This document shows, one piece after another, positions 1-64,000 of a stretch of DNA of 64,000 bases. This stretch comes from Babesia bovis T2Bo. Lineage: Eukaryota; Apicomplexa; Aconoidasida; Piroplasmida; Babesiidae. Numbering within the stretch: position 1 is the first letter of the stretch; each line of letters opens with the position of its first letter. Under the pieces are notes generated by a model, which ran no database searches, was not told the origin of the DNA, and saw only the letters and a program-made list of their open reading frames with translations. The position numbers were made by a program, and so were the translations under genes. Location of the stretch: positions 1,240,001 through 1,304,000 of the forward strand of contig NC_010574.1 in the NCBI RefSeq assembly GCF_000165395.2, in the 5' to 3' direction.

Positions 1-1
1 G

Positions 2-1651
2 CAGTTGGGGATCATCTATAAGAAGATGCTTCTGGAGAAGGAGCGTCAGGAGCGTTTAGCATCTAAGCGTAAAGTCTCTGAGACCAAGCCGACAATATCT
101 ACTCTATTCAACAAACAGCCTCACGTACGTGATTCTCGGTCATCTAAAGCAACTTCTGGTGACAAGGCAGTATCGCGCTCTGGTGCCAAACCAAGTCCAG
201 TTGCAAAGAACAAGTCACCTAACATGCTGCTCAAGTGGCTTAAACCATCACCTTCCACTGGTGGTGATACCTCTGCTACTACCCATGTATTATCATCAAA
301 GTCTGTTGAGGCTACTTCGCCCGTAGAACGTTCGAGTGACCCATGTACTATCTACGCCGTGCCCAGTATGGAGGACTTGGATGATATGGGTGCCACTAGC
401 GACCAGATGTCGCAGATTAAAGAACTGATAACATCAGCGCCTCATGTGCGTAGGGCTGGTATTGATATAATTGGTGATAACACGGACGATGCTTTGCCAC
501 ACTCTGGTGACACCACTCCTGTTGATACTGTCACTACAGAGGACACAACGCCAACCTCTGCAACTCGAACTACCAGGTCACGAAGCATTTCTGCATCAAG
601 TCCAAAGCATGAAGATGCAACTGCTACTAAGTATCCTCGGTTCAATGATTTCAAGCGCTTATGCGAATCGCATCGTGAAGCTTGGAAGCGGTATTTCACT
701 TACGTAGATACCAACAGGCGGTTTTACGTTGACGCATCTACTCAAGCGGTGCAACCCACGTCCGAAGAAGGCGCTTTAGTTGAATCTACTGCTACACCAG
801 AGCGTATTTCGAGGACTTTCATTGTGGATGATGTGGTTAATAACGTGAAGGATACTATATATGGCGACCCTGCTTTACGTGTTTCCAGGGGCATACGTGT
901 ATTCCACATGTCGGACAATGAATGGAAGCGCCCATCTATGCGTTTGGTTATAACCCGTGAATCCCCTTTGGTCAACCCCCTGTCACCACTATCGATAGAA
1001 CCTGCTATGGACTACTTCCTCGACAGTGACGAGGAATGGTTTGAGCAGTATGACGTTGACGACGTCGACGAGAGTGGAAGTGAGGAGGAGGAAGACGATG
1101 ACGAGGAGCATGACTGGATCGTCCAGGACAACCCTCAGCAGGGTCCTCAGAAACATACACAAAACCTTTGCGAGGTGGTGAAGGTATTCTGCATGAACCG
1201 CAATTGGCATTGGATTGTTGACGGCGTGCCTCAGAATGTGGAATACTGCTCCAGCATTGAAGAGGCGCGCAAAAATGGCATGTCGATCGTTCCATCTGAC
1301 TACGGCTTTGGTTATGAGGGTTATACCCAAAACCCAATCTCCGAGTTTATAACTAACATGCGTGGTCACAACATCATTATGACCAAGGAGGATGTCCAGG
1401 AGTTCCTCAAGTCATGCCATGCCACGCATACGAAGAAGGAGACTTTGATTGCTGACTTTAAGGAGAAGAGGCCTCACTGCTCGATTGCGGAGATTCGTGA
1501 AAAATTCAAAAAGTACATATGCCGTATGAAGGTTGACAGTACTCCTCAACGCTGGCTGGTTACCACTGAAGCTGCTATTCTATTCGGCATCCGTGACGAG
1601 CTGGATTCCATATTGGCCACTGCTATGGAGCAGGTAGCTGAAGTGGACTGA
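2..1651 (+). CDS. Chromatin assembly factor 1 large subunit (p150/CHAF1A-like), 5' partial
   Basis: The reading frame is open to the left edge of the window; the first visible codon set has no ATG (TTG at base 5), so the N-terminus lies outside. The visible part is about 549 residues. It starts with a basic KER-like stretch (KERQERLASKRK), followed by a PIP-like ISTLF segment. A long Ser/Thr-rich linker leads to the diagnostic CAF-1 p150 region near residue 340, DYFLDSDEEWFEQYD, and then an acidic run (SGSEEEEDDDEEHDW). This layout matches the histone H3-H4 binding subunit that deposits nucleosomes behind the replication fork together with PCNA. The C-terminal 150 residues look like the p150 winged-helix end. 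Family call is firm from the DSDEEW region; the rest is divergent. Confidence 0.8.
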   Translation, partial: QLGIIYKKMLLEKERQERLASKRKVSETKPTISTLFNKQPHVRDSRSSKATSGDKAVSRSGAKPSPVAKNKSPNMLLKWLKPSPSTGGDTSATTHVLSSKSVEATSPVERSSDPCTIYAVPSMEDLDDMGATSDQMSQIKELITSAPHVRRAGIDIIGDNTDDALPHSGDTTPVDTVTTEDTTPTSATRTTRSRSISASSPKHEDATATKYPRFNDFKRLCESHREAWKRYFTYVDTNRRFYVDASTQAVQPTSEEGALVESTATPERISRTFIVDDVVNNVKDTIYGDPALRVSRGIRVFHMSDNEWKRPSMRLVITRESPLVNPLSPLSIEPAMDYFLDSDEEWFEQYDVDDVDESGSEEEEDDDEEHDWIVQDNPQQGPQKHTQNLCEVVKVFCMNRNWHWIVDGVPQNVEYCSSIEEARKNGMSIVPSDYGFGYEGYTQNPISEFITNMRGHNIIMTKEDVQEFLKSCHATHTKKETLIADFKEKRPHCSIAEIREKFKKYICRMKVDSTPQRWLVTTEAAILFGIRDELDSILATAMEQVAEVD

Positions 1652-1977
1652 TATTGTTTTATATATTGTAATTCTAGTTGCTAGATTGATCTGTGTACAC
1701 TGTCTTATACCGAGATGCTGCCCAGATGTCATACTGGGTTTCTTCAGAGCCATCACATGTTAATGTTTATAGAATCCCAGGTGCCAACGCCTTTTATTTT
1801 CAACATTTAAATAAATAAAGTTCCATAAACATGCTATACATGTTTAGGCGTTGTGATTAATACTGGGAATGCAGTGTATGCCCCTGGCTGATCAGCTTCC
1901 AATGTGTGTAGGTATATGGCTACTAGGGAGGTACAATTACTTTACCAAGTAATGCGCGACGTACTGATACACCAAAT
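1652..1977. other. Intergenic region between CAF-1 and RecQ genes
   Basis: These 326 bases carry AT-rich sequence with an AATAAATAAA-type run near 1809 that could serve as a polyadenylation signal for the upstream gene. The remainder would hold the promoter and 5' leader of the RecQ gene. I see no ORF, tRNA or repeat. Confidence 0.5.
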
Positions 1978-4476
1978 ATGGATGTGCGTACGCAGTACTC
2001 TCGTAGCCAGGTGATCAACAACTATGACCAAGTTTTGTCCGGCAGCCTGTCTACCATCGATACAGTACCCTCGAATAACTCACGTGTACCTCATATAGGC
2101 GTTTGTGACGCCTCATCGGCTGATCTGTACATGATCAGGTTAGAAGAATTGCTACTGTTTGACCCTAAGGCATATTTTACAGGGCCCGAAGTTACAGTAC
2201 CATTCTGCCACAGGGCATCCGTGCACCGTTATAGGATACGGCATACAGCTGATCGCGGCAGTAATAGATCTCAGGGTACAATTCGTGCTACCAGGTCATA
2301 TGGATCACCAAGTGAGGGTTCAGATCCAGATAATGATGACCAGCATTTTGGCTTTGGGTCAAATGCAACTGTTACTAAGGAGCGCTATAAATATGTCCTC
2401 CCCAAGGAGGACGAACATCAGTCATCGCCCACAACTATTACAGTGACCAATTCCACCAGTTGGTCAGGTCGGTATGAGTGGACTGATGCTGTACATCGCA
2501 TAAATCGTGAAGTATTCAAGAATCCAGGTTTTCGTCCAACTCAGTTGGAGGCTATAAACTGCATATTAAGTAAACGCGACACCTTTGTGGTAATGCCAAC
2601 TGGTGGTGGCAAGTCATTGTGTTTTCAGCTACCGGTGGTTTATGATGGCATGCTGCGTACTGGCGGCGTTACGGTAGTAGTGATGCCACTGGTATCGTTG
2701 ATCCAAGACCAGATAAAGCGTTTAAATACTTTGGGCATACCATGCAATGCATTGGTAGGTGAAATCAGTTATAGTGACCGTGAGGTGGTCTTTGAAGATA
2801 TCAGGTCACGCGGCGAAGGGTCTTGTGTTTTATTTGTCACTCCCGAACGTATAACAACCTCCAAGGCAGTTCTGCAGGTATTCCGTAACCTAGAGAGCCA
2901 AAACAGACTCTCTAGATTCGTTATCGACGAGGCTCATTGCGTATCTGAATGGGGAAATGATTTTCGTCCAGATTACAAGGCAATGGGCCTATTTAAGCAT
3001 GAATTCCCAAATGTGCCTGTATGCGCATTGACTGCCACTGCGACTCCGCAGGTGGTAGCGGATGTCTGTGCAGAGTTGCGTCTTAAGGAGCCCACGGTAC
3101 TCAAGTCTAACTTTAACAGGCCTAATCTTAGGTACGAGGTGCTGCCTAAAGACCGTAACTGGGATAAGTCACTAACCCAATTGGTTCAGCTGATTAATAG
3201 CCGCTTCAAGGGGTTGTGTGGCATTGTGTACTGTCTAAGTTGTAATGAAGTTGAACGTGTAACGGAGGCACTAGGCACCAGTATGAAGGTAGCGCCTTAC
3301 CACGCCCAGATGAATATGGCGTTGCGTACTTCATACTATGACCAATGGATGTCGGGATCAGTGGATGTCATGGTTGCGACTCTGGCGTTTGGTATGGGTA
3401 TCGATAAAAGTGACGTCCGCTTTGTCGTCCACTTTTCAATACCAAAGTCTATTGAAAACTACTTCCAAGAAGCGGGTCGAGCAGGGCGTGACGGTAAGCC
3501 TTCTTGGTGTATAATATTCTACCTTTTCCATGATTCACGTCGCTTGTTGGCGCTTAGTGTCCTGTCTAATCCAACGGGACCATGTCAACAGGAGCATGTC
3601 AGTCGCAACAATATATTGAGTGTAGCCGGTTACTGTGAAAGCGGCTATGCATGCCGTCGTAAAGCCCTGCTGTCACACTTTGGCGAAACTTTACAGGGGC
3701 GCTGTGACCTGCCGTGTGATACTTGCGCCACGGGTGCTGCTAGCCAATACACCAAGCGTGATTGCAGACAGGAAGCTTTGTTTATATGTGACTCTCTGCT
3801 GACGGCTGCTAGAGCCAAGACAAACATCCAAAATACGATGCTTAGTTTGCATAAGCTTTTAACTGCACGTAAAACGGAGAGTAATGCGCTATCGGGGTAC
3901 CTGAGGTCACGTGGATTCACTAATGATGGTGCCATGTTACTACTCAAGCAAATGGTGATACACCAGTTACTCATTGAGCGCGTGACGCGTGTTACCAATC
4001 AAAACTTCCCGTCATTCTATATAGGGGTCAATGGTAAATTCAGGCAGTATCTATCGCGTATGGAATTTATCTACTTCCCCGCCTCTGTCAGTATTTTGTC
4101 TACATCGAAACATGCCGGTACTACTGCCACCAGGATGAATTTAGAAACAAGTCCCACGCCAGCTAAGAAAAACCTTGGATCTTCCACTAGGCGTGTGAAA
4201 GCATCGGGAAGCGCGAGTACTACCAACGTTAAAAGAGCAACGGGCGCTGCAACCTCTAAGAAAGCATTGAATATAAACAAACCATTCGCTCCACCGACAA
4301 AATGCGAGTTTAACACAGCTTACCCTATGAAGTCTCAAAGTGCACCCGTGACTCCAGCAAAGCGAAACTACAACAAAACAGGCGTAAAAACAACACCCAA
4401 AAAGACAGCCGTAAGAAAGACAACGGCTAAATCCACACCAAAAATGAAGTTACCTAACGGTTTAATTAAAAAATAA
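1978..4476 (+). CDS. RecQ-family ATP-dependent DNA helicase
   Basis: An 832-residue, single-exon superfamily 2 helicase that unwinds DNA 3' to 5' in repair and recombination. Motif 0 is FRPTQLEAI near residue 185. Walker A PTGGGKS lies at 207-213, DEAH at 317-320, motif III TATAT at 352-356, and the RecQ motif VI QEAGRAGRDG at 497-506. The RecQ zinc-binding element follows with cysteines 559, 576, 580 and 583 (ACRRKALLSHFGE then CDLPCDTC). A shortened RQC/winged-helix part follows. No HRDC domain is recognisable; instead the last 120 residues are a Lys/Thr/Pro-rich tail, probably disordered and DNA- or chromatin-binding. The N-terminal 165 residues are low-complexity and unassignable. The ATG at 1978 is the first in the open frame. 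Which RecQ paralogue (BLM- or WRN-like) cannot be decided from motifs alone. Confidence 0.93.
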   Translation: MDVRTQYSRSQVINNYDQVLSGSLSTIDTVPSNNSRVPHIGVCDASSADLYMIRLEELLLFDPKAYFTGPEVTVPFCHRASVHRYRIRHTADRGSNRSQGTIRATRSYGSPSEGSDPDNDDQHFGFGSNATVTKERYKYVLPKEDEHQSSPTTITVTNSTSWSGRYEWTDAVHRINREVFKNPGFRPTQLEAINCILSKRDTFVVMPTGGGKSLCFQLPVVYDGMLRTGGVTVVVMPLVSLIQDQIKRLNTLGIPCNALVGEISYSDREVVFEDIRSRGEGSCVLFVTPERITTSKAVLQVFRNLESQNRLSRFVIDEAHCVSEWGNDFRPDYKAMGLFKHEFPNVPVCALTATATPQVVADVCAELRLKEPTVLKSNFNRPNLRYEVLPKDRNWDKSLTQLVQLINSRFKGLCGIVYCLSCNEVERVTEALGTSMKVAPYHAQMNMALRTSYYDQWMSGSVDVMVATLAFGMGIDKSDVRFVVHFSIPKSIENYFQEAGRAGRDGKPSWCIIFYLFHDSRRLLALSVLSNPTGPCQQEHVSRNNILSVAGYCESGYACRRKALLSHFGETLQGRCDLPCDTCATGAASQYTKRDCRQEALFICDSLLTAARAKTNIQNTMLSLHKLLTARKTESNALSGYLRSRGFTNDGAMLLLKQMVIHQLLIERVTRVTNQNFPSFYIGVNGKFRQYLSRMEFIYFPASVSILSTSKHAGTTATRMNLETSPTPAKKNLGSSTRRVKASGSASTTNVKRATGAATSKKALNINKPFAPPTKCEFNTAYPMKSQSAPVTPAKRNYNKTGVKTTPKKTAVRKTTAKSTPKMKLPNGLIKK

Positions 4477-4561
4477 AAATGGACGTCTAGGCTATAACAG
4501 GGTTCATTTTAGTGATATACGCAACAAAATGTCCACTATAACGAATATATTTATAATGTAG

Positions 4562-5908
4562 TCAATCGTTTTTAGGCTTTTTAGGTGCATCTTCTTCGGG
4601 TTCTCCCTCTTGAACACGCTTTTTAGCGTCCTCGCCGATCATTGGTGGGAGGTACCCTTCACTCTTGGTCCATGAAGCCGGTGTCTTTTCATTAGGCTTG
4701 CCATGCTCGTCTAACAGACCAGCACTCTGCAAACGCTTCTTCTCAGTTGCACGAGGGCCGAAGCCCCAACGCAAACTGTATGTATCACGATCCATTATAA
4801 CGCGCTTAATCACCGATACGACACCATGGTCAACAGAAGCGATCACCGCAGTGGGCATCTGAGCTATACCCAAAGCAATGGCCTCGCCCTTGGTAGTTAT
4901 CAACACAATCTGCTCGTGCAACTCTATGCCGTTCTCAAAACGTAAAACACCAGGTACCATCAATTTGGCACCGTAACAAATAGCGTTCACACAACTGTCC
5001 TTGACAACAATACGCTTGTAGTCAGTCAGCAAACGCTCTAAAGGCGATATGACACGACGAATGTACGATTCGTCATTGGTGTTGTCTAGTAAGTACTGAG
5101 CATCCAGTACATCATGCATGGTCACCATGTTGTCGTACTCAGAAATGTGACCTGATTTAACTCTACGAAGCTCCTGCATATGTGCTCCACAACCGAGTAA
5201 TAACCCTAAATGGATGCATAATGTACGAATATAGGTACCAGCCTCGCATCGTACCCAAAATGTAGCCATACAACGACTTTCATCATAGTCCAGTATCTTA
5301 GTTTCATGAATTGTACGCACACGTAATTGGCGTTTTACAGCAGATATCAGTGGTGGACGTTGAAATAAACACCCGCTTAATGTCTGTAGAGCTTTCTCCA
5401 CCTTAAAACGGCTCTCCGGTAGCGAGTGGAACTTGACGATAGCTACATATTCCTTACCTACGAGCCATTGTGGATACAATATATAAACCTACCATGAGTT
5501 TGCTGTGATTTGACAAGTCTGGTGGCTCGGTCAATACAAACCAAGAGAACACCGGTGACCTTGGGATCCAACGTACCACTATGGCCTGTCTTCTCGCAAC
5601 GCAATATACGCTTAATCCACGAAACTGTTTCATGCGATGATGGATTCGCAGGCTTGTCCAGATTTATGAAACCATACTTTATGTAGTTGCGAAGGTCACG
5701 ACACAACGGAGATGAACCATGAGGTAAAGGTGTATAATGACCAGTACGCACATTAAGCTTGTCGTAGTTCTGTAAACGATGTAATATAACTATGTCTAGA
5801 AGATAGTAATATCTAGTACCATACCTTCAGCAGCAATGGCCATTCCGATGTGTCAATAGGAGGCGCTGCCTTCTGCGGCTTTATGACAAAGTCGCCGTCC
5901 TTAGCCAT
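4562..5908 (-). CDS. CBF5: Cbf5/dyskerin, H/ACA snoRNP pseudouridine synthase (3 exons)
   Basis: Catalytic subunit of nucleolar H/ACA RNPs, converting uridine to pseudouridine in rRNA. Three exons join cleanly: 5908-5825 (28 codons), 5769-5493 and 5457-4562, giving 418 residues, the usual core length. The introns are 5824-5770 (55 bp) and 5492-5458 (only 35 bp). Exon 1 gives the conserved N-terminus ([19 protein letters not shown]). Exon 2 carries [15 protein letters not shown] and the catalytic TruB motif [12 protein letters not shown], whose Asp is the nucleophile. Exon 3 carries the rest of the synthase fold ([16 protein letters not shown]) and the PUA domain, ending in a Lys-rich tail like the nuclear KKE tail of the yeast protein. 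The junction reads [14 protein letters not shown], as in other eukaryotic Cbf5 proteins. Confidence 0.95.
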
Positions 5909-6707
5909 TCGTACAAGCCACCCCAATGTACCACAAACGACACAGAACGAGAGTATAAAATTGCAGAATTCAATATTCTACAAAAAATGTAATGAACCAG
6001 TAGTTATATTGATATAGTAGTATAACACACTAGATCTATGCGGCGGAAGGTATTATGTATTTCAATGGTTAACCACGGATTATAAACAAATGTGTCACTT
6101 AGGAGTTCATAAAGATATATCATGGACAAAATATTGTATTAATGATCTACAAATAGATATATTGCACAAAATGGGACAAAAGGAATCTATAACATAGGTA
6201 GCAATATAAAGTCTCAATCAACAAAACAATCAGATATTGTACTATAATTTGCCTAATTAACGATTTTGTAACAAGAATACTGCCTTAATGAGACAAATTA
6301 ACAACCGAGAACTTGAAACCTCCACCGATGCGACGTATCAACCAATCACTATAGATTATAATAATGTAGAATCCACAAAATGTATAGAAACATATAGAAA
6401 AATGAAATTCACTGGCCCACCTATACAACCAATATACAACGTACAAGAGGTACTCTACTGGCTTGTTAAGAGCTCACCAAGTCAACGTATACATATAGAT
6501 TAACCAGGAATATATAGCTATTTAGTACTAAAAATAATATTTCTTGCCTAGTAGATTAAAATCTAATGCTATCTGCTGTGTATTATGACTGATGCACTCA
6601 CCTCGTAGGGCAAGCGTTCACCGGATACGCACAATCGTGAAGTATACGGCTAAATACAGGAATTAAGTGTAGGATAAACAGACGACAGTGTTGGATAAAC
6701 TTGGCTT
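5909..6707. other. Intergenic stretch upstream of CBF5
   Basis: About 800 bases with AT-rich composition. One 71-codon ATG ORF lies at 6288-6503 on the plus strand; it has no recognisable domain and no support. The stretch would contain the CBF5 promoter on the minus strand and the 3' end of the small minus-strand gene that starts at 6938. No RNA gene or repeat was seen. Confidence 0.4.
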
Positions 6708-6938
6708 TTACACCAGATGCATACCGAACATGACAGTAGCTATTGTAGAAGAAGCCAATGTCTGGATACACAGTCGCGCGTAGATCACGTACCGCGATCC
6801 ATCGGCAGGAGTCCAAAGAGACTGATGATATAAAACGACACCGACAAATGAGGAGTCGTTAAGGATATTATAGATCAACGTACCGCCCATTACAAGGGTA
6901 ATACCAATCAACAAGTAATATCGCGCCCAAAATGACAC
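6708..6938 (-). CDS. Small two-membrane-span protein, weakly HIG1-like
   Basis: A 76-codon ORF with two hydrophobic segments, about residues 5-25 (YYLLIGITLVMGGTLIYNIL) and 53-75, joined by a short polar loop. Small size, two helices and an Arg-containing segment before helix 2 (SRYVIYARLCIQTL) resemble the HIG1/Rcf1 family of mitochondrial respiratory supercomplex factors, whose second helix is preceded by an R-x-R-x-x-x-Q pattern. This is a visual resemblance only. An alternative is a spliced form using a GTACGT donor inside codon 50 that would change the C-terminus. Its ATG overlaps that of the NOT1 gene head to head, which is suspicious for one of the two starts. Confidence 0.35.
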   Translation of the reverse strand: MSFWARYYLLIGITLVMGGTLIYNILNDSSFVGVVLYHQSLWTPADGSRYVIYARLCIQTLASSTIATVMFGMHLV

Positions 6939-9900
6939 ATGTGGCGCATAAATCGCAACTCCTACATACTGGTCAGCCGCGCCATTATGTAAAATCGCAG
7001 ACAGTTATCCAGGCCAAGGAACGATTAAGAGCTATATCGCCTTCTTCCAGGCAAGCGGCAATCAGGAGGATACTCGAAGAAGCCCCTGATAGGATAACTT
7101 GTAAGGAGTTCATTCGAAGTTTAGACGAAATATACACCGAATTATCGCAAGATGCGGGAATCAACGGAGATACTGCAGTACCGGCCGCAGAAATTGCGGA
7201 ACCCCTCTTATCAGCCATCGCACCTACAGGAAGGGACATAAACAGTGTAGCCGCATTGATATACGTAGTTGCCTACACATGCCACGAAGGATTTAGGACG
7301 TATACTGAACGCCGCTTGTTCCCCTACGTACTTGATGTTGACCTAGATGTTAGACAGTTTGCCAGACTGGGTTGTGCCAGGCTGTTGGTAATGGTACTAC
7401 TTAGCACAACTAATATATTTGTCGGGGCCCAGGGGCCACAATGCGAAAGAAGAGTAAACGTAGCTGCAGCAGTGGCTGCAGAACTGCTTGCACGTGATGA
7501 GGAAGCACCACTACCACCGAGAAAGGAAAAGAACGACGTATTTAACTATGTAGTCAACATGAAAATGGAAGCCAAGAACATGAAGAGACTCTTGAACAAA
7601 TCGCAGTGGGATGCATTGTGCACGGACCTGAGAATATATGCAGCATTTCCACCGCAAAAACTAATGAGTAAGTTTGTGAACAATCTTAAGCGTATTTGCG
7701 ACTATGTCGCTTTCAATAGCGAGACTGAATCCTTGGGGGACTACGCCACTCTGATTACCTCGACTTTCCTCAATAGTAGATTTCAAGTGGAGCTACTGCT
7801 CAATTTCATAGAGTCAAACTCGTCACACCACCATATACAACCCAAGCATACAAGACGAAAGGAGCTATTTGAACGGCTAATACCCATAAGATGCCACGAG
7901 TATATAAATACAGTTCTATGGGCATTCGACACTGATGTTCTTTGTATGCTTTTCTCGCTGGTACAGCAGAAGCACCAGGTTATACAATTTAAAACTATGA
8001 TGGAACAGTTGGTTAAAGATGGAAGCCAACCAGAAAATTGTTATTTATTGGCCAAAGCGATGATATATGCATTAACAGATTTGTGGATAAGAGATCATGA
8101 CCCGTTTGGAAACAGGGATGATATAGTAAAACTCAGGTTGGCTAACACAAACCCACTCTTCTGGTATACATATGAACTGTGCCTCCAACAATTCATTAGC
8201 AGTGAAGACCTGATAAATGAAATACGAAGTATAAGCGGGGGGTCTATACAAGGCAAGAGATCAAATGAACTATTCGAGTTCCTTGGTGAAATGGCTAAAT
8301 CACTACCGGGTGAGTATATCATCCTTGGTATCATGGAAACGATGCGATATGTACAGTACAACATACATGTAGTATCCTTTATGATTAATCTGTTCCAAGG
8401 AATCCTGATGGATGTATTCAAAGACACTAAGATGAACTTCAGCAAGGGATTGTTGGAGATTGTATGCTACTGCAGGCAGACCTTTGATTGGGGATTCATG
8501 ACAATGCTAATACATAGTGTGGATGCACTCATGGTACCGGAGGATGGTATTGCCAACAGAAATGACGTGGCAAAAGAAAAGCTTGCCGGTGGATTTATGG
8601 ACTACTTGCGTTGGAAGATGCAGCAGATTCGACAGTCTATCTCACAGGGTAACGTAACACCAAATGTGTTTATACCGAACTGCAATGTCATTGCCGAGAT
8701 ATTCTGCATACTCAATCATACAATAGGCCCATGTGACGAGCTGTTGGATATATTCCAGGCTTTTGTAAGTGAATACAAGGGACTTGGCCACTATAAGGTG
8801 CTGTTGATACCGCTCTACGATGCATTGAAAGCGAGAGCAAAAGGTGATACCCAACGCAGTCCCAAGGTACCCATCGGTTTCGATAGAGACCTTTACAGCT
8901 ACATGGTGCATAACGAAGATATTCAGTCTACCACGTCACATATAGTCGATATCATCTTCTCTTGCAAGCTACACCAAAGCGTGTTCGATGCTGTGGCGTC
9001 CCTGAATGCAGATAAAAATTCACTCAGGACACAAACTATCCTAGATGTACTTATGCGTAAGTACATCAACAGGCTTGTTATGGTACTTAACCTGTCGGTG
9101 CCAAACGACTTTTGCTTACATGTTAATAAAAACACAAGTGAGGAAACTATAGGTTTGGGCACACGTCTGGCTATGGTCGCCCAGTTTACCGGGAAGCTAC
9201 TGTCACTACACCTAATGACGGCACATTGCGACTCGGTATACATTATATTCAGGATCCTCATAGAAGCTATTCGAAGCACGCAGGTGTTCCTAATTGAGTT
9301 CGCAGTGGAGGCCTTCAGTGCCATGGGTAACCTCCTGGCATTCCCCGTGTTTGCCAAAGTATTTATCAACGAGGATGTTATCGCAAGGCTGTATCCACAG
9401 TTTGCATCTCACGTCAAAGCTGCCCTAGAGCGTATTGATGTATATATAGTCGAGGTTTGTAACAATGATTCCGGAGCTGTGGTATTCGAGAAACCACAGT
9501 GCCTCAAGGCATTCGATAGTAAGGCACGCGGTTCAAAGGGATTGATGATATTGAAGCAGAGTACAACGCTTCCATACGAGTTTGATCCTGACCACGAAGG
9601 TGCCATGATGCATCCAAATAATGCCAGTACAGTGTTCTCTATAGTCAACCTCGCAGCGAATATACAGTACAAACAGCTGCCACAGGATACTGTGTGGTAC
9701 CAGGATCAACTTACTATGGACCTCAGCAACCTAACATTGGATGACCTCCTGGGAACTCTGAAAGTAGAATTCGAGGCACCACCTAATGCCTTGGAAATCA
9801 TGTCAATCATGGAGATGACACTAAGTAACAAGACCTTCACTAATCACGTGGAACAGTTAGTTACCAAAGGATATGTGGATTGGCTTTTGTTCGTTATATA

Positions 9901-12900
9901 CAGATATGTCCTAATACGGGGATATACCTACTTCAGGGACTGCATTGTTTTCATGGCAACCCTTGGGGGCGCTCGCATGATGGATGCAATGGTCAAGTTT
10001 GCGGCATACTGCCTTAATGTTTTCCTAAAGTACCTCAGGGTATGCAGATCCAACCCAATCTATCGCAAGCTGCTAACAGTCAGCAGCGGGTGGATGGGCG
10101 CTATCACGCTTGGGCGTAACAAACCGTTGCTGACGAAACACCTGGACCTGAAGCACCTAATCCTGTACTCGTACCAGAATGGTTACCTAACAGTAATCAT
10201 ACCAGCAGTTTGCAAGCTCCTAATGAATGTCAAGTCGTCGAAGATATTCAGGTTACCGAACCCTTGGACAAGCTCGTTACTCAACCTGCTCGCCGATATC
10301 GCAACATCCAGTGGTCTCAAGTCAACATTGCAATTTGATCTATCGTTATTGTTCAGGAACCTTGAGCTTATACCCGGTCCAAGGTTAGTCAACGCCTTGG
10401 TTAAGGAAGTTCCCGTGTCCGATGTAGACCGTAGTCCGAAACTAGGAAGCAGTATATGGTCGACTTGCGCACCGCCTAACGCGCCAGGAGCTCAGATGAT
10501 GCCACCTGAATTCCAAATTCAGCCGGTTACCCAAGAGGTACGTGAACTACTGAAACGCAAGATCGTTCTGAACCCGAAGGTCTCCTGCCTAAATGCCAAG
10601 TGGCCTTGGATAGAGATGATACTTAATGCCATAGAGTCGTGTTACATGGAGTCATCAGAACTCATAAAGAAAACGATGTTTACGTGTATCACGACAACAA
10701 GGAATATAATGATCACTGACTTTAGCGGATGCAAGCGTGATGTCGTGGATAATAACCCGGAGATGCTCAAAATAAGCGCCACAGCAATGGCCAGTGGCCT
10801 TGCAACAAGTTTAATAATGGCAACTTCAAGGGATCAGTTATGTAGCCTAATGGCACTGAGACTCCATATGCAAATATTATCGGTCTTGTCAATGGAACCT
10901 GTACCAGGCCACTCGGCACTGACGAACAACCTCGAGCAGGTTAGCGGGTTCCTCGCCAAGGATAACCTCGGTCTGGTGTGTGCCTTAGTTGAACAGGCAA
11001 CGCTAGAGTTGATCACGGGATATGTTTCCGCGTCTATCAACGACTGGATAGCCAGTATTGGTAAGGAGCCGTATGCCAATGTTCCAACCGAACTTAGTAT
11101 CGCACTGCAATCGAATATGGGACTCGATACCTATAACCGCTTTGGAGCCCTTGTGCCCTTCGCCATGACGCGGTTACAGGCTGACAAGCACCAGGGGTCA
11201 CCACCACATGGATTTGGTATGCCAGGAGGTTATGGCATACCACAAGGTGGTATGATGAACGATTCGGTGTCAATGATGCATCACACGAAACCAAGACAAA
11301 ACGCCCCGGCATTCCGGCTACCTGACTTCATGGTTATACCACCTATTGATAACCTGCCAACTTCATTGATTGCCTGCAAGATCGAGGAGTTTGAGCATCG
11401 CGTAAAGGAAGCGGCGAAGCAGATACTCACGCACCCACCCACAGTGCCATTGCTAAACAGCAAGTACCTCTACAGTGCAGATTCTTCGACGTTGCTGTTA
11501 CTGTCCTGTTTACCCAGGAACCATGCTTTGTTTACGTTACTGTGGTCCATGGACTATATGCTCCAGCACGCTGCTAGCCAACCTGAATGCATCGAGGCCA
11601 TAGTTGGCAAGGTGCTAAAGACGTCCAAAGAAACTAGCAAGGGTCTGGACGTTGTGTCTATAGTCCAGGAAGTTGAGTACTGCCTGCTTGAGATGTTATC
11701 AGTGGGTACACCATTAGTCGTGGATATCATTACTAACGTTATGCCGTCACTAGGCCCAGCGCGTTTGTGCCAATTTGTTAGGCACGGGCTTATTAAGTTA
11801 CCCGCTCTAGATAGGTACATCAGCGGAGCTATGGATTTGGAAACCTGCTGCCGTACTATGCACAAGTTGGTCCTGGACACTCAATGGGTCACAGCAGCTG
11901 ATCTTCCCATCAGCATGAGTAAACTGGCTTCAATGGATCCCAATGCTACTGTACAAATACAAATCGGTAACAGTCCAGTATCCATAGAATTTGGTGAACT
12001 CCACAGAAGGCTGTCAACTCGCATCCCTATGATGCCCTTTTCAGGTGATTCCGATGGCCGTAATAACATGGGCCACGTACCCCCGAGCACTGAGCATACA
12101 CTTGGGTATGTACCACCAGGAGGTGGTTATCCAGTACAGGGTGCTGTGGGAAGACCTGGGAATAGGAATATCCCAGATGTGCGTTTGAGGACCATGCGTC
12201 AACTTGTGGTCGATAAGAGCTTGGTACGTAACAAGATGGTAATCAAGCTTTGTGAATTGCCAGGTAAAGAACGATATATTAAAATGTTCCAGGAGTTTTT
12301 GGTGAATGCCGACAAAGACTCCTCTCAATTGTACCAAAACTTTAATGAACACCCTCCAGATGCTTTCTTAACGTGTACCCTCTTATGCGCGCTACAGATG
12401 ACATTTGAACCCATGGGCACAGAAATGAAGAGTGACCGCCTTCCACAAACCTCGCATAACTCCCCAGTGTGGCACTACTGTGACGGTTGGTCTGTAATGG
12501 CAGCACGTCTGTCACGTAGTGAGACTTTTATGCTACACAAGGCGCTGCACGTTATGCTAGGTGTGATGCAGCATGGATTAGTACTCATCTGTTTCGAAAG
12601 GATACTATCTAATTTAATCAATGAACTGGAGTCGAATCCGCTCTTTTTAGTGTCGTTGGCTAACTTCTTGACGCTATGTGGCCCTTCTGAGATACCCGAA
12701 TTCGGAGAATACTGGATATCATTGGTAACACGAAAACAGTTTTTGCACCAGGTCATACAATCACCAAATGAGTGGCCGCTGTATCACCACCTGCTAGTAG
12801 AGGCGTTGACTTCATCGCATTCCAAGAACCCAAGTATAAGCTTTGTTCTAGTAACGCTGATGCAGAAGGTGCCCGAGTTTTTATGTGGATACTACCTCAG

Positions 12901-13645
12901 TCTGTGCGATGTAGTACCGCCACGTGCAATGCAGCTACGTAACCTGCTGACATGTGCCGTGCCACGCAGCTTCAAGCTTCCGAACCCAATTATTGTCACG
13001 GAGCATGTGGAAATCCCATCGCTAAACTTCACCAATCATATAATCACCGTGCTGAAGGCCAGTGGATTGAAGGTGGCTACTGATATGTTCATTCACGAAC
13101 CTAACGAAGGCTTGGTGCCAGTTATACTAAAGGAACTGCGATTGACTGACCCTAGCACATTTGACGTTGTGCTGGCGAACCACTATGTGTTGTATTTAGT
13201 CAATACACTACCCATAATCCGCAAGAAAATGCCAGGAGGACATCAGTATGCGCAAAACAGCTTACTCCTGCTCGAGAAGGTCATTACCAGCTGTATTTCA
13301 CAGGCAAGACATATGCTACTAAGCTGCATGACTAACCATTTGCGCTACCCCAATACCTCAACGTTCTCCTTTGTCTCCTTTATGATAAGGCTGTTTGTAA
13401 ACTGCGAGCCTCCGATGCAGGAACAGATAACTCTGGCGCTTCTAGAACGGTTATTAATAAGTAGACCGCACCCTTGGGGAGTTCTTCATCTACTGTTCCA
13501 GCTAGTGGAGAACCCCAAGTACGACTTCTGGAATCGTATTGAAGCAGCTCCAGAAGTGGAGAAGCATATTCGCCGCATCATCCAGGGGTGTTTAACCCCA
13601 AAGGCGCCGCCACAGCCTGGAGCCCCTAACGAGCATGTGCGTTAG
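6932..13645 (+). CDS. NOT1: NOT1, scaffold of the CCR4-NOT deadenylase complex
   Basis: A 2,237-residue single-exon protein of the length expected for NOT1 (2,000-2,400). NOT1 is the cytoplasmic platform that binds CAF1/CCR4 nucleases, NOT2/NOT3 and RNA-binding adaptors to shorten mRNA poly(A) tails. The C-terminus is the conserved NOT1 superfamily domain: TNHLRYPNTSTFSFVSFM followed by EQITLALLERLLISRPHPWG, near-identical in pattern to animal CNOT1. The middle contains long helical HEAT/MIF4G-type repeats without obvious insertions. A Gly/Met/Pro-rich linker near residues 1415-1450 (FGMPGGYGIPQGGMM) and a second near 1705-1745 separate the modules. ATG4 starts only 66 bases downstream on the same strand. 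Confidence 0.92.
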   Translation: MTHVAHKSQLLHTGQPRHYVKSQTVIQAKERLRAISPSSRQAAIRRILEEAPDRITCKEFIRSLDEIYTELSQDAGINGDTAVPAAEIAEPLLSAIAPTGRDINSVAALIYVVAYTCHEGFRTYTERRLFPYVLDVDLDVRQFARLGCARLLVMVLLSTTNIFVGAQGPQCERRVNVAAAVAAELLARDEEAPLPPRKEKNDVFNYVVNMKMEAKNMKRLLNKSQWDALCTDLRIYAAFPPQKLMSKFVNNLKRICDYVAFNSETESLGDYATLITSTFLNSRFQVELLLNFIESNSSHHHIQPKHTRRKELFERLIPIRCHEYINTVLWAFDTDVLCMLFSLVQQKHQVIQFKTMMEQLVKDGSQPENCYLLAKAMIYALTDLWIRDHDPFGNRDDIVKLRLANTNPLFWYTYELCLQQFISSEDLINEIRSISGGSIQGKRSNELFEFLGEMAKSLPGEYIILGIMETMRYVQYNIHVVSFMINLFQGILMDVFKDTKMNFSKGLLEIVCYCRQTFDWGFMTMLIHSVDALMVPEDGIANRNDVAKEKLAGGFMDYLRWKMQQIRQSISQGNVTPNVFIPNCNVIAEIFCILNHTIGPCDELLDIFQAFVSEYKGLGHYKVLLIPLYDALKARAKGDTQRSPKVPIGFDRDLYSYMVHNEDIQSTTSHIVDIIFSCKLHQSVFDAVASLNADKNSLRTQTILDVLMRKYINRLVMVLNLSVPNDFCLHVNKNTSEETIGLGTRLAMVAQFTGKLLSLHLMTAHCDSVYIIFRILIEAIRSTQVFLIEFAVEAFSAMGNLLAFPVFAKVFINEDVIARLYPQFASHVKAALERIDVYIVEVCNNDSGAVVFEKPQCLKAFDSKARGSKGLMILKQSTTLPYEFDPDHEGAMMHPNNASTVFSIVNLAANIQYKQLPQDTVWYQDQLTMDLSNLTLDDLLGTLKVEFEAPPNALEIMSIMEMTLSNKTFTNHVEQLVTKGYVDWLLFVIYRYVLIRGYTYFRDCIVFMATLGGARMMDAMVKFAAYCLNVFLKYLRVCRSNPIYRKLLTVSSGWMGAITLGRNKPLLTKHLDLKHLILYSYQNGYLTVIIPAVCKLLMNVKSSKIFRLPNPWTSSLLNLLADIATSSGLKSTLQFDLSLLFRNLELIPGPRLVNALVKEVPVSDVDRSPKLGSSIWSTCAPPNAPGAQMMPPEFQIQPVTQEVRELLKRKIVLNPKVSCLNAKWPWIEMILNAIESCYMESSELIKKTMFTCITTTRNIMITDFSGCKRDVVDNNPEMLKISATAMASGLATSLIMATSRDQLCSLMALRLHMQILSVLSMEPVPGHSALTNNLEQVSGFLAKDNLGLVCALVEQATLELITGYVSASINDWIASIGKEPYANVPTELSIALQSNMGLDTYNRFGALVPFAMTRLQADKHQGSPPHGFGMPGGYGIPQGGMMNDSVSMMHHTKPRQNAPAFRLPDFMVIPPIDNLPTSLIACKIEEFEHRVKEAAKQILTHPPTVPLLNSKYLYSADSSTLLLLSCLPRNHALFTLLWSMDYMLQHAASQPECIEAIVGKVLKTSKETSKGLDVVSIVQEVEYCLLEMLSVGTPLVVDIITNVMPSLGPARLCQFVRHGLIKLPALDRYISGAMDLETCCRTMHKLVLDTQWVTAADLPISMSKLASMDPNATVQIQIGNSPVSIEFGELHRRLSTRIPMMPFSGDSDGRNNMGHVPPSTEHTLGYVPPGGGYPVQGAVGRPGNRNIPDVRLRTMRQLVVDKSLVRNKMVIKLCELPGKERYIKMFQEFLVNADKDSSQLYQNFNEHPPDAFLTCTLLCALQMTFEPMGTEMKSDRLPQTSHNSPVWHYCDGWSVMAARLSRSETFMLHKALHVMLGVMQHGLVLICFERILSNLINELESNPLFLVSLANFLTLCGPSEIPEFGEYWISLVTRKQFLHQVIQSPNEWPLYHHLLVEALTSSHSKNPSISFVLVTLMQKVPEFLCGYYLSLCDVVPPRAMQLRNLLTCAVPRSFKLPNPIIVTEHVEIPSLNFTNHIITVLKASGLKVATDMFIHEPNEGLVPVILKELRLTDPSTFDVVLANHYVLYLVNTLPIIRKKMPGGHQYAQNSLLLLEKVITSCISQARHMLLSCMTNHLRYPNTSTFSFVSFMIRLFVNCEPPMQEQITLALLERLLISRPHPWGVLHLLFQLVENPKYDFWNRIEAAPEVEKHIRRIIQGCLTPKAPPQPGAPNEHVR

Positions 13646-13711
13646 AAACAGGAACTAAATATATAATATTACATGCGTTTGTTTTATATGTCATAGTTTT
13701 GGTGTGTATGG

Positions 13712-14799
13712 ATGGGTGTTGATATGGATCAGACGGCAGTGGTTCTAGGTCACACATTTGCGATGTGTGACCAGAACCCTGGTCCTAAGCTTAGAGAACG
13801 CTTAAAAGATTTTATACTCTTGACTTATCGCCGTGGACTCAGTATACATCTACCTAGATTCTATGCTGGTAACATACCCAAACGATTTTACGGGATATGG
13901 CCACTATGGCAGCAAACTGATATAAAAACGGATCGAGGTTGGGGTTGTGCTCTAAGAGCTACCCAAATGGCATTGGCAGAAGCTTTGCGTGATGTATTAT
14001 CACCATTAGACAATGTACAAGAACAGCGATCAAGGATTCTACAACTATTCTACGATACAACAGAAGCGCCATTCTCTCTAGAAAATCTAGTAATGGCCGA
14101 CGTTGAACACGGAGCGTGTATTAAGCCACTGCAATTTGGCTGTGCTAGTAGCGCCTTCTTAATATCGCATCTCATTAATACCCAGAAAACCCTAAATATC
14201 GCATCAATAGCATTCACAGACGGGATTGTAGACATTAAAAAGGTATGAGGTAATACACAGATTCAGTACTCATTAGATTGAACGTGCAACGTCTGAGCAG
14301 AGGTTGGGAACTAACATAAACATTTTACTTCCCTCAGAAATGTTGTTGCCTGGATAACTGTGCAAAAGGAACTCTCAGAATCGCAAAATGAATGCCTTAA
14401 ATACCTATTCACCTTACCATGGTTCAAGGGCATGGTAGGAGCAAAGAAAGACAAACAAAGAGCTTACTACTTTGTCGGCCACCACGGCAATCAAGCACTG
14501 TATTTAGATCCACATGAATACTGCCCGGTGAGAAACTTGTTATATGTACATTAAAATCACCGACAGGATAGACTGGATAACACCAGCGATCCCATTTACA
14601 ACTATGTCAAAAAACTTAACAGACTACCTTGGGACACCCTGAACCAATCAAAAACAATGTGTCTCCTAATACAGGTATGTATAAAACCCGGGTATACTAC
14701 GTAAAACAGAATAACGCGGAACTCCGAAACTTCTTGCGGGCATTGTCGCGTTTTCCCTTAAGGGCCCTGCCATTCGAAATGGCTAACGCCATTTATTAG
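13712..14799 (+). CDS. ATG4: ATG4 cysteine protease (peptidase C54), multi-exon
   Basis: ATG4 cleaves and delipidates ATG8; in apicomplexans ATG8 is conjugated mainly to the apicoplast membrane. Exon 1 (13712-14242) holds the catalytic signature DRGWGCALR with Cys79. The following frame carries AYYFVGHHG then YLDPHEY, supplying the catalytic Asp and His. Downstream joins are clear: intron 14528-14566 (39 bp), exon 14567-14674 (36 codons), intron 14675-14709 (35 bp), exon 14710-14799 ending in TAG. The intron after 14242 is unresolved. It has a GTATGA donor and a strong ACTAAC branch site followed by CCCTCAG at 14337, but that acceptor is out of phase; an acceptor at 14368 is in phase. The conserved P-x-R-L-G segment may therefore sit on a small exon I could not place (RLG is readable at 14301 in another frame). 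Confidence 0.85.
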
Positions 14800-14931
14800 T
14801 AGACGTTCAATTTCTTATACACATAGAACAATTAATAGACACAAATGTTAATACCGATGCATGTATGGACGACGCACACAACGTGACCTTCGGACACAGG
14901 GATATACAGTAGACGGAAACGACTTTCCTAC

Positions 14932-14953
14932 CGCGCATCAGCGCGGATGCGCG
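14932..14953 (+). promoter_or_regulatory. GC-rich stem-loop in the 5' leader of the HSA-domain gene
   Basis: CGCGCAT (14932-14938) pairs perfectly with ATGCGCG (14947-14953) around an 8-base loop, ending 7 bases before the ATG at 14961. At RNA level it could impede scanning ribosomes. Confidence 0.4.
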
Positions 14954-14960
14954 CCTTAAG

Positions 14961-17939
14961 ATGGCGCTTGAATCCGATATGGGTCCGCCAACAACGCCAG
15001 TGAAGTCAGAGGATGAGGCAGTTTACGATGATTCGTTGGCCGAAAAGGTCATGGATTTTTTCAGCGGAGGTCGTGTTATCACACGATCTGAACCCATGCA
15101 ATCAAGCAGGAGCTATAAAGAGCTTATATTACAAGAAATGAACTGGATGGCCTGTGATTACTACCACGAAAGAAGATGGAAGTGCCATGTAAATAAACAG
15201 TTGTCCATTGGAATCAAGGTAGCAATCATGGACAGAAAGAAGCTAAACAAGAACTGGGTTGCTAATGAGTGTAGTAATCACGTTAAAAGATTCTGGGTGG
15301 AATTCCTTAATGGGCCACAATACTGTTCACCCTTCTCTCAAGAACTTACCGAGTATTGCACCAACATTGCAAATAAGTACCTCAATTATACTCAAGCTGA
15401 TGTTGAAGAAGGTACTAAAGATTATGAAATGGGTCCTAGAGATCTAATAGCGATACCCGTCCCTTTAGTTCCACTACGGGACAGTTCCCCCGAACCTAAA
15501 GTCCCAATATCGAAAATTTCTGTTATTGATGCCGCAACGTTAAAGATGCAGTCTATGGGTGCGGAGTTTTACAGGCCTATGTTTAGACCACCAGATGAAG
15601 ATCTGGACGTGTTTACACTGCCGTTGATGGACCCAATCAAGGATGTTGATTTCAATTCATTTCTTGTACAGAATTTTTGCGTCAAACGATGTTCACATCT
15701 AAAAATCAGATCGCATATTAAACACGAAATCCGAATGCCAAAGATGCCCCTCTTAAGCAGGAAGTTTATTAGGGTGACTAATGATCCAAGTTGCTTGTCG
15801 ATTTCTCAGCGAGACTTCGACCTTCAGATAAAACCAAAACCGTTATTCCATGGCCTTATGGTTCGTACAAAGCTATGTTCATCGGATTTCGAACTTTTGG
15901 ATCCGTGGATGATTTCGGATTCAACATCATGGCCAATGATCGCTATATGTCTTACTTATCGGTCGAGTACAAGCGGTTTGCACCGACATGAATTTGGTGT
16001 GGATTACTGCCGCAAAGTTTTCCAGAACTTTAAGAGATTGCCGAGAGGTCTTGTAAATTCAAGCAGGCGTCTTTTAGGACCTAGACAAAGGAATGCAATA
16101 ACCACTTTTTTAGGTGCACCTCCTAGAAGACAGAAGTACGAACCACTCGTGCAGCTTTTTGATAGAGAAGACGATATAAAACCACAAACGAAAAGATCGC
16201 GCGTTTTCAATGTACAGGAGATGTTACACTGTTGCTTAGGTTCGACTAAGGATGAACCAACAATTAAGCGGAGATTTTCAATGAGCCTTGAAGAGATGTA
16301 CATGCCACAACTCAAGGACTCAATTTCTTATAGCAACAACTTGGCCCAAAGTAACCAAGATGTGGATTTGTATCGTGAAAATCAAGAAGTGGTAATTTCA
16401 TTGTCGTCTTATTCAGAAGATAATGATGATAATGTAGAGCCCAGTAGTGGTCTATTACCATTGGCGTCATCCCAAGGTTCGTCTTTCGAAAATATGGACG
16501 AAAATCTAGTTCGGTTTCCACTTTCTGATATTTCACTTAGTGGTACCACCGGATTGAATCTGAAATGTTTAAGGCGCAAAAGCATCACGGAGCAGCGTCG
16601 TGGTGCATCTAATACTAATGATCCTATCATATTTGAGAAGACAGACAGCGCTACTGTGGATTCAGAGACGGTTGTAATACCATCAAATGCACGGTTAGAG
16701 GTTGCCATCGCAACTGGTAACTTCAAACAGCGTCCGTGCTTTAGGAGTGACCGCAAAACTGACCCGTTACTACATATGCCAAATGTGCCATATGGCGAGT
16801 ACAGTAACCGCATGAGCAAACAGCTTAGGGTTGGTTTTTTAGGTATACCGGCAAAAATGTTCGCGCACTCTCTTTTCTATTCAGGCAGGTTTTCAAAGAA
16901 CAACCGCGTAAGAAGGGTGGCTGTGGCCATCGCTACCAGTACTAAGATAGTCTTACCACAACCAAACCTCATCCATGCTAGGCTATTTGAACATGATGCA
17001 ATGTCGATTTTTGCGAGGTTCAGAAACCAAAATTGGCAAAGGACAGTCAATCACACAACGGGGGCGCACGGTGAACAATTGCTCAAGAAATATGCTAACG
17101 AGATAATAAACTCAAGTGACAAGAGGGGTAACACCCATATGGAGATCAAACCCGTCGACATACTAGCAGCATTTGTTAACATGAAGCTGCAAAAGAATGA
17201 AACTATGAAGCAGAGCGTGTTCCTGCCTAACAAAATTTTGGCAAATACCATTGAGCAGGTAGTTGCGTCTGCGCCAATTCCGCAGAACACACAAACACCA
17301 GTAGCGCAGCAACGTAACCCGCAGCCTGTGCGTCACACTCCAATGCAGGGACATGGAATATCACCGAGGGCCACTGTTCAGCCTAATATGATGCCACAAA
17401 CTGTGCCCGTGCAACAAATGCAAAATACAATGTTACAAATGCATCCTCCACAGATGCAGCAGCAGCAACAACCGCCAATGGCACCGCAACCAAGCCCAAA
17501 AGGTCACATGGTTCACCCTTCAATGATCCCCGGTGGTATGCAACAAGGACACATGACCCCGGGTCCAATGGGCGCAATCAAGAAGGCACCTGCACAGTTG
17601 CCACCAGGATCATTACCTCCAGCTCATATGCCAGGTGGAGGAATGCACCCAACGCATATGGTACCTGGTAAGGCCCAGCCAGGTCCTATGCAGGGAATGC
17701 CACCACCAATGCAGTTGAAGCGCCGCTACCCCGTGGAACCACAAGGCAAACGTAGACCGAGGGGCCCTTACGATCAGGTGTATCCCCAACAAATGCATCA
17801 ACAGTCATACAGATATAGGAATATGCCGGATCATCATATGATGCGCATACCTATCTACCCTATGGCAATGTACACTAAGCAAGCGCCATTCCCAAAGTCG
17901 CACGATGACCCTTATAGAGGGTCCCATGTGCAAAGATAA
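14961..17939 (+). CDS. HSA-domain protein, EAF1/VID21-like (possible NuA4/TIP60 scaffold)
   Basis: A 992-residue protein. Residues about 50-90 read SYKELILQEMNWMACDYYHERRWK, a good match to the HSA (helicase/SANT-associated) pattern that binds actin-related proteins. Around residues 310-355 a SANT-like segment follows (DPWMISDSTSWPMIAICL, then CRKVFQNF). HSA followed by SANT without a helicase is the EAF1/VID21 arrangement, the platform of the NuA4 histone acetyltransferase. The C-terminal 240 residues are Met/Gln/Pro-rich and surely disordered, as in the yeast protein. The start is the first ATG and sits 7 bases after a GC-rich stem-loop. The alternative is a different HSA-containing chromatin subunit; no SNF2 helicase motifs are present in this ORF. 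Confidence 0.55.
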   Translation: MALESDMGPPTTPVKSEDEAVYDDSLAEKVMDFFSGGRVITRSEPMQSSRSYKELILQEMNWMACDYYHERRWKCHVNKQLSIGIKVAIMDRKKLNKNWVANECSNHVKRFWVEFLNGPQYCSPFSQELTEYCTNIANKYLNYTQADVEEGTKDYEMGPRDLIAIPVPLVPLRDSSPEPKVPISKISVIDAATLKMQSMGAEFYRPMFRPPDEDLDVFTLPLMDPIKDVDFNSFLVQNFCVKRCSHLKIRSHIKHEIRMPKMPLLSRKFIRVTNDPSCLSISQRDFDLQIKPKPLFHGLMVRTKLCSSDFELLDPWMISDSTSWPMIAICLTYRSSTSGLHRHEFGVDYCRKVFQNFKRLPRGLVNSSRRLLGPRQRNAITTFLGAPPRRQKYEPLVQLFDREDDIKPQTKRSRVFNVQEMLHCCLGSTKDEPTIKRRFSMSLEEMYMPQLKDSISYSNNLAQSNQDVDLYRENQEVVISLSSYSEDNDDNVEPSSGLLPLASSQGSSFENMDENLVRFPLSDISLSGTTGLNLKCLRRKSITEQRRGASNTNDPIIFEKTDSATVDSETVVIPSNARLEVAIATGNFKQRPCFRSDRKTDPLLHMPNVPYGEYSNRMSKQLRVGFLGIPAKMFAHSLFYSGRFSKNNRVRRVAVAIATSTKIVLPQPNLIHARLFEHDAMSIFARFRNQNWQRTVNHTTGAHGEQLLKKYANEIINSSDKRGNTHMEIKPVDILAAFVNMKLQKNETMKQSVFLPNKILANTIEQVVASAPIPQNTQTPVAQQRNPQPVRHTPMQGHGISPRATVQPNMMPQTVPVQQMQNTMLQMHPPQMQQQQQPPMAPQPSPKGHMVHPSMIPGGMQQGHMTPGPMGAIKKAPAQLPPGSLPPAHMPGGGMHPTHMVPGKAQPGPMQGMPPPMQLKRRYPVEPQGKRRPRGPYDQVYPQQMHQQSYRYRNMPDHHMMRIPIYPMAMYTKQAPFPKSHDDPYRGSHVQR

Positions 17940-17974
17940 AAAAAACTGCTCATATAATATTAAAAATATTGGAA

Positions 17975-19852
17975 TTAAACATTGTTATCAGCTGTATCGG
18001 GTGAAAATGACACCGACTTGCTAGATTTTGTACCTGCATTCTTAGAAGCTTCCAGCATCTGGCTGAACAGATGGCAACATTGCGAATGTGCCTTCAAAGA
18101 AGCATCCTTAATACGCTCGCAAGCTGCACCAAAAACTGATTTAAATGACCCAGCAGGCCATCCAAGTAACAGAACTGTAGATGAGCTTGCAATTACCGTA
18201 TTACTATAAGCCGGCATTGAATTAATGACTTCTTCAGTACCCAATAGCGATGTTGTAAAAAGGGTGATAGCTGTATTATCACGTGATCCTGGCATACATA
18301 GATCAACTGAACCGTCAAAGATTATATAGAACCAGTCTGGTTTATCACCTTGACGATATATTGTTTCGTGCATCTTACGCTTGCGTACAACGCTAGCGCA
18401 CGCTATAAGATGAATGTCATTATCATCCAGACCTTCCAGACAGGAAACCTTAGAAAGGAAGGTGGCAATTACTGCCACTCGTTTAATACGTGTTTCAACC
18501 ATTGGCACAACAGTTTCGTGGAACTTGCGACGATCAATGCGACCTAATAGTGCTTCATCCGTATCGCTAACGGTGTATGTCATGGTTGCAACTTGTTTAT
18601 TCACCAAACTGTCGAAATCCAACCATGTACCAACTTCAACCTCTGTTTTGTAGGATTCCACGAAAATATAAGTAGTGTATGACGACTCCAAAAGACCAGA
18701 TAACAGTAGATACAGGGGAAAATCCTTGTCACCCTGAGCAATAACAACAGAACCACTCTTTTGACGCGACTCCGTTAATAGAGTTGCAATATATTGCTTT
18801 TGTACCAAAGATAATGATTTATAGTACGGATGGGCAGTAATTGCCGGTTTAATCACTAAATCCATATATCGCTTTATGGTATTACCCTCGTCAGCCAGGC
18901 TGCAGGGCTCTTCCCAGGTATTGTCTACCAATGAAACGTCTACACCGTAATCGAGAACATCAAAGACCGAACTCTCATGATCCTTTAGCTCTTTCCTGAA
19001 ACTATCGTAATCGTCGGTTGTCCAATATCCTAATATCTGGTTATAACTCGATGAAGCAACAGATTCCTTTGCAACAGCGTCCTCGAAAGTCCAGTCACCG
19101 CACATCAGCTTCAACATTGTCATTACAGTAACATAGCCATTATCACATACGTCTAACTTCTTGAATAGGTCCCGAGCTGTGGCTTCGGGTACACCAATGT
19201 TGGTGCACATGGCAACGAAATCTGAATCGGAACAAGTCGTGCTCATCTTTAAAGGACCACACTGTTTTACAAATGCTAAACGTGCGCTTCCATATGCGTG
19301 CTGTAACCTGTCGTGTAACCCCTTGGTGGTAGTTATGGTTTCGCCGCTGCTGTGATATAGAGACGACATTGTTATTGCATCGCTGGAAGCATCCTTTAAC
19401 ATGTCGAAAAGGTATGGCATATCAGAATTCTCGAATGATGCGATACAAAGGTTTTCAACAAACATGAAAAATGAATCGCGATCTACTGCACCGCAATTGT
19501 CAATATCCATGCACTGGAAAGCTGCGCCCAATGATGTGAATTTAGTCTTTAGTGTTGCTATCATTAGGTACTTCATAGCAAGCAGTTCGTCATCGGTGTA
19601 ATTCCTGGGTGAACTACAGCTCTCATCATCCAATGCAGAGTCAGAAAAGGTAGAAAGCGGCTCAGATAGGTCGGATGAATCCGATGAATCACTGAAATAG
19701 CTGTCAGCTGGTTTAACTTCGCTGTGCAATATTGATTGTGCGGTCTCGCTTGCCTTTATCCCTCTGGTGAATATACCAGTTGGCACGCGCTTCGTATTGC
19801 GAACTACATTGGCAATAGGTTGGTTATTATGTGATGTAGAGTTTGATCCCAT
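17975..19852 (-). CDS. EF-hand-like and cyclic-nucleotide-binding-like protein (probably the 3' part of the upstream ORF)
   Basis: This 625-residue ORF has a Ser/Asp-rich N-terminus. Two EF-hand-like helices-loops follow with loops at 116-127 (DIDNCGAVDRDS) and 234-245 (DVCDNGYVTVMT), then two cyclic-nucleotide-binding-type beta rolls at about 350-450 and 465-590 (KMHETIYRQGDKPDWFYIIF). Both EF loops lack the position-12 Glu. Both phosphate-binding cassettes lack the canonical Glu/Arg pair, for example LLGTEEVINSMPAYSNTV. Sensing of calcium or cNMP by these copies is therefore doubtful. The reading frame stays open for 62 codons upstream of the ATG until a single TAG, beyond which the neighbouring ORF continues in the same frame. 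There is no kinase domain, so it is not PKG or a standard PKA regulatory subunit. Function unknown. Confidence 0.75.
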   Translation of the reverse strand: MGSNSTSHNNQPIANVVRNTKRVPTGIFTRGIKASETAQSILHSEVKPADSYFSDSSDSSDLSEPLSTFSDSALDDESCSSPRNYTDDELLAMKYLMIATLKTKFTSLGAAFQCMDIDNCGAVDRDSFFMFVENLCIASFENSDMPYLFDMLKDASSDAITMSSLYHSSGETITTTKGLHDRLQHAYGSARLAFVKQCGPLKMSTTCSDSDFVAMCTNIGVPEATARDLFKKLDVCDNGYVTVMTMLKLMCGDWTFEDAVAKESVASSSYNQILGYWTTDDYDSFRKELKDHESSVFDVLDYGVDVSLVDNTWEEPCSLADEGNTIKRYMDLVIKPAITAHPYYKSLSLVQKQYIATLLTESRQKSGSVVIAQGDKDFPLYLLLSGLLESSYTTYIFVESYKTEVEVGTWLDFDSLVNKQVATMTYTVSDTDEALLGRIDRRKFHETVVPMVETRIKRVAVIATFLSKVSCLEGLDDNDIHLIACASVVRKRKMHETIYRQGDKPDWFYIIFDGSVDLCMPGSRDNTAITLFTTSLLGTEEVINSMPAYSNTVIASSSTVLLLGWPAGSFKSVFGAACERIKDASLKAHSQCCHLFSQMLEASKNAGTKSSKSVSFSPDTADNNV

Positions 19853-20038
19853 GTTTTTATCCGTCTTTATAGTCGCATCTATAGCCTCGGCACAACTTTC
19901 TTTATCAGTTTCTACAATCCCACTACAGGCATCACTATCGGTGATGATGCTATCATCTCTTAATGTACCACTAGAATCTGAATCAAATGATGTAATGGAG
20001 CGTGATCCATCATTTTGGTTATGCGATAAAGCAATCTC

Positions 20039-22777
20039 CTATATAGTATTGCTGGTAAACGAATCACTGTCGTCTAAATCACTGGTTTCAGTTGTCACCA
20101 TAGTATCAGAATCCAAATCATTTTGTTGAATACTGCTTGCAACGCTAATAGATGCTGCAGCAGGAGCGTCGCTTCTATCATTCGATTGAATAGATGCTTC
20201 TTTAGATGACGACATAATATCACTATCATCTTCCATGCTTTTCGTTTCAATACTGTCATTCGGAGTCTCTACAAAAGACATCTTAGATCCAGTTAAAGCG
20301 GATACATAAGGTGTATCGGTGCTAACAGAAACAGGAGATCCATCTTCAGAATCCAGTTCACCTTCAGAGGAGTCATTAATAAATGAACCTGCTATAGAGC
20401 TTTGCTGAGTTAGACTAATAGTTGCATTGACCGAATGGGTTATACGCTCAAAACGCGCTGATAAACTGTCTACGCCCTGCAGAAGCTCAAGCTCCTGCAA
20501 TTTGTCCCGGAAGTATTGCTCCAGAAAATGACGTACATGTTCCAGTACATTTTTACATCGCTCTCTCAATATATCACCGTCTAAAATGAGCAATAAAGTG
20601 TCACCACTAGCAACCAAATGACTTGATGCCATGGCATCAACTACTTGGCTATCAAAACAGTCTACACCACCGATAAATGATTTGGGGTCTATAACAGCAA
20701 TCTTTTTAGATCCGTGTAGCTTTACATCGAGGGCACCTTTATAAACAACACACAAATCACGTAACTCTAGAATGGATTTCACAAGGATCTCACCGTCAGA
20801 TAGTTCCCTGTATCTGAAGAGTTTGGCTACATTCTGCTGCTTGGCAAGTACGTTGACAATAGGTATACCGCTTATGAACTGAGACACATCTGGGAAATCT
20901 TTCTTAACAGTCGTAACTTCAGCGTTAGTGTCGTCATTTTTGTTGGAAGAGTACGAAGCCAAAGCACGTTCTCTAAATTTGGGCAGCAAGTCTTTCAGAA
21001 GCTTCAAGAAATTTGATCCTGACATTGTCTGCACCGTCACATGGCTCTCTGCAATAATGTAAGATGTACAGGCCTGCTTGTTAATCAGCGATAACTCCCC
21101 AAAATAGTCAGTATTAAGGTACTTGCGCAGCAATCGATTCGGTTTGTTCACCCCCTCGTAAGAATACGCAGATACAGTTCCCGATGCTAAAATGTAGAAA
21201 TAACGTGGTTTCTCACCAGCTAGAATAATAGCTGCTCTAGGCGGATATGACTGCAGCTTGAAGTAAGGAAGTAGGCTACGTAACCTTTCTTTTGGTAGAT
21301 CCTTTAAAATTGGGACACTTTCCAACAACAACATTAAAGCATCTAGAATCTGTCGTTTCTGCTCCGTCAAAGGCTGAATTGAAGCGCCAGGAAGTACGAC
21401 TGTAGAGTTTTCATACTCAAGAGAAGGAGTTTCCGAATAACCACTGATGCTTTCAGTATCCGATATAGCTGATGGAGGCTTTGAGATATGTCTCGCCTCT
21501 TCAACATTATCTTGAGTGCTTGACCTTGATGTAGAATGAATAGAATGTTCTACGGAAACTACGTTTGTGCCTAACGATAGCGGAGGCTCAACATCGTCAT
21601 TTACTATCATATCCGTTTCACTTTCATCCACATTTGTGGCGACAGACGTTACAGGTTGTGCCACTGGAGCATCATCTTCATGCGAGACTATAGGGCTAAA
21701 TGCCTCCTTGTCATCCGGAGTCAAACTTGTTTCACTTGATATGCTATCCGACCACGACATTGCATCGGGTGCTAGTTTGTTATCATCCAGTTCTGCATCC
21801 GGCGGACTATGTGAAGAAACGGTTGATTCATTTTCATGTAACGAGGTAACATCTTGGCACGATCGGTCGCTAAAATCGGAATCCGAAACTCTGCTGGGTG
21901 AAACGTCATTGATTGATGAAGAAATACGAATTGCGATATTTTGCTCAAGAACACTTGATATTGAGTCTGGCGATAATGGCGTTGAATCACTAGGAGGGAC
22001 CTCTGGTTCAGACAATGGTATAGTATCACTGCTTTGTAGTGACTCATTTCGAATAGATGGTTGTTCTTCCATAACATCATCGGAGATATCAAGTTCATGG
22101 TTGCGTTCACCAATATCCGATAATGTATGTGAATCTTCTGCGTCTGATTGAGGAGCCGATGAAAGTAGATTGTCGCTGAACGCTTCATCTTGATTTTCAA
22201 ATGTCGATGGCGCAACAACTGTATCTAGGTTTTCTGCTTCTGAGGCTGCTAATCCTTCCTCTTTGCCGACTGACGGATTTGAAGGCAACTTGTTATTATA
22301 CTCTACTCCGCCTGCAGTTATCGACGTTTTTTCATGTGCCAACGGTGTCGCAGCAGCTTCTTTAGTTTCTGATAGAGGTGCTGCAGATGGCGCCATAGGC
22401 AAGGTGTCCGTAGACATTACATCGTCTGGTGATTTACTTCTACTCTTACTTGTTTCGTGTTGTCTCCTGGAATCCTTGTTGGCTCGGGGCTTGCGTTTGC
22501 TGTCTGCCGGAACGGGAACCAATATAGTTTTCGTCTGCTTGCTTTGTTGAATAGGCACTGGAGGTGCCTTCGTCCTATTTTGCTTAAGTAAGTCCAAAAT
22601 ATCACTATATAGAGATATTAGCTTTTGCCTCCTAGCAGATTCCCGTGATCCGTTTGATTCAGCAGGCGCGGCGCCGATATTGTCATTAAAAATAAGTGGC
22701 TCATTGTTAATAGACAACCTGGAGAGCTCAACCTCCCTTTCACAACCTATGGCGTTGCGTGAACTGCTTAATTGCAT
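20039..22777 (-). CDS. Ser/Asp-rich protein with degenerate cyclic-nucleotide-binding domains (probably 5' part of one gene with the next ORF)
   Basis: The frame is open from 22924, but the first ATG is at 22777 (MQLSSSRN), giving 912 residues; the non-ATG extension hints at a spliced 5' exon. About 450 residues are low-complexity Ser/Asp/Glu-rich. A CNB-type fold follows with a glycine-rich turn (RYFYILASGTVSAYS) and cassette YFGELSLINKQACTSYI near residue 559, where the phosphate-contacting Arg is replaced. A second, weaker CNB-like unit is near 640-740 (VVYKGALDVKLHGSKKI). The C-terminus is again acidic and Ser-rich. Translation stops at a lone TAG (20041-20039), after which the same frame runs on into the 625-residue EF-hand/CNB ORF. 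Best read as part of one four-CNB protein. It is not assignable to PKA-R, PKG or Epac on what is visible. Confidence 0.7.
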   Translation of the reverse strand: MQLSSSRNAIGCEREVELSRLSINNEPLIFNDNIGAAPAESNGSRESARRQKLISLYSDILDLLKQNRTKAPPVPIQQSKQTKTILVPVPADSKRKPRANKDSRRQHETSKSRSKSPDDVMSTDTLPMAPSAAPLSETKEAAATPLAHEKTSITAGGVEYNNKLPSNPSVGKEEGLAASEAENLDTVVAPSTFENQDEAFSDNLLSSAPQSDAEDSHTLSDIGERNHELDISDDVMEEQPSIRNESLQSSDTIPLSEPEVPPSDSTPLSPDSISSVLEQNIAIRISSSINDVSPSRVSDSDFSDRSCQDVTSLHENESTVSSHSPPDAELDDNKLAPDAMSWSDSISSETSLTPDDKEAFSPIVSHEDDAPVAQPVTSVATNVDESETDMIVNDDVEPPLSLGTNVVSVEHSIHSTSRSSTQDNVEEARHISKPPSAISDTESISGYSETPSLEYENSTVVLPGASIQPLTEQKRQILDALMLLLESVPILKDLPKERLRSLLPYFKLQSYPPRAAIILAGEKPRYFYILASGTVSAYSYEGVNKPNRLLRKYLNTDYFGELSLINKQACTSYIIAESHVTVQTMSGSNFLKLLKDLLPKFRERALASYSSNKNDDTNAEVTTVKKDFPDVSQFISGIPIVNVLAKQQNVAKLFRYRELSDGEILVKSILELRDLCVVYKGALDVKLHGSKKIAVIDPKSFIGGVDCFDSQVVDAMASSHLVASGDTLLLILDGDILRERCKNVLEHVRHFLEQYFRDKLQELELLQGVDSLSARFERITHSVNATISLTQQSSIAGSFINDSSEGELDSEDGSPVSVSTDTPYVSALTGSKMSFVETPNDSIETKSMEDDSDIMSSSKEASIQSNDRSDAPAAASISVASSIQQNDLDSDTMVTTETSDLDDSDSFTSNTI

Positions 22778-23053
22778 GCGTGCCGTTTCTACAATAGCCT
22801 GTTCCACATGTGGGCGGCCCAAATGCAACCCTGATACGTCGATCCCTGGCAATGGACGTGTCTGTACGATAATGTGCAATGCATACAACCTTAGCTTATG
22901 GAAAAGAATAACAACACATAACAAGTCCTAGTTCTACTCTATTATAAATGCGCAAAAGTTAAACGTTCCAAAGTCAATACAGACAGGTTGTAATACCGTC
23001 GTACAACGACAATATTACCACGGGTTAAAGTAATATGGCAGAATGGGCACACT

Positions 23054-23931
23054 TCACATATCATCGTGAATGTCAGTGCTCACCGTTTGGTTGGTTAAAT
23101 CGGGGTGCCGAAGACGGTGTTCTAACAGCTCCTTCTCAAGATCTGCAATACGGGCTACGAAGCTATCAATTCCTGCGGGCAAATGCAAAATCATCGTTTA
23201 CAACATACGGTTTTTGTCATCTGCGATTCTTATCCTTGCAAGCTTGAGTAAATCAAAGGCCTCCTTTGATAAAGCTTCACGTTTATCGGAGCGCGACTTA
23301 ACGGCATCGCTATCTTTCAAACAGCTAACATCCCGTGTCTCCCCTACCAAATCGTCTAATTGCTCCCTTAAACGATGTTCGATATCCTGGATTTTGTGCT
23401 TCCATGACATAGACACTGCATATTCCATAGAAAGTCGGCTTTCCAACTCTCTATTGCGATCCTATGAAATCATGAAACATACGTAATCTCAAAGCGTATA
23501 CACACCTCTAAGATTGTCAGCTGTCGGTATAAAGCAGTCGCATTGGTCTCAGCATGAAAGTCTGATCCGTACACCCTTGATGAGCCATTTTGAAGCTTTG
23601 ACAATACACCTTGAAGCCTGCTGCTCAAAAACGGATCCGAAGCTATTTTTGAGTGTAAATCAGCAAGTTCGGTACGTAGGTCGTCATTCCTATGATGGGT
23701 TAGTAAAAGCATGTGTGTACGAATGCATACAAAGAGTATTATGATAAAGGCATTGTGCAAGCATTCGTTTTATACTACGGCTTACTTTAACTGTAACGCA
23801 TCTATTGTGCCCAGCAATTGCGATATTCGCGATTCGTAGACTTGCTCCTTGCAAGGATGTAACTCGTCCAGTACAGTGGTATGAAGCTGCGCCAACTTAG
23901 CGATACATGCACATTTGCTGCCTGGAGGCAT
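23054..23931 (-). CDS. Coiled-coil protein of unknown function (4 exons)
   Basis: Four exons join with correct phase: 23931-23786, 23689-23506, 23461-23209 and 23172-23054, giving 233 residues. Introns are 96, 44 and 36 bp, all GT-AG. It begins MPPGSKCACIAKLAQLH. Long amphipathic, charged helices follow (RNRELESRLSMEYAVSMS, then QDIEHRLREQLDDLV, IADLEKELLEHRLR), indicating an extended coiled coil, with no domain I recognise. The clean phase at all three junctions and the consistent coiled-coil character on both sides of each are the support for a real gene. A cytoskeletal, kinetochore or vesicle-tether role would be guesswork. Confidence 0.7.
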
Positions 23932-24149
23932 CGCGTACAAACTACATTGTATATTATTGTTTCCAGGCGTCTCAGTTGTCGAAGCTGATTGTGCGAATAA
24001 AGGGGGATAATAACAGATGGGGAGAAGGGTACGCCACGAATCCTACTGCCGCGCGATACGCCATCGCAGATCTAAATAATGCGCGTCGTTTCGAAAAATG
24101 AAGATAATTAATTTTTATTGTAGACGGACATCGTTTTAAGATACATAGT

Positions 24150-25793
24150 ATGGCGATCGCGCATCCGGAACTACTCTGGATAGTTGTGACATCAGGGCTA
24201 GTGGCTGTATTTCTGGCTATGGCCATTGGTGCCAACGATGTTGCTAACGCGTTGTCAACATCTATCGGAAGCGGATCGCTTAAGCTCCGAACGGCGCTAA
24301 TTGTAGCTTTTGTTTTCGAAATTTTTGGAGCGCTGCTGCTCGGAGGTTCGGTGTCAGACGCTATTCGCAAAAAGGTGTTGAATTTTGACGCTTTCAACGA
24401 TGCTCCAAGGGATCTGGCGGTTGGTATGATGACCTCGAGTCTCAGTGCTACAATATGGCTAATGTTTGCTACGTGGTTCGGTATACCAGTATCTACGACA
24501 CATTCGATTATTGGAGCACTGGCAGGCTTTGGTGTTGCGTCAGGTCGTGTTGATAGTGTTCGTTGGATAAAGATGTTCTATATCCTTCTATCATGGATCA
24601 TCGTTCCAATTATTGCTGTGGTTGTCAGCTGCACGTTGTACATCTTATTGCAGGAAGCCATGTTAAAGAGGAAACATTCATGTACCATTTTGATGTACAC
24701 GCAACCGTTTTTGATTGCTTGTACAACGTTGCCATTGGTAATTTTGTTGGCTTTTGAAAACCCACTGATGAAGGTTAATACCACGGAAGGTGCAATATAC
24801 AACTATGTCCAGTGGTTCAATGCCTCAGCGGGAAATAAAGCAATTGTAATATTTTCAATGTCATTATTGTTAGTATTAATTCTAACTCCTTCGTCATACA
24901 TCCCTGGTGTTAACCGCATTAAAAATGGTTGGTCGTTTCTGTCGACGCAGCAAATTGCAACCAAGGATATTGACAACAACTGTATGTCAAAAATTAAGTG
25001 CTTCTTCGCAAGGGAAAGGTCACAATCGATGCAATTAAACATTGGTAGAAGCCAACTTGAGGTAATAGACATGTCAAACGTATCTTCATCCAAGGTTACT
25101 CACGAACGTTTGTTGCAGAGTGCAATGGATATGGAAGACACTGCTAGAGTTATTGAACAGGTGAAGGATACTGAAAATCACAAAACCGAAGTTCTTTTTT
25201 CGGCTATGCAAATCATTGGTGCTATAACCGTCATTATCTCACACAGTGCCAATGATACAGCTAATGCAGTGGCGCCATTTGCTACAGTCCTATTGTTGTA
25301 TCTTTACGGTGTAGAGGAGAGCAAAGCTTTCACCCCTTGGTATATTTTACTTTTAGGTGGTCTATGCATGTCATTCGGTCTCGCGTTTTTTGGTTACCAA
25401 GTTATCAAAAATGTCGGGATGAAATTGACCAGGGTCACACCATCAAGGGGATACACCATTGACACAACAGCTGGAAATATAGTTTTAATAGTCAGTTATC
25501 TGGGCATACCGCTTAGTTCCACTCACGCCAGTGTTTCTAGCATTCTTGGAGTTGGACTTGTGGAAAACCTCAAGACACAAAATTTTAATGAAGTACAGGT
25601 GCTTGAACTTGAGGGTCCCAAGCCCACTCGGTGGACGAAATTTCCCATCTTAAATCGTATATCTACGAAATACGTCAACTTTAAGTTATACAGCAAGATC
25701 TTTGTGACTTGGATCACAACGATATTTGCTAGCGGCATTATGTCTGCCACTTTGTATGTGGTGGTCATATTCTGCTGCAAAATTTTTTCCTGA
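24150..25793 (+). CDS. PiT-family inorganic phosphate transporter
   Basis: A 547-residue integral membrane protein. The two PiT signatures, from internal duplication, are present: GANDVANALSTSIGSGSL at residues 27-44 and SHSANDTANAVAPFATV near 363-380. About ten to twelve hydrophobic segments flank a central hydrophilic loop of about 95 residues (about 260-355), the usual PiT arrangement. It should import inorganic phosphate coupled to sodium, or possibly protons, at the parasite plasma membrane, like the single PiT of Plasmodium. Single exon. The start is the first ATG of the frame and leaves a short N-terminus before helix 1. Confidence 0.93.
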   Translation: MAIAHPELLWIVVTSGLVAVFLAMAIGANDVANALSTSIGSGSLKLRTALIVAFVFEIFGALLLGGSVSDAIRKKVLNFDAFNDAPRDLAVGMMTSSLSATIWLMFATWFGIPVSTTHSIIGALAGFGVASGRVDSVRWIKMFYILLSWIIVPIIAVVVSCTLYILLQEAMLKRKHSCTILMYTQPFLIACTTLPLVILLAFENPLMKVNTTEGAIYNYVQWFNASAGNKAIVIFSMSLLLVLILTPSSYIPGVNRIKNGWSFLSTQQIATKDIDNNCMSKIKCFFARERSQSMQLNIGRSQLEVIDMSNVSSSKVTHERLLQSAMDMEDTARVIEQVKDTENHKTEVLFSAMQIIGAITVIISHSANDTANAVAPFATVLLLYLYGVEESKAFTPWYILLLGGLCMSFGLAFFGYQVIKNVGMKLTRVTPSRGYTIDTTAGNIVLIVSYLGIPLSSTHASVSSILGVGLVENLKTQNFNEVQVLELEGPKPTRWTKFPILNRISTKYVNFKLYSKIFVTWITTIFASGIMSATLYVVVIFCCKIFS

Positions 25794-28700
25794 AACAGAG
25801 TTAGCACTAATGTTGTAAAGTATGTTTTATTAGAGCGATGTAGTATAATAGTGTAGAATCTTTGATTTCGTCTGGTATACACGATTTTCGAGTAGTTCTC
25901 ATACATGGCCACACCAATGAGATTCCTGCCCTTGATGGGAACAATGCTCATTACAGAGCTGCAAAACCTATGGCATACAGTCACTGAAAAGCTCTCCATT
26001 AGTTTGGGGTAACTATTGGCCGTTTTGTTCATATCAATAGGTACCTCCAATATTCACCATGGGCCCTACATATGAAGATTCCACTTATGTAATTCATAGG
26101 GCTTATTATCAAATGATTTCAAATATAATGACGCATGGAAGTTTGTTGGGGTGATATTTAAGTATCATATCGATCATGTGAAGAAGTATAATCAATAGGG
26201 TTATAGGTACATTAATCATGTTGATAAAGCTTTGTAGGGCATAGTATATAATTATAAATTCAATAGCCATAAATGTTAGCTTGCAACATATCAGGCTGGA
26301 ACTTATCCAACTACGAAATATTCACTTTAATGACATCACCACAGGAATCTTTAATCCTACGCATTGATATAAATAATATTATGATGTATGAGCAGCTATA
26401 TAAAATGCCTGTACAATATAAGTATTACATACCTCATTGTATACAGGAGATAGTGCATCCGCGAAAAATGTTTTTCCATGTTCTTTTTTGTGATAACGCA
26501 TCACCACTATTTGATAGATTGGTGACCATCAGTATAAATACGCTTTGATATTTATAATATATCACATCACCGTAGATATAATTGATTTTAATATGTTATT
26601 ATGATTCTGGAGATCAACTTATCTGTAATGGTGTAAATTATTCGATGTAAGAAACATGTTTTGAAAGACAAGAATTATACTTATTTTTGTGAGACATTGT
26701 AATAGGCAATGAAACGAAAACGTTTTTTTGTAACAGCAAGGGAATCAATTCCATCTGTTGTGGTTTGCTTAATAATCACACTTCGTGCTTTTTATTAAAC
26801 ATTGTTGAAATCTAGTCGTTCTCACGTGTTTTTATTAGCTGATATCACGAAATAAATGATTGATAGAACAGCACATAGTAAAACAGGAAAATTCTTATTA
26901 AAAAATTGTAGTGCTCCTTCTTCTGTGCTTCGAATCTTTTATATTGTCAAAATGTATGAATGTAATATTTGTCAATGCCATACTGTGATGTTTCAAAACA
27001 GTTCAATTGGAGAAATATCCAAAAGTAAATACTGCAATAAGGGCAATAATGGAATAATCTAAAGCACAAAGCTGTAATGATCATTATAGCTTTCTCTCTA
27101 ATATATTTTGCATTTGTCAATATATTACATTGCCATATATGAATCAATTGGGTCAAAAAAGAATCTTTGTTGGCATTTTACATAAATTATTGTAGGGTCG
27201 TGGATCATGCAAAATGATGAAATGAATGTATACATCTAACTGAGTCACCTATTCTCCTTTCAAATCGTTATTAAGTATCCCAAAACATATTTCAATGCTA
27301 ATATTATATGAAACATTTACCAATGGTACAATGCTTTCTACATGATCACTTTGAACACGTTTTTTAAAGGGAAAATGATAATCCGCTTTTCACACTTCAG
27401 ATGTTATGTAAGCCATGTTTAATGCTAAATGCATAACCAACTATTTATATATTCAATATTTTGTCATCGTGGTTGTTGTGATGGGCATCATATATTTGAT
27501 AAAAAACAACACTCAGCAATAGATTCCCACATTAGAGAAAACATACGAATATGTATCTATACACGTAGAACATGAAATAATAACATCAAACTTATCCCCA
27601 GTAAAATAAAGTTTCATCTGATCTATAATTGAATACATTGAATTCCAATCTCAGCGATGTATACGTTTACTGGAAAAAATTATATATATATATGTATGTA
27701 AATATGTTGCATTTTGAGTCTAAGATTCAGTTTGCAATCTAAAACATATTGTCCCTTGCATATTCCAGTGGCTACATCTTATATTGGAATATTCATATAC
27801 AAAACAGTTTAGACTGTTAAATGTAGATATATACATATATATGTTTCATGTGGTAAATGTAGTCGTTCGATCACCAATGTATCTCTTATTGGTGGGCGAT
27901 CGAATAAATCCATTCAACCACCTCCACATCATTATACAAATTGACCATTGGGGCATTACAAGCCACATGAAGGTGATATATTGATAACATGTTTCCAATT
28001 TGTATACCAAAAATAAAGTAATTATGGAAAAAACATTTATTCGTTGACGGACATTAACGTAGGGTTTCCCCCGTTTTTGACCATTGCATGTCACGAAAAT
28101 TATTTTGTTAATACTTCAGTTTTATGCAGGACAAAATGGTGATATTGAAAAACATAATCCGTCTCGCTATATATTTTGGCAATTTTTCACGAGACACCAT
28201 CGATTGTTACTTATATGTATATGGTAACATTTATGTCACTAGATACGAAATCATACCTGTTTCCAAAATTGATATACTGTTCGATGGTGGCAGATATCAT
28301 TATTCAACTAAGAAATGACATAAGGTCTTCTTCGCCATAATTGGAATATCCTCAGCTGCGGTTTATATATTTTGAATATAAAGGATAATAATGTTAAATT
28401 CTCCAATATTTAGATTGAATATATGTATATCTTAAATAAAAGTCATATTTCCAGATAATGATGCGAACAACAAACTCATTTATTTAATAGTTGGACTACC
28501 TATATTGGAGATGTTACTTATCATCAGTTAAATGCATTATAGTGACAGATGTATAGTAACTGTTATATGTTAACCACATCAATTCAAAAGGTTATATTAC
28601 TTTAAATATTCCCGCCCGATATTGCATTTTCCCTGCACAAGGTATATACCTCTAAATCACCATCAGTTCTGCATAAATACGACATGTCATAAGCGACAAA

Positions 28701-28982
28701 CGAGGTACTTCATCACTCATACTCAAATACAATACTCCATAGGAAGTAAACAAAACGTGGTACAAAAATGAACTTTATGTGTTCAACCATCTAAGTGAGA
28801 AGTGGAACTATAATAGACTACATAAATCTATGAGATAACGTCGACAGTTCCGCGATCTATTCAGTATATATTAACCACTAGATAAAATCTCTGGGATTAA
28901 ACACATACAAACCACCCCCTAACACCATGTATGATACTATGTTCAATAACATTAAATTTACAACAGACACAAAGGCTCATAA
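25794..28982. other. AT-rich gene desert (about 3.2 kb), centromere candidate
   Basis: No ORF longer than about 90 codons with an ATG start and no recognisable product on either strand, apart from a 175-codon non-ATG frame at 25523-26050 that overlaps the transporter. Lines I counted between 26.1 and 28.4 kb are about 17-32 percent GC, against roughly 43 percent in the neighbouring genes. It contains short TA microsatellite (27684-27700) and an imperfect inverted repeat at 27866-27904, but no evident tandem array. Its size and composition resemble the single AT-rich islands taken as centromeres in piroplasms and Plasmodium, but it could also be an ordinary intergenic desert or hold non-coding RNA. 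Confidence 0.5.
27866..27904. repeat. Imperfect inverted repeat in the AT-rich desert
   Basis: TTCGATC (27866-27872) and ACCAAT (27873-27878) face ATTGGT (27888-27893) and GATCGAA (27898-27904), with a 9-base loop and a 4-base bulge (GGGC) on the right arm. It stands out from the surrounding simple AT-rich sequence. Confidence 0.6.
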
Positions 28983-30647
28983 CTATGAATTGATGTAACG
29001 AACTACATCGTGGATAGTTTTGCTAACTACCGAATACAGGTTCTCGTAAAGCAATCTATAAGAGAACCACGCAGTCACCGCAACAGCTACCATTATCGTC
29101 CCACAGCTTTCAAGTGCAATGTGTATAACAGTCTTCTCTTTGTGGTGATCATGTTCTTCGCCAGATGAAGATCCTTGATGAGAAGATCTGCCATGGCCAT
29201 CATTATCACTGCCATGACTATGATTACGTGTATGACCATGAGAGTGGTGATGATGATTATGCTCCTTGCTATCGCGTTGCCCATTATCAAGCAAAGCAGC
29301 TCCTATTGGCAACCCCGCTATAACAATAAAAGATAAAATGAGAGTGCCAGTAATAATGGTTATTGCCCACATAAAATTAAAGTGATCCAGGACTACCACC
29401 TTAATCGCCATAGCCACAGCAAGGATAATTGCACTTTCAGCACGTATGTGGACATGGTCAACCACCATGCTGCATACGACGGACGCAACAATCATACATC
29501 CGAATACCTGCCCGATGACTACAACAATCCCGTGACCTACTAACTCTCGGAGCTCATCCTTGTACAAACACTCATAATCACCCACAATGAAATTGCCGAT
29601 GCAAAAGTCTATGAAGGCAGTGATGCTCATAACATATCCAAAAACACTTATATGCTTGCCTTCACATTCATGAATTTTGATTACAGCACCCGTTATAGCA
29701 CCATCCGCCAACAATACCAGTATGGAGATAACAAATAGCGTGATTGCCAATGCTCTAACCACAGTTTGGTTAGTTCCCACCACTGCAGGATTGATGGCAT
29801 GCTCACTCTTCACAGTCTCAGCAAAGAGAACGGTTCCTAAGCCTAGATTAGCCATACCGGCCACCAGTAAAACACCAACGCACGTTTGCATGGCAACATG
29901 ACAGGATAACTCATTTTTGCTTACTCCGGTATGACTTGCTAGGATTAGGTGGCATCCAGCGAATACTGTAACTAGCGAAACCGCAACCAACAAACAACCG
30001 ACAGCTCTCACGGCTTTATTATCCTGTTTTCCAAAAACATCTGCAAGGTAATTTGTAGCAAAGGTAGAACCACCAAAAAATGCAACAACCGAACTTCCTA
30101 TGGTAATTAAACACACAATAAATTTTAATGGCTCGTGCAAAGTGTCAAAGCCGTCTTTATCATGTTCAGTGTGACCATTCCCATGCGCGTTAACAACGGA
30201 AAGACAAGCAAAAAAACCTAGGAGAAGAATATAATCCTTGATCCTATTGGTATGCGATATATGTCGCGACGTCTTGACGTTATACAGTCCACTGGAACAT
30301 TGTTTAAGACAGTTTGCACTGCCAGCGCGACTATGAGACAATAGTTTGTGATTAGCGATATTATGCGATTCACTATCATCAAGTTCCACTGCATATTTTG
30401 AGGAATGCGATCTCTCCTTTGTAAGACACCCAGGAGCATTAAACGTTGATTTACCGTTTTCCTCAGTTTGATCACCTATATCATTCGTATCCGACAATCG
30501 TGATATTGCACATGTTCTATATTGCCTAATGAAGAGCCTGTGACCACTCTGGGCGCATTTAGTTTGGTTTTCCATGTTATCCACCACCGACTCAGCAAAC
30601 AGATGACAGTCTGGCGGACATGCCAAAGGCACAACGAGGGTAGCCAT
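28983..30647 (-). CDS. His-rich multi-membrane-span protein, orphan
   Basis: A 554-residue ORF with a polar N-terminal 137 residues, then about nine to ten hydrophobic helices. The first (YILLLGFFACLSVVNA) ends like a signal-peptide cleavage site and is followed by a His-rich loop (HGNGHTEHDKD). A much longer loop near residues 460-510 is dense in His (HNHHHHSHGHTRNHSHG), then a final helix. His-rich cytosolic or lumenal loops between helices occur in zinc transporters (ZIP, CDF), yet the conserved ZIP helix IV/V metal motif is not seen, so this is only a hint. B. bovis has a lineage-specific multi-transmembrane (mtm) family, which would fit size and setting; I cannot confirm membership. It lies between two gene deserts. 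Confidence 0.75.
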   Translation of the reverse strand: MATLVVPLACPPDCHLFAESVVDNMENQTKCAQSGHRLFIRQYRTCAISRLSDTNDIGDQTEENGKSTFNAPGCLTKERSHSSKYAVELDDSESHNIANHKLLSHSRAGSANCLKQCSSGLYNVKTSRHISHTNRIKDYILLLGFFACLSVVNAHGNGHTEHDKDGFDTLHEPLKFIVCLITIGSSVVAFFGGSTFATNYLADVFGKQDNKAVRAVGCLLVAVSLVTVFAGCHLILASHTGVSKNELSCHVAMQTCVGVLLVAGMANLGLGTVLFAETVKSEHAINPAVVGTNQTVVRALAITLFVISILVLLADGAITGAVIKIHECEGKHISVFGYVMSITAFIDFCIGNFIVGDYECLYKDELRELVGHGIVVVIGQVFGCMIVASVVCSMVVDHVHIRAESAIILAVAMAIKVVVLDHFNFMWAITIITGTLILSFIVIAGLPIGAALLDNGQRDSKEHNHHHHSHGHTRNHSHGSDNDGHGRSSHQGSSSGEEHDHHKEKTVIHIALESCGTIMVAVAVTAWFSYRLLYENLYSVVSKTIHDVVRYINS

Positions 30648-31461
30648 CGATTCACAACTGCTTTAATTATCCATTCATAGCAACCGTGGATTATTGAAGG
30701 TGCACGTAAATTCAAAATAAAACAATACACATCAGTTTTAAAACTTCGTTAACGAATGATAATCATTTTGGAAATTCAATGAAAGTATTTTATAGAAATA
30801 ATATTCATCGACTCCTTTGTTGCTTTGTTATATGGTTATGCAAAATGTTCTACACATTGACCACTGCAACCGTTGATGTGTTGAACCTTATATTGATATT
30901 TCATGCAAAATATATTCCCGACGTCATAAACATAATCAAATAATGCTTCTCACCCTGTGAATTTATGTGGGTGCCTTACACACCTACATGGTAATCTCAA
31001 AATGATGGCACAAAAGACAAATTGTTTCAACAGATAATCGTATATCACTCATACTATTAGATAGTCTTTTTATCAACTCTTTACACAGTTTACCTAACTT
31101 ATGTAGTTACACTTTGTTAGTGTTACCATTTACACATTATAAGCCACCCTTCGACTGTTATATTATTAGACATATTGTCAAGTCCTGCTTGATAGTTTTG
31201 ATGCATATATGATTGACTCATAATGCAGACCTTCTATATAATAACGTAGTTTATCTACACACCGCCACAAGAATACAGTGTGGCCCAGTAGAAACTATCT
31301 TTGCTTCGAAAAGCAGCTTATTGACAATATAAATCATACATTGCTAAAGATGCAACAATGGGTGGGAATTTTAATACGTGTAAAATTCACTTTTCCTTTC
31401 ATGTGTAAGGCACACAGATACATTTTCCGTTTAACATAACGTATTCGGCTGATTTTGGACA
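30648..31461. other. AT-rich intergenic region upstream of DPY19
   Basis: About 800 bases with no supported ORF, lying between two divergently transcribed genes (the His-rich membrane protein on minus and DPY19 on plus). It should contain both promoters. No tRNA or repeat was seen. Undetected 5' exons of DPY19 could lie in its right-hand end. Confidence 0.4.
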
Positions 31462-34338
31462 ATGAAGGGTCCATATTACGGTTTAGCAACATTGGCTGTA
31501 TGGTAGGCCTATTTGCAACAGATCTAATATTCCCAGGGCCCTTGTTACAGCTTTACTTTTAAGACGATTCCGCGGCATCTTTGATCTCGAACCCGAGGAC
31601 CAGAAACTAATGTACTATTCTGAAGTATGTGTCTATCAATCTATATGTCTAATACACTTGTCTATAGTCTGCCTTCTATTTGTCATTCTACAATGATGTT
31701 GTGGAAGCACCGGATTGGCGTACTGTCTGGAGGAATCTTATGTGAGTTTTGTGCGTTATGCTTATAGAATGCTCCAGTTATGACGATAGAACTGAGTTTC
31801 CAACTACCATAATTTCATTTCGGCGTCTAAATATAATCCAAGGTTGGTAATGTCCATTGCTGCCTTACGTAATAACTATATACAGAAATACTGCTTGGAG
31901 CCATATACCGCTTTTTAAATAGCATATCAACTTCTATCAATTCCTTCAACTTTTATGCTATATCAGGTTGGTCATTAAAATATATAATTACCTATCACTA
32001 ATAGTTATGATCTTGAATGGCGGTGGAGTTGCTCTATTATTTCTTTTATCCTGCAAAACGGGCAAGTCTATATGGTCTGGCGTTTTATTCTTCGGACTGT
32101 ATCTGTCCAATTTTCAAGAGAAACTGATAAGTCGAATTGCCGCCATTCCCTTGAGAGAGAACTTCGCTCTAACAGGATTATGGGCTTCATTACTTTGTAT
32201 TCGGGAACTTCTAGGCAATCGTAAAGATGATATGAAACATTTCAGGAGGCTACTGTTTTTGTCTTTTACTTGGATGTTTTTGACATGGCAGCTTTCACTA
32301 CACATTGTTGGTACCCAGTTGGTGTGCTTGTTTATACTCAACATTCTTGGAGCTATATCTGACACGAAGATGTGGAAGATAACCACCATGGCATTATATG
32401 CGCTTATTGCAGCGTGGTTCATCATGTTATGTCCTCCTTTCCTCATTACATCGCACCTTCTGGTTGGTATTGTTGCACTTTTAATTACACTTATGGCATT
32501 ACCTGCTGAGGAAAATGGTAAAGTCAGTTTTGGAGACACAATACAAAGGTTATTACTCGCTTGTTCAATTTTTTGTCTTGAAGAAGGTCTACTATCACTT
32601 ACTGCTCGTCATGATGGCCACATTAGCGATATGTTTCTATCCAAGCTAGGGATAACCAAGCCAACATTCGATTCCCAAATATACCTTCTGGGTACAGTAA
32701 GTTATACCTCATGACATTTATTCGATGAAGGAATTCCGCCCGCTATCTATAATGGTTATTCGGCGCATAGTGCCAACACGATTATTCCATTACGTCGGAA
32801 TTGCTTTTGTAGTGATGCTGTTTCTTACTTGGAAAGTAGGTTCTAGTGTTCTAAATATATATACTACAGCGCTATCGTCCTCTATCTGGATTTCGTGGAG
32901 AGTTCAATAGCTACTTTTTGTTACAAGCCATTGCCTTTTGTTTTATGGCTATGTTGGTATCACGCCTAAGAGTATTGGCACTTCCATTATTGTGCGTTTT
33001 TGCAGGGTATCTCATGCAAATATTCCGTTTAGGACGTTGGAGATACAGGTAGGCGGAATTAGTGACGTATAATTTGATGGTAGTCGTATCGCTACAATTT
33101 TGGCTGCATCGATTGCTATAGCACCTTATTGGAATACATTACCGGTTTCTGAAATACGTGCGCCACCATTTGGCGAGCTGTATAACAATAGAGAGCTTAA
33201 GGACCTTATTACTTGGGTGAACCGTTTTGTGGAGCCTGGTACACCCCTTTTGTCCGATATGCCTACATCAAGCGCTTTAAGAGCAGCCACAAAGATGCGA
33301 ACAGTTATAAACCCACAGTATGAGCACGTATCACTCAGACGTAAGACACACTTTTTCTATACATTAGGTGACTGCAATGATGCCAGATGGTTCGGTGAGA
33401 AGATGCGTGAATGGTATCATACAGAGATTGTGGTAGTGCCAACTAAGTTTTGTGCGATACCGCATACAGGAGGTCCTTATGGAGTACAATTACTTCTATC
33501 TTTAAATCCGCTGGGTACATGCCCTCCAAATACATCATATGCCAGGCGGCTATGCAATCGTTTATGGGCCGGTGATCCTCATTTTGAACAACTTTTTAGC
33601 AACGAAAGGTATTTAGTGTTTAGATATAAAGGTATAATTGCTTCTGACGGAGACATATCATGGAAGGTGATGCATCAGCTAGACCATTACAAACCATGGA
33701 TTCATAAATACGCCATATTGGATAATGAACTAGGACCTAGGCAGATTGCGTCTACAGCCCATGCTTTGAAAGCACATTTCAATTCACCTGTTGTGTTTCC
33801 ATTGTTGTCATATGGGCTTAAGGCATTTGACAACAATAACCTCATGTTACGTCTATACGCCGAAACCATGGACTTCGACTTGGGTATGTTTGAAGATGCG
33901 AAAAGGCACTACAACATATTATTCAAGCGCATGAAATCACGCTGCGAGTCACTGGAAGACTTTGACGTATATTCGGTATATTTAAGCCACATGTTAGAGA
34001 CTGGCTCCGGAGAAGCCACGGAGATCCTTGATGTTATTGAAGCAAGCAGCAATTGCCTGAATTTAAAGTTTCCGCGTACTTACGGCAATGCTCTCTGTGA
34101 ATATTCGGTTACAGTACTAAAGGCGTTCAACGACACATTCGATTCGAATCGCGCCGCCGTGAGGAACCTTGCCGCTCGTTTTTTCCTTCAATCACAGGTA
34201 ATTTATATTGTACAATTAATATATATTTAAAAGGCAATCAACTATCAAAACCCATGTTTTTTCAAAAACTACACCATGTTTAACGCAGTTGATCTGAGCA
34301 CACTAGATGTGTTGATCATGTTCCTAACCAACAACTAA
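31462..34338 (+). CDS. DPY19: DPY19-like protein C-mannosyltransferase (about 9 exons)
   Basis: ER multi-membrane-span glycosyltransferase that C-mannosylates tryptophans of thrombospondin repeats, as on apicomplexan TRAP/MIC2-type adhesins. Resolved exons: ..31624, 31668-31741, 31778-31842, 31886-31966, 32005-32696, 32731-32835, 32870-33048, 33084-34197, 34234-34338; all joins keep phase. Introns are 34-43 bp. Conserved blocks include AFYLSFYNDVVEAPDW, then YDDRTEFPTTIISFRRLN (the TEYP motif region) and GGGVALLFLL. Toward the C-terminus come LLSDMPTSSALRA and NPQYEH, equivalents of the AGAMPT and NHPHYED motifs. The frame leading into the first resolved exon lacks an ATG, so the N-terminal exon is unresolved. 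The ATG at 31462 is a candidate start, but neither GT site next to it joins without a stop. Confidence 0.87.
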
Positions 34339-34391
34339 TGTAGTACCACTATTGGGAAAAAATAATTTTATTATATTTATATATTTTATGC

Positions 34392-35815
34392 ATGATGGCT
34401 GAATATACTAGGTTAGTTTACATAATATCTGCCTTGACCTTTAACAGGAAGAGCCATCACGCTCTGCTGCAGAGCCAGCAACAGATTCTAGCTCAAGACA
34501 GCCATACAGCAGGCTCTTTTTCAATACAAGATGAGTTGGCTGTGTCTAGCAAGTCTACCGAGGTTTGTTTTTTATGATTTGTTACGGGGGCCTATATAAA
34601 TTGCAGAACTCACGTGTCCTATCCTTGCGATACGGACCAGATGGACGTCCAGAGTTTGATGCTGTAGTTCGTCAAGGGGTTCGCGATGGGAAGATCGTTT
34701 ATTCAAAGCCCAGTGATCAGCGGGAGAAGCATTTTAGCCAGAGTGACCTTGCGCGTCCTTCTGATGACGATATTAACAAGAATTTAGATCGAACACGTGA
34801 AGCATTAGACATGGCATTAACGCGTAGAAGGCAACAGAACTCGGCTACTTCAGGTCCGAGAAGTGAGGCCGAGATCATTAAGTACACGCCTAGTCAACAA
34901 TCTTCTAAGACTATCAATCAGCGTCTAATTAAAATGGTGGAGAAGGAAACTGACCCATTAGAGCCATCTAGATATCGCAATAGGAAGCTTCCTGCCTCAG
35001 CTCCATCACCACCTCCACCATTGCAACATTCACCACCTCGCAAATTGACCAAAGAAGACCAATTGGCTTGGAAGATACCACCGTGTATCAGCAATTGGAA
35101 GAATTCTAAGGGTTACACCATACCAATTGACAAGCGTGTTCAAGCAGATGGTCGTCGTCTGCAGGAGGTGTTCGTTAATGAGAAATTCGCTGTATTCGGC
35201 GAGAGTCTTTCCTTGGCAGAACGTACTGCTCGTGAAGAGGTTAGGTTGCGTAACGAGGCTCATCGGATGGAGAAGTTGAAGGAAGCTCAGGAGAAGGAAG
35301 AGCAGCTTCGTGCATTAGCTGCACGTGCTAGAGAGGAACGATCACGAATGGGTTTGGATAGTGAGTTACAGGCAGCTGAGTTGGAGCGTAAGCGTGAAAT
35401 TGAGCGTGAGATGCGTTTAGAACGCGCTGGCAAGAAGATTAAAGCGGCTGCTGCTAGGGATAGGGATATTACTGAACGTGTAGCTTTGGGCCAACCAGTT
35501 CCTAGTAAGCTTTCTGATGCCCATGACACCAGACTTCTCAATACTGCTGCTGGCATCGATTCTGGCTTCGATGGTGGTGAGGATGAGAATTACAACATTT
35601 ATGACAAGCCACTATTTGCTGACAGGAGTATTGTCGGTATATATCAACATTCAAGTGAGCGTTTCCAGCAGTCGCTGGGTGTAAATGAAGCTATGCGTGT
35701 ACCTTCATTCGCTAATGCAACTATGGTTCAGAGAACGACCCCTGTGGAGTTTGTCAAGGAAACCGCGGATCCATTTGGTTTAGGTACATTGTTAGACAAA
35801 GCCAAGAAAGAGTAG
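34392..35815 (+). CDS. SNW1: SNW1/SKIP (Prp45) spliceosome and transcription factor
   Basis: Nuclear component of the catalytically activated spliceosome. Exons 34392-34411, 34448-34562 and 34607-35815, with introns of 36 and 44 bp, give about 447 residues. The SNW core is unmistakable: PPCISNWKNSKGYTIPIDKR, then ADGRRLQEVFVNEKFAVF. It is preceded by a domain start NSRVLSLRYGPDGRPEFDAVVRQG, and followed by a long charged helix (RNEAHRMEKLKEAQEKEEQ) and an acidic/IYDKPLF C-terminal segment, also typical. The N-terminal PPYGxRxGW motif normally found upstream is not visible. Only 53 bases separate the DPY19 stop from this ATG. Confidence 0.9.
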
Positions 35816-35851
35816 TCAATCTAAAGCACTGTCATGTATATTTTATTACAA

Positions 35852-36037
35852 CTATTTTTTAATCGCTATATTTTCTAACGGTGAATAGTATTGATTATTT
35901 CTAGTTTCGACACTATTTCGCGCGAATTTTTTCATGGCAAGGGAATAATGCCTTGTGACGGTGCGGCCATGCATCTTCAGCAAGCCGCAAATGTAGCATT
36001 TATGTCCATCAACCATATCCAGTAAGCTAGTCGGCAT
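35852..36037 (-). CDS. Small CxxC protein, possible mitochondrial/apicoplast uS14-like
   Basis: A 61-codon ATG ORF lying just 24 bases before the next minus-strand gene's stop and convergent with SNW1. It reads CYICG followed by HGRTVTRHYSLAMKKFAR. This is reminiscent of the bacterial-type S14 pattern (C-x-x-C-G, Gly, then R-x-[FY]-x-L-x-x-x-x-F-R), but the second cysteine pair is missing and the protein is short. It may instead be a terminal exon or an untranslated chance frame. Confidence 0.35.
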   Translation of the reverse strand: MPTSLLDMVDGHKCYICGLLKMHGRTVTRHYSLAMKKFARNSVETRNNQYYSPLENIAIKK

Positions 36038-36060
36038 TATTAACCTATGTCACGGAAACT

Positions 36061-39000
36061 TTATCTACTACGTTTAAGTAAAAGGTATTTCGTCCTTCGT
36101 GACCTTCTTGACTCTTCGGAACGACGGCGGTAGTATTTCCATATAAAAGATACGGACATTATTATTCCAGTTATAGCGATAAACCAAGCCGTTCCAATAT
36201 ACTTCATAATGTTTATAACAATCGCTGCGATCCACTGCAGAGCCGTTCCTATTACCAATAAGAAATTGCGCATACCTAAGATATACAACAAGGCTGCTGC
36301 ATTACAGAAACATAAGTAATAAAAGGTTCTTATGTTTTTGGCCTTGAACAACAACATGGTACATATAATGCATACGATCATAGCAAAGAAAGTAGTCATC
36401 TTCGGCAGGCGTATCATCAGTTTATCTCGTATATTGGGATATAGTTGCGTTTTTAGCCAATTGCCAACCACGGCAGTTAATAACATGTCACTGTCCAATT
36501 TAAGGGCATGAAGTGCCTTGGAACTATCTTTGAGCATGATATTTTTCATTTGTTGATGTATCTTTTCATCAGTGACACTGTTTACAATATTCATATCCAT
36601 AATTTTCTTCATTTCATCAAGAGCCTTTTCAGGTCTTAACAATTGTATCAAGCTTTTGGACTGTGGGAAAATATGTTTCCTTACATACCAGTAAAGGTGC
36701 GATTCAAGCTGGTAGTAATGGTAGACATTATTCACACGTTCCATAGCTTCTTCCTGCATTAGTTTAAATTCCTTGTGAAAGTGCTTCAATATGCTTTCGT
36801 CATTTTCTTCTAGTACTCTTTGCTTCATTGCATCGATCATTTGATTGAACTTTTCGTGTAACTTCTTTGCAGTTTTATGAGAGCCACAGTATAAACCGTT
36901 GATCTCTTTCAGTCCCATGTATCGTATATACTCAACCCCAAGTGACATGAGCTGCGTAGGGGCGGGTCTCACTGGGAGTAGTTTCTGTAGCTTGCCGTCA
37001 AACGTTCTTTTGAATTTTTGTGTTATATGCTCTATAGAATCTTTACAAACGTCATTCCAGTGATCCCTGCTTTCCTTGACTAACAATGCCATCTGCTGCT
37101 GCAAGAACGCAACTGTGGGATCATTGAACCGTTTTATTGAGCTAAAGTCACCAATTTCACTTTTGAAAACATCATCTACAGTTTTAATCCACGATTGCAA
37201 AGATGATTCATATTTTTCATATGTAACTTTGTACTTATCTAAATCATTTCGATCTGCATCGGCGATAAAACAGCCTATGGCATGCCTGGCGGCTTCCTGG
37301 AATTTCATATTTATTTCATTATCATTTTCCGTTTTGAGGTCATCTATTTGGCTATTTATAAATTCATTCATATCTATATATACTTGCTTGCAAGCTTCGC
37401 TGTCAGAGTACTTGATGCCAGCTTCATCTATCGCTGAGGTGTATATCTCCAGTAATTTTTGTTTGCTACTTTCGAACTCTTCGATAACTTTAGGCAATAC
37501 AGGCAGTTTAAATCCTTCAATACGCATGCGTATAACATTTCTCACATGGGCAACTTTTGAGGAACAATAATCCATCGTTATCCTATGGAGCTGCTGTAAC
37601 AAATGCGAGTATATCCCGTGTACTCTTTTGTCATAGTCACCCTTAAGCTGTTGGTACATCATCGGATTTAGGTCGTACTGGAGATTTATGGCCAGCAGAT
37701 GCGAATACTTTGGGGATATAACACCGTTGAAAATTTCGAATTCCTTTTCCAGTGGTATGGGAGTCTTGTTGATAAAACCCAAAAGATCTGCGGAATACAA
37801 CTCTACCAAGTCATGAACAACCAATCTAGCTCTAGTTATTTTACTGTCTTCGCCGGAAATTTCTACATCATGCTGCATTGAGTAGTTTAATATTTTAATG
37901 AGATGGGCCAATACATGACCGAGGTCCTCTCCTGTCATGAGTGTCAATGATTGCTGTACAGTTGATATTCGTTTCTTTGGACAAGAAACACTGCGTTTAT
38001 AAAGTCTCATTTTGTAGTTCTTTATACTATCCAAATATTCCTTATGGAGGTCACCTTTCTTGCAGCCTCCATAATAAGCACAGGGTCTTGATGTAAGAAG
38101 TGCATCGACTGAACCAAAGAGATGCGGGATGCTATATTTGTATTTTGAAGTCAACTTGGTTAAAATATCAGCGACTACTTGATCGGGATCAGCATTGCCA
38201 TCTTGTTGGATCAACTTTACAAAACTTGTACGTGTTTGTTCTAAGTAATCATAAAAAGACTTTTGATCACCATACGAAATATCATAGCGTTTCTGATTAA
38301 CCACACTATTAACATAATCCAGTGCAGTGTAATTTAACTTAAAATCGAATCCTTGAACAGCAAGTGTTAAGTTGGCGCTTTTCTGGAGTTCTAATAGCAT
38401 GTCGCTGAAGTTAAGTGATTCGGCATCAGAAATTTGGTTTGCATTAGTATTAGGTTCCTCTGTGAATATCTCTGTAGCCTTTTCACCCTGCTTTACAATA
38501 TCTATCCCACTATAACCTTTACCATCTTTACCCAATTGCATTTTCACACTTGGTACGTTGGACAGCGATTTGTACATGTTTACCAGGGTATGGCTCGCTG
38601 ATTGCAGCATGCGTTGTAACTGTATGATATCAGCTGCGTCAATTATACGATGATTAAGATAGATCAGTTCCGTGCTTAGCGCAGCAGCAATTGTAAACAG
38701 TGCCTCGTCATATTTCTGAAAGCCATCTGTGGCATTAAAGCCTTCTATGTCCATGAATACTACATTTATCTTCTTGTATAGACAGTCAGAGGCGTTGATA
38801 TTCACCTTATCAACCAATGATGCTTTTAATTGACCTTCAAATAGAGATGTGATTTTGACCACCAAGTGGTCAAATACGCCAGTTTGGCTATATTTCTTAT
38901 CTGATAGTTGTTGGACTAATGAGCAGTCCACTTCTACGGGAGCTGACCAGATCCATATCCCCCTAGTAAGGGGTTCAACACGATCATTCGTTGCGAAACC

Positions 39001-39435
39001 ATTAATATGCTCACCATTTGCACAGAAGGTATTCTCATTTAGCACATTAAGGAGAGAACTTTTACCGGTCTTAATATTCCCAACAGCTGATACGACAGCA
39101 ATTGGTTTCTGGAGCGATGCCAATAGTTGCAGACCCTCGGGTACCAATTCGATTCCTAGACGGTTTGTCAATGGCCTGACCAGTTGCACAGGCTGCCCAG
39201 AACTTCTTGCTCCAGCAATACAGTACTCTGCCAGTTCATTCGCGTCATTTTGGGGATTTACATCGGCATGGACTTCATCAAACGAGGCAAAACCTTTAGT
39301 AGAAATTGTAGACACCAGTGATTCCGTGTGTTTAAAGGTGACACAAAAGAATGTGATTAAAAACAATAACGCCTTTATTAATGTGTGTACCCGGCCAAAT
39401 CGGCAGGAAGGCGATTTTGCGATAACAACTACCAT
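36061..39435 (-). CDS. Guanylate-binding-protein-like large GTPase with signal peptide and C-terminal membrane anchors
   Basis: A 1,124-residue dynamin-superfamily GTPase. A hydrophobic segment at residues 18-35 looks like a signal peptide or anchor. The GBP-type G domain follows: P-loop GNIKTGKS at 119-126, the GBP hallmark TRGIWIW at 157-163, and DIEGF at 229-233 in place of DTEG. The guanine-specificity R/TKxD motif is not obvious. A long alpha-helical stalk (about 400-990) follows, then four hydrophobic helices near 1005-1100 and a strongly basic tail (YYRRRSEESRRSRR). Atlastin and Sey1/RHD3 relatives have C-terminal hairpins but no signal peptide, so topology is unusual here. Role is likely ER or secretory membrane shaping; this is inference. 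Confidence 0.8.
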   Translation of the reverse strand: MVVVIAKSPSCRFGRVHTLIKALLFLITFFCVTFKHTESLVSTISTKGFASFDEVHADVNPQNDANELAEYCIAGARSSGQPVQLVRPLTNRLGIELVPEGLQLLASLQKPIAVVSAVGNIKTGKSSLLNVLNENTFCANGEHINGFATNDRVEPLTRGIWIWSAPVEVDCSLVQQLSDKKYSQTGVFDHLVVKITSLFEGQLKASLVDKVNINASDCLYKKINVVFMDIEGFNATDGFQKYDEALFTIAAALSTELIYLNHRIIDAADIIQLQRMLQSASHTLVNMYKSLSNVPSVKMQLGKDGKGYSGIDIVKQGEKATEIFTEEPNTNANQISDAESLNFSDMLLELQKSANLTLAVQGFDFKLNYTALDYVNSVVNQKRYDISYGDQKSFYDYLEQTRTSFVKLIQQDGNADPDQVVADILTKLTSKYKYSIPHLFGSVDALLTSRPCAYYGGCKKGDLHKEYLDSIKNYKMRLYKRSVSCPKKRISTVQQSLTLMTGEDLGHVLAHLIKILNYSMQHDVEISGEDSKITRARLVVHDLVELYSADLLGFINKTPIPLEKEFEIFNGVISPKYSHLLAINLQYDLNPMMYQQLKGDYDKRVHGIYSHLLQQLHRITMDYCSSKVAHVRNVIRMRIEGFKLPVLPKVIEEFESSKQKLLEIYTSAIDEAGIKYSDSEACKQVYIDMNEFINSQIDDLKTENDNEINMKFQEAARHAIGCFIADADRNDLDKYKVTYEKYESSLQSWIKTVDDVFKSEIGDFSSIKRFNDPTVAFLQQQMALLVKESRDHWNDVCKDSIEHITQKFKRTFDGKLQKLLPVRPAPTQLMSLGVEYIRYMGLKEINGLYCGSHKTAKKLHEKFNQMIDAMKQRVLEENDESILKHFHKEFKLMQEEAMERVNNVYHYYQLESHLYWYVRKHIFPQSKSLIQLLRPEKALDEMKKIMDMNIVNSVTDEKIHQQMKNIMLKDSSKALHALKLDSDMLLTAVVGNWLKTQLYPNIRDKLMIRLPKMTTFFAMIVCIICTMLLFKAKNIRTFYYLCFCNAAALLYILGMRNFLLVIGTALQWIAAIVINIMKYIGTAWFIAITGIIMSVSFIWKYYRRRSEESRRSRRTKYLLLKRSR

Positions 39436-39548
39436 TATTGATTGATAATTATCTATAGATGTGTGTAGAAAGCTACCACATCATCGTGTAGTTAGTTGCA
39501 ATCAAAAACTTAAAGAAAGTGAGAATCAATTTATTAAATACAAAAGTT

Positions 39549-40579
39549 TCAAAACGCCATCTTCCGTGATTTTTTACCGCTATTTGGTATCCACTCCTCA
39601 TCCTCGGTTGGGGAGACATCACGTTCCTTCCGTTTTGATTTTGACACTACGTTAATGACAGTTATATTTGATCGTCGTCTTTTTTGCTTTTTTGTAGGAA
39701 TTGCATATTTTTGCAATTCTTCCGCTGGTTTCACAGATCGTTTGCGCTTAACAGTGCTACCGTCCGATGTTAGCAGTCTTATATCTTTTTTAATAACACT
39801 TGAGTAATCGATTGTTGCGAAAAATTGTTTTCTACCATCATCCCTTTTACTCTTCTTTAGAGGTTCAACAACAGGGAATTTTTCGTCGGCTCGACCTTGT
39901 GTAATGTTCATAACACGAATACATTCATCTGTCTTTATGGGTGTAACATCGTCATCTTTACTCTTCCCAGGTACTTTCTCTTTCATTAATTTATCTCTAT
40001 ATTGTTTTTGTTCAGCTTCGATTTCAGATGCGCTATAACCTAGTTCTTCTAAAGCCAATCGTTCTTCTGTGAGAAGCTCTTCTTTGGCTGCAGCAATTTC
40101 TTTCATTTTTCTTACGGTACGGACAATTGTTTGTTGTGATACCAATTGCCTCGGTTTATATGATATAGAAGGTACTTCGGTGTGGTATAGACTTTGCAAT
40201 TCCCCGTGGTTGTCCAATATTCTACTAGTGTCTAGGAAATATTCCGCTCGAAAGAAGCCATCTACAATTTCCAATGCATTTGTGCATTGAATAGTAAAAT
40301 CATTTTGATGCCCCCGTGCAATCCAGGTGAGCGCATTTCCTGTTTGTATTAGTTAACATGATAATTAAACATACCCTCTATCTTGTATGATATGTTCTCC
40401 GGGAAGGTGCCTCGGGATTGAGTGAGTGAGCTTGCGATGGAGCTGAATTGTAATTGATTGCCAACATTGTCATTATATCCCGTTATGTATGTTGACATAT
40501 CAGATTCACTTATTTTTGTTTCCTTTGGCATGCACATATCCGGGATGGGTGTGTCATTGAACCCTTCGTAAAGTGCCAT
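39549..40579 (-). CDS. Basic, probably nuclear protein of unknown function (2 exons)
   Basis: Exon 1 (40579-40375) and exon 2 (40339-39549) join across a 35 bp intron (40374-40340) in phase, giving 331 residues. The N-terminal half is globular-looking (NALTWIARGHQNDFTIQ across the junction). A charged helix follows (EELLTEERLALEELGYSASE). The C-terminal half has several basic clusters that would act as nuclear localisation signals (VKRKRSVKP, PTKKQKRRRSN, SKSKRKERD). I do not recognise the family. Confidence 0.7.
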
Positions 40580-42349
40580 TTTTAATCAATATAGATTTTC
40601 TGTATAGGGAATATTCCTGAAATGTTCCACGTAATGTATCCAATGATTCGGATCATATAACACGTCGTATTTCGACTGAATGGTTGCTATTGGTGAGGTA
40701 TTACCTTAGCAGGCAGACAGCAATTAACGCTGTCTAGATAGACAATTTGGTAGTGAATGCAACCTAAATAGTTGTGCCTGTTCTGATCAGATATATCCGT
40801 TACAATGATAGTTATTCCCTCTTGTCATCCAGCGGAATAGTGTCAAACAACCATCCAATAACATTTAGAAACAAACCTATTGAACTGTGATTGGGTGGCG
40901 TCTACATGCACATGAACCGTGTTATTCGAAAGGAGGATGGGACAAATAACACAAGTTATATCAAAGCAGTATGATTCATCTATTGCCTTGTTGATGATAT
41001 TAAGTTTCCAAGATAAAAAATAGTTGACCTGAATCAGGGTTACTTGCCATCCCGTTGTAGTATCCCAATAGACTCGCTAATAGTCAGGTCCACAGCACTT
41101 GCATTTCACGACCTAACCACTAAGCAAATAGTATAATGTCTCATAACAATATACTACAATACGAATATAGCATAATGCAGATAGACTTGTCAATGGAGCC
41201 TAACATGAGTTATCGTGGCCCCGTGAAATACCTTTTACGCGGTTATAACCGCTAACAATTGCTTCACAAACTCTTTATGAAGCCTATTGATCCTATGAAA
41301 AGTAGATGGTTGTCGAATTGTGTATATCGTGCCATGTGATTATTGCAGGGCATATATATTGTTGGAACATGCTGATAGAGCTCCGACCCCGCGTTTTTCT
41401 ACTTCCCGTTGTAGAAATTGCTACAAACGTCATAGATATGTGATAGTGTATACCGATTTAACGTTTTATGGACCAGATTGTTCAAGGCGTTTTGGGGTCG
41501 AGTGATTGTTCGGCGTCATGCAATACCCCGACCCGTGTGTTATGGGTCACATGAATTTCGTAGTCACTAATTGAGTCGTATGCTACCGTATTGTTAAAAA
41601 GTCTGTTACATTAAGTATTAATATCTTTAGGAGGCCACCGGTGATCAAACCCATTGGCACATTTGGTGGATTTCCGGTTGAGCCCTCCCTATTTTTAAGA
41701 ACATGATGCTTACGTGATTAAAACATGTCGTGATCTATTCTAATTAGTTAATCGAATCTATTGATGGCCATGATACGCCAGAATAACGAAATCAGCATTG
41801 TGGCGTCACTGGAATCTACGATCTCCCTGACCATGAGTTTACTACACCTTGACGCCATATTCATTGTTACCGATTATTATATCACTTTATAAATAAAACA
41901 TGGCAATCTAGTAGCTCGTTTACTTTAATATCATAGGAATTGCACATTCGTAGCGTCACTGGGCACGTGCTGTGTATGATAACTTCTCCCTCCATCTAGT
42001 GCCACTATTGATGGACATGCACATACTTTTTATATTAGGTGAACCTATTTATCCAATAGGTATTAATGGTCTTTTATTACTGACTTTATAATACCGTTTT
42101 CGGTGAGGTACATGTCTCTCTTTTCTGGGCCTCCGAGTCGTCTGTATGCGGTGTGGACGGTACACTTGTTGACACATTTTTACATTCTGTAGATATACCA
42201 CTTACTTGATATCACTTTACAGTGTCCATAGAGTTGAGAAATCCGATATTCAGTATAGTATATTGCCATACCTATTTTCAGGACTATTTCGTATATTTCC
42301 CGAAATTATTCATCGTAGTATAAAAGTGGTACAGGGTGTTTATAGCACG
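40580..42349. other. Apparently gene-free 1.8 kb region with hairpin-forming sequence
   Basis: No ATG-started ORF of useful length; the 61-codon frame at 41320-41505 begins with TTG. Two structured spots are visible: a perfect 14 bp palindrome GCGGTTATAACCGC at 41239-41252, and a nested stem at 41630-41688 followed by a T run. The right end must hold the promoter and leader of the DnaJ gene. Confidence 0.4.
41630..41696 (+). ncRNA. Possible small structured RNA
   Basis: GGAGG at 41630-41634 can pair with CCTCC at 41684-41688, and the inner ACCGG at 41637-41641 pairs with CCGGT further right. The stem is followed directly by ATTTTT, a possible RNA polymerase III stop. It also contains GATCAAACC, which fits the B-box consensus, but it does not fold as a tRNA and matches no RNA family I know. 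Weak candidate. Confidence 0.2.
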
Positions 42350-43792
42350 ATGTTGTTGTCTGAAAACGGCGTGCCGGAAGGCAGTGTCGATGCTGTAGCT
42401 CCGTATATGCATGAGGATGACACCGCTAATAAAGGTGGTGAAAATGCAACCATGGAAAACAATGATGCAGAGGGACAAAGCACTTTATCTTGGTTAGGTT
42501 CAACATTTATTGATGTTGTGGTAAATGGACCAACGCAGGTTTCTGAAATGGTGATCAATGGCACATCGCAAGTATCGGAAATGGTCATCAGTGGTACATC
42601 GCAAGTCTCCGATATGGTTGTCAGTGGAACATCCCAGGTTTCTTCTATATTTCAATGGGGAGATAACGAGGAAAACTACTCTTTATCTCGTGATTATTCC
42701 AAGAGGAAAAGGCAACGCGAATCGTTTTACGCTAAACCAGCAACGGATAGTGACAGCATTGCTTGCCAAAACACTACGAGTCGTGTTGGTCCTGTAGCTG
42801 ATATGGTAATGTACAACCGTTTGGGTGTGGAGTCATCAGCATCCAAGGCTGAAATTAAGCAAGCATATTACAAATTAGCACTTCGTTACCATCCTGATAA
42901 GAACCCTAATGATGCTGAGGCCAATCTTAAGTTTCAAGAGATTAGTGAGGCATATCAGATTCTCTATGACGACGAGAGTCGTCGTATTTATGATGCCCAT
43001 GGCGTAACGGAGCAGATTAAGTTTTCCAGTGATGAAATGTGTATGGTATTCATTCTGTTTTTCGGCGCTGATGCACTAGAGGACTACGTGGGTTTATTCG
43101 AGATTTTGAAAAATATTGTGAACACTGCATCTCACGTAAAAGACGTGGAATCTATCAAGAAACCCTTTATGGTTGAGCAGAAATACCGTGTGGTTAATTT
43201 GGCCAAAAAATTGGCAGAACGTTTAGATACACATGTGTCCGATGGTGTCGTTGATAGCGTGCTGACATTGGAGATACAAGAGTTCTGTAATGACTATACT
43301 CGTAGTCACATGGTAGAGTCCATTGGATGGGTATATCAGAACTGCGGTGAGTATTTCGTTGCTGAGGCTACAAGCTTTTGGGGATTGGGTACTGCCTATT
43401 CTAACATTCAGTCAGCCACACGTTCGGTTAGTCACGCGATGTCCATGGCCAGGTCTGCTTATAACATTGCCACATTCATGAAGCAGAACGTCGGTGATGA
43501 AAATAACAAGCCTTCTGCGGATAATGTTTTAGGGACCTTAAAGCATCTTACATCATTTATTCTTTACGAGATTGAGCGTACCATAAAGTTAGTGGTCCCG
43601 AAGTGCTGCAAGGATACTGATGTATCTGCTGAGCAACGTCTTGAAAGAGCTAAGAATTTAATTTCCCTGGGTCGCTTAATGCAGGAGACTGCGATTAATA
43701 GCCGTCAGGGTAAACCTGAGGACTCTGATAACCTTCAACGCTTATATGGAATCGTTGAGACATTAAATATGACCAAGCGTCAACAGGAATAG
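42350..43792 (+). CDS. DnaJ (Hsp40) protein with DnaJ-X domain and 11-residue repeats
   Basis: The frame opens at 42206 with TTG; the first ATG is 42350, giving 480 residues. Residues 63-98 are 11-residue tandem repeats (QVSEMVINGTS, QVSEMVISGTS, QVSDMVVSGTS). The J domain follows at about 154-220 with HPD at 181-183 (LRYHPDKNPND), so it can stimulate an Hsp70. It is followed by a DnaJ-X-type domain (FILFFGADALEDYVGLFEI), as in Caj1/Djp1-type co-chaperones, and a helical C-terminus. No Gly/Phe or zinc-finger domain and no C-terminal ER signal are present. A class III J protein, probably cytosolic or membrane-associated through the repeats (inference). Confidence 0.88.
   Translation: MLLSENGVPEGSVDAVAPYMHEDDTANKGGENATMENNDAEGQSTLSWLGSTFIDVVVNGPTQVSEMVINGTSQVSEMVISGTSQVSDMVVSGTSQVSSIFQWGDNEENYSLSRDYSKRKRQRESFYAKPATDSDSIACQNTTSRVGPVADMVMYNRLGVESSASKAEIKQAYYKLALRYHPDKNPNDAEANLKFQEISEAYQILYDDESRRIYDAHGVTEQIKFSSDEMCMVFILFFGADALEDYVGLFEILKNIVNTASHVKDVESIKKPFMVEQKYRVVNLAKKLAERLDTHVSDGVVDSVLTLEIQEFCNDYTRSHMVESIGWVYQNCGEYFVAEATSFWGLGTAYSNIQSATRSVSHAMSMARSAYNIATFMKQNVGDENNKPSADNVLGTLKHLTSFILYEIERTIKLVVPKCCKDTDVSAEQRLERAKNLISLGRLMQETAINSRQGKPEDSDNLQRLYGIVETLNMTKRQQE
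42536..42643 (+). repeat. 33 bp in-frame tandem repeat in the DnaJ gene
   Basis: Three full 33 bp units start at 42536, 42569 and 42602, with a truncated fourth from 42635 and a degenerate unit before the first. Each encodes an 11-residue repeat (QVS-E/D-MV-x-x-GTS). Confidence 0.85.
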
Positions 43793-43969
43793 TATGGCAG
43801 TGTCCAATACTATCTTATTCGAATTATCGCGGTTTATGTGTCGCTCTATAAAGCAACACAGTTGCTGTTTGTGGTACTCCTGAAAAATTTGGGGTCACCA
43901 TTAGTCGTCAGGGAACATAAACTTGTTTCGTACGTTAACGTAATTATATAAAGGGTTATACTTGCGTTT

Positions 43970-44449
43970 CTATTGCGATAATGTATTTTCAATGGCTTCC
44001 TTTAGCCTCGTTGGTGGCAGAAGTAGGTGGAAGAATGGCCCCGTAGTTTCAGTGGCATGTTTTATTTTTGAAATTAGATTATCCAACCTAGCTTTATAAC
44101 ACTCATCCATGACGTTGTATAGTTCCATTTGATGATTTCCAGCCACATTATGGTTAGGTATAAATATAGCCTTCTTCTTTGCGTTGAATACATCAATCAC
44201 GGTTCCGGCACCCATATGCGATATTATAAGCTCCGATTGGTTGATTAATTTATCAAAATCATGATCAAACTGCAGCACTGACGTCTTAAGAATAGCGGAT
44301 TTAACTTTGTACAACGATCTACCTGTCTGATAGCATATATGTGTGTAGCCTAACTTTTGCAATTCGTGTTGTACTATGTCAGTATCCACTGCTGCGATAA
44401 GTTCATCGAAGCTGGTGGTTCCTACGGTAACTAATACCTGTTTGGCCAT
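43970..44449 (-). CDS. ALG13: ALG13, catalytic subunit of UDP-GlcNAc transferase
   Basis: 159 residues, full length for ALG13. With membrane-bound ALG14 it adds the second GlcNAc to dolichol-PP-GlcNAc on the cytosolic face of the ER. The N-terminal VLVTVGTTSFDELI and the donor-binding SHMGAGTVIDVF followed by HNVAGNHQMELYN match the family. No signal peptide, as expected. The presence of ALG13 agrees with piroplasms making only very short N-glycan precursors. Confidence 0.93.
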   Translation of the reverse strand: MAKQVLVTVGTTSFDELIAAVDTDIVQHELQKLGYTHICYQTGRSLYKVKSAILKTSVLQFDHDFDKLINQSELIISHMGAGTVIDVFNAKKKAIFIPNHNVAGNHQMELYNVMDECYKARLDNLISKIKHATETTGPFFHLLLPPTRLKEAIENTLSQ

Positions 44450-44599
44450 GGAAGTCCTACAAAGTGTTATTTGTGAACCTTATGTTGACGTTACATTCGT
44501 CTATAGGCCTGTGGGTAGCAATACGGCATTTTCGCCGTATTTAATGCGATTCCATTCTAGTGTTGCTACAAATTATGTACTACAGTGTTGCATACCGAT

Positions 44600-45825
44600 T
44601 TAACGTCTTCTGTAATGTCTATCACGTGAGCGGCTGCGTCTTTGTCGTGACCTGCCCCTGCTCTGACTTCTACTTAAACTCTTTGATTTGGAATTGCGGT
44701 TATATCTACGGTTATTTGATCTACTATTACCATACGAGCGGCTAGCACTGCGATCACTTCCCTTCTGACTGCTTGGTTCATGTAGTCATTACAAGATCGT
44801 CCTACCTCTGTGGTTTGTGTTCGTTGATATAGTCCTTAAGGATCTTAGACATATCACGCAGTTTCTGGTAGCTAACGTGTATTTTCCCACTGTAGTGTTC
44901 CGTTAATCTCCGGTCAGTGTCACTTGCTGTAATGGTCTGAAGAGGTCAAGATCGAAATATACCTGACAATAACGCTCCGCATATATCACACGGCTTAATG
45001 CGCGATTGGTATGACGATTCACCGGCCTTTTCTAACATTTCTAGTTTATTTTTCTTTAACAGTTCAGCCTCTTCGAGTACTTTGAACGACTCTTCCACTT
45101 CTCCTTTCATCCCGAGTTGGTCAGCCTGTTATTACGTATGTTATTCGTGTCAATGATAAGTACGGAATACCGTTGATTCGATATAATGGAAGTATGACAC
45201 ATAGTTATGAACATTACACGCGTTATGACATAAACACAATGTGACTGTTCATTGCCAAAGTAACTATTAATTCCATACAATCACAACACCGCAAAATATA
45301 ATGGACTTACAATTTTCATCTTCTTTTCAATCTCTTCGTCTATACGCTTGGCTTCACGTACGGTTGCTTCATCTAATGTTGTCTGTTTACAAGCGCCGTC
45401 ATCTTCAGCCTAGGAAGTATATCTACCAATCCATAATCACCAACCCTCATGCGTCCACGTTGTACTCGGCGGTCGCAATCTTCGATGAGCGGCATTATAA
45501 CGCGCATGGTATCTTCTTCATAGCCGTAGTATCTGCTTTTACGTTCCTCCAGGTATCTAATACATATGACGTGCTATGAAGACACATACTTTGACTTCAG
45601 TTCATCAGAGTGTATTTTCGAGCAGGGGCCAAGATAATGCTTCTGCACATCATTAACCTTAAAACCGAATCTTCCTACCGTATTTTCAAACAGGTCATAT
45701 GGGCAGACTCCAACCAGGTACATCTTACATACGTCGGAGTCTGTAAAGCTTTTATCGGCATAAGGGTCTGCGGGGTTCTCCAGGTTGCTCATAAGAGCTT
45801 CCCATTGCGCTCGCATTTCATCCAT
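44600..45825 (-). CDS. LUC7: LUC7-like U1 snRNP splicing factor (6 exons)
   Basis: U1 snRNP-associated protein that helps choose 5' splice sites. Exon 1 (45825-45590) carries FTDSDVCKMYLVGVCPYDLF and GPCSKIHSDEL, the first CCCH zinc finger of LUC7. After a 33 bp intron (45589-45557), exon 2 gives LIEDCDRRVQRGR. Later exons give a coiled coil (LEEAELLKKNKLEMLEKAG), the second zinc finger CDICGALLSA, then HYSGKIHVSYQKLR. The last exon is an Arg/Ser tail (SRSQSRGRSRQRRSRSRD) ending in TAA at 44600. Introns include one of about 200 bp, long for this window. All joins kept frame; exact borders of the last introns are hand-drawn. Confidence 0.88.
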
Positions 45826-45956
45826 TATTAACCAATAAAAATTATTAAAATTAATCGTGAGTGATTGTAAGGTAGGACATATGCCTAGTAATTATGTGAG
45901 TGACTTTATCATCCACGAGTCCATGGAGCGCGAGTTGGCGTTCCCATTTGATGATT

Positions 45957-48900
45957 CTAGAGGTAGAGTGATGATGTGAAAATGATACCTTTTTTGAGCT
46001 TATTAATGCATGTAACAAACTTCTGTTCCATCTGTAGGTTGCCTATGCTTCGGGATGTACAGGCCAACTGTCTTAAAAGCTCTTCTAGTCGTCTGTGTGT
46101 CGTATGGGCTAGATTAAGCTCCCACTTACCTAACTCCTCTAATTACAGATCCTTCGAACAGCGTTGATTCTTGCATAACTTCTGCGAATGATAGTCCGTT
46201 TGCCCATTTTAGTACCACAGTCATCATCGCTGGTTTAAACTTGTTGACAAAATCATCCACCCTAACGTCTAGGCGGTTAGCCACCATCACAGTTGCGATA
46301 TCTTTGGCAATTTGCTAGAGGCAATTTAATTGGTTCCACTACTACTTACCAGTATGCTGTTGTATGCTTCCAGTAACTTTTGGTCCTTCGGCAATTTCTC
46401 TCCCTTCTTGTCGTCGACAACAAGGCAGCTTAGCGCCGCACATATGTATTCGGGTTCCAAATCTTCGAAGAAGTTGCGTAGAAACATTTCAGCTACCACA
46501 AGTTCATCTGTTGCATTGATTTCACATGCGATACTTCCCTTGAGTGTTACTATTCCATTTTCATCTACGTAGTTAAGGTCACGTAAAACTCCTTTCATGT
46601 GTTTTAGGTCATCTTTCATAACAATTTGGTGGGATACTTCTATATTGGCCAGTATATTTCGTTCCTTTGTTTGTGCCTCTGCATATTCCATGAATACTTC
46701 GTACTTCTGTTCATATTCCCCAGTCAGTACAATCCGCGAGTTATCAATCTCGGATTCCAGCTGTTTGTACTTTTCCAACAACCCTTTCATCTCAGGCGTG
46801 TCTATTTTAATATGTTCCACAGGGTCTAAAACGGGTAGTTGTGGCAATGTTTTCATGTGGTCCATTAGCTGTGCGTACTTGGCCCTCATTGTGGATTGAC
46901 AAAGGTCACTATTGACCCTGAAATCTTCTTGGACCTTCATGCGTATCTGAGCGATTTCTTTTACACAGTCTATGGCGAATGGGACTACCACGAAGATGCC
47001 TTGGTTGATATTCGTTGTAGGCAATGGTTCATGGGTCCGATTACCGCTGACGCTATCACGATCACAGAGTACCAGACAGTCAACGATGTATACACGTTCC
47101 TTGTCATATGAACTACGTCTAATCTTTAATTGTGGCGTGGCGAAGACAACTCCCCATTCCCAGGTTTGGCCATCACGTTCAAGCCTCACTAGTCTTCCAA
47201 AGTTAAGGAAATTAAGCATGCGAAGATCCTTTGCCACCGCTTGGCTAATGGCATCCTTGACTTGTGCCAACTCTTTACGTAGTGTATATAACCTGGTGAG
47301 TTCCACAAGATCCTCATTTTTTAACATGGAACGTTTTTCATCAATTTCACGACGCACTTCAATCAATTGCTCCTGGAATTTTCTCGAGTGCTTATCGCGT
47401 TGGAACTGTAGGAATGATCGCTCTATTAAAAACTCTGGTGTCGTATTCTCTATTCTCATGAGGTTGAGCAGCATGTTATATCCCAGGTGAAATGAGCTGT
47501 CCAACCTGTTGGCTTTACCCATGAAAATGGCTTTAGCTTCCTCAGGTTTGATGCCACGGTCCATCATGATGATAACAAGACCATGTTCATCAAGACCCCT
47601 TCTACCGGCGCGACCTGCCATTTGTATATACTCACCCGAGGTGATGAGTCTATTGGTCTGTCCATCCCACTTGCTCAGGTTAGTGAACACCACACATCTG
47701 GCTGGCATGTTAACTCCCATAGAGAAGGTTTCCGTGCTGAATAGTACCTTGATCAGACCTTCCTGGAACAATATTTCTATAATCTCCTTGATGATTGGCA
47801 GGAGCCCTCCATGATGGATACCAATACCTCGTCTTAGTAGTGGTAGCATGAACACTGTTTGCGGTAACTTGCGATCATCATCTGCTAGTGTAGCCATTGC
47901 ATTTTGGTATATTTCAGTGATAAGTGTCTTCTCAGCTTCGTCAGTCATATCCAGTGATTTGAGCACAGTGGCGTTTGCCTCGCATTCACTTTTGGAAAAC
48001 GCAAACACAATGGCCGGTGTAAATTTCTTTTCATGGCACATGGTTATCACTTCTTCAATTTCTTTAGTATTTCTCACACGTTTGCGCCGGCCTTCTTCTA
48101 TATTATCTATTGTTTTCATAGCATTGTTAAATGCATCTTGTCTGAATCTCCCAGAGTCATCCAGCACCAGATTAATTCCATTTAACTTCTGCGTATATAT
48201 ATAATGCTGCAAAGGTGTCGGTCTGTAATCAGTAGCGATGACATTGCATGGCATATTTTTAATTCTGCATATCCATTCAGCAAATTCAATTGAATTGGGT
48301 ATGGTCGCCGACAAAAACACCAAGTTGACTTTCTGCGGTATTAGTATAATCGTCTCTTCCCACACGACACCGCGCTCAGCATCTCTCATGTAATGTACTT
48401 CATCGAAGATAACCCACTTCATTTCCTGCACTATTTCGCTACCGCGATACAACATTGACCTTAAAATCTCCGTTGTCATGACCATAACCGATGCATCTGG
48501 GTTAAGTGTTACATCTCCCGTCATGAGTCCTACATCAACAAACTCGTCGCATAGGTTGCGATACTTTTGGTTACTCAATGCCTTGATGGGACTTGTGTAT
48601 ATGATCCTTCGTTTATCTCTGAGGCCCATAGCTATGGCATATTCGGCTACCACCGTCTTTCCAGCAGATGTATGTGCACATACTAATACGCTTTCACCCT
48701 TTTCAAGGCATTCAATAGATCGTTTTTGGAAATCATCTAGAGTGAATGGGTAAGATCTTGCTGGTTCTCCAGGTTCATATGGCGGCGTTTCATAGGTAAC
48801 TGGCCTTAACCTATGATGTGAGCAGTTTTTACCAGCTGGTAAACGTTCCTGGACCACTTGTGACGCCAGGCGGTGTTCTGAGGTACCAACTAAGGCGGGT

Positions 48901-48989
48901 GCTGTTGTAAATCCTTCGGCATTGTAGTCCATTACCCGGTTAGAAGTTATCTCCTCAAAGGCGTCAAACATGCTAAGCACCTTCTCCAT
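45957..48989 (-). CDS. MTR4: MTR4/Ski2-like RNA helicase of the nuclear exosome (3 exons)
   Basis: Exons 48989-46350, 46314-46130 and 46092-45957 (introns 35 and 37 bp) give 986 residues, the normal MTR4 length. Walker A AHTSAGKT lies at 105-112, DEVH at 196-199, followed by LSATIPNSIEFAEWI, and the conserved QMAGRAGRRGLDEHG. The arch/KOW region is present (RDSVSGNRTHEPLP area, RLERDGQTWEWGVVFATP). The two short 3' exons complete the C-terminal DSHCT domain: KWANGLSFAEVMQES, LFEGSVIRGVRRLEELLRQL, and the family's usual last residues SSLYL. It unwinds RNA for degradation or processing by the nuclear exosome (TRAMP-like). Confidence 0.93.
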
Positions 48990-49093
48990 TTTGTTTATAC
49001 AGAAACATAGACAGCGAGTAATAACGGGTTACAGTGTGACAAAACAATGTGATTTTAATGCGATATAAAACAATATTACCTTTGGGTGTTAGT

Positions 49094-52000
49094 TTATGTT
49101 ACTACCTCGCGTATTACCGGACGCACGTGTGTGGGTAGTCCAACTGGAAGGCCGTTGCTCTCCATAGGCAGGCAAGTAATTTTAAGATTTTCCAAATTCC
49201 GCAGACGTACATTTGCATCTACGTATTCATCGATGCTATTTTCAAGCATCCTTAACTTTGTTTTCCGTATAGTGTTTACTACGTTTCCTTCGACGACATC
49301 AACCTTGATTTTGAGCCAAGGTATTTCTTTTGAACTCTGCGATCATGTGTCAACGATGCTACTCACTTACATTTCGTATATACCCTTGGATGTGTATGGC
49401 CACAGGCCCTTCACCGGCACGTTTCTGTGAATGTTGATACTTGCGTTGGCAACTTACTTCGAAATCAACCATTGCGTTTATTGATGCGAAGGGCAATGGA
49501 TACATCTTTAGTGCCCCCGCTGGGATTGGCAATTGTACTGCGCTTATCAGTTTAACCAGGTTAATCATGTTTTCCCTTGTCTTATTAGACTCATATAACT
49601 TTAATCCTTGTTGCAGTGGCGTAAAGGCTTTAATATCCCTTGAAAAGTATGTTACTCGAAAACTATGTGCTACAGCATTTGGTTCATTGGAACGTTGAAA
49701 CCTAGTCGTTTTTATCCTGTTGAATAGTACAAACTCGTTCAACATGCCTTGTATGCTCACGTCAGTGATTTTGCGTGGTGTCAAAGCATTTACCATTCCA
49801 GTTTGTCCAGATGCTAGTTGTTGTGTGGATATAGTTCCTAGTAAAAGGTTGTCATTAAAGAGTGCCTTCTTATGTCCAGGGTCAAGCATTTCTATTACTG
49901 TAGACGTCAGTGGCATCGGGCAGTCTCCTTCATCGAATATTTGCAAAATGTATTTATTCAGCGTATCTATATCGTCAGAGATATCGTAGATGTTATCCAC
50001 TTCCGTGTTTGATAAGCAAATTGCATATAGCAACATACAGAGACCTTGGTACATTTGTGCCACTGATACTACTTCACTACAGTATTTCCTGAAGCACCAT
50101 TTGATCGCTTTGTAATGTATATAAAGACTACGAAACACATGAGAAAGCCCCTGTAGATCCTGTGTGTGCTCTATGTTTCCACATGCTACTTGTAGTATCA
50201 TCCTTAGTAGAAACCAAGTATGCGTCACCAATTGTGGTAATACTATCTGGTGTTCACTGGAAATAGCGGCATTATTCACGCTACCCTTATATATTTGATT
50301 TGCTTGGAATTCAAATGTTTCTAGGGAATCCAATGACTGGGTGCGATGTAGTAGTGCTTGGGATATATTAGCTTCTACCTCCGCCATGCAGTAGTACTGT
50401 AATCCGTTAAACCACAGTAATGTATCGTGGGTGTAAATTTGTAAACGTTGGAGAAATACAATTGCATGCTTGTGCAGTCCTAATCGTAACGACAACTGTA
50501 TACACTGCTGTATGCCAACGGCTGATTCCGTGGAATCGATTGCTTTAGTTAAAATCATAACTGCTTCTTGCGTAAGTGTTTCGTTGAAGTCATCCTTGGA
50601 TGTTATTGTCATGATATTACCCATCTTGTGTAGAACGGGGATAACTCTGGCATTCAACAAATCTAGTGCAACCGGAGACCCGTAGTAGTTATGTACCTTC
50701 GGTGGTTTGGAGTAGGAACAGTCATAAAACAACTGGACAAGTAGATTTACACGATCACGTGTCAATGATTCACTGAATAACGTAATGTCCCCTGGTTTTA
50801 CCAGTGGCTTGAATATATACTTCAGGTCGCTGCTGCCCACCAGGGTCTCTATTTCCTTGACCACCAATGCGTGCTTCTGGTATTCAAGTAATGAAGACAT
50901 CCTGTTGATACTGCATAGTGATTTGATGACTAGTGACCTCAACAAATGTTGATCGTTGCCTAATTCATTAAATGGTTCTGCAACTATTTTTATGATCCTC
51001 AACAAGGCATCTGATATGTTGACCACCAGTCGAGTAACCAACGATGTGATCTCCCTGATTAAATACATATTTCCAAGATCTAGGGCAATCATTTCTTTGA
51101 ATGAAGCCAGTGTATTGATAAATGCGGTGTATGCCCCGGTTTGCCTAAACGACCTAACATGACAGTTATATAGTAACTTATGCAGTTCCTGCTGTAGGTC
51201 AATGTCGGGAGTATCATTTTTAAGCAGCTTGACCACATCCTTCACGTCACATTGTGACTGATATAGTATATATAAACAAAATGCAAATTCCATATCGCTT
51301 CGGCGGTAATGTTGCTCGTATAACAGGTGCTCCATCCGTGACTTTTGTCTATTATGCAGAGTACGGTTTCCCAGGGATATGATAGTACTGGTTAAAAGTA
51401 GATAAAACTGTGATTCACGTACTATCAATTCGTCTACTGGTTCTTTGGCATCCCTACGTGCGTCTATATGGAGCCACAAGTTCCAACACATGCGATGCGC
51501 CATTTCAGCATATTTGCTCCTACGGCATCCAATGGCCATGCAGCAGAAGGACACAATCTTTTGAGTATCGAACTTGCGTTCCAGAGTGTGGCTGTGAATG
51601 GCTTGTAAGATTACATCTGCTAGTTTAGTAGATACATATGGTAGTACAGTGCCCATGGATATCGCGGCCTTGTTGGCAAGCTCCACTGCTGGCCCTAGTA
51701 TACAATGCTGGAGTTCTGCTATCAACTGCGGATTACAAGCTGTTAGATATGGACTCAGCCGTACAAGCTCGATGCCGCATACTTTAAGGTTAACATCTGT
51801 GCTTGTTAGCATGCGGAGCATAATTGAATCCATGGCATTGAAGTAGAAATATCTTGGCAACTGCCCTACCGTATCCAGCATGTCTTTTGGTTTCGATTCA
51901 CCACTTTTCCCGACATGACGGCGTACCAAATCAAATAATACCCGTAACACATCAGCATTGCGCATTATCTGGTAAAAGCAAAATGTCCTTACGGCGTCAG

Positions 52001-52418
52001 ATTTAGTGTTTATCAGTATCTCATATAGGAGCCTGACCAAGAGATATACGTATGCATACGAATCCTGCATAATACATTCAGATACAGCTTGCGATATGTC
52101 CTCGAAATCAAAGAAGACGCATAGCATCTGCCTCTGCTGAGATTTCGTTTGTGTTATTAATTGCCGTACATCCACCTGACTCAGTATATTACCAATCTCC
52201 GTGATATGTTGCGATAGTTCTTTGAGTGATATTTCAGTTTGATGCAATGCATGATATAGCTCTATAGCTACTTCCTTCTGCTGGCGTGAATCCACTCCGC
52301 GAACTTGAGTAAATGATTTATCAAGCCTTCCGGATGATGTTGGAGACTCTCCTACATCTAACGACCGTAACCAGCATTCAAACCACGGCCCCGATGGTAT
52401 CCCTATTCTACGCGCCAT
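49094..52418 (-). CDS. Large helical-repeat protein, Integrator subunit 7-like
   Basis: Exons 52418-49371 and 49336-49094 (34 bp intron, 49370-49337) give 1,096 residues. Residues about 50-400 are HEAT/ARM-type repeats, including SIMLRMLTSTDVNLKVCGIE and a segment resembling the INTS7 pattern of alternating helix pairs. The middle is all helical. The C-terminal 130 residues switch to beta-type sequence (PIPAGALKMYPLPFASINA, then AIHIQGYIRN), similar in layout to the C-terminal domain of INTS7. If right, this is a subunit of an Integrator-like complex acting on snRNA 3' ends and stalled Pol II. An adaptin-like coat protein is the main alternative. Confidence 0.45.
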
Positions 52419-52624
52419 TTTGGAAACGCATCATATATAGACATGGACCATGATTATGGCTAAATAATGTATCTAAAAACTAGATTCTATACACACTTTT
52501 ATAATACATTAGACATTATTTATATTTCCATCTTTTATGGATGTGTTTACATGTTTATAGAAGTCCCTCCTAGGCTTCAGTGGTGTGTAGCTGTATCGCA
52601 TGTTATTTTCAAAGATTCCACTTA

Positions 52625-52891
52625 CTACAATGTGTGTAGTGTAGCGATGGGCTTTGCTGGTGTAGTTCTATAATATCCTGGTTTTATCTCATCCTGTTTA
52701 TGACTACCTTCATAGGATGCATCTTCAGACTTCCATATCAATTTGTACCCCCGTGCCGTTGGACAGAACTGTTCGATAATATCTTTATAGTATTGAAGCT
52801 TGTTTAATGTTAATTGTGACGATGATCCATTGTGATCATATGAAGTTGGCATGACGACATCGTCAAAGTCGCCCAGGCTAATGTACGTCAT
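52625..52891 (-). CDS. Small hypothetical protein
   Basis: An 88-codon ORF with its own ATG at 52891, lying between the INTS7-like start (52418) and the MAT1 stop (53010) on the same strand. It has a polar N-terminus and a globular-looking middle (NKLQYYKDIIEQFCPTARGYKLIWK) rich in aromatic residues, without membrane spans or known motif. It fills a compact slot in a gene row, which favours a real gene. Confidence 0.45.
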   Translation of the reverse strand: MTYISLGDFDDVVMPTSYDHNGSSSQLTLNKLQYYKDIIEQFCPTARGYKLIWKSEDASYEGSHKQDEIKPGYYRTTPAKPIATLHTL

Positions 52892-53009
52892 TGTTTCATA
52901 AATTAAGTGCGATTGTTTATTGCGATAATGTTGTATATTTTACACTCGGGATCCCAATGTCACTTTCTCGCTTGGATACTATATAGGTAGATCCAGATTG
53001 CTTTGTTTT

Positions 53010-54077
53010 CTATGATAAATTCCAAAGTAATAGTAGTTCTACTTGTCTCTCACACCGTTGATTTACTAGTTTTATATCATATCCTCCGGCTATATCGCAT
53101 TCTAGTACTTCGTCCCTGTAACGGATATCAATAAAGATGGTCATATTCACCTTGTTGTCATCACACGTCGTGGTATATCTGCAGTGCTACGTATTGAAGC
53201 ATTCAATGGGACACATTCCCCTTTAGATGACATTAACGCCTTTTCTTCGATGAAATATGACGCATGCGTGCGTTGCAATGTATGTACCAAGTCATCAACC
53301 TTCCATAGATTGAACGGAGCACTCTTGTCTACCATTTCGTAGAATGTTTTCTCCGTGTCCACAATGTGTTTAACACGTTTACGTAGCTCGTTTTCCTAGG
53401 ATATATAACATGTTATTATACCGTCAAACCTGAAGTGCCATATTAGACGATATCTTCGCAGCATTTTGGGATTCATATGCCTTTAATTCAGCATCGGCCT
53501 GTTCCCACCTTGGATCAGACCTCCCGTAGGTTAAGTTAATAACCAGATTTTCACGTTTCTCGAGGAATGCATTGTAATCTGGTGTATCCTTGAAATTACT
53601 CCTCGTGTCATTGTAGCTGTGACATCAATTAGACCCAAACTGTAACCTACACTTGCAGTACACGTTTGCGAGCTTCTTTAACCGTTTGGTAATACGTTTT
53701 CGTGTTGTCATATATACTGAATGACTCCCAGGAAATATGTGTTCTGCATATTGCGCATTGCGCATGACCCATTTGTGACGATACTGTACATCTTTAATGT
53801 ATATCAAGTGGAGCCTACACTGCTGCTCAGCGCATACGTTACATCTGCGGCATATTGTGTTGGTTCACACAGAAGTATATAGCATGAACATAGGTTGAGT
53901 CACCAAGAGATACGTAATCAATAAACAAAAAGTATTCCAGCGTACCATGCATTAGACATGATAAACGCAAGCACCGCAAACCTACATTTTATGATCGCAC
54001 AGCTTAGATACTAGTAGCTTCTTCTCGCTACTTGGAGTAATCACCTCTAGGCATATAGGACATTCCGTGTCCATCAT
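53010..54077 (-). CDS. MAT1: MAT1/TFB3, CDK-activating-kinase assembly factor of TFIIH (5 exons)
   Basis: MAT1 stabilises CDK7-cyclin H and tethers it to TFIIH. Exon 1 (54077-53986) begins MMDTECPICLEVITPSSEKK, the first RING cysteines. Intron 53985-53845 (141 bp) joins it to exon 2, producing CDHKICNVCAEQQC, that is the RING H-x-x-C-x-x-C step. The MAT1 coiled region follows: KRITKRLKKLAN, then YNDTRSNFKDTPDYNAFLEKR and the continuing helix QNAAKISSNMALQENELRKR. Stop TAG is at 53010. The donor of the third exon junction is ambiguous (two in-phase GT sites near 53650). The last RING ligand pair is atypical. The call rests on RING plus the DYNAFLE segment in the right order. Confidence 0.75.
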
Positions 54078-54337
54078 GTCGACAATGTGACTCGGGATTC
54101 CGAGCGTATACGAATCAATTCCTCAACGATCATCGATTTATATACACCTCGTATGGATATACATTTTGCGACGAGCTAATTTAATCTATACATGGGTCTT
54201 AGGATTCTGCTACACATCTACCACACCTCACGATAACATGTGTGTCCAGATGTAATCTGCCGTTTGTGCCAGCATGTGTAAGCTGTGCGCGTTGGCATAC
54301 GCAATATAATGCTAAACCGCCGGCTTGACACATACAC

Positions 54338-57300
54338 ATGGCCAAGATGGCCACCGTGAAGTATCTTATTAAGGTAGATTTACACGAGGTCAAGGATGTG
54401 GTATTCAAGGAGCCTGAGACTGAAATTGACATGATCCCTAACCTTTACTGTGTAGTAGCCGTTGGTAATGAGCAGTATACAACGGTACAGCGTAACCAAG
54501 CTTCAAACGCTGTAATAAACGCTTCGTTTAACTTCACTCTTGACCTGAACCCTGGTGAACTTAGCAGGACGCGGATTATCATCTCAGTTTACCATGCGTA
54601 TCGTCTTCAGAGTGGTCTTATCGGTATACATGCGTTTGGATTGCATCATATTTACTCTAAGCAGCAGCATTCCATCCACCGGTCATGGGCCAGACTCCTT
54701 TGTCCATATTTCCCCAATCATAATGCGGTAGGTTTAGTGTATATAGATCTTGTGCATTGCATAGTGTGGATATTAGCTGTACTCTAGATTGATGGTATAA
54801 TGCTATTACATATATTTTCAGGGGCTTATTTTGACGTCGATTGGTGTCTACGGTCCTGGTGACAATGTACCTGTATTCAAGGATGTTTCCGGTGGCGCAA
54901 GGCCATCTAGTGCCTTGGTGTCTTCAGCAAATGATGGTGCCGGTGGTCGTGTTAGAAATATTAGAGCAAGTGAGATCAGCACCAGGTTCTACATGTTGAA
55001 TCTGAACGTAATTTGTGGTCGTGATTTCTTATCGAGGAGCAACTTCTTGAATAGTTATTTGGAGCCTTTTGTGAAGGTATGCCATGGCGGCTTGGAAATA
55101 AGTACCCCCGTTATAAAGGACAACCCTAATCCCGAATGGCAGGCCACTTTGTTCATGCCGTGTATATCACCATCTTTTGACGATTTGGTCACTGTAGAAA
55201 TATGGAATGGCGAGTCCAATGGTACTATGTTACACTTTGAGTCGATCGATATCAAGTACCTATTTAATAACGAGTATGCTCCACGATGGATCAATATATA
55301 CTGTAACCCCGGTGGCAACACTGGTATCTTGGACCTAGTGAAGAACTTTGTTATAGGTACTACTGAACTCATGACTGACTATGGTGGACGCGTGTTAATT
55401 AGTGCATCCGCTACTCAGGTCCAAATACCTACGGTAAAAGGTATTAAACCCTATAAACATGTATCGGTACCTACCACTCAGAAGAAGATTATATGGATTG
55501 ATTTATATGAAGTAGTTCCATTGATGGACGGACCAAGTATCATTGATCTCACTGTAGCAGTAGGCCCATACTGCGTCCGTACCTCTGAACTTAGGTTAAA
55601 TGACCATGGAACGTATAAAGTCAACAATGAGGTGGGACGACTAGATCAAATGGAGCCTTTAGTATCATGTAGGTCGTGAGTGTACAGCTTTATACTTTTC
55701 AGGCACCAGTGATTCCGAGTTTTGGGATTTCTTTACGTACATCAATGACCATACTAACTGGATCGACTCGCAGCCACCTCGTATCGCATGGCGTCGCATA
55801 TCATTCGATATTATAAGACGTTCCAAGGGTAAGCCCATGTGGATCCAAATGAACGGTATATCGGACCATCGTATGCACCCGTTCAATGTATTGATGTCAT
55901 TTGAGGTGCTGAGTGAGGGTGAGGTTGAAATACGTCCTCCACGTCTCGAATATAATCTTGTTAATTACATGTTTCGTGCTATGATTTACGAGGCGATTAA
56001 CCTGCCGTGCATTGACATGGTTAATTTCCCCAATACCTTTGTGGAGATTGAGCTGGGTGGTTACCACGTCCGTACTCAAGTGGTACGTCGTACGTTATGT
56101 CCATCATTCTACGAGGCCAGTGAAATTGAAATATGCCTACCGTCCAATTTACTACTGGCGCCTGATGTAACCATAAATGTATATGCCGAGCCTACGTCCA
56201 TGTTTTCATCGCAGGAGTTGCTTTGCACCAGTACTTACAGTCTGTCGAAGATCCCTAAGGAATGGCGTAAGGCACCTCAGTGGGTGCAGCTCAAGTCAAC
56301 GAAGAATGATTTACATAGACCGTGTATACTGGTTGCCTTCGAGTTGGTACCTATGGACTTGTTGCGCAAGAATCCTGATTTATATCCCTTCTTTGATGAC
56401 ATTCGTCCTTCGAAGATACCAGGTTTGGTATCACTGTTACTCATCGGTGTGCGAGCCTTTAAACCGCTGGTACGTCCCAGGGTATTCATTCGGTTTGGTA
56501 CCTCGGACAAACCATTGTACACGGGTTCCAGTGGATATGCAGTATCAGGTTCCGAGGGCAATTGGAATTATTTAACAACGCATGAAATGCTAGTGGACCT
56601 CCCCAAACGGATGCAGCATCATTGTTTCATTGAATTCAGTGTACTTACTGGTGAGGATGGCGAGCTATTCGGGGTTACATACGTCAGCCTGAATGAATTT
56701 TTACCATGGCTAACGCACGAAGAACGCCTACACTCCAAAGATCTCTTTAAAATGCAAGTATTGGAAGATTTCTTGTCTACAGGTGAACTCGGGCAGGCTG
56801 ATGAGTCTAAGCATGAAGCTGTACCTATGAAGACGGCACTCAGAGATGATATAGAATCGATGAATGTAAAGATGTACAATACTTTTGACTTTGTGTCGCT
56901 TCAGCGGGCTGGCGAACCTCGTGAGGGTGAAGAGTTCCGTAACGACTTTGAGGTAGCAGTGATGGACGACGACGAGCCAGACGAACTACAGCGCGATGAG
57001 CTACCATACGAAATGGAGTGTGACTTTGCTCCGGGAGATTTACCCTATATGAAAGCACCCATAGTACAATGCACAGCTGCAGGGGTACCTGAGACCGTAG
57101 GTGTCTTGAAATATATCTGCATGGTTGAAGCTAATGAAGATGCTCATGTGCGTAAAGTGGCCGCTCAAAAGATGCAGGAACGACGACAGAAACTAGTTGA
57201 GCTTTACGCTAAAGCAAAGGAACTTGTTGTTAGATTGTATGTCCTACAGGCCAAGGGCCTTTATACCAGCAGGGGCAACAGTAATATAACCACTTACCTC

Positions 57301-58350
57301 TGGGTCCGCAATATTGATGGCGAGCAGAAGCGTTCTTTGAGTTATCCGCAGAACGTCAGGGACACCACTGTCATAGCTCAAGGTGTAAAACCAATGTACA
57401 ATACATGCTTCAACTTGGGGTGCGCCCTACCTGAAAATGCAATCCTTAAAATCAGTGTCGTCCACCAGGGTACTCTCCAAGACGAGGTCATCGGTACCAC
57501 TTTTGTTGATTGCGAGGACCGATTTCTCAACCATAAAATGTTCCAGTTAATGCAGGATGATGCAGTTCCCATAGAACTCCGTACTTTGAAAAACGAAGAT
57601 TCCACAGTATCACATGGTACTTTACGATGCTGGCTAGAGATGATGGACTTGGAAACTGCACAGACAAAGCCAGTACGTACAATTGGCGGTATGGAGCAAT
57701 CTGACTATGAACTACGTGTTGTTATATGGGATGTTAAGGGCGTGCCACTTGATGGTAACTCTGCACTGTCTTTATTTGTTAGGGGATCATTCCAGGTAGC
57801 TGATGGTGAGGACCTCGTAGAGGACACCGACACCCATTACAACAGCCGTGATGGCACTGCTGTGTACAATTGGCGTTTTAAGTTCCCTATTCGCATACCA
57901 AGTGATTTTTCATTCCTCAAGTTACAGATACACAGCTCCAGCCTTTTAGGGCCAAGTGAGCTCATAGGCGAGGCTGAGATTGATCTGCGTAATGAGTATT
58001 CGAAGATCAGGCGACGTCAGGGCCCATACCACTGCAAAAAGTTTTGGGTTGATTGCTTGCATCCTGCACAAGGCAGTCAATCTCGGGGGCAAATAGGTAT
58101 AGAGTTTTCTGTATATAGCGACTCAGAAGCTAAGCTGTTTGCCGTTGGCAAGGGGCGAGAATCCCCAAATAAGGATCCATTCCTTCCGACTGTAACTGAT
58201 AATCGGACATATCTAGATTTGAATGAGATTAGGGCAACTATCAACAAGGCTTCTGGAGCTCTGGTTTCCGGGCTAAAGCTAACTGGTATGTTCATCTGTG
58301 TGGCCTTCGCTTTTGCAGCCATATTGCTCATTCTGGTTATCATTAAGTGA
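54338..58350 (+). CDS. Ferlin, multi-C2 tail-anchored membrane protein (3 exons)
   Basis: Exons 54338-54727, 54822-55668 and 55703-58350 (introns 94 and 34 bp) give 1,294 residues. Ferlins bind phospholipid and calcium and drive vesicle fusion; in Toxoplasma FER1 and FER2 are needed for microneme and rhoptry secretion. Successive C2-type units are visible: the N-terminal one ends in the ferlin phrase GLILTSIGVYGPGD at the first junction, the next has NSYLEPFVKVCHGG with DNPNPEWQATLFMP. Further units lie at exon-3 residues near 50-190, 480-620 and 640-780. The protein ends with one membrane helix (MFICVAFAFAAILLILVII) and only Lys after it, the classic tail anchor. Several C2 loops lack the full set of Asp ligands. 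FER1 versus FER2 orthology is undecided. Confidence 0.9.
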
Positions 58351-59037
58351 TACCTACGGAAGTGTAACATGGTAACTTAACCACGCGTTATGTTTATATG
58401 CTGCTTCTGACTGACATCGGATATAACTGAATGTTCAATTCTTATTTAATTGTTAAGAAATGTGCTATTAAGCGTATACAGTTTTTTCATTATTATAGGA
58501 CCATGAATGCTTTGTTATTATCATATACACTTCATGGCACTAGATTTGTGTTAGTATTGATCAGAAAACTATAATTTACATTTTAGATATACTATGCTGC
58601 AAATGGGTTCATTTCCCTTTAGTGTGGCTTATAGGAGCACTAAGTTGTTGTAATTTTCTACGTTTACATTCTTCAAAGTTATATTCATCACAATTCGCCA
58701 TATATGACTGCACGAATGGAGCTATTATCTTTATTGCCAAGGAATGCAAAATACTGCCCAGTTCAATGACTTGACCACTGAAAATGTTCCAAAGGTTTAT
58801 ATTGATTTTTCAGGTTATCTAGATTAGTTTGTATCTTTTGTATGTTTAAAAATACACATATCTACCTAGATAAGCGTTATAGCATTTCAAATTGACTTTT
58901 GAGCTTTTGGCATCACAGCAGCATGAGTTCATGTTGTTTTTCCTTGATACATATCCACATATTTAGTGGTCAATTGGCAGCTGCACGTTTATATTTCACT
59001 TTTATGAGATAAACAATGTGAATATTTTAACGATAAA
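58351..59037. other. Intergenic region between ferlin and hypothetical gene
   Basis: About 690 bases, AT-rich, without an ORF, RNA gene or repeat that I could support. It would contain the ferlin 3' UTR and the promoter of the next gene. Confidence 0.4.
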
Positions 59038-59799
59038 ATGGGAGAACATGTATACGATGAAAGGGGGCTTAACCTGTTGCGTCTCCCTGAATACATCAAC
59101 ACAATGATTTCGGTAGTAGACCTTGAAGATTTTTCATGTCCAAGTTCCGTAGAGTTATATGAAGGTCTATTTTCTAACAATGGTGTATACCGCATGGTAT
59201 GCAGTCAATCATCTAGAATTATGGTAGTATACGGTTCGGTGGAGATTGTACCACGGTGCGTAAGAAACTTCCAACATGATGACGTGTATGTAGAGTATTT
59301 TGTTAGAGCTAATGAGCGTGTTATACGCGTGATGGCATTTAGAGGCGCTAGAAATAAACCAGTACGGTACCTTGTAAGAACGTTCCTTGTAGATTGCGTT
59401 GGTCCTGTAGAATGTAGTGATCATGCAGTTAGTTGGATGACCGACGGCCCTGTGTCTATTACACTAAATTTAACTCCCGGGGTACCAATACACCCATTTA
59501 TTATACGGACACCACTTATAGATCATTCCATCTTCGGTTTTGTCTATAGTATGGCAGTACACCACAGAGGGTATGCAATAAATCAGGACAGGTCATACAT
59601 GCGAAACCCTTATAGAATGGGATACATATACTACCACATAGATTCTGACTTGTGTACCAATGTTAATGGGAAGCCTCTGTTAGTAGAGTCACATTTACTC
59701 CGAGTTACTTTTAACAAGAACCGTATTGAAGTTATGGTGCTACGTACAAAATCGTTGCAAACATACGTAATATTGCCGATTAGAAGGCGGTCACAATAG
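59038..59799 (+). CDS. Hypothetical protein, 253 residues
   Basis: Single-exon ORF with ATG at 59038. It is a soluble-looking mixed beta-rich sequence with many aromatic and basic residues (RVIRVMAFRGARNKPVRYLVR, ending LPIRRRSQ) and five to six scattered cysteines. There is no signal peptide, membrane helix or known motif. Base composition is like the neighbouring genes. A 5' exon cannot be excluded. Confidence 0.65.
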   Translation: MGEHVYDERGLNLLRLPEYINTMISVVDLEDFSCPSSVELYEGLFSNNGVYRMVCSQSSRIMVVYGSVEIVPRCVRNFQHDDVYVEYFVRANERVIRVMAFRGARNKPVRYLVRTFLVDCVGPVECSDHAVSWMTDGPVSITLNLTPGVPIHPFIIRTPLIDHSIFGFVYSMAVHHRGYAINQDRSYMRNPYRMGYIYYHIDSDLCTNVNGKPLLVESHLLRVTFNKNRIEVMVLRTKSLQTYVILPIRRRSQ

Positions 59800-60278
59800 T
59801 TATCAATAGATAAGATAGTGGTGCATATTTATTAAGACAAAATTATATCGAACATGTTTCTATATTAGAACTCTAGCATAGACCGTTAAAATTCACCTCA
59901 TCAACACTGGACATACCATTGTTAACTAGGCACTGTTGATGTAGCTATATATACAGATGCCCATAATTCCACTTACTAATGTTATTGTCAACCCTATATC
60001 ACAATTGGTACAAGAATGAACTTTATCCAAAAATAACGAATCACAGTTCATTAGTTAGTAACACCAGTGTATATCGGATGATACAATCTATGAGTATTAC
60101 GAAAATATACAATGCGTGACTGCTAATGTTACAATCTTAAAATAATTATAAACACCACATTAGTAATAAATGTAATTCTCGGGATTCTTAAAGTGCCTTA
60201 ACTTATTTTAGCACTCACAGTAGCCAATTTACGGCCAGGATGCACAATGTGATAGTATCTTCATGGGACTGAGCATTG
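59800..60278. other. Intergenic region between convergent genes
   Basis: About 480 AT-rich bases between two convergent genes, so it should hold both 3' UTRs and polyadenylation signals. No ORF, RNA gene or repeat is supported. Confidence 0.4.
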
Positions 60279-63200
60279 TCAGTCTTCCTTCTTAGCGTGA
60301 AGTGGTTTATATGGTGACGAGTTTTTGTGAATGTAACGGCGGCCGATGGCCTTAATTAGCTCGTCAATCAGAATGACAGGTGCTGACCATAATAGTACAG
60401 CAATCCAGTCGTACACATCAAGTGGCACGACACCAAAGACATTTGCCAAAAATGGAACGTATAAAATAGCGCAGTGGATGGATACGGACAGGAATGTAGC
60501 AAACATAAGGTGACCGTTAAGCCATGGTGGCACAGACAACAAAGAGGCTTCTTCCGACACAGCGTTAAAGGCGTTAAACATCTCGATCATGACCAAGACT
60601 GTTAAACTCAGTGTAGCGGGCTTGGCCTTGCCAAGAGTGAAGTAGCTACACATGTCCTCGGACATACCAGCTAAACGGTTAACCTTGAAACCGCTCCATA
60701 AGGGGCACTTGTTGAAATGCATGAGCTGCTCCAGTGAGACCAGGGTGTTACCGTCATTAGGGGATATGCCATAGAGGTACCACCACACGAAAATGCCTAC
60801 AGTGGATATACCAACGTAGACACCAATAACTACATAACGCAACAAGGTCCACCCATCAATGAGCTTCTCTTTGTTGCTTCGGGGTGGTTTTTCCATAACG
60901 TGGGTGTCTGGTGGATTAAAGCTAAGTGCAGTTGCAGGCAGACCGTCAGTGACCAGGTTGACCCATAGGAGTTTAACTGGCATCATTCCCTCTGGAATGC
61001 CTAGAGCAGCGGTTAAGAAGATGGAAGCCACTTCACCAATGTTACTCGAAATGAGATACCTGATGAACGCCTTCATGTTGGAATAGATGCACCTTCCCTC
61101 CTCGATGGCAGCTACAATCGACTGGAAGTTGTCATCTACTAGGACCATATCAGATGCCTCTTTAGCAACCTCGGTACCGGCGATACCCATGGCAACACCA
61201 ATGTCTGCCATCTTGAGAGCTGGAGCATCGTTTACACCATCACCAGTCATGGCAACAGTTTCGCCCATTTCCTTCAGAAGCGATACGATTTCCTGCTTGT
61301 GCTTGGGCTCAGTTCTGCTGAAGACAACACCTTCGGCACTAACTACTCGACGACGTTCTTCTAGTGACAAGGTCTCGAACTCCTTACCGGTGAAGGAATA
61401 GTACAGGTGAGTACCGACATTAGGGTACTCATGTGGTATTATACCAACCTTCTTGGCAATGGCCTCAGCAGTAAGCTTGTTGTCACCAGTGATCATGAAC
61501 ACACGGATACCTGCCCTGCGAGCGACACTAATGGCATGCTGTACATGTGGCCTAGGTGGGTCAAGAATACCAGTTACACCTAGGTAAACAAGGTCACGCT
61601 CGATGTCAGCGAAAAATGCAGGACTACCCTCAGATACAGCTCCAGCGCTACTCTTCTGTTTGTACAACTCAAGGCAGTCCTTGGCGTCACTGTGGCACGC
61701 AAATGCTATAGTCCTGAGAGCTTCACGAGCCATAAGCTCTACTTCCTTAAGAACCAGGCCTTTCAACTCAGCAGTTATGGGAACCACGGATCCATCAGGT
61801 TTCATGTAGTGGGTACATCGCTCAAGAACAGACTCTGGTGCCCCCTTGGTGTATACCTGGTAAACGCCATTTTCATTAGCAATGACACTCATCATCTTAC
61901 GGTCCCTGCAAAACTCCAAAGTAGCATCCTTTTGGATACTTTTTTGGTATCCTACTGAAGCAGGCTGGCCCTTTACACCAGTTACGAACGCGTGAAGGTT
62001 GTCAACCATGTGGAGAATTGCAACCTCAGTAGGCTCACCCTCGTCGTGTTCCACCGAAGCTTCGGAGCATACCGAACCACATTTGAAAAGTGTTTCGGCT
62101 AATGCACTGAGCTTACCCTTTGCAGCGTAGTCTTTAGCACTGCCAGACTTCGCATCAACCTCACCGTCAGGAGTAAAGCATATTTGATCGACTTTGTGAT
62201 CATCTTGGAACAACTTCAACAACTGAACACGCATCTTGTTGGTAGTGATTGTACCAGTCTTATCGGAACATATCACCGTGGTACAACCCAAAGTCTCAAC
62301 TGATGGTAACTTGCGCACAATGGCATTACGCTTAGCCATATTCCTGGTACCTAGGGCAAGACTAGTGGTAATAACTGCGGGAAGACCCTCGGGAATAGCA
62401 GCCACAGCAAGTGCAATGGCTATCTTGAAATAGTAAATGCAACCCTTGAAAACATTACTGTGGACAGGGTCACTGAAGTGGCGGAAATTGATTGCCCATA
62501 CGGCAATGCAGATTAGCGTAATGAACTTGGATAGGGTAGTACCAAAATCATCCAACATACGTTGAAGTGGTGTGCTGCGGTCCTGGTTGTCAGCCTCTAG
62601 GACAGCTGCCTGGATGGCACCAATTTCAGTGGACATACCAGTAGCAATAACCACACCAACACATGAACCAGCGGAAACTGTAGTACCACAAAACAACAAG
62701 TTTGTCTTCTCCTGAATTTCGCAGCCTGCCATGTCCTTAGGTAATTCCTTAGATAACTTAGCAACGTTGCGGGACTCACCAGTCAGCTGTGACTGCTCAC
62801 AACTAAGCGATGTTGATGATATTTCACATACACGCACATCGGCTGGAATCTTGTTACCTGTGCGTAGCTTAATGACATCACCAACTACAATATCCACAGA
62901 ATCTACAGTACTCCAACGACCGTTGCGTAAACAGGTGGCTACAGTAGGCTGAAGTTTCTTCAATGCCTCCAAGGCCTGCTCAGCATTCGACTCCTGCCAC
63001 ACACCCACTATAGCGTTAAGTATAAGAATCAATAAGATAACCAAGGGCTCAATGAAATCAGTAATGGCATAGCTTTCAGAAACCTCAGTCAATGTCAATA
63101 TGAAGCTTATTACTGCCGCACCAAGTAATATCTTTACCAGTAAATCATCAAACTGTGATATGAACAATGATAGCAAAGATTCCTTTGAATGCTGAGCTAG

Positions 63201-63365
63201 CATGTTAGGGCCATATTGCTTTAGGCGAAGTTCAACGGTCTTGCTGTCCAGACCATGCTGCAATGTTACACCATAGTGCTTCAACACATCGTCCACGGAT
63301 GTTGTATGAGGATTTGCTAAAGCTCCGAGGCGCTCTGCAGGCTCACCCTTCAATGATTTAGACAT
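60279..63365 (-). CDS. SERCA: SERCA-type calcium-transporting P-type ATPase
   Basis: A 1,028-residue P2A ATPase that pumps cytosolic calcium into the ER. The open frame begins three codons earlier with TTG, but the ATG at 63365 (MSKSLKGEPAERLG) is the natural start. TGES lies at 195-198. The phosphorylated Asp is residue 368 in DKTGT, and the hinge motif TGDGVNDAPALK starts at 707. Helix M4 has AVAAIPEGLPAVITT and M5/M6 carry EVASIFLTA and LWVNLVTDGLPATAL, the calcium ligands of the SERCA class rather than PMCA or SPCA. This is the orthologue of Plasmodium ATP6. No intron was needed. Confidence 0.96.
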   Translation of the reverse strand: MSKSLKGEPAERLGALANPHTTSVDDVLKHYGVTLQHGLDSKTVELRLKQYGPNMLAQHSKESLLSLFISQFDDLLVKILLGAAVISFILTLTEVSESYAITDFIEPLVILLILILNAIVGVWQESNAEQALEALKKLQPTVATCLRNGRWSTVDSVDIVVGDVIKLRTGNKIPADVRVCEISSTSLSCEQSQLTGESRNVAKLSKELPKDMAGCEIQEKTNLLFCGTTVSAGSCVGVVIATGMSTEIGAIQAAVLEADNQDRSTPLQRMLDDFGTTLSKFITLICIAVWAINFRHFSDPVHSNVFKGCIYYFKIAIALAVAAIPEGLPAVITTSLALGTRNMAKRNAIVRKLPSVETLGCTTVICSDKTGTITTNKMRVQLLKLFQDDHKVDQICFTPDGEVDAKSGSAKDYAAKGKLSALAETLFKCGSVCSEASVEHDEGEPTEVAILHMVDNLHAFVTGVKGQPASVGYQKSIQKDATLEFCRDRKMMSVIANENGVYQVYTKGAPESVLERCTHYMKPDGSVVPITAELKGLVLKEVELMAREALRTIAFACHSDAKDCLELYKQKSSAGAVSEGSPAFFADIERDLVYLGVTGILDPPRPHVQHAISVARRAGIRVFMITGDNKLTAEAIAKKVGIIPHEYPNVGTHLYYSFTGKEFETLSLEERRRVVSAEGVVFSRTEPKHKQEIVSLLKEMGETVAMTGDGVNDAPALKMADIGVAMGIAGTEVAKEASDMVLVDDNFQSIVAAIEEGRCIYSNMKAFIRYLISSNIGEVASIFLTAALGIPEGMMPVKLLWVNLVTDGLPATALSFNPPDTHVMEKPPRSNKEKLIDGWTLLRYVVIGVYVGISTVGIFVWWYLYGISPNDGNTLVSLEQLMHFNKCPLWSGFKVNRLAGMSEDMCSYFTLGKAKPATLSLTVLVMIEMFNAFNAVSEEASLLSVPPWLNGHLMFATFLSVSIHCAILYVPFLANVFGVVPLDVYDWIAVLLWSAPVILIDELIKAIGRRYIHKNSSPYKPLHAKKED

Positions 63366-64000
63366 TGTTATCAAATGCGTTCTGTAGAATTTAACATAGA
63401 ACTGTTGTTATAAACTGTGTTTATACACAGGTATGCAGCGATATTTGATAAATACAAAAACAAATCGATCACGTCAGATACCGTTTTTCTCAAATAAAGT
63501 TTACTCCCATCCAACTACGACGCGTCTGTGCGCGTAGAGCGAGCTGCCGATGCTCTACACCTAAATCAAACAGGCAACTGAAAAGCCTGCATATACTATA
63601 GATATATTTACTCAGATTAGAGTGCACCGGGACAATATATCACAATATATAGGCGGGTTTGTGGGTGGTTCAACGTGTGGCGCTGCTGCGCTATAGATTC
63701 TAGCACAAAGTATAAAAAATATATAGTATTTTGTGTATAACTCTACAAATAGAATGCTTGACTGGCTGTTATAGGGCAAGGCATGAAATATCAACACCTC
63801 AGAGTGGGATATACTTAATGGATACACATAAATCAGCTTCTAACACCAATAGCAGTTGTTCACTGTGATTGAATATATTTGTGTACTGATATACATTTAA
63901 TAATCTGGCTTATACAATTAAGCATGCTTTCGAAGCTTCTTTATTGCTAGAGCAGCAATGAGTTGGATTATATCAGATAAATAATGTTAGATATATTATT
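63366..64000. other. Upstream region of SERCA with two small hairpins
   Basis: No gene is supported to the window edge; the 71-codon minus frame at 63612-63827 is unsupported. A GTAGAGC/GCTCTAC stem (63534-63558) and a CAGGC/GCCTG stem (63571-63589) lie 170-220 bases upstream of the SERCA ATG, in its promoter or leader. Confidence 0.4.

What the first reader, a model, noticed from the sequence alone, without database searches (positions are those of the whole stretch)
17975..22777. One in-frame TAG divides what looks like a single four-CNB, EF-hand protein
The upstream 912-residue ORF stops at TAG (20041-20039). The next 62 codons, to the ATG of the downstream 625-residue ORF at 19852, are open in exactly the same frame and have the same acidic Ser/Asp composition. 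A chance open run of 62 codons in this AT-rich genome is unlikely. A 60 bp phase-0 GT-AG segment (20098-20039, donor GTGACA, acceptor ATATAG) would remove the TAG and fuse the two into about 1,580 residues. Other options are a recent nonsense mutation, programmed readthrough, or a sequencing error.
Basis: partly seen in the sequence, partly recalled or inferred. Interest (0 to 1): 0.75.

Follow-up and report, generated by a model that had tools for sequence, protein, structure and literature searches.

The report
Stop codon splitting apical ring protein
In this Babesia genome one in-frame stop codon cuts a single gene for a parasite-tip (apical complex) protein in two; whether the stop is a real gene-breaking mutation, like those that arise in the matching malaria gene in culture, or is spliced out, can be tested directly.

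Summary
In detail: two minus-strand ORFs (22777-20039, 19852-17975) share one frame, separated by a single TAG (20041-20039) and 62 open codons that score as coding.

They are halves of one gene. Six relatives (five named Babesia species, one unnamed) each have one polypeptide (1,371-1,917 aa) collinear with both halves. Both halves match, in order, one Toxoplasma chain, PCR12/TGME49_219070 (preconoidal ring P2), orthologue of Plasmodium CBP-O ("EPAC").

How the TAG is handled is unsettled. The proposed 60-nt intron has a weak donor, a strong acceptor and a typical total splice score, but its body reads as acidic/Ser linker coding sequence. My first choice, about even odds, is a recent premature stop in the sequenced line. 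Precedent: the P. falciparum orthologue is reported as the gene with most independent nonsense mutants in laboratory-adapted lines. Splicing of the coding-derived 60 nt is the main rival; two stable proteins, sequence error and readthrough are less likely.

The gene is a known kind; a cross-genus parallel in losing it would be new and is directly testable.

The parts
23786..23931 (-). exon 1 (start ATG 23931-23929), conserved N-terminal region
   Evidence: tblastn of orthologues P0006, P0008, P0009 from their residue 1, P0007 from residue 6; sequence
23690..23785 (-). intron 1, 96 nt, GTAAGC..CATAG
   Evidence: gap in orthologue alignments, GT-AG, frame kept
23506..23689 (-). exon 2
   Evidence: tblastn of orthologues
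23462..23505 (-). intron 2, 44 nt, GTGTGT..CATAG
23209..23461 (-). exon 3 (SWKHK..LLKLA region)
   Evidence: tblastn of orthologues P0006-P0009, 45-64% identity over exons 3-4
23173..23208 (-). intron 3, 36 nt, GTATGT..CGCAG
   Evidence: in-frame TAA in genome, gap in orthologues
23084..23172 (-). exon 4
22862..23083 (-). intron 4, about 222 nt, GTGAGC..TACAG (3' end uncertain)
   Evidence: frame and splice signals only; sequence not conserved at the join
20042..22861 (-). exon 5, part before the TAG: disordered Ser/Asp-rich stretch, two CNB-like domains (about ORF1 residues 484-611 and 627-760), start of linker
   Evidence: Pfam PF00027, 2 stretches; Toxoplasma PCR12 1576-1717 best stretch; orthologues
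20039..20041 (-). in-frame TAG
20039..20098 (-). 60-nt in-frame GT-AG segment that would remove the TAG if spliced; 19 codons of linker-like coding composition ending in TAG
19853..20038 (-). 62-codon open bridge, coding-like
17975..19852 (-). downstream 625-aa ORF: EF-hand-like helical domain, degenerate CNB, C-terminal CNB

Best explanation
One gene (window 23931-17975, minus strand) is the piroplasm orthologue of Toxoplasma PCR12 (TGME49_219070) and Plasmodium CBP-O/'EPAC', a large protein of the parasite's apical (preconoidal) rings with several divergent cyclic-nucleotide-binding domains and EF-hand-like modules. The TAG lies inside a disordered acidic linker, after 1,164 codons of about 1,851, and is not an ancestral gene boundary. 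Most likely it is a recent premature stop, so the sequenced line makes at best a truncated protein with the N-terminal region and two CNBs, without the EF-hand and two C-terminal CNB domains. By analogy with Plasmodium, the intact protein would be dispensable in blood stages (so a stop can be kept or selected in culture) and needed in the vector stage. Shown: single-gene architecture in relatives, orthology to PCR12, coding character of the bridge. Inferred: that the stop is real, recent and inactivating, and why it persists.
For: Both halves descend from one coding sequence (my probability 0.93): relatives P0002, P0003, P0006-P0009 are single proteins collinear with both halves; P0002 gives one genomic match spanning both ORFs with 1 TAG inside. 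Toxoplasma PCR12 is matched in order by the N-terminal region (via P0009: 198-455), ORF1 (1576-1717) and the downstream piece (2105-2588). The bridge scores as coding. Premature stop: the 19 codons before the TAG score 0.22 bits/codon in frame, near the coding median (46.7% of coding windows lower or equal; 2.45% of non-ORF windows reach it; 2 of 40 putative short introns reach it); base composition is linker-like; 15 of 19 residues are S/T/D/E/N, reached by 2 of 33,742 non-ORF reads. No other stop in the 687 downstream codons, so the lesion would be young. Precedent: the P. falciparum orthologue had five nonsense alleles among 11 laboratory-adapted genomes (from seven isolates; two not fixed) and none in 2,483 uncultured samples; four of 17 clones carried new loss-of-function variants in it; a disrupted line grew normally in blood stages.
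Against: The 60-nt segment has a good summed splice score, matched at 27 of 1,500 control codons and 6 of 2,207 in-frame NAG codons. No fused B. bovis protein was listed although the 912-aa ORF stands for 5 member sequences; if some of these are other isolates, the stop is not confined to one line (they cannot be inspected here). ORF2 shows no clear extra loss of constraint over ORF1: 36 of 180 versus 17 of 102 otherwise invariant columns changed. In P. falciparum too, most cultured isolates stayed free of such mutants after up to 7 months. The culture origin of the sequenced DNA rests on one passing remark in a paper and on my identification of the strain from recall.
Confidence: 0.48

Rival explanations
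1. The TAG is removed by splicing of the 60-nt in-frame segment 20098-20039. The segment comes from coding linker sequence (an exon-derived intron, like the 'exitrons' of plants, a name I recall). Its last three bases, TAG, supply the acceptor. The product is about 1,832 residues.
For: GT-AG, phase 0, length divisible by 3; acceptor score at or above 29 of 31 training introns; total near the median of the training set; rare among controls (27 of 1,500; 6 of 2,207). The first, less strict intron script also accepted it, though it was in its own training set. The gene has four other introns of 36-222 nt.
Against: Donor GTGACA weak: 4 of 31 training donors score as low, 23 of 31 have G at +5. Body in-frame score reached by 2 of 40 putative short introns; base composition like the flanking linker, not like introns. 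With segments up to 250 nt, 213 of 1,500 control codons do as well. The training introns are predicted, not from RNA.
Confidence: 0.28
2. Two polypeptides are made stably in this species: the N-terminal half ends at the TAG and the downstream half starts at ATG 19852 (or earlier), from its own transcript or by reinitiation, and both act together at the apex.
For: Both halves are intact and changed at similar rates. No fused B. bovis protein was listed.
Against: The 186-nt gap is coding-like in the same frame, which a promoter/5'UTR would not need. The six relatives found are single chains; would also have listed separate halves of about 530-1,680 aa carrying the first CNBs and listed none but the window's own, whereas the length limits (about 923-2,936 aa) would hide short halves. 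The next 5' boundary with a divergent neighbour is at 23931/24150, not at the TAG.
Confidence: 0.12
3. Programmed readthrough of the TAG makes some full-length protein.
For: Same frame and intact downstream coding.
Against: The bases after the TAG (GAGATT) do not fit readthrough contexts that I recall. Of 75 long ORFs no other has a same-frame extension above 82 codons, so TAG is not generally read as sense. A suppressor tRNA was not looked for.
Confidence: 0.05
4. Base-calling or assembly error at the TAG; the true gene is uninterrupted.
For: A single-site error would suffice; the rest of the frame is intact.
Against: The 912-aa ORF stands for 5 member sequences and no fused version was listed; not a homopolymer site.
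Confidence: 0.07

Closest known systems
Toxoplasma gondii PCR12 (TGME49_219070), PDB 9YA0 chain MA
   Same: Collinear homology in the N-terminal region, the middle CNB block, the EF-hand-like domain and the C-terminal CNB block. Located at the conoid canopy / preconoidal ring P2 (PMC7951837, PMC12819142, passages seen).
   Different: The Toxoplasma protein is 2,720 aa (paper table) or 2,736 aa (PDB chain), with a further EF-like unit and CNB at about 955-1536 and no break; [quoted passage not shown]
Plasmodium CBP-O / 'EPAC' (PBANKA_1025300, PF3D7_1417400)
   Same: Stated orthologue of TGME49_219070 (PMC7951837 table passage, PMC12422582 passages); N-terminal half without recognised domains, consecutive CNBs, degenerate CNBX, terminal CNB; premature stops recur in cultured P. 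falciparum (PMC5259787, PMC10272863, PMC7595149 passages). PMC6950926 calls it a putative pseudogene that accumulates stops in laboratory strains.
   Different: Five CNBs, of which CNB3 was shown to bind cAMP and cGMP; in this window neither ORF has the FGE..R phosphate-binding pattern. No Plasmodium sequence was aligned here.
Mammalian EPAC (RapGEF3/4)
   Same: CNB domains only.
   Different: No DEP, REM, RA or CDC25 domain in the Pfam scans of the two ORFs and of 5 of the 6 relatives (P0006 not scanned).

Membership tests
PCR12 / CBP-O family | Best and order-preserving match of the protein to PCR12 | tested here: met
   to 9ya0_MA: ORF1 1.6e-54, downstream piece 3.6e-45, relative P0009 3.1e-100; next PDB hits 5.1e-11, 1.9e-08 and 4.3e-10
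PCR12 / CBP-O family | N-terminal region upstream of the CNBs | tested here: met
   exons 1-4 found by orthologue tblastn; P0009 4-264 to PCR12 198-455, 8.7e-16
PCR12 / CBP-O family | All domains on one polypeptide | tested here: inconclusive
   met in six of six relatives found; interrupted by the TAG in this genome
PCR12 / CBP-O family | Cyclic-nucleotide binding residues (phosphate-binding cassette Glu/Arg) | tested here: not met
   no FGE..R-[ATSG] pattern in either ORF; B. ovis, B. ovata and B. bigemina have it in the first CNB with a shorter spacing than PCR12; a pattern search, not a binding test
PCR12 / CBP-O family | Apical (preconoidal) location | not testable with these tools
   needs tagging
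EPAC (Rap guanine exchange factor) | CDC25/REM/RA/DEP domains | tested here: not met
   none in Pfam scans
Spliceosomal intron of this genome (20098-20039) | GT-AG with summed site score of known introns | tested here: met
   12.52 versus leave-one-out median 12.65 of 31
Spliceosomal intron of this genome (20098-20039) | Non-coding body | tested here: not met
   in-frame score 0.22, reached by 2 of 40 putative short introns; S/T/D/E/N 15 of 19
Culture-selected nonsense alleles as in P. falciparum EPAC | Premature stop in an otherwise intact orthologue | tested here: met
   (unless the TAG is spliced out)
Culture-selected nonsense alleles as in P. falciparum EPAC | Absent from uncultured isolates, rises in culture | not testable with these tools
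   no isolate sequences held

The most novel reading that the evidence does not exclude
The same apical-ring cyclic-nucleotide-binding gene that repeatedly acquires premature stops in cultured Plasmodium falciparum has also been broken in a Babesia reference line. Loss of this protein would then be a shared outcome of blood-stage propagation in two distant apicomplexan genera, with the protein needed only in the vector-invasive stage.
Probability: 0.3. Interest if true: 0.75.

Novelty: new member of a known kind. Interest (0 to 1): 0.5.

Why it matters
Piroplasms are usually described as having lost the conoid (PMC7951837, passage), yet full-length-type genes for a preconoidal ring protein are present here and in at least five named Babesia species. 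The database names seen call them CNB-domain or PKA-regulatory-chain proteins; PMC7951837 surveyed B. bovis in a figure that I could not see, so the orthology may already be recorded there. The split ORFs and the 5' exons suggest that a 912-aa gene model is wrong. If the TAG is a real inactivating stop, a reference strain would lack a protein that P. berghei needs to infect its vector, which bears on tick-transmission work, and it would be a second-genus case of a known culture-associated loss. If the TAG is spliced out, it is a small coding-derived intron that rescues a stop. Reads across about 250 bases decide between the two.

Tried and rejected
The first intron-finding script (89 accepted of 157 groups, the 60-nt candidate among them and in its training) included antisense frames of this gene and was dropped. 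The second, with candidates spanning the TAG excluded, gave 109 putative introns from 591 groups; those of 30-48 nt plus this gene's four introns (31 in all) were used. Longer ones were left out as probably contaminated, by my judgement. Positional homology of the 60-nt peptide or the bridge to the linkers of 6 relatives: none convincing for either (best 18 and 13 of 500 shuffles as high), so alignment cannot say whether relatives encode that segment. Branch-point motif CTRAY: uninformative (4 of 40 short introns; 10% of random coding; absent from the candidate). Relative rates: the B. bovis branch is longer than the B. ovis branch in both halves (0.47 v 0.17; 0.55 v 0.22), but B. gibsoni and B. 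caballi branches are similarly long (0.51 and 0.56; 0.47 and 0.34), so nothing marks B. bovis out; no control gene was available. ORF2 fold: EF-like domain confident (10-residue means 71-92, residues 81-260), CNBs weaker, mean pLDDT 57; the best PDB matches are PKG/PKA CNB domains with TM-scores of 0.16-0.21 by query length. The first protein search listed only the window's own ORF; its words came from the first 500 residues, mostly disordered. Hits P0004 and P0005 were not pursued. Literature on this gene in Babesia: listings showed nothing on a split (20 of 58, 20 of 38 and 20 of 3,165 papers shown); two RNA-seq papers had no 'cyclic nucleotide' in the main text, supplements not seen. PMC4412288 had nothing on the Plasmodium gene in the passages seen.

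Full report
What is there. The window is G000:C2:1240001-1304000 of an 8.23-Mb assembly in 8 contigs, the contig being 1,729,419 bp. From size and relatives I take it to be Babesia bovis, probably strain T2Bo chromosome 2 (species and strain from recall, not from a call).

More than chance. In 264 kb of the same chromosome, 75 long ORFs (at least 250 codons) were collected. The stop-codon frequency of non-ORF DNA gives about 0.025 for 62 open codons, so openness alone is weak, and 3 of 75 ORFs (this one included) have a same-frame run of 62 or more after the stop. But this run is 687 codons, the next longest 82. A phase-specific Markov model trained on 73 other ORFs puts the 62-codon bridge at 0.30 bits/codon (74th percentile of 2,000 coding windows; 0.2% of 2,000 non-ORF windows reach it). 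The non-ORF class still holds unrecognised exons, so it is not a pure background.

One gene. Sequence comparison with the PDB gives one outstanding match for both halves, chain MA of 9YA0, Toxoplasma PCR12 (TGME49_219070): ORF1 residues 470-611 to 1576-1717, and the downstream piece to 2105-2588, in order. Protein searches found B. ovis (1,678 aa), B. ovata (1,917), B. bigemina (1,903), B. gibsoni (1,826), B. caballi (1,905) and one whose species was not shown (1,371), all single chains, as gene models of unknown curation. The length limits of those searches matter: one search admitted about 530-1,680 aa and so could have shown separate N-terminal halves, about 923-2,936 aa and could not. The other two hits (P0004, P0005; 2e-5 and 5e-4) were not pursued. 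The B. ovis protein matches this genome once, across both ORFs, with 1 TAG inside. A search with ORF2 found one place in the genome (a lower bound by the tool's own account).

Missed 5' exons. Orthologues P0006-P0009 match the minus strand from their N-terminus, 23931 to 23084, in four exons with introns of 96, 44, 36 and about 222 nt. The exons add up to 672 nt, in frame with exon 5, which makes 1,164 codons before the TAG and 687 after. This N-terminal region is homologous to PCR12 198-455 (via P0009, 8.7e-16). The start at 22777 is therefore very probably internal. The divergent phosphate transporter ORF starts at 24150, about 220 bp away.

What the protein is. Toxoplasma 219070 lies at the conoid canopy and is subunit PCR12 of preconoidal ring P2; its CNBs are not resolved (PMC7951837 and PMC12819142, passages). 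Its P. berghei orthologue CBP-O is apical and needed for ookinete invasion of the mosquito, and CNB3 binds cAMP and cGMP (PMC12422582, abstract, passages and section 9). In this Babesia protein the EF-hand-like domain models well, but neither of the two loops found keeps an acidic residue at position 12, and neither ORF has the FGE..R pattern of cyclic-nucleotide binding; three relatives keep an Arg in the first CNB at a shorter spacing. I infer a scaffold or divergent sensor at the apical rings rather than a canonical cAMP/cGMP switch.

The TAG. For the 60-nt intron: summed splice score 12.52, against a leave-one-out median of 12.65 for 31 training introns; only 27 of 1,500 control codons have as good a segment of at most 90 nt, and 6 of 2,207 in-frame NAG codons; with segments up to 250 nt it is 213 of 1,500. 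Against it: the donor is weak, the body is coding-like (2 of 40 putative short introns as high), base composition is like the linker, and 15 of 19 residues are S/T/D/E/N. That last level is reached by 2 of 33,742 non-ORF reads, by 8 of 1,682 linker 19-mers of the six relatives and by 1 of 538 19-mers of this gene's own disordered parts. So the segment is most likely of coding origin. Either it became spliceable, or the TAG is a fresh stop. Alignment could not decide, since linkers do not align.

Why I lean to a premature stop. The P. falciparum orthologue had five nonsense alleles among 11 laboratory-adapted genomes (from seven isolates; two alleles not fixed) and none in 2,483 uncultured samples (PMC5259787, abstract and passages). 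[quoted passage not shown]; also PMC7595149, passages, and PMC6950926, one passage). A disrupted line grows normally in blood stages (PMC6530879, passages). One paper notes that B. bovis genomics drew on in vitro culture, and that a long-cultured B. bovis line lost tick transmission (PMC8867610, abstract and passages); this gene is not mentioned in the passages seen. Against: the database's 912-aa ORF stands for 5 member sequences and no fused B. bovis protein was listed, which would fit a stop fixed in the species, hence splicing or two products.

Constraint. In regions of 298 and 485 ungapped columns, B. bovis changed 17 of 102 (ORF1) and 36 of 180 (ORF2) columns that are invariant in the other five named Babesia; B. 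ovis changed 5 of 90 and 9 of 153, B. gibsoni 16 of 101 and 43 of 187, B. caballi 20 of 105 and 15 of 159, B. ovata 1 of 86 and 3 of 147, B. bigemina 0 of 85 and 1 of 145. B. bovis is faster than B. ovis in both halves, but not faster than every relative, and the two halves differ little. With few relatives and no control gene, this neither supports nor excludes a long-standing loss of the downstream half.

Verdict. Both halves from one coding sequence: 0.93. Handling of the TAG: premature stop 0.48 (as the full best explanation), splicing 0.28, two stable products 0.12, sequence error 0.07, readthrough 0.05. The held-literature searches (capped listings for 11, 22, 36 and 64) listed no report of this Babesia split.

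Noticed in passing
23932-24149: Short divergent intergenic region (218 bp) between this gene's likely 5' end and the phosphate transporter (PHO4) ORF 24150-25793; a possible shared promoter.
   Followed up: no
17940-17974: The convergent plus-strand ORF 14961-17939 (992 aa, DWNN match below cut-off) ends only 35 bp from the stop of this gene.
   Followed up: no
P0002 (B. ovis protein): The B. ovis gene model lacks the N-terminal region that four other Babesia models have; possibly the same annotation error as a start at 22777 here.
   Followed up: partly
window 19852-17978, EF-hand loops; P0003 residue 898: The unnamed relative P0003 keeps one canonical EF-hand loop; in the loops found in this window and the five named Babesia species position 12 is not acidic.
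   Followed up: partly
ORF1 residues 472-773 and ORF2 residues 94-580: The B. bovis branch is about 2.6 times the B. ovis branch in both halves of this gene, though similar to those of B. gibsoni and B. caballi.
   Followed up: partly
6932-13645: Uninterrupted 2,237-aa ORF with CCR4-Not scaffold (Not1) domains.
   Followed up: no
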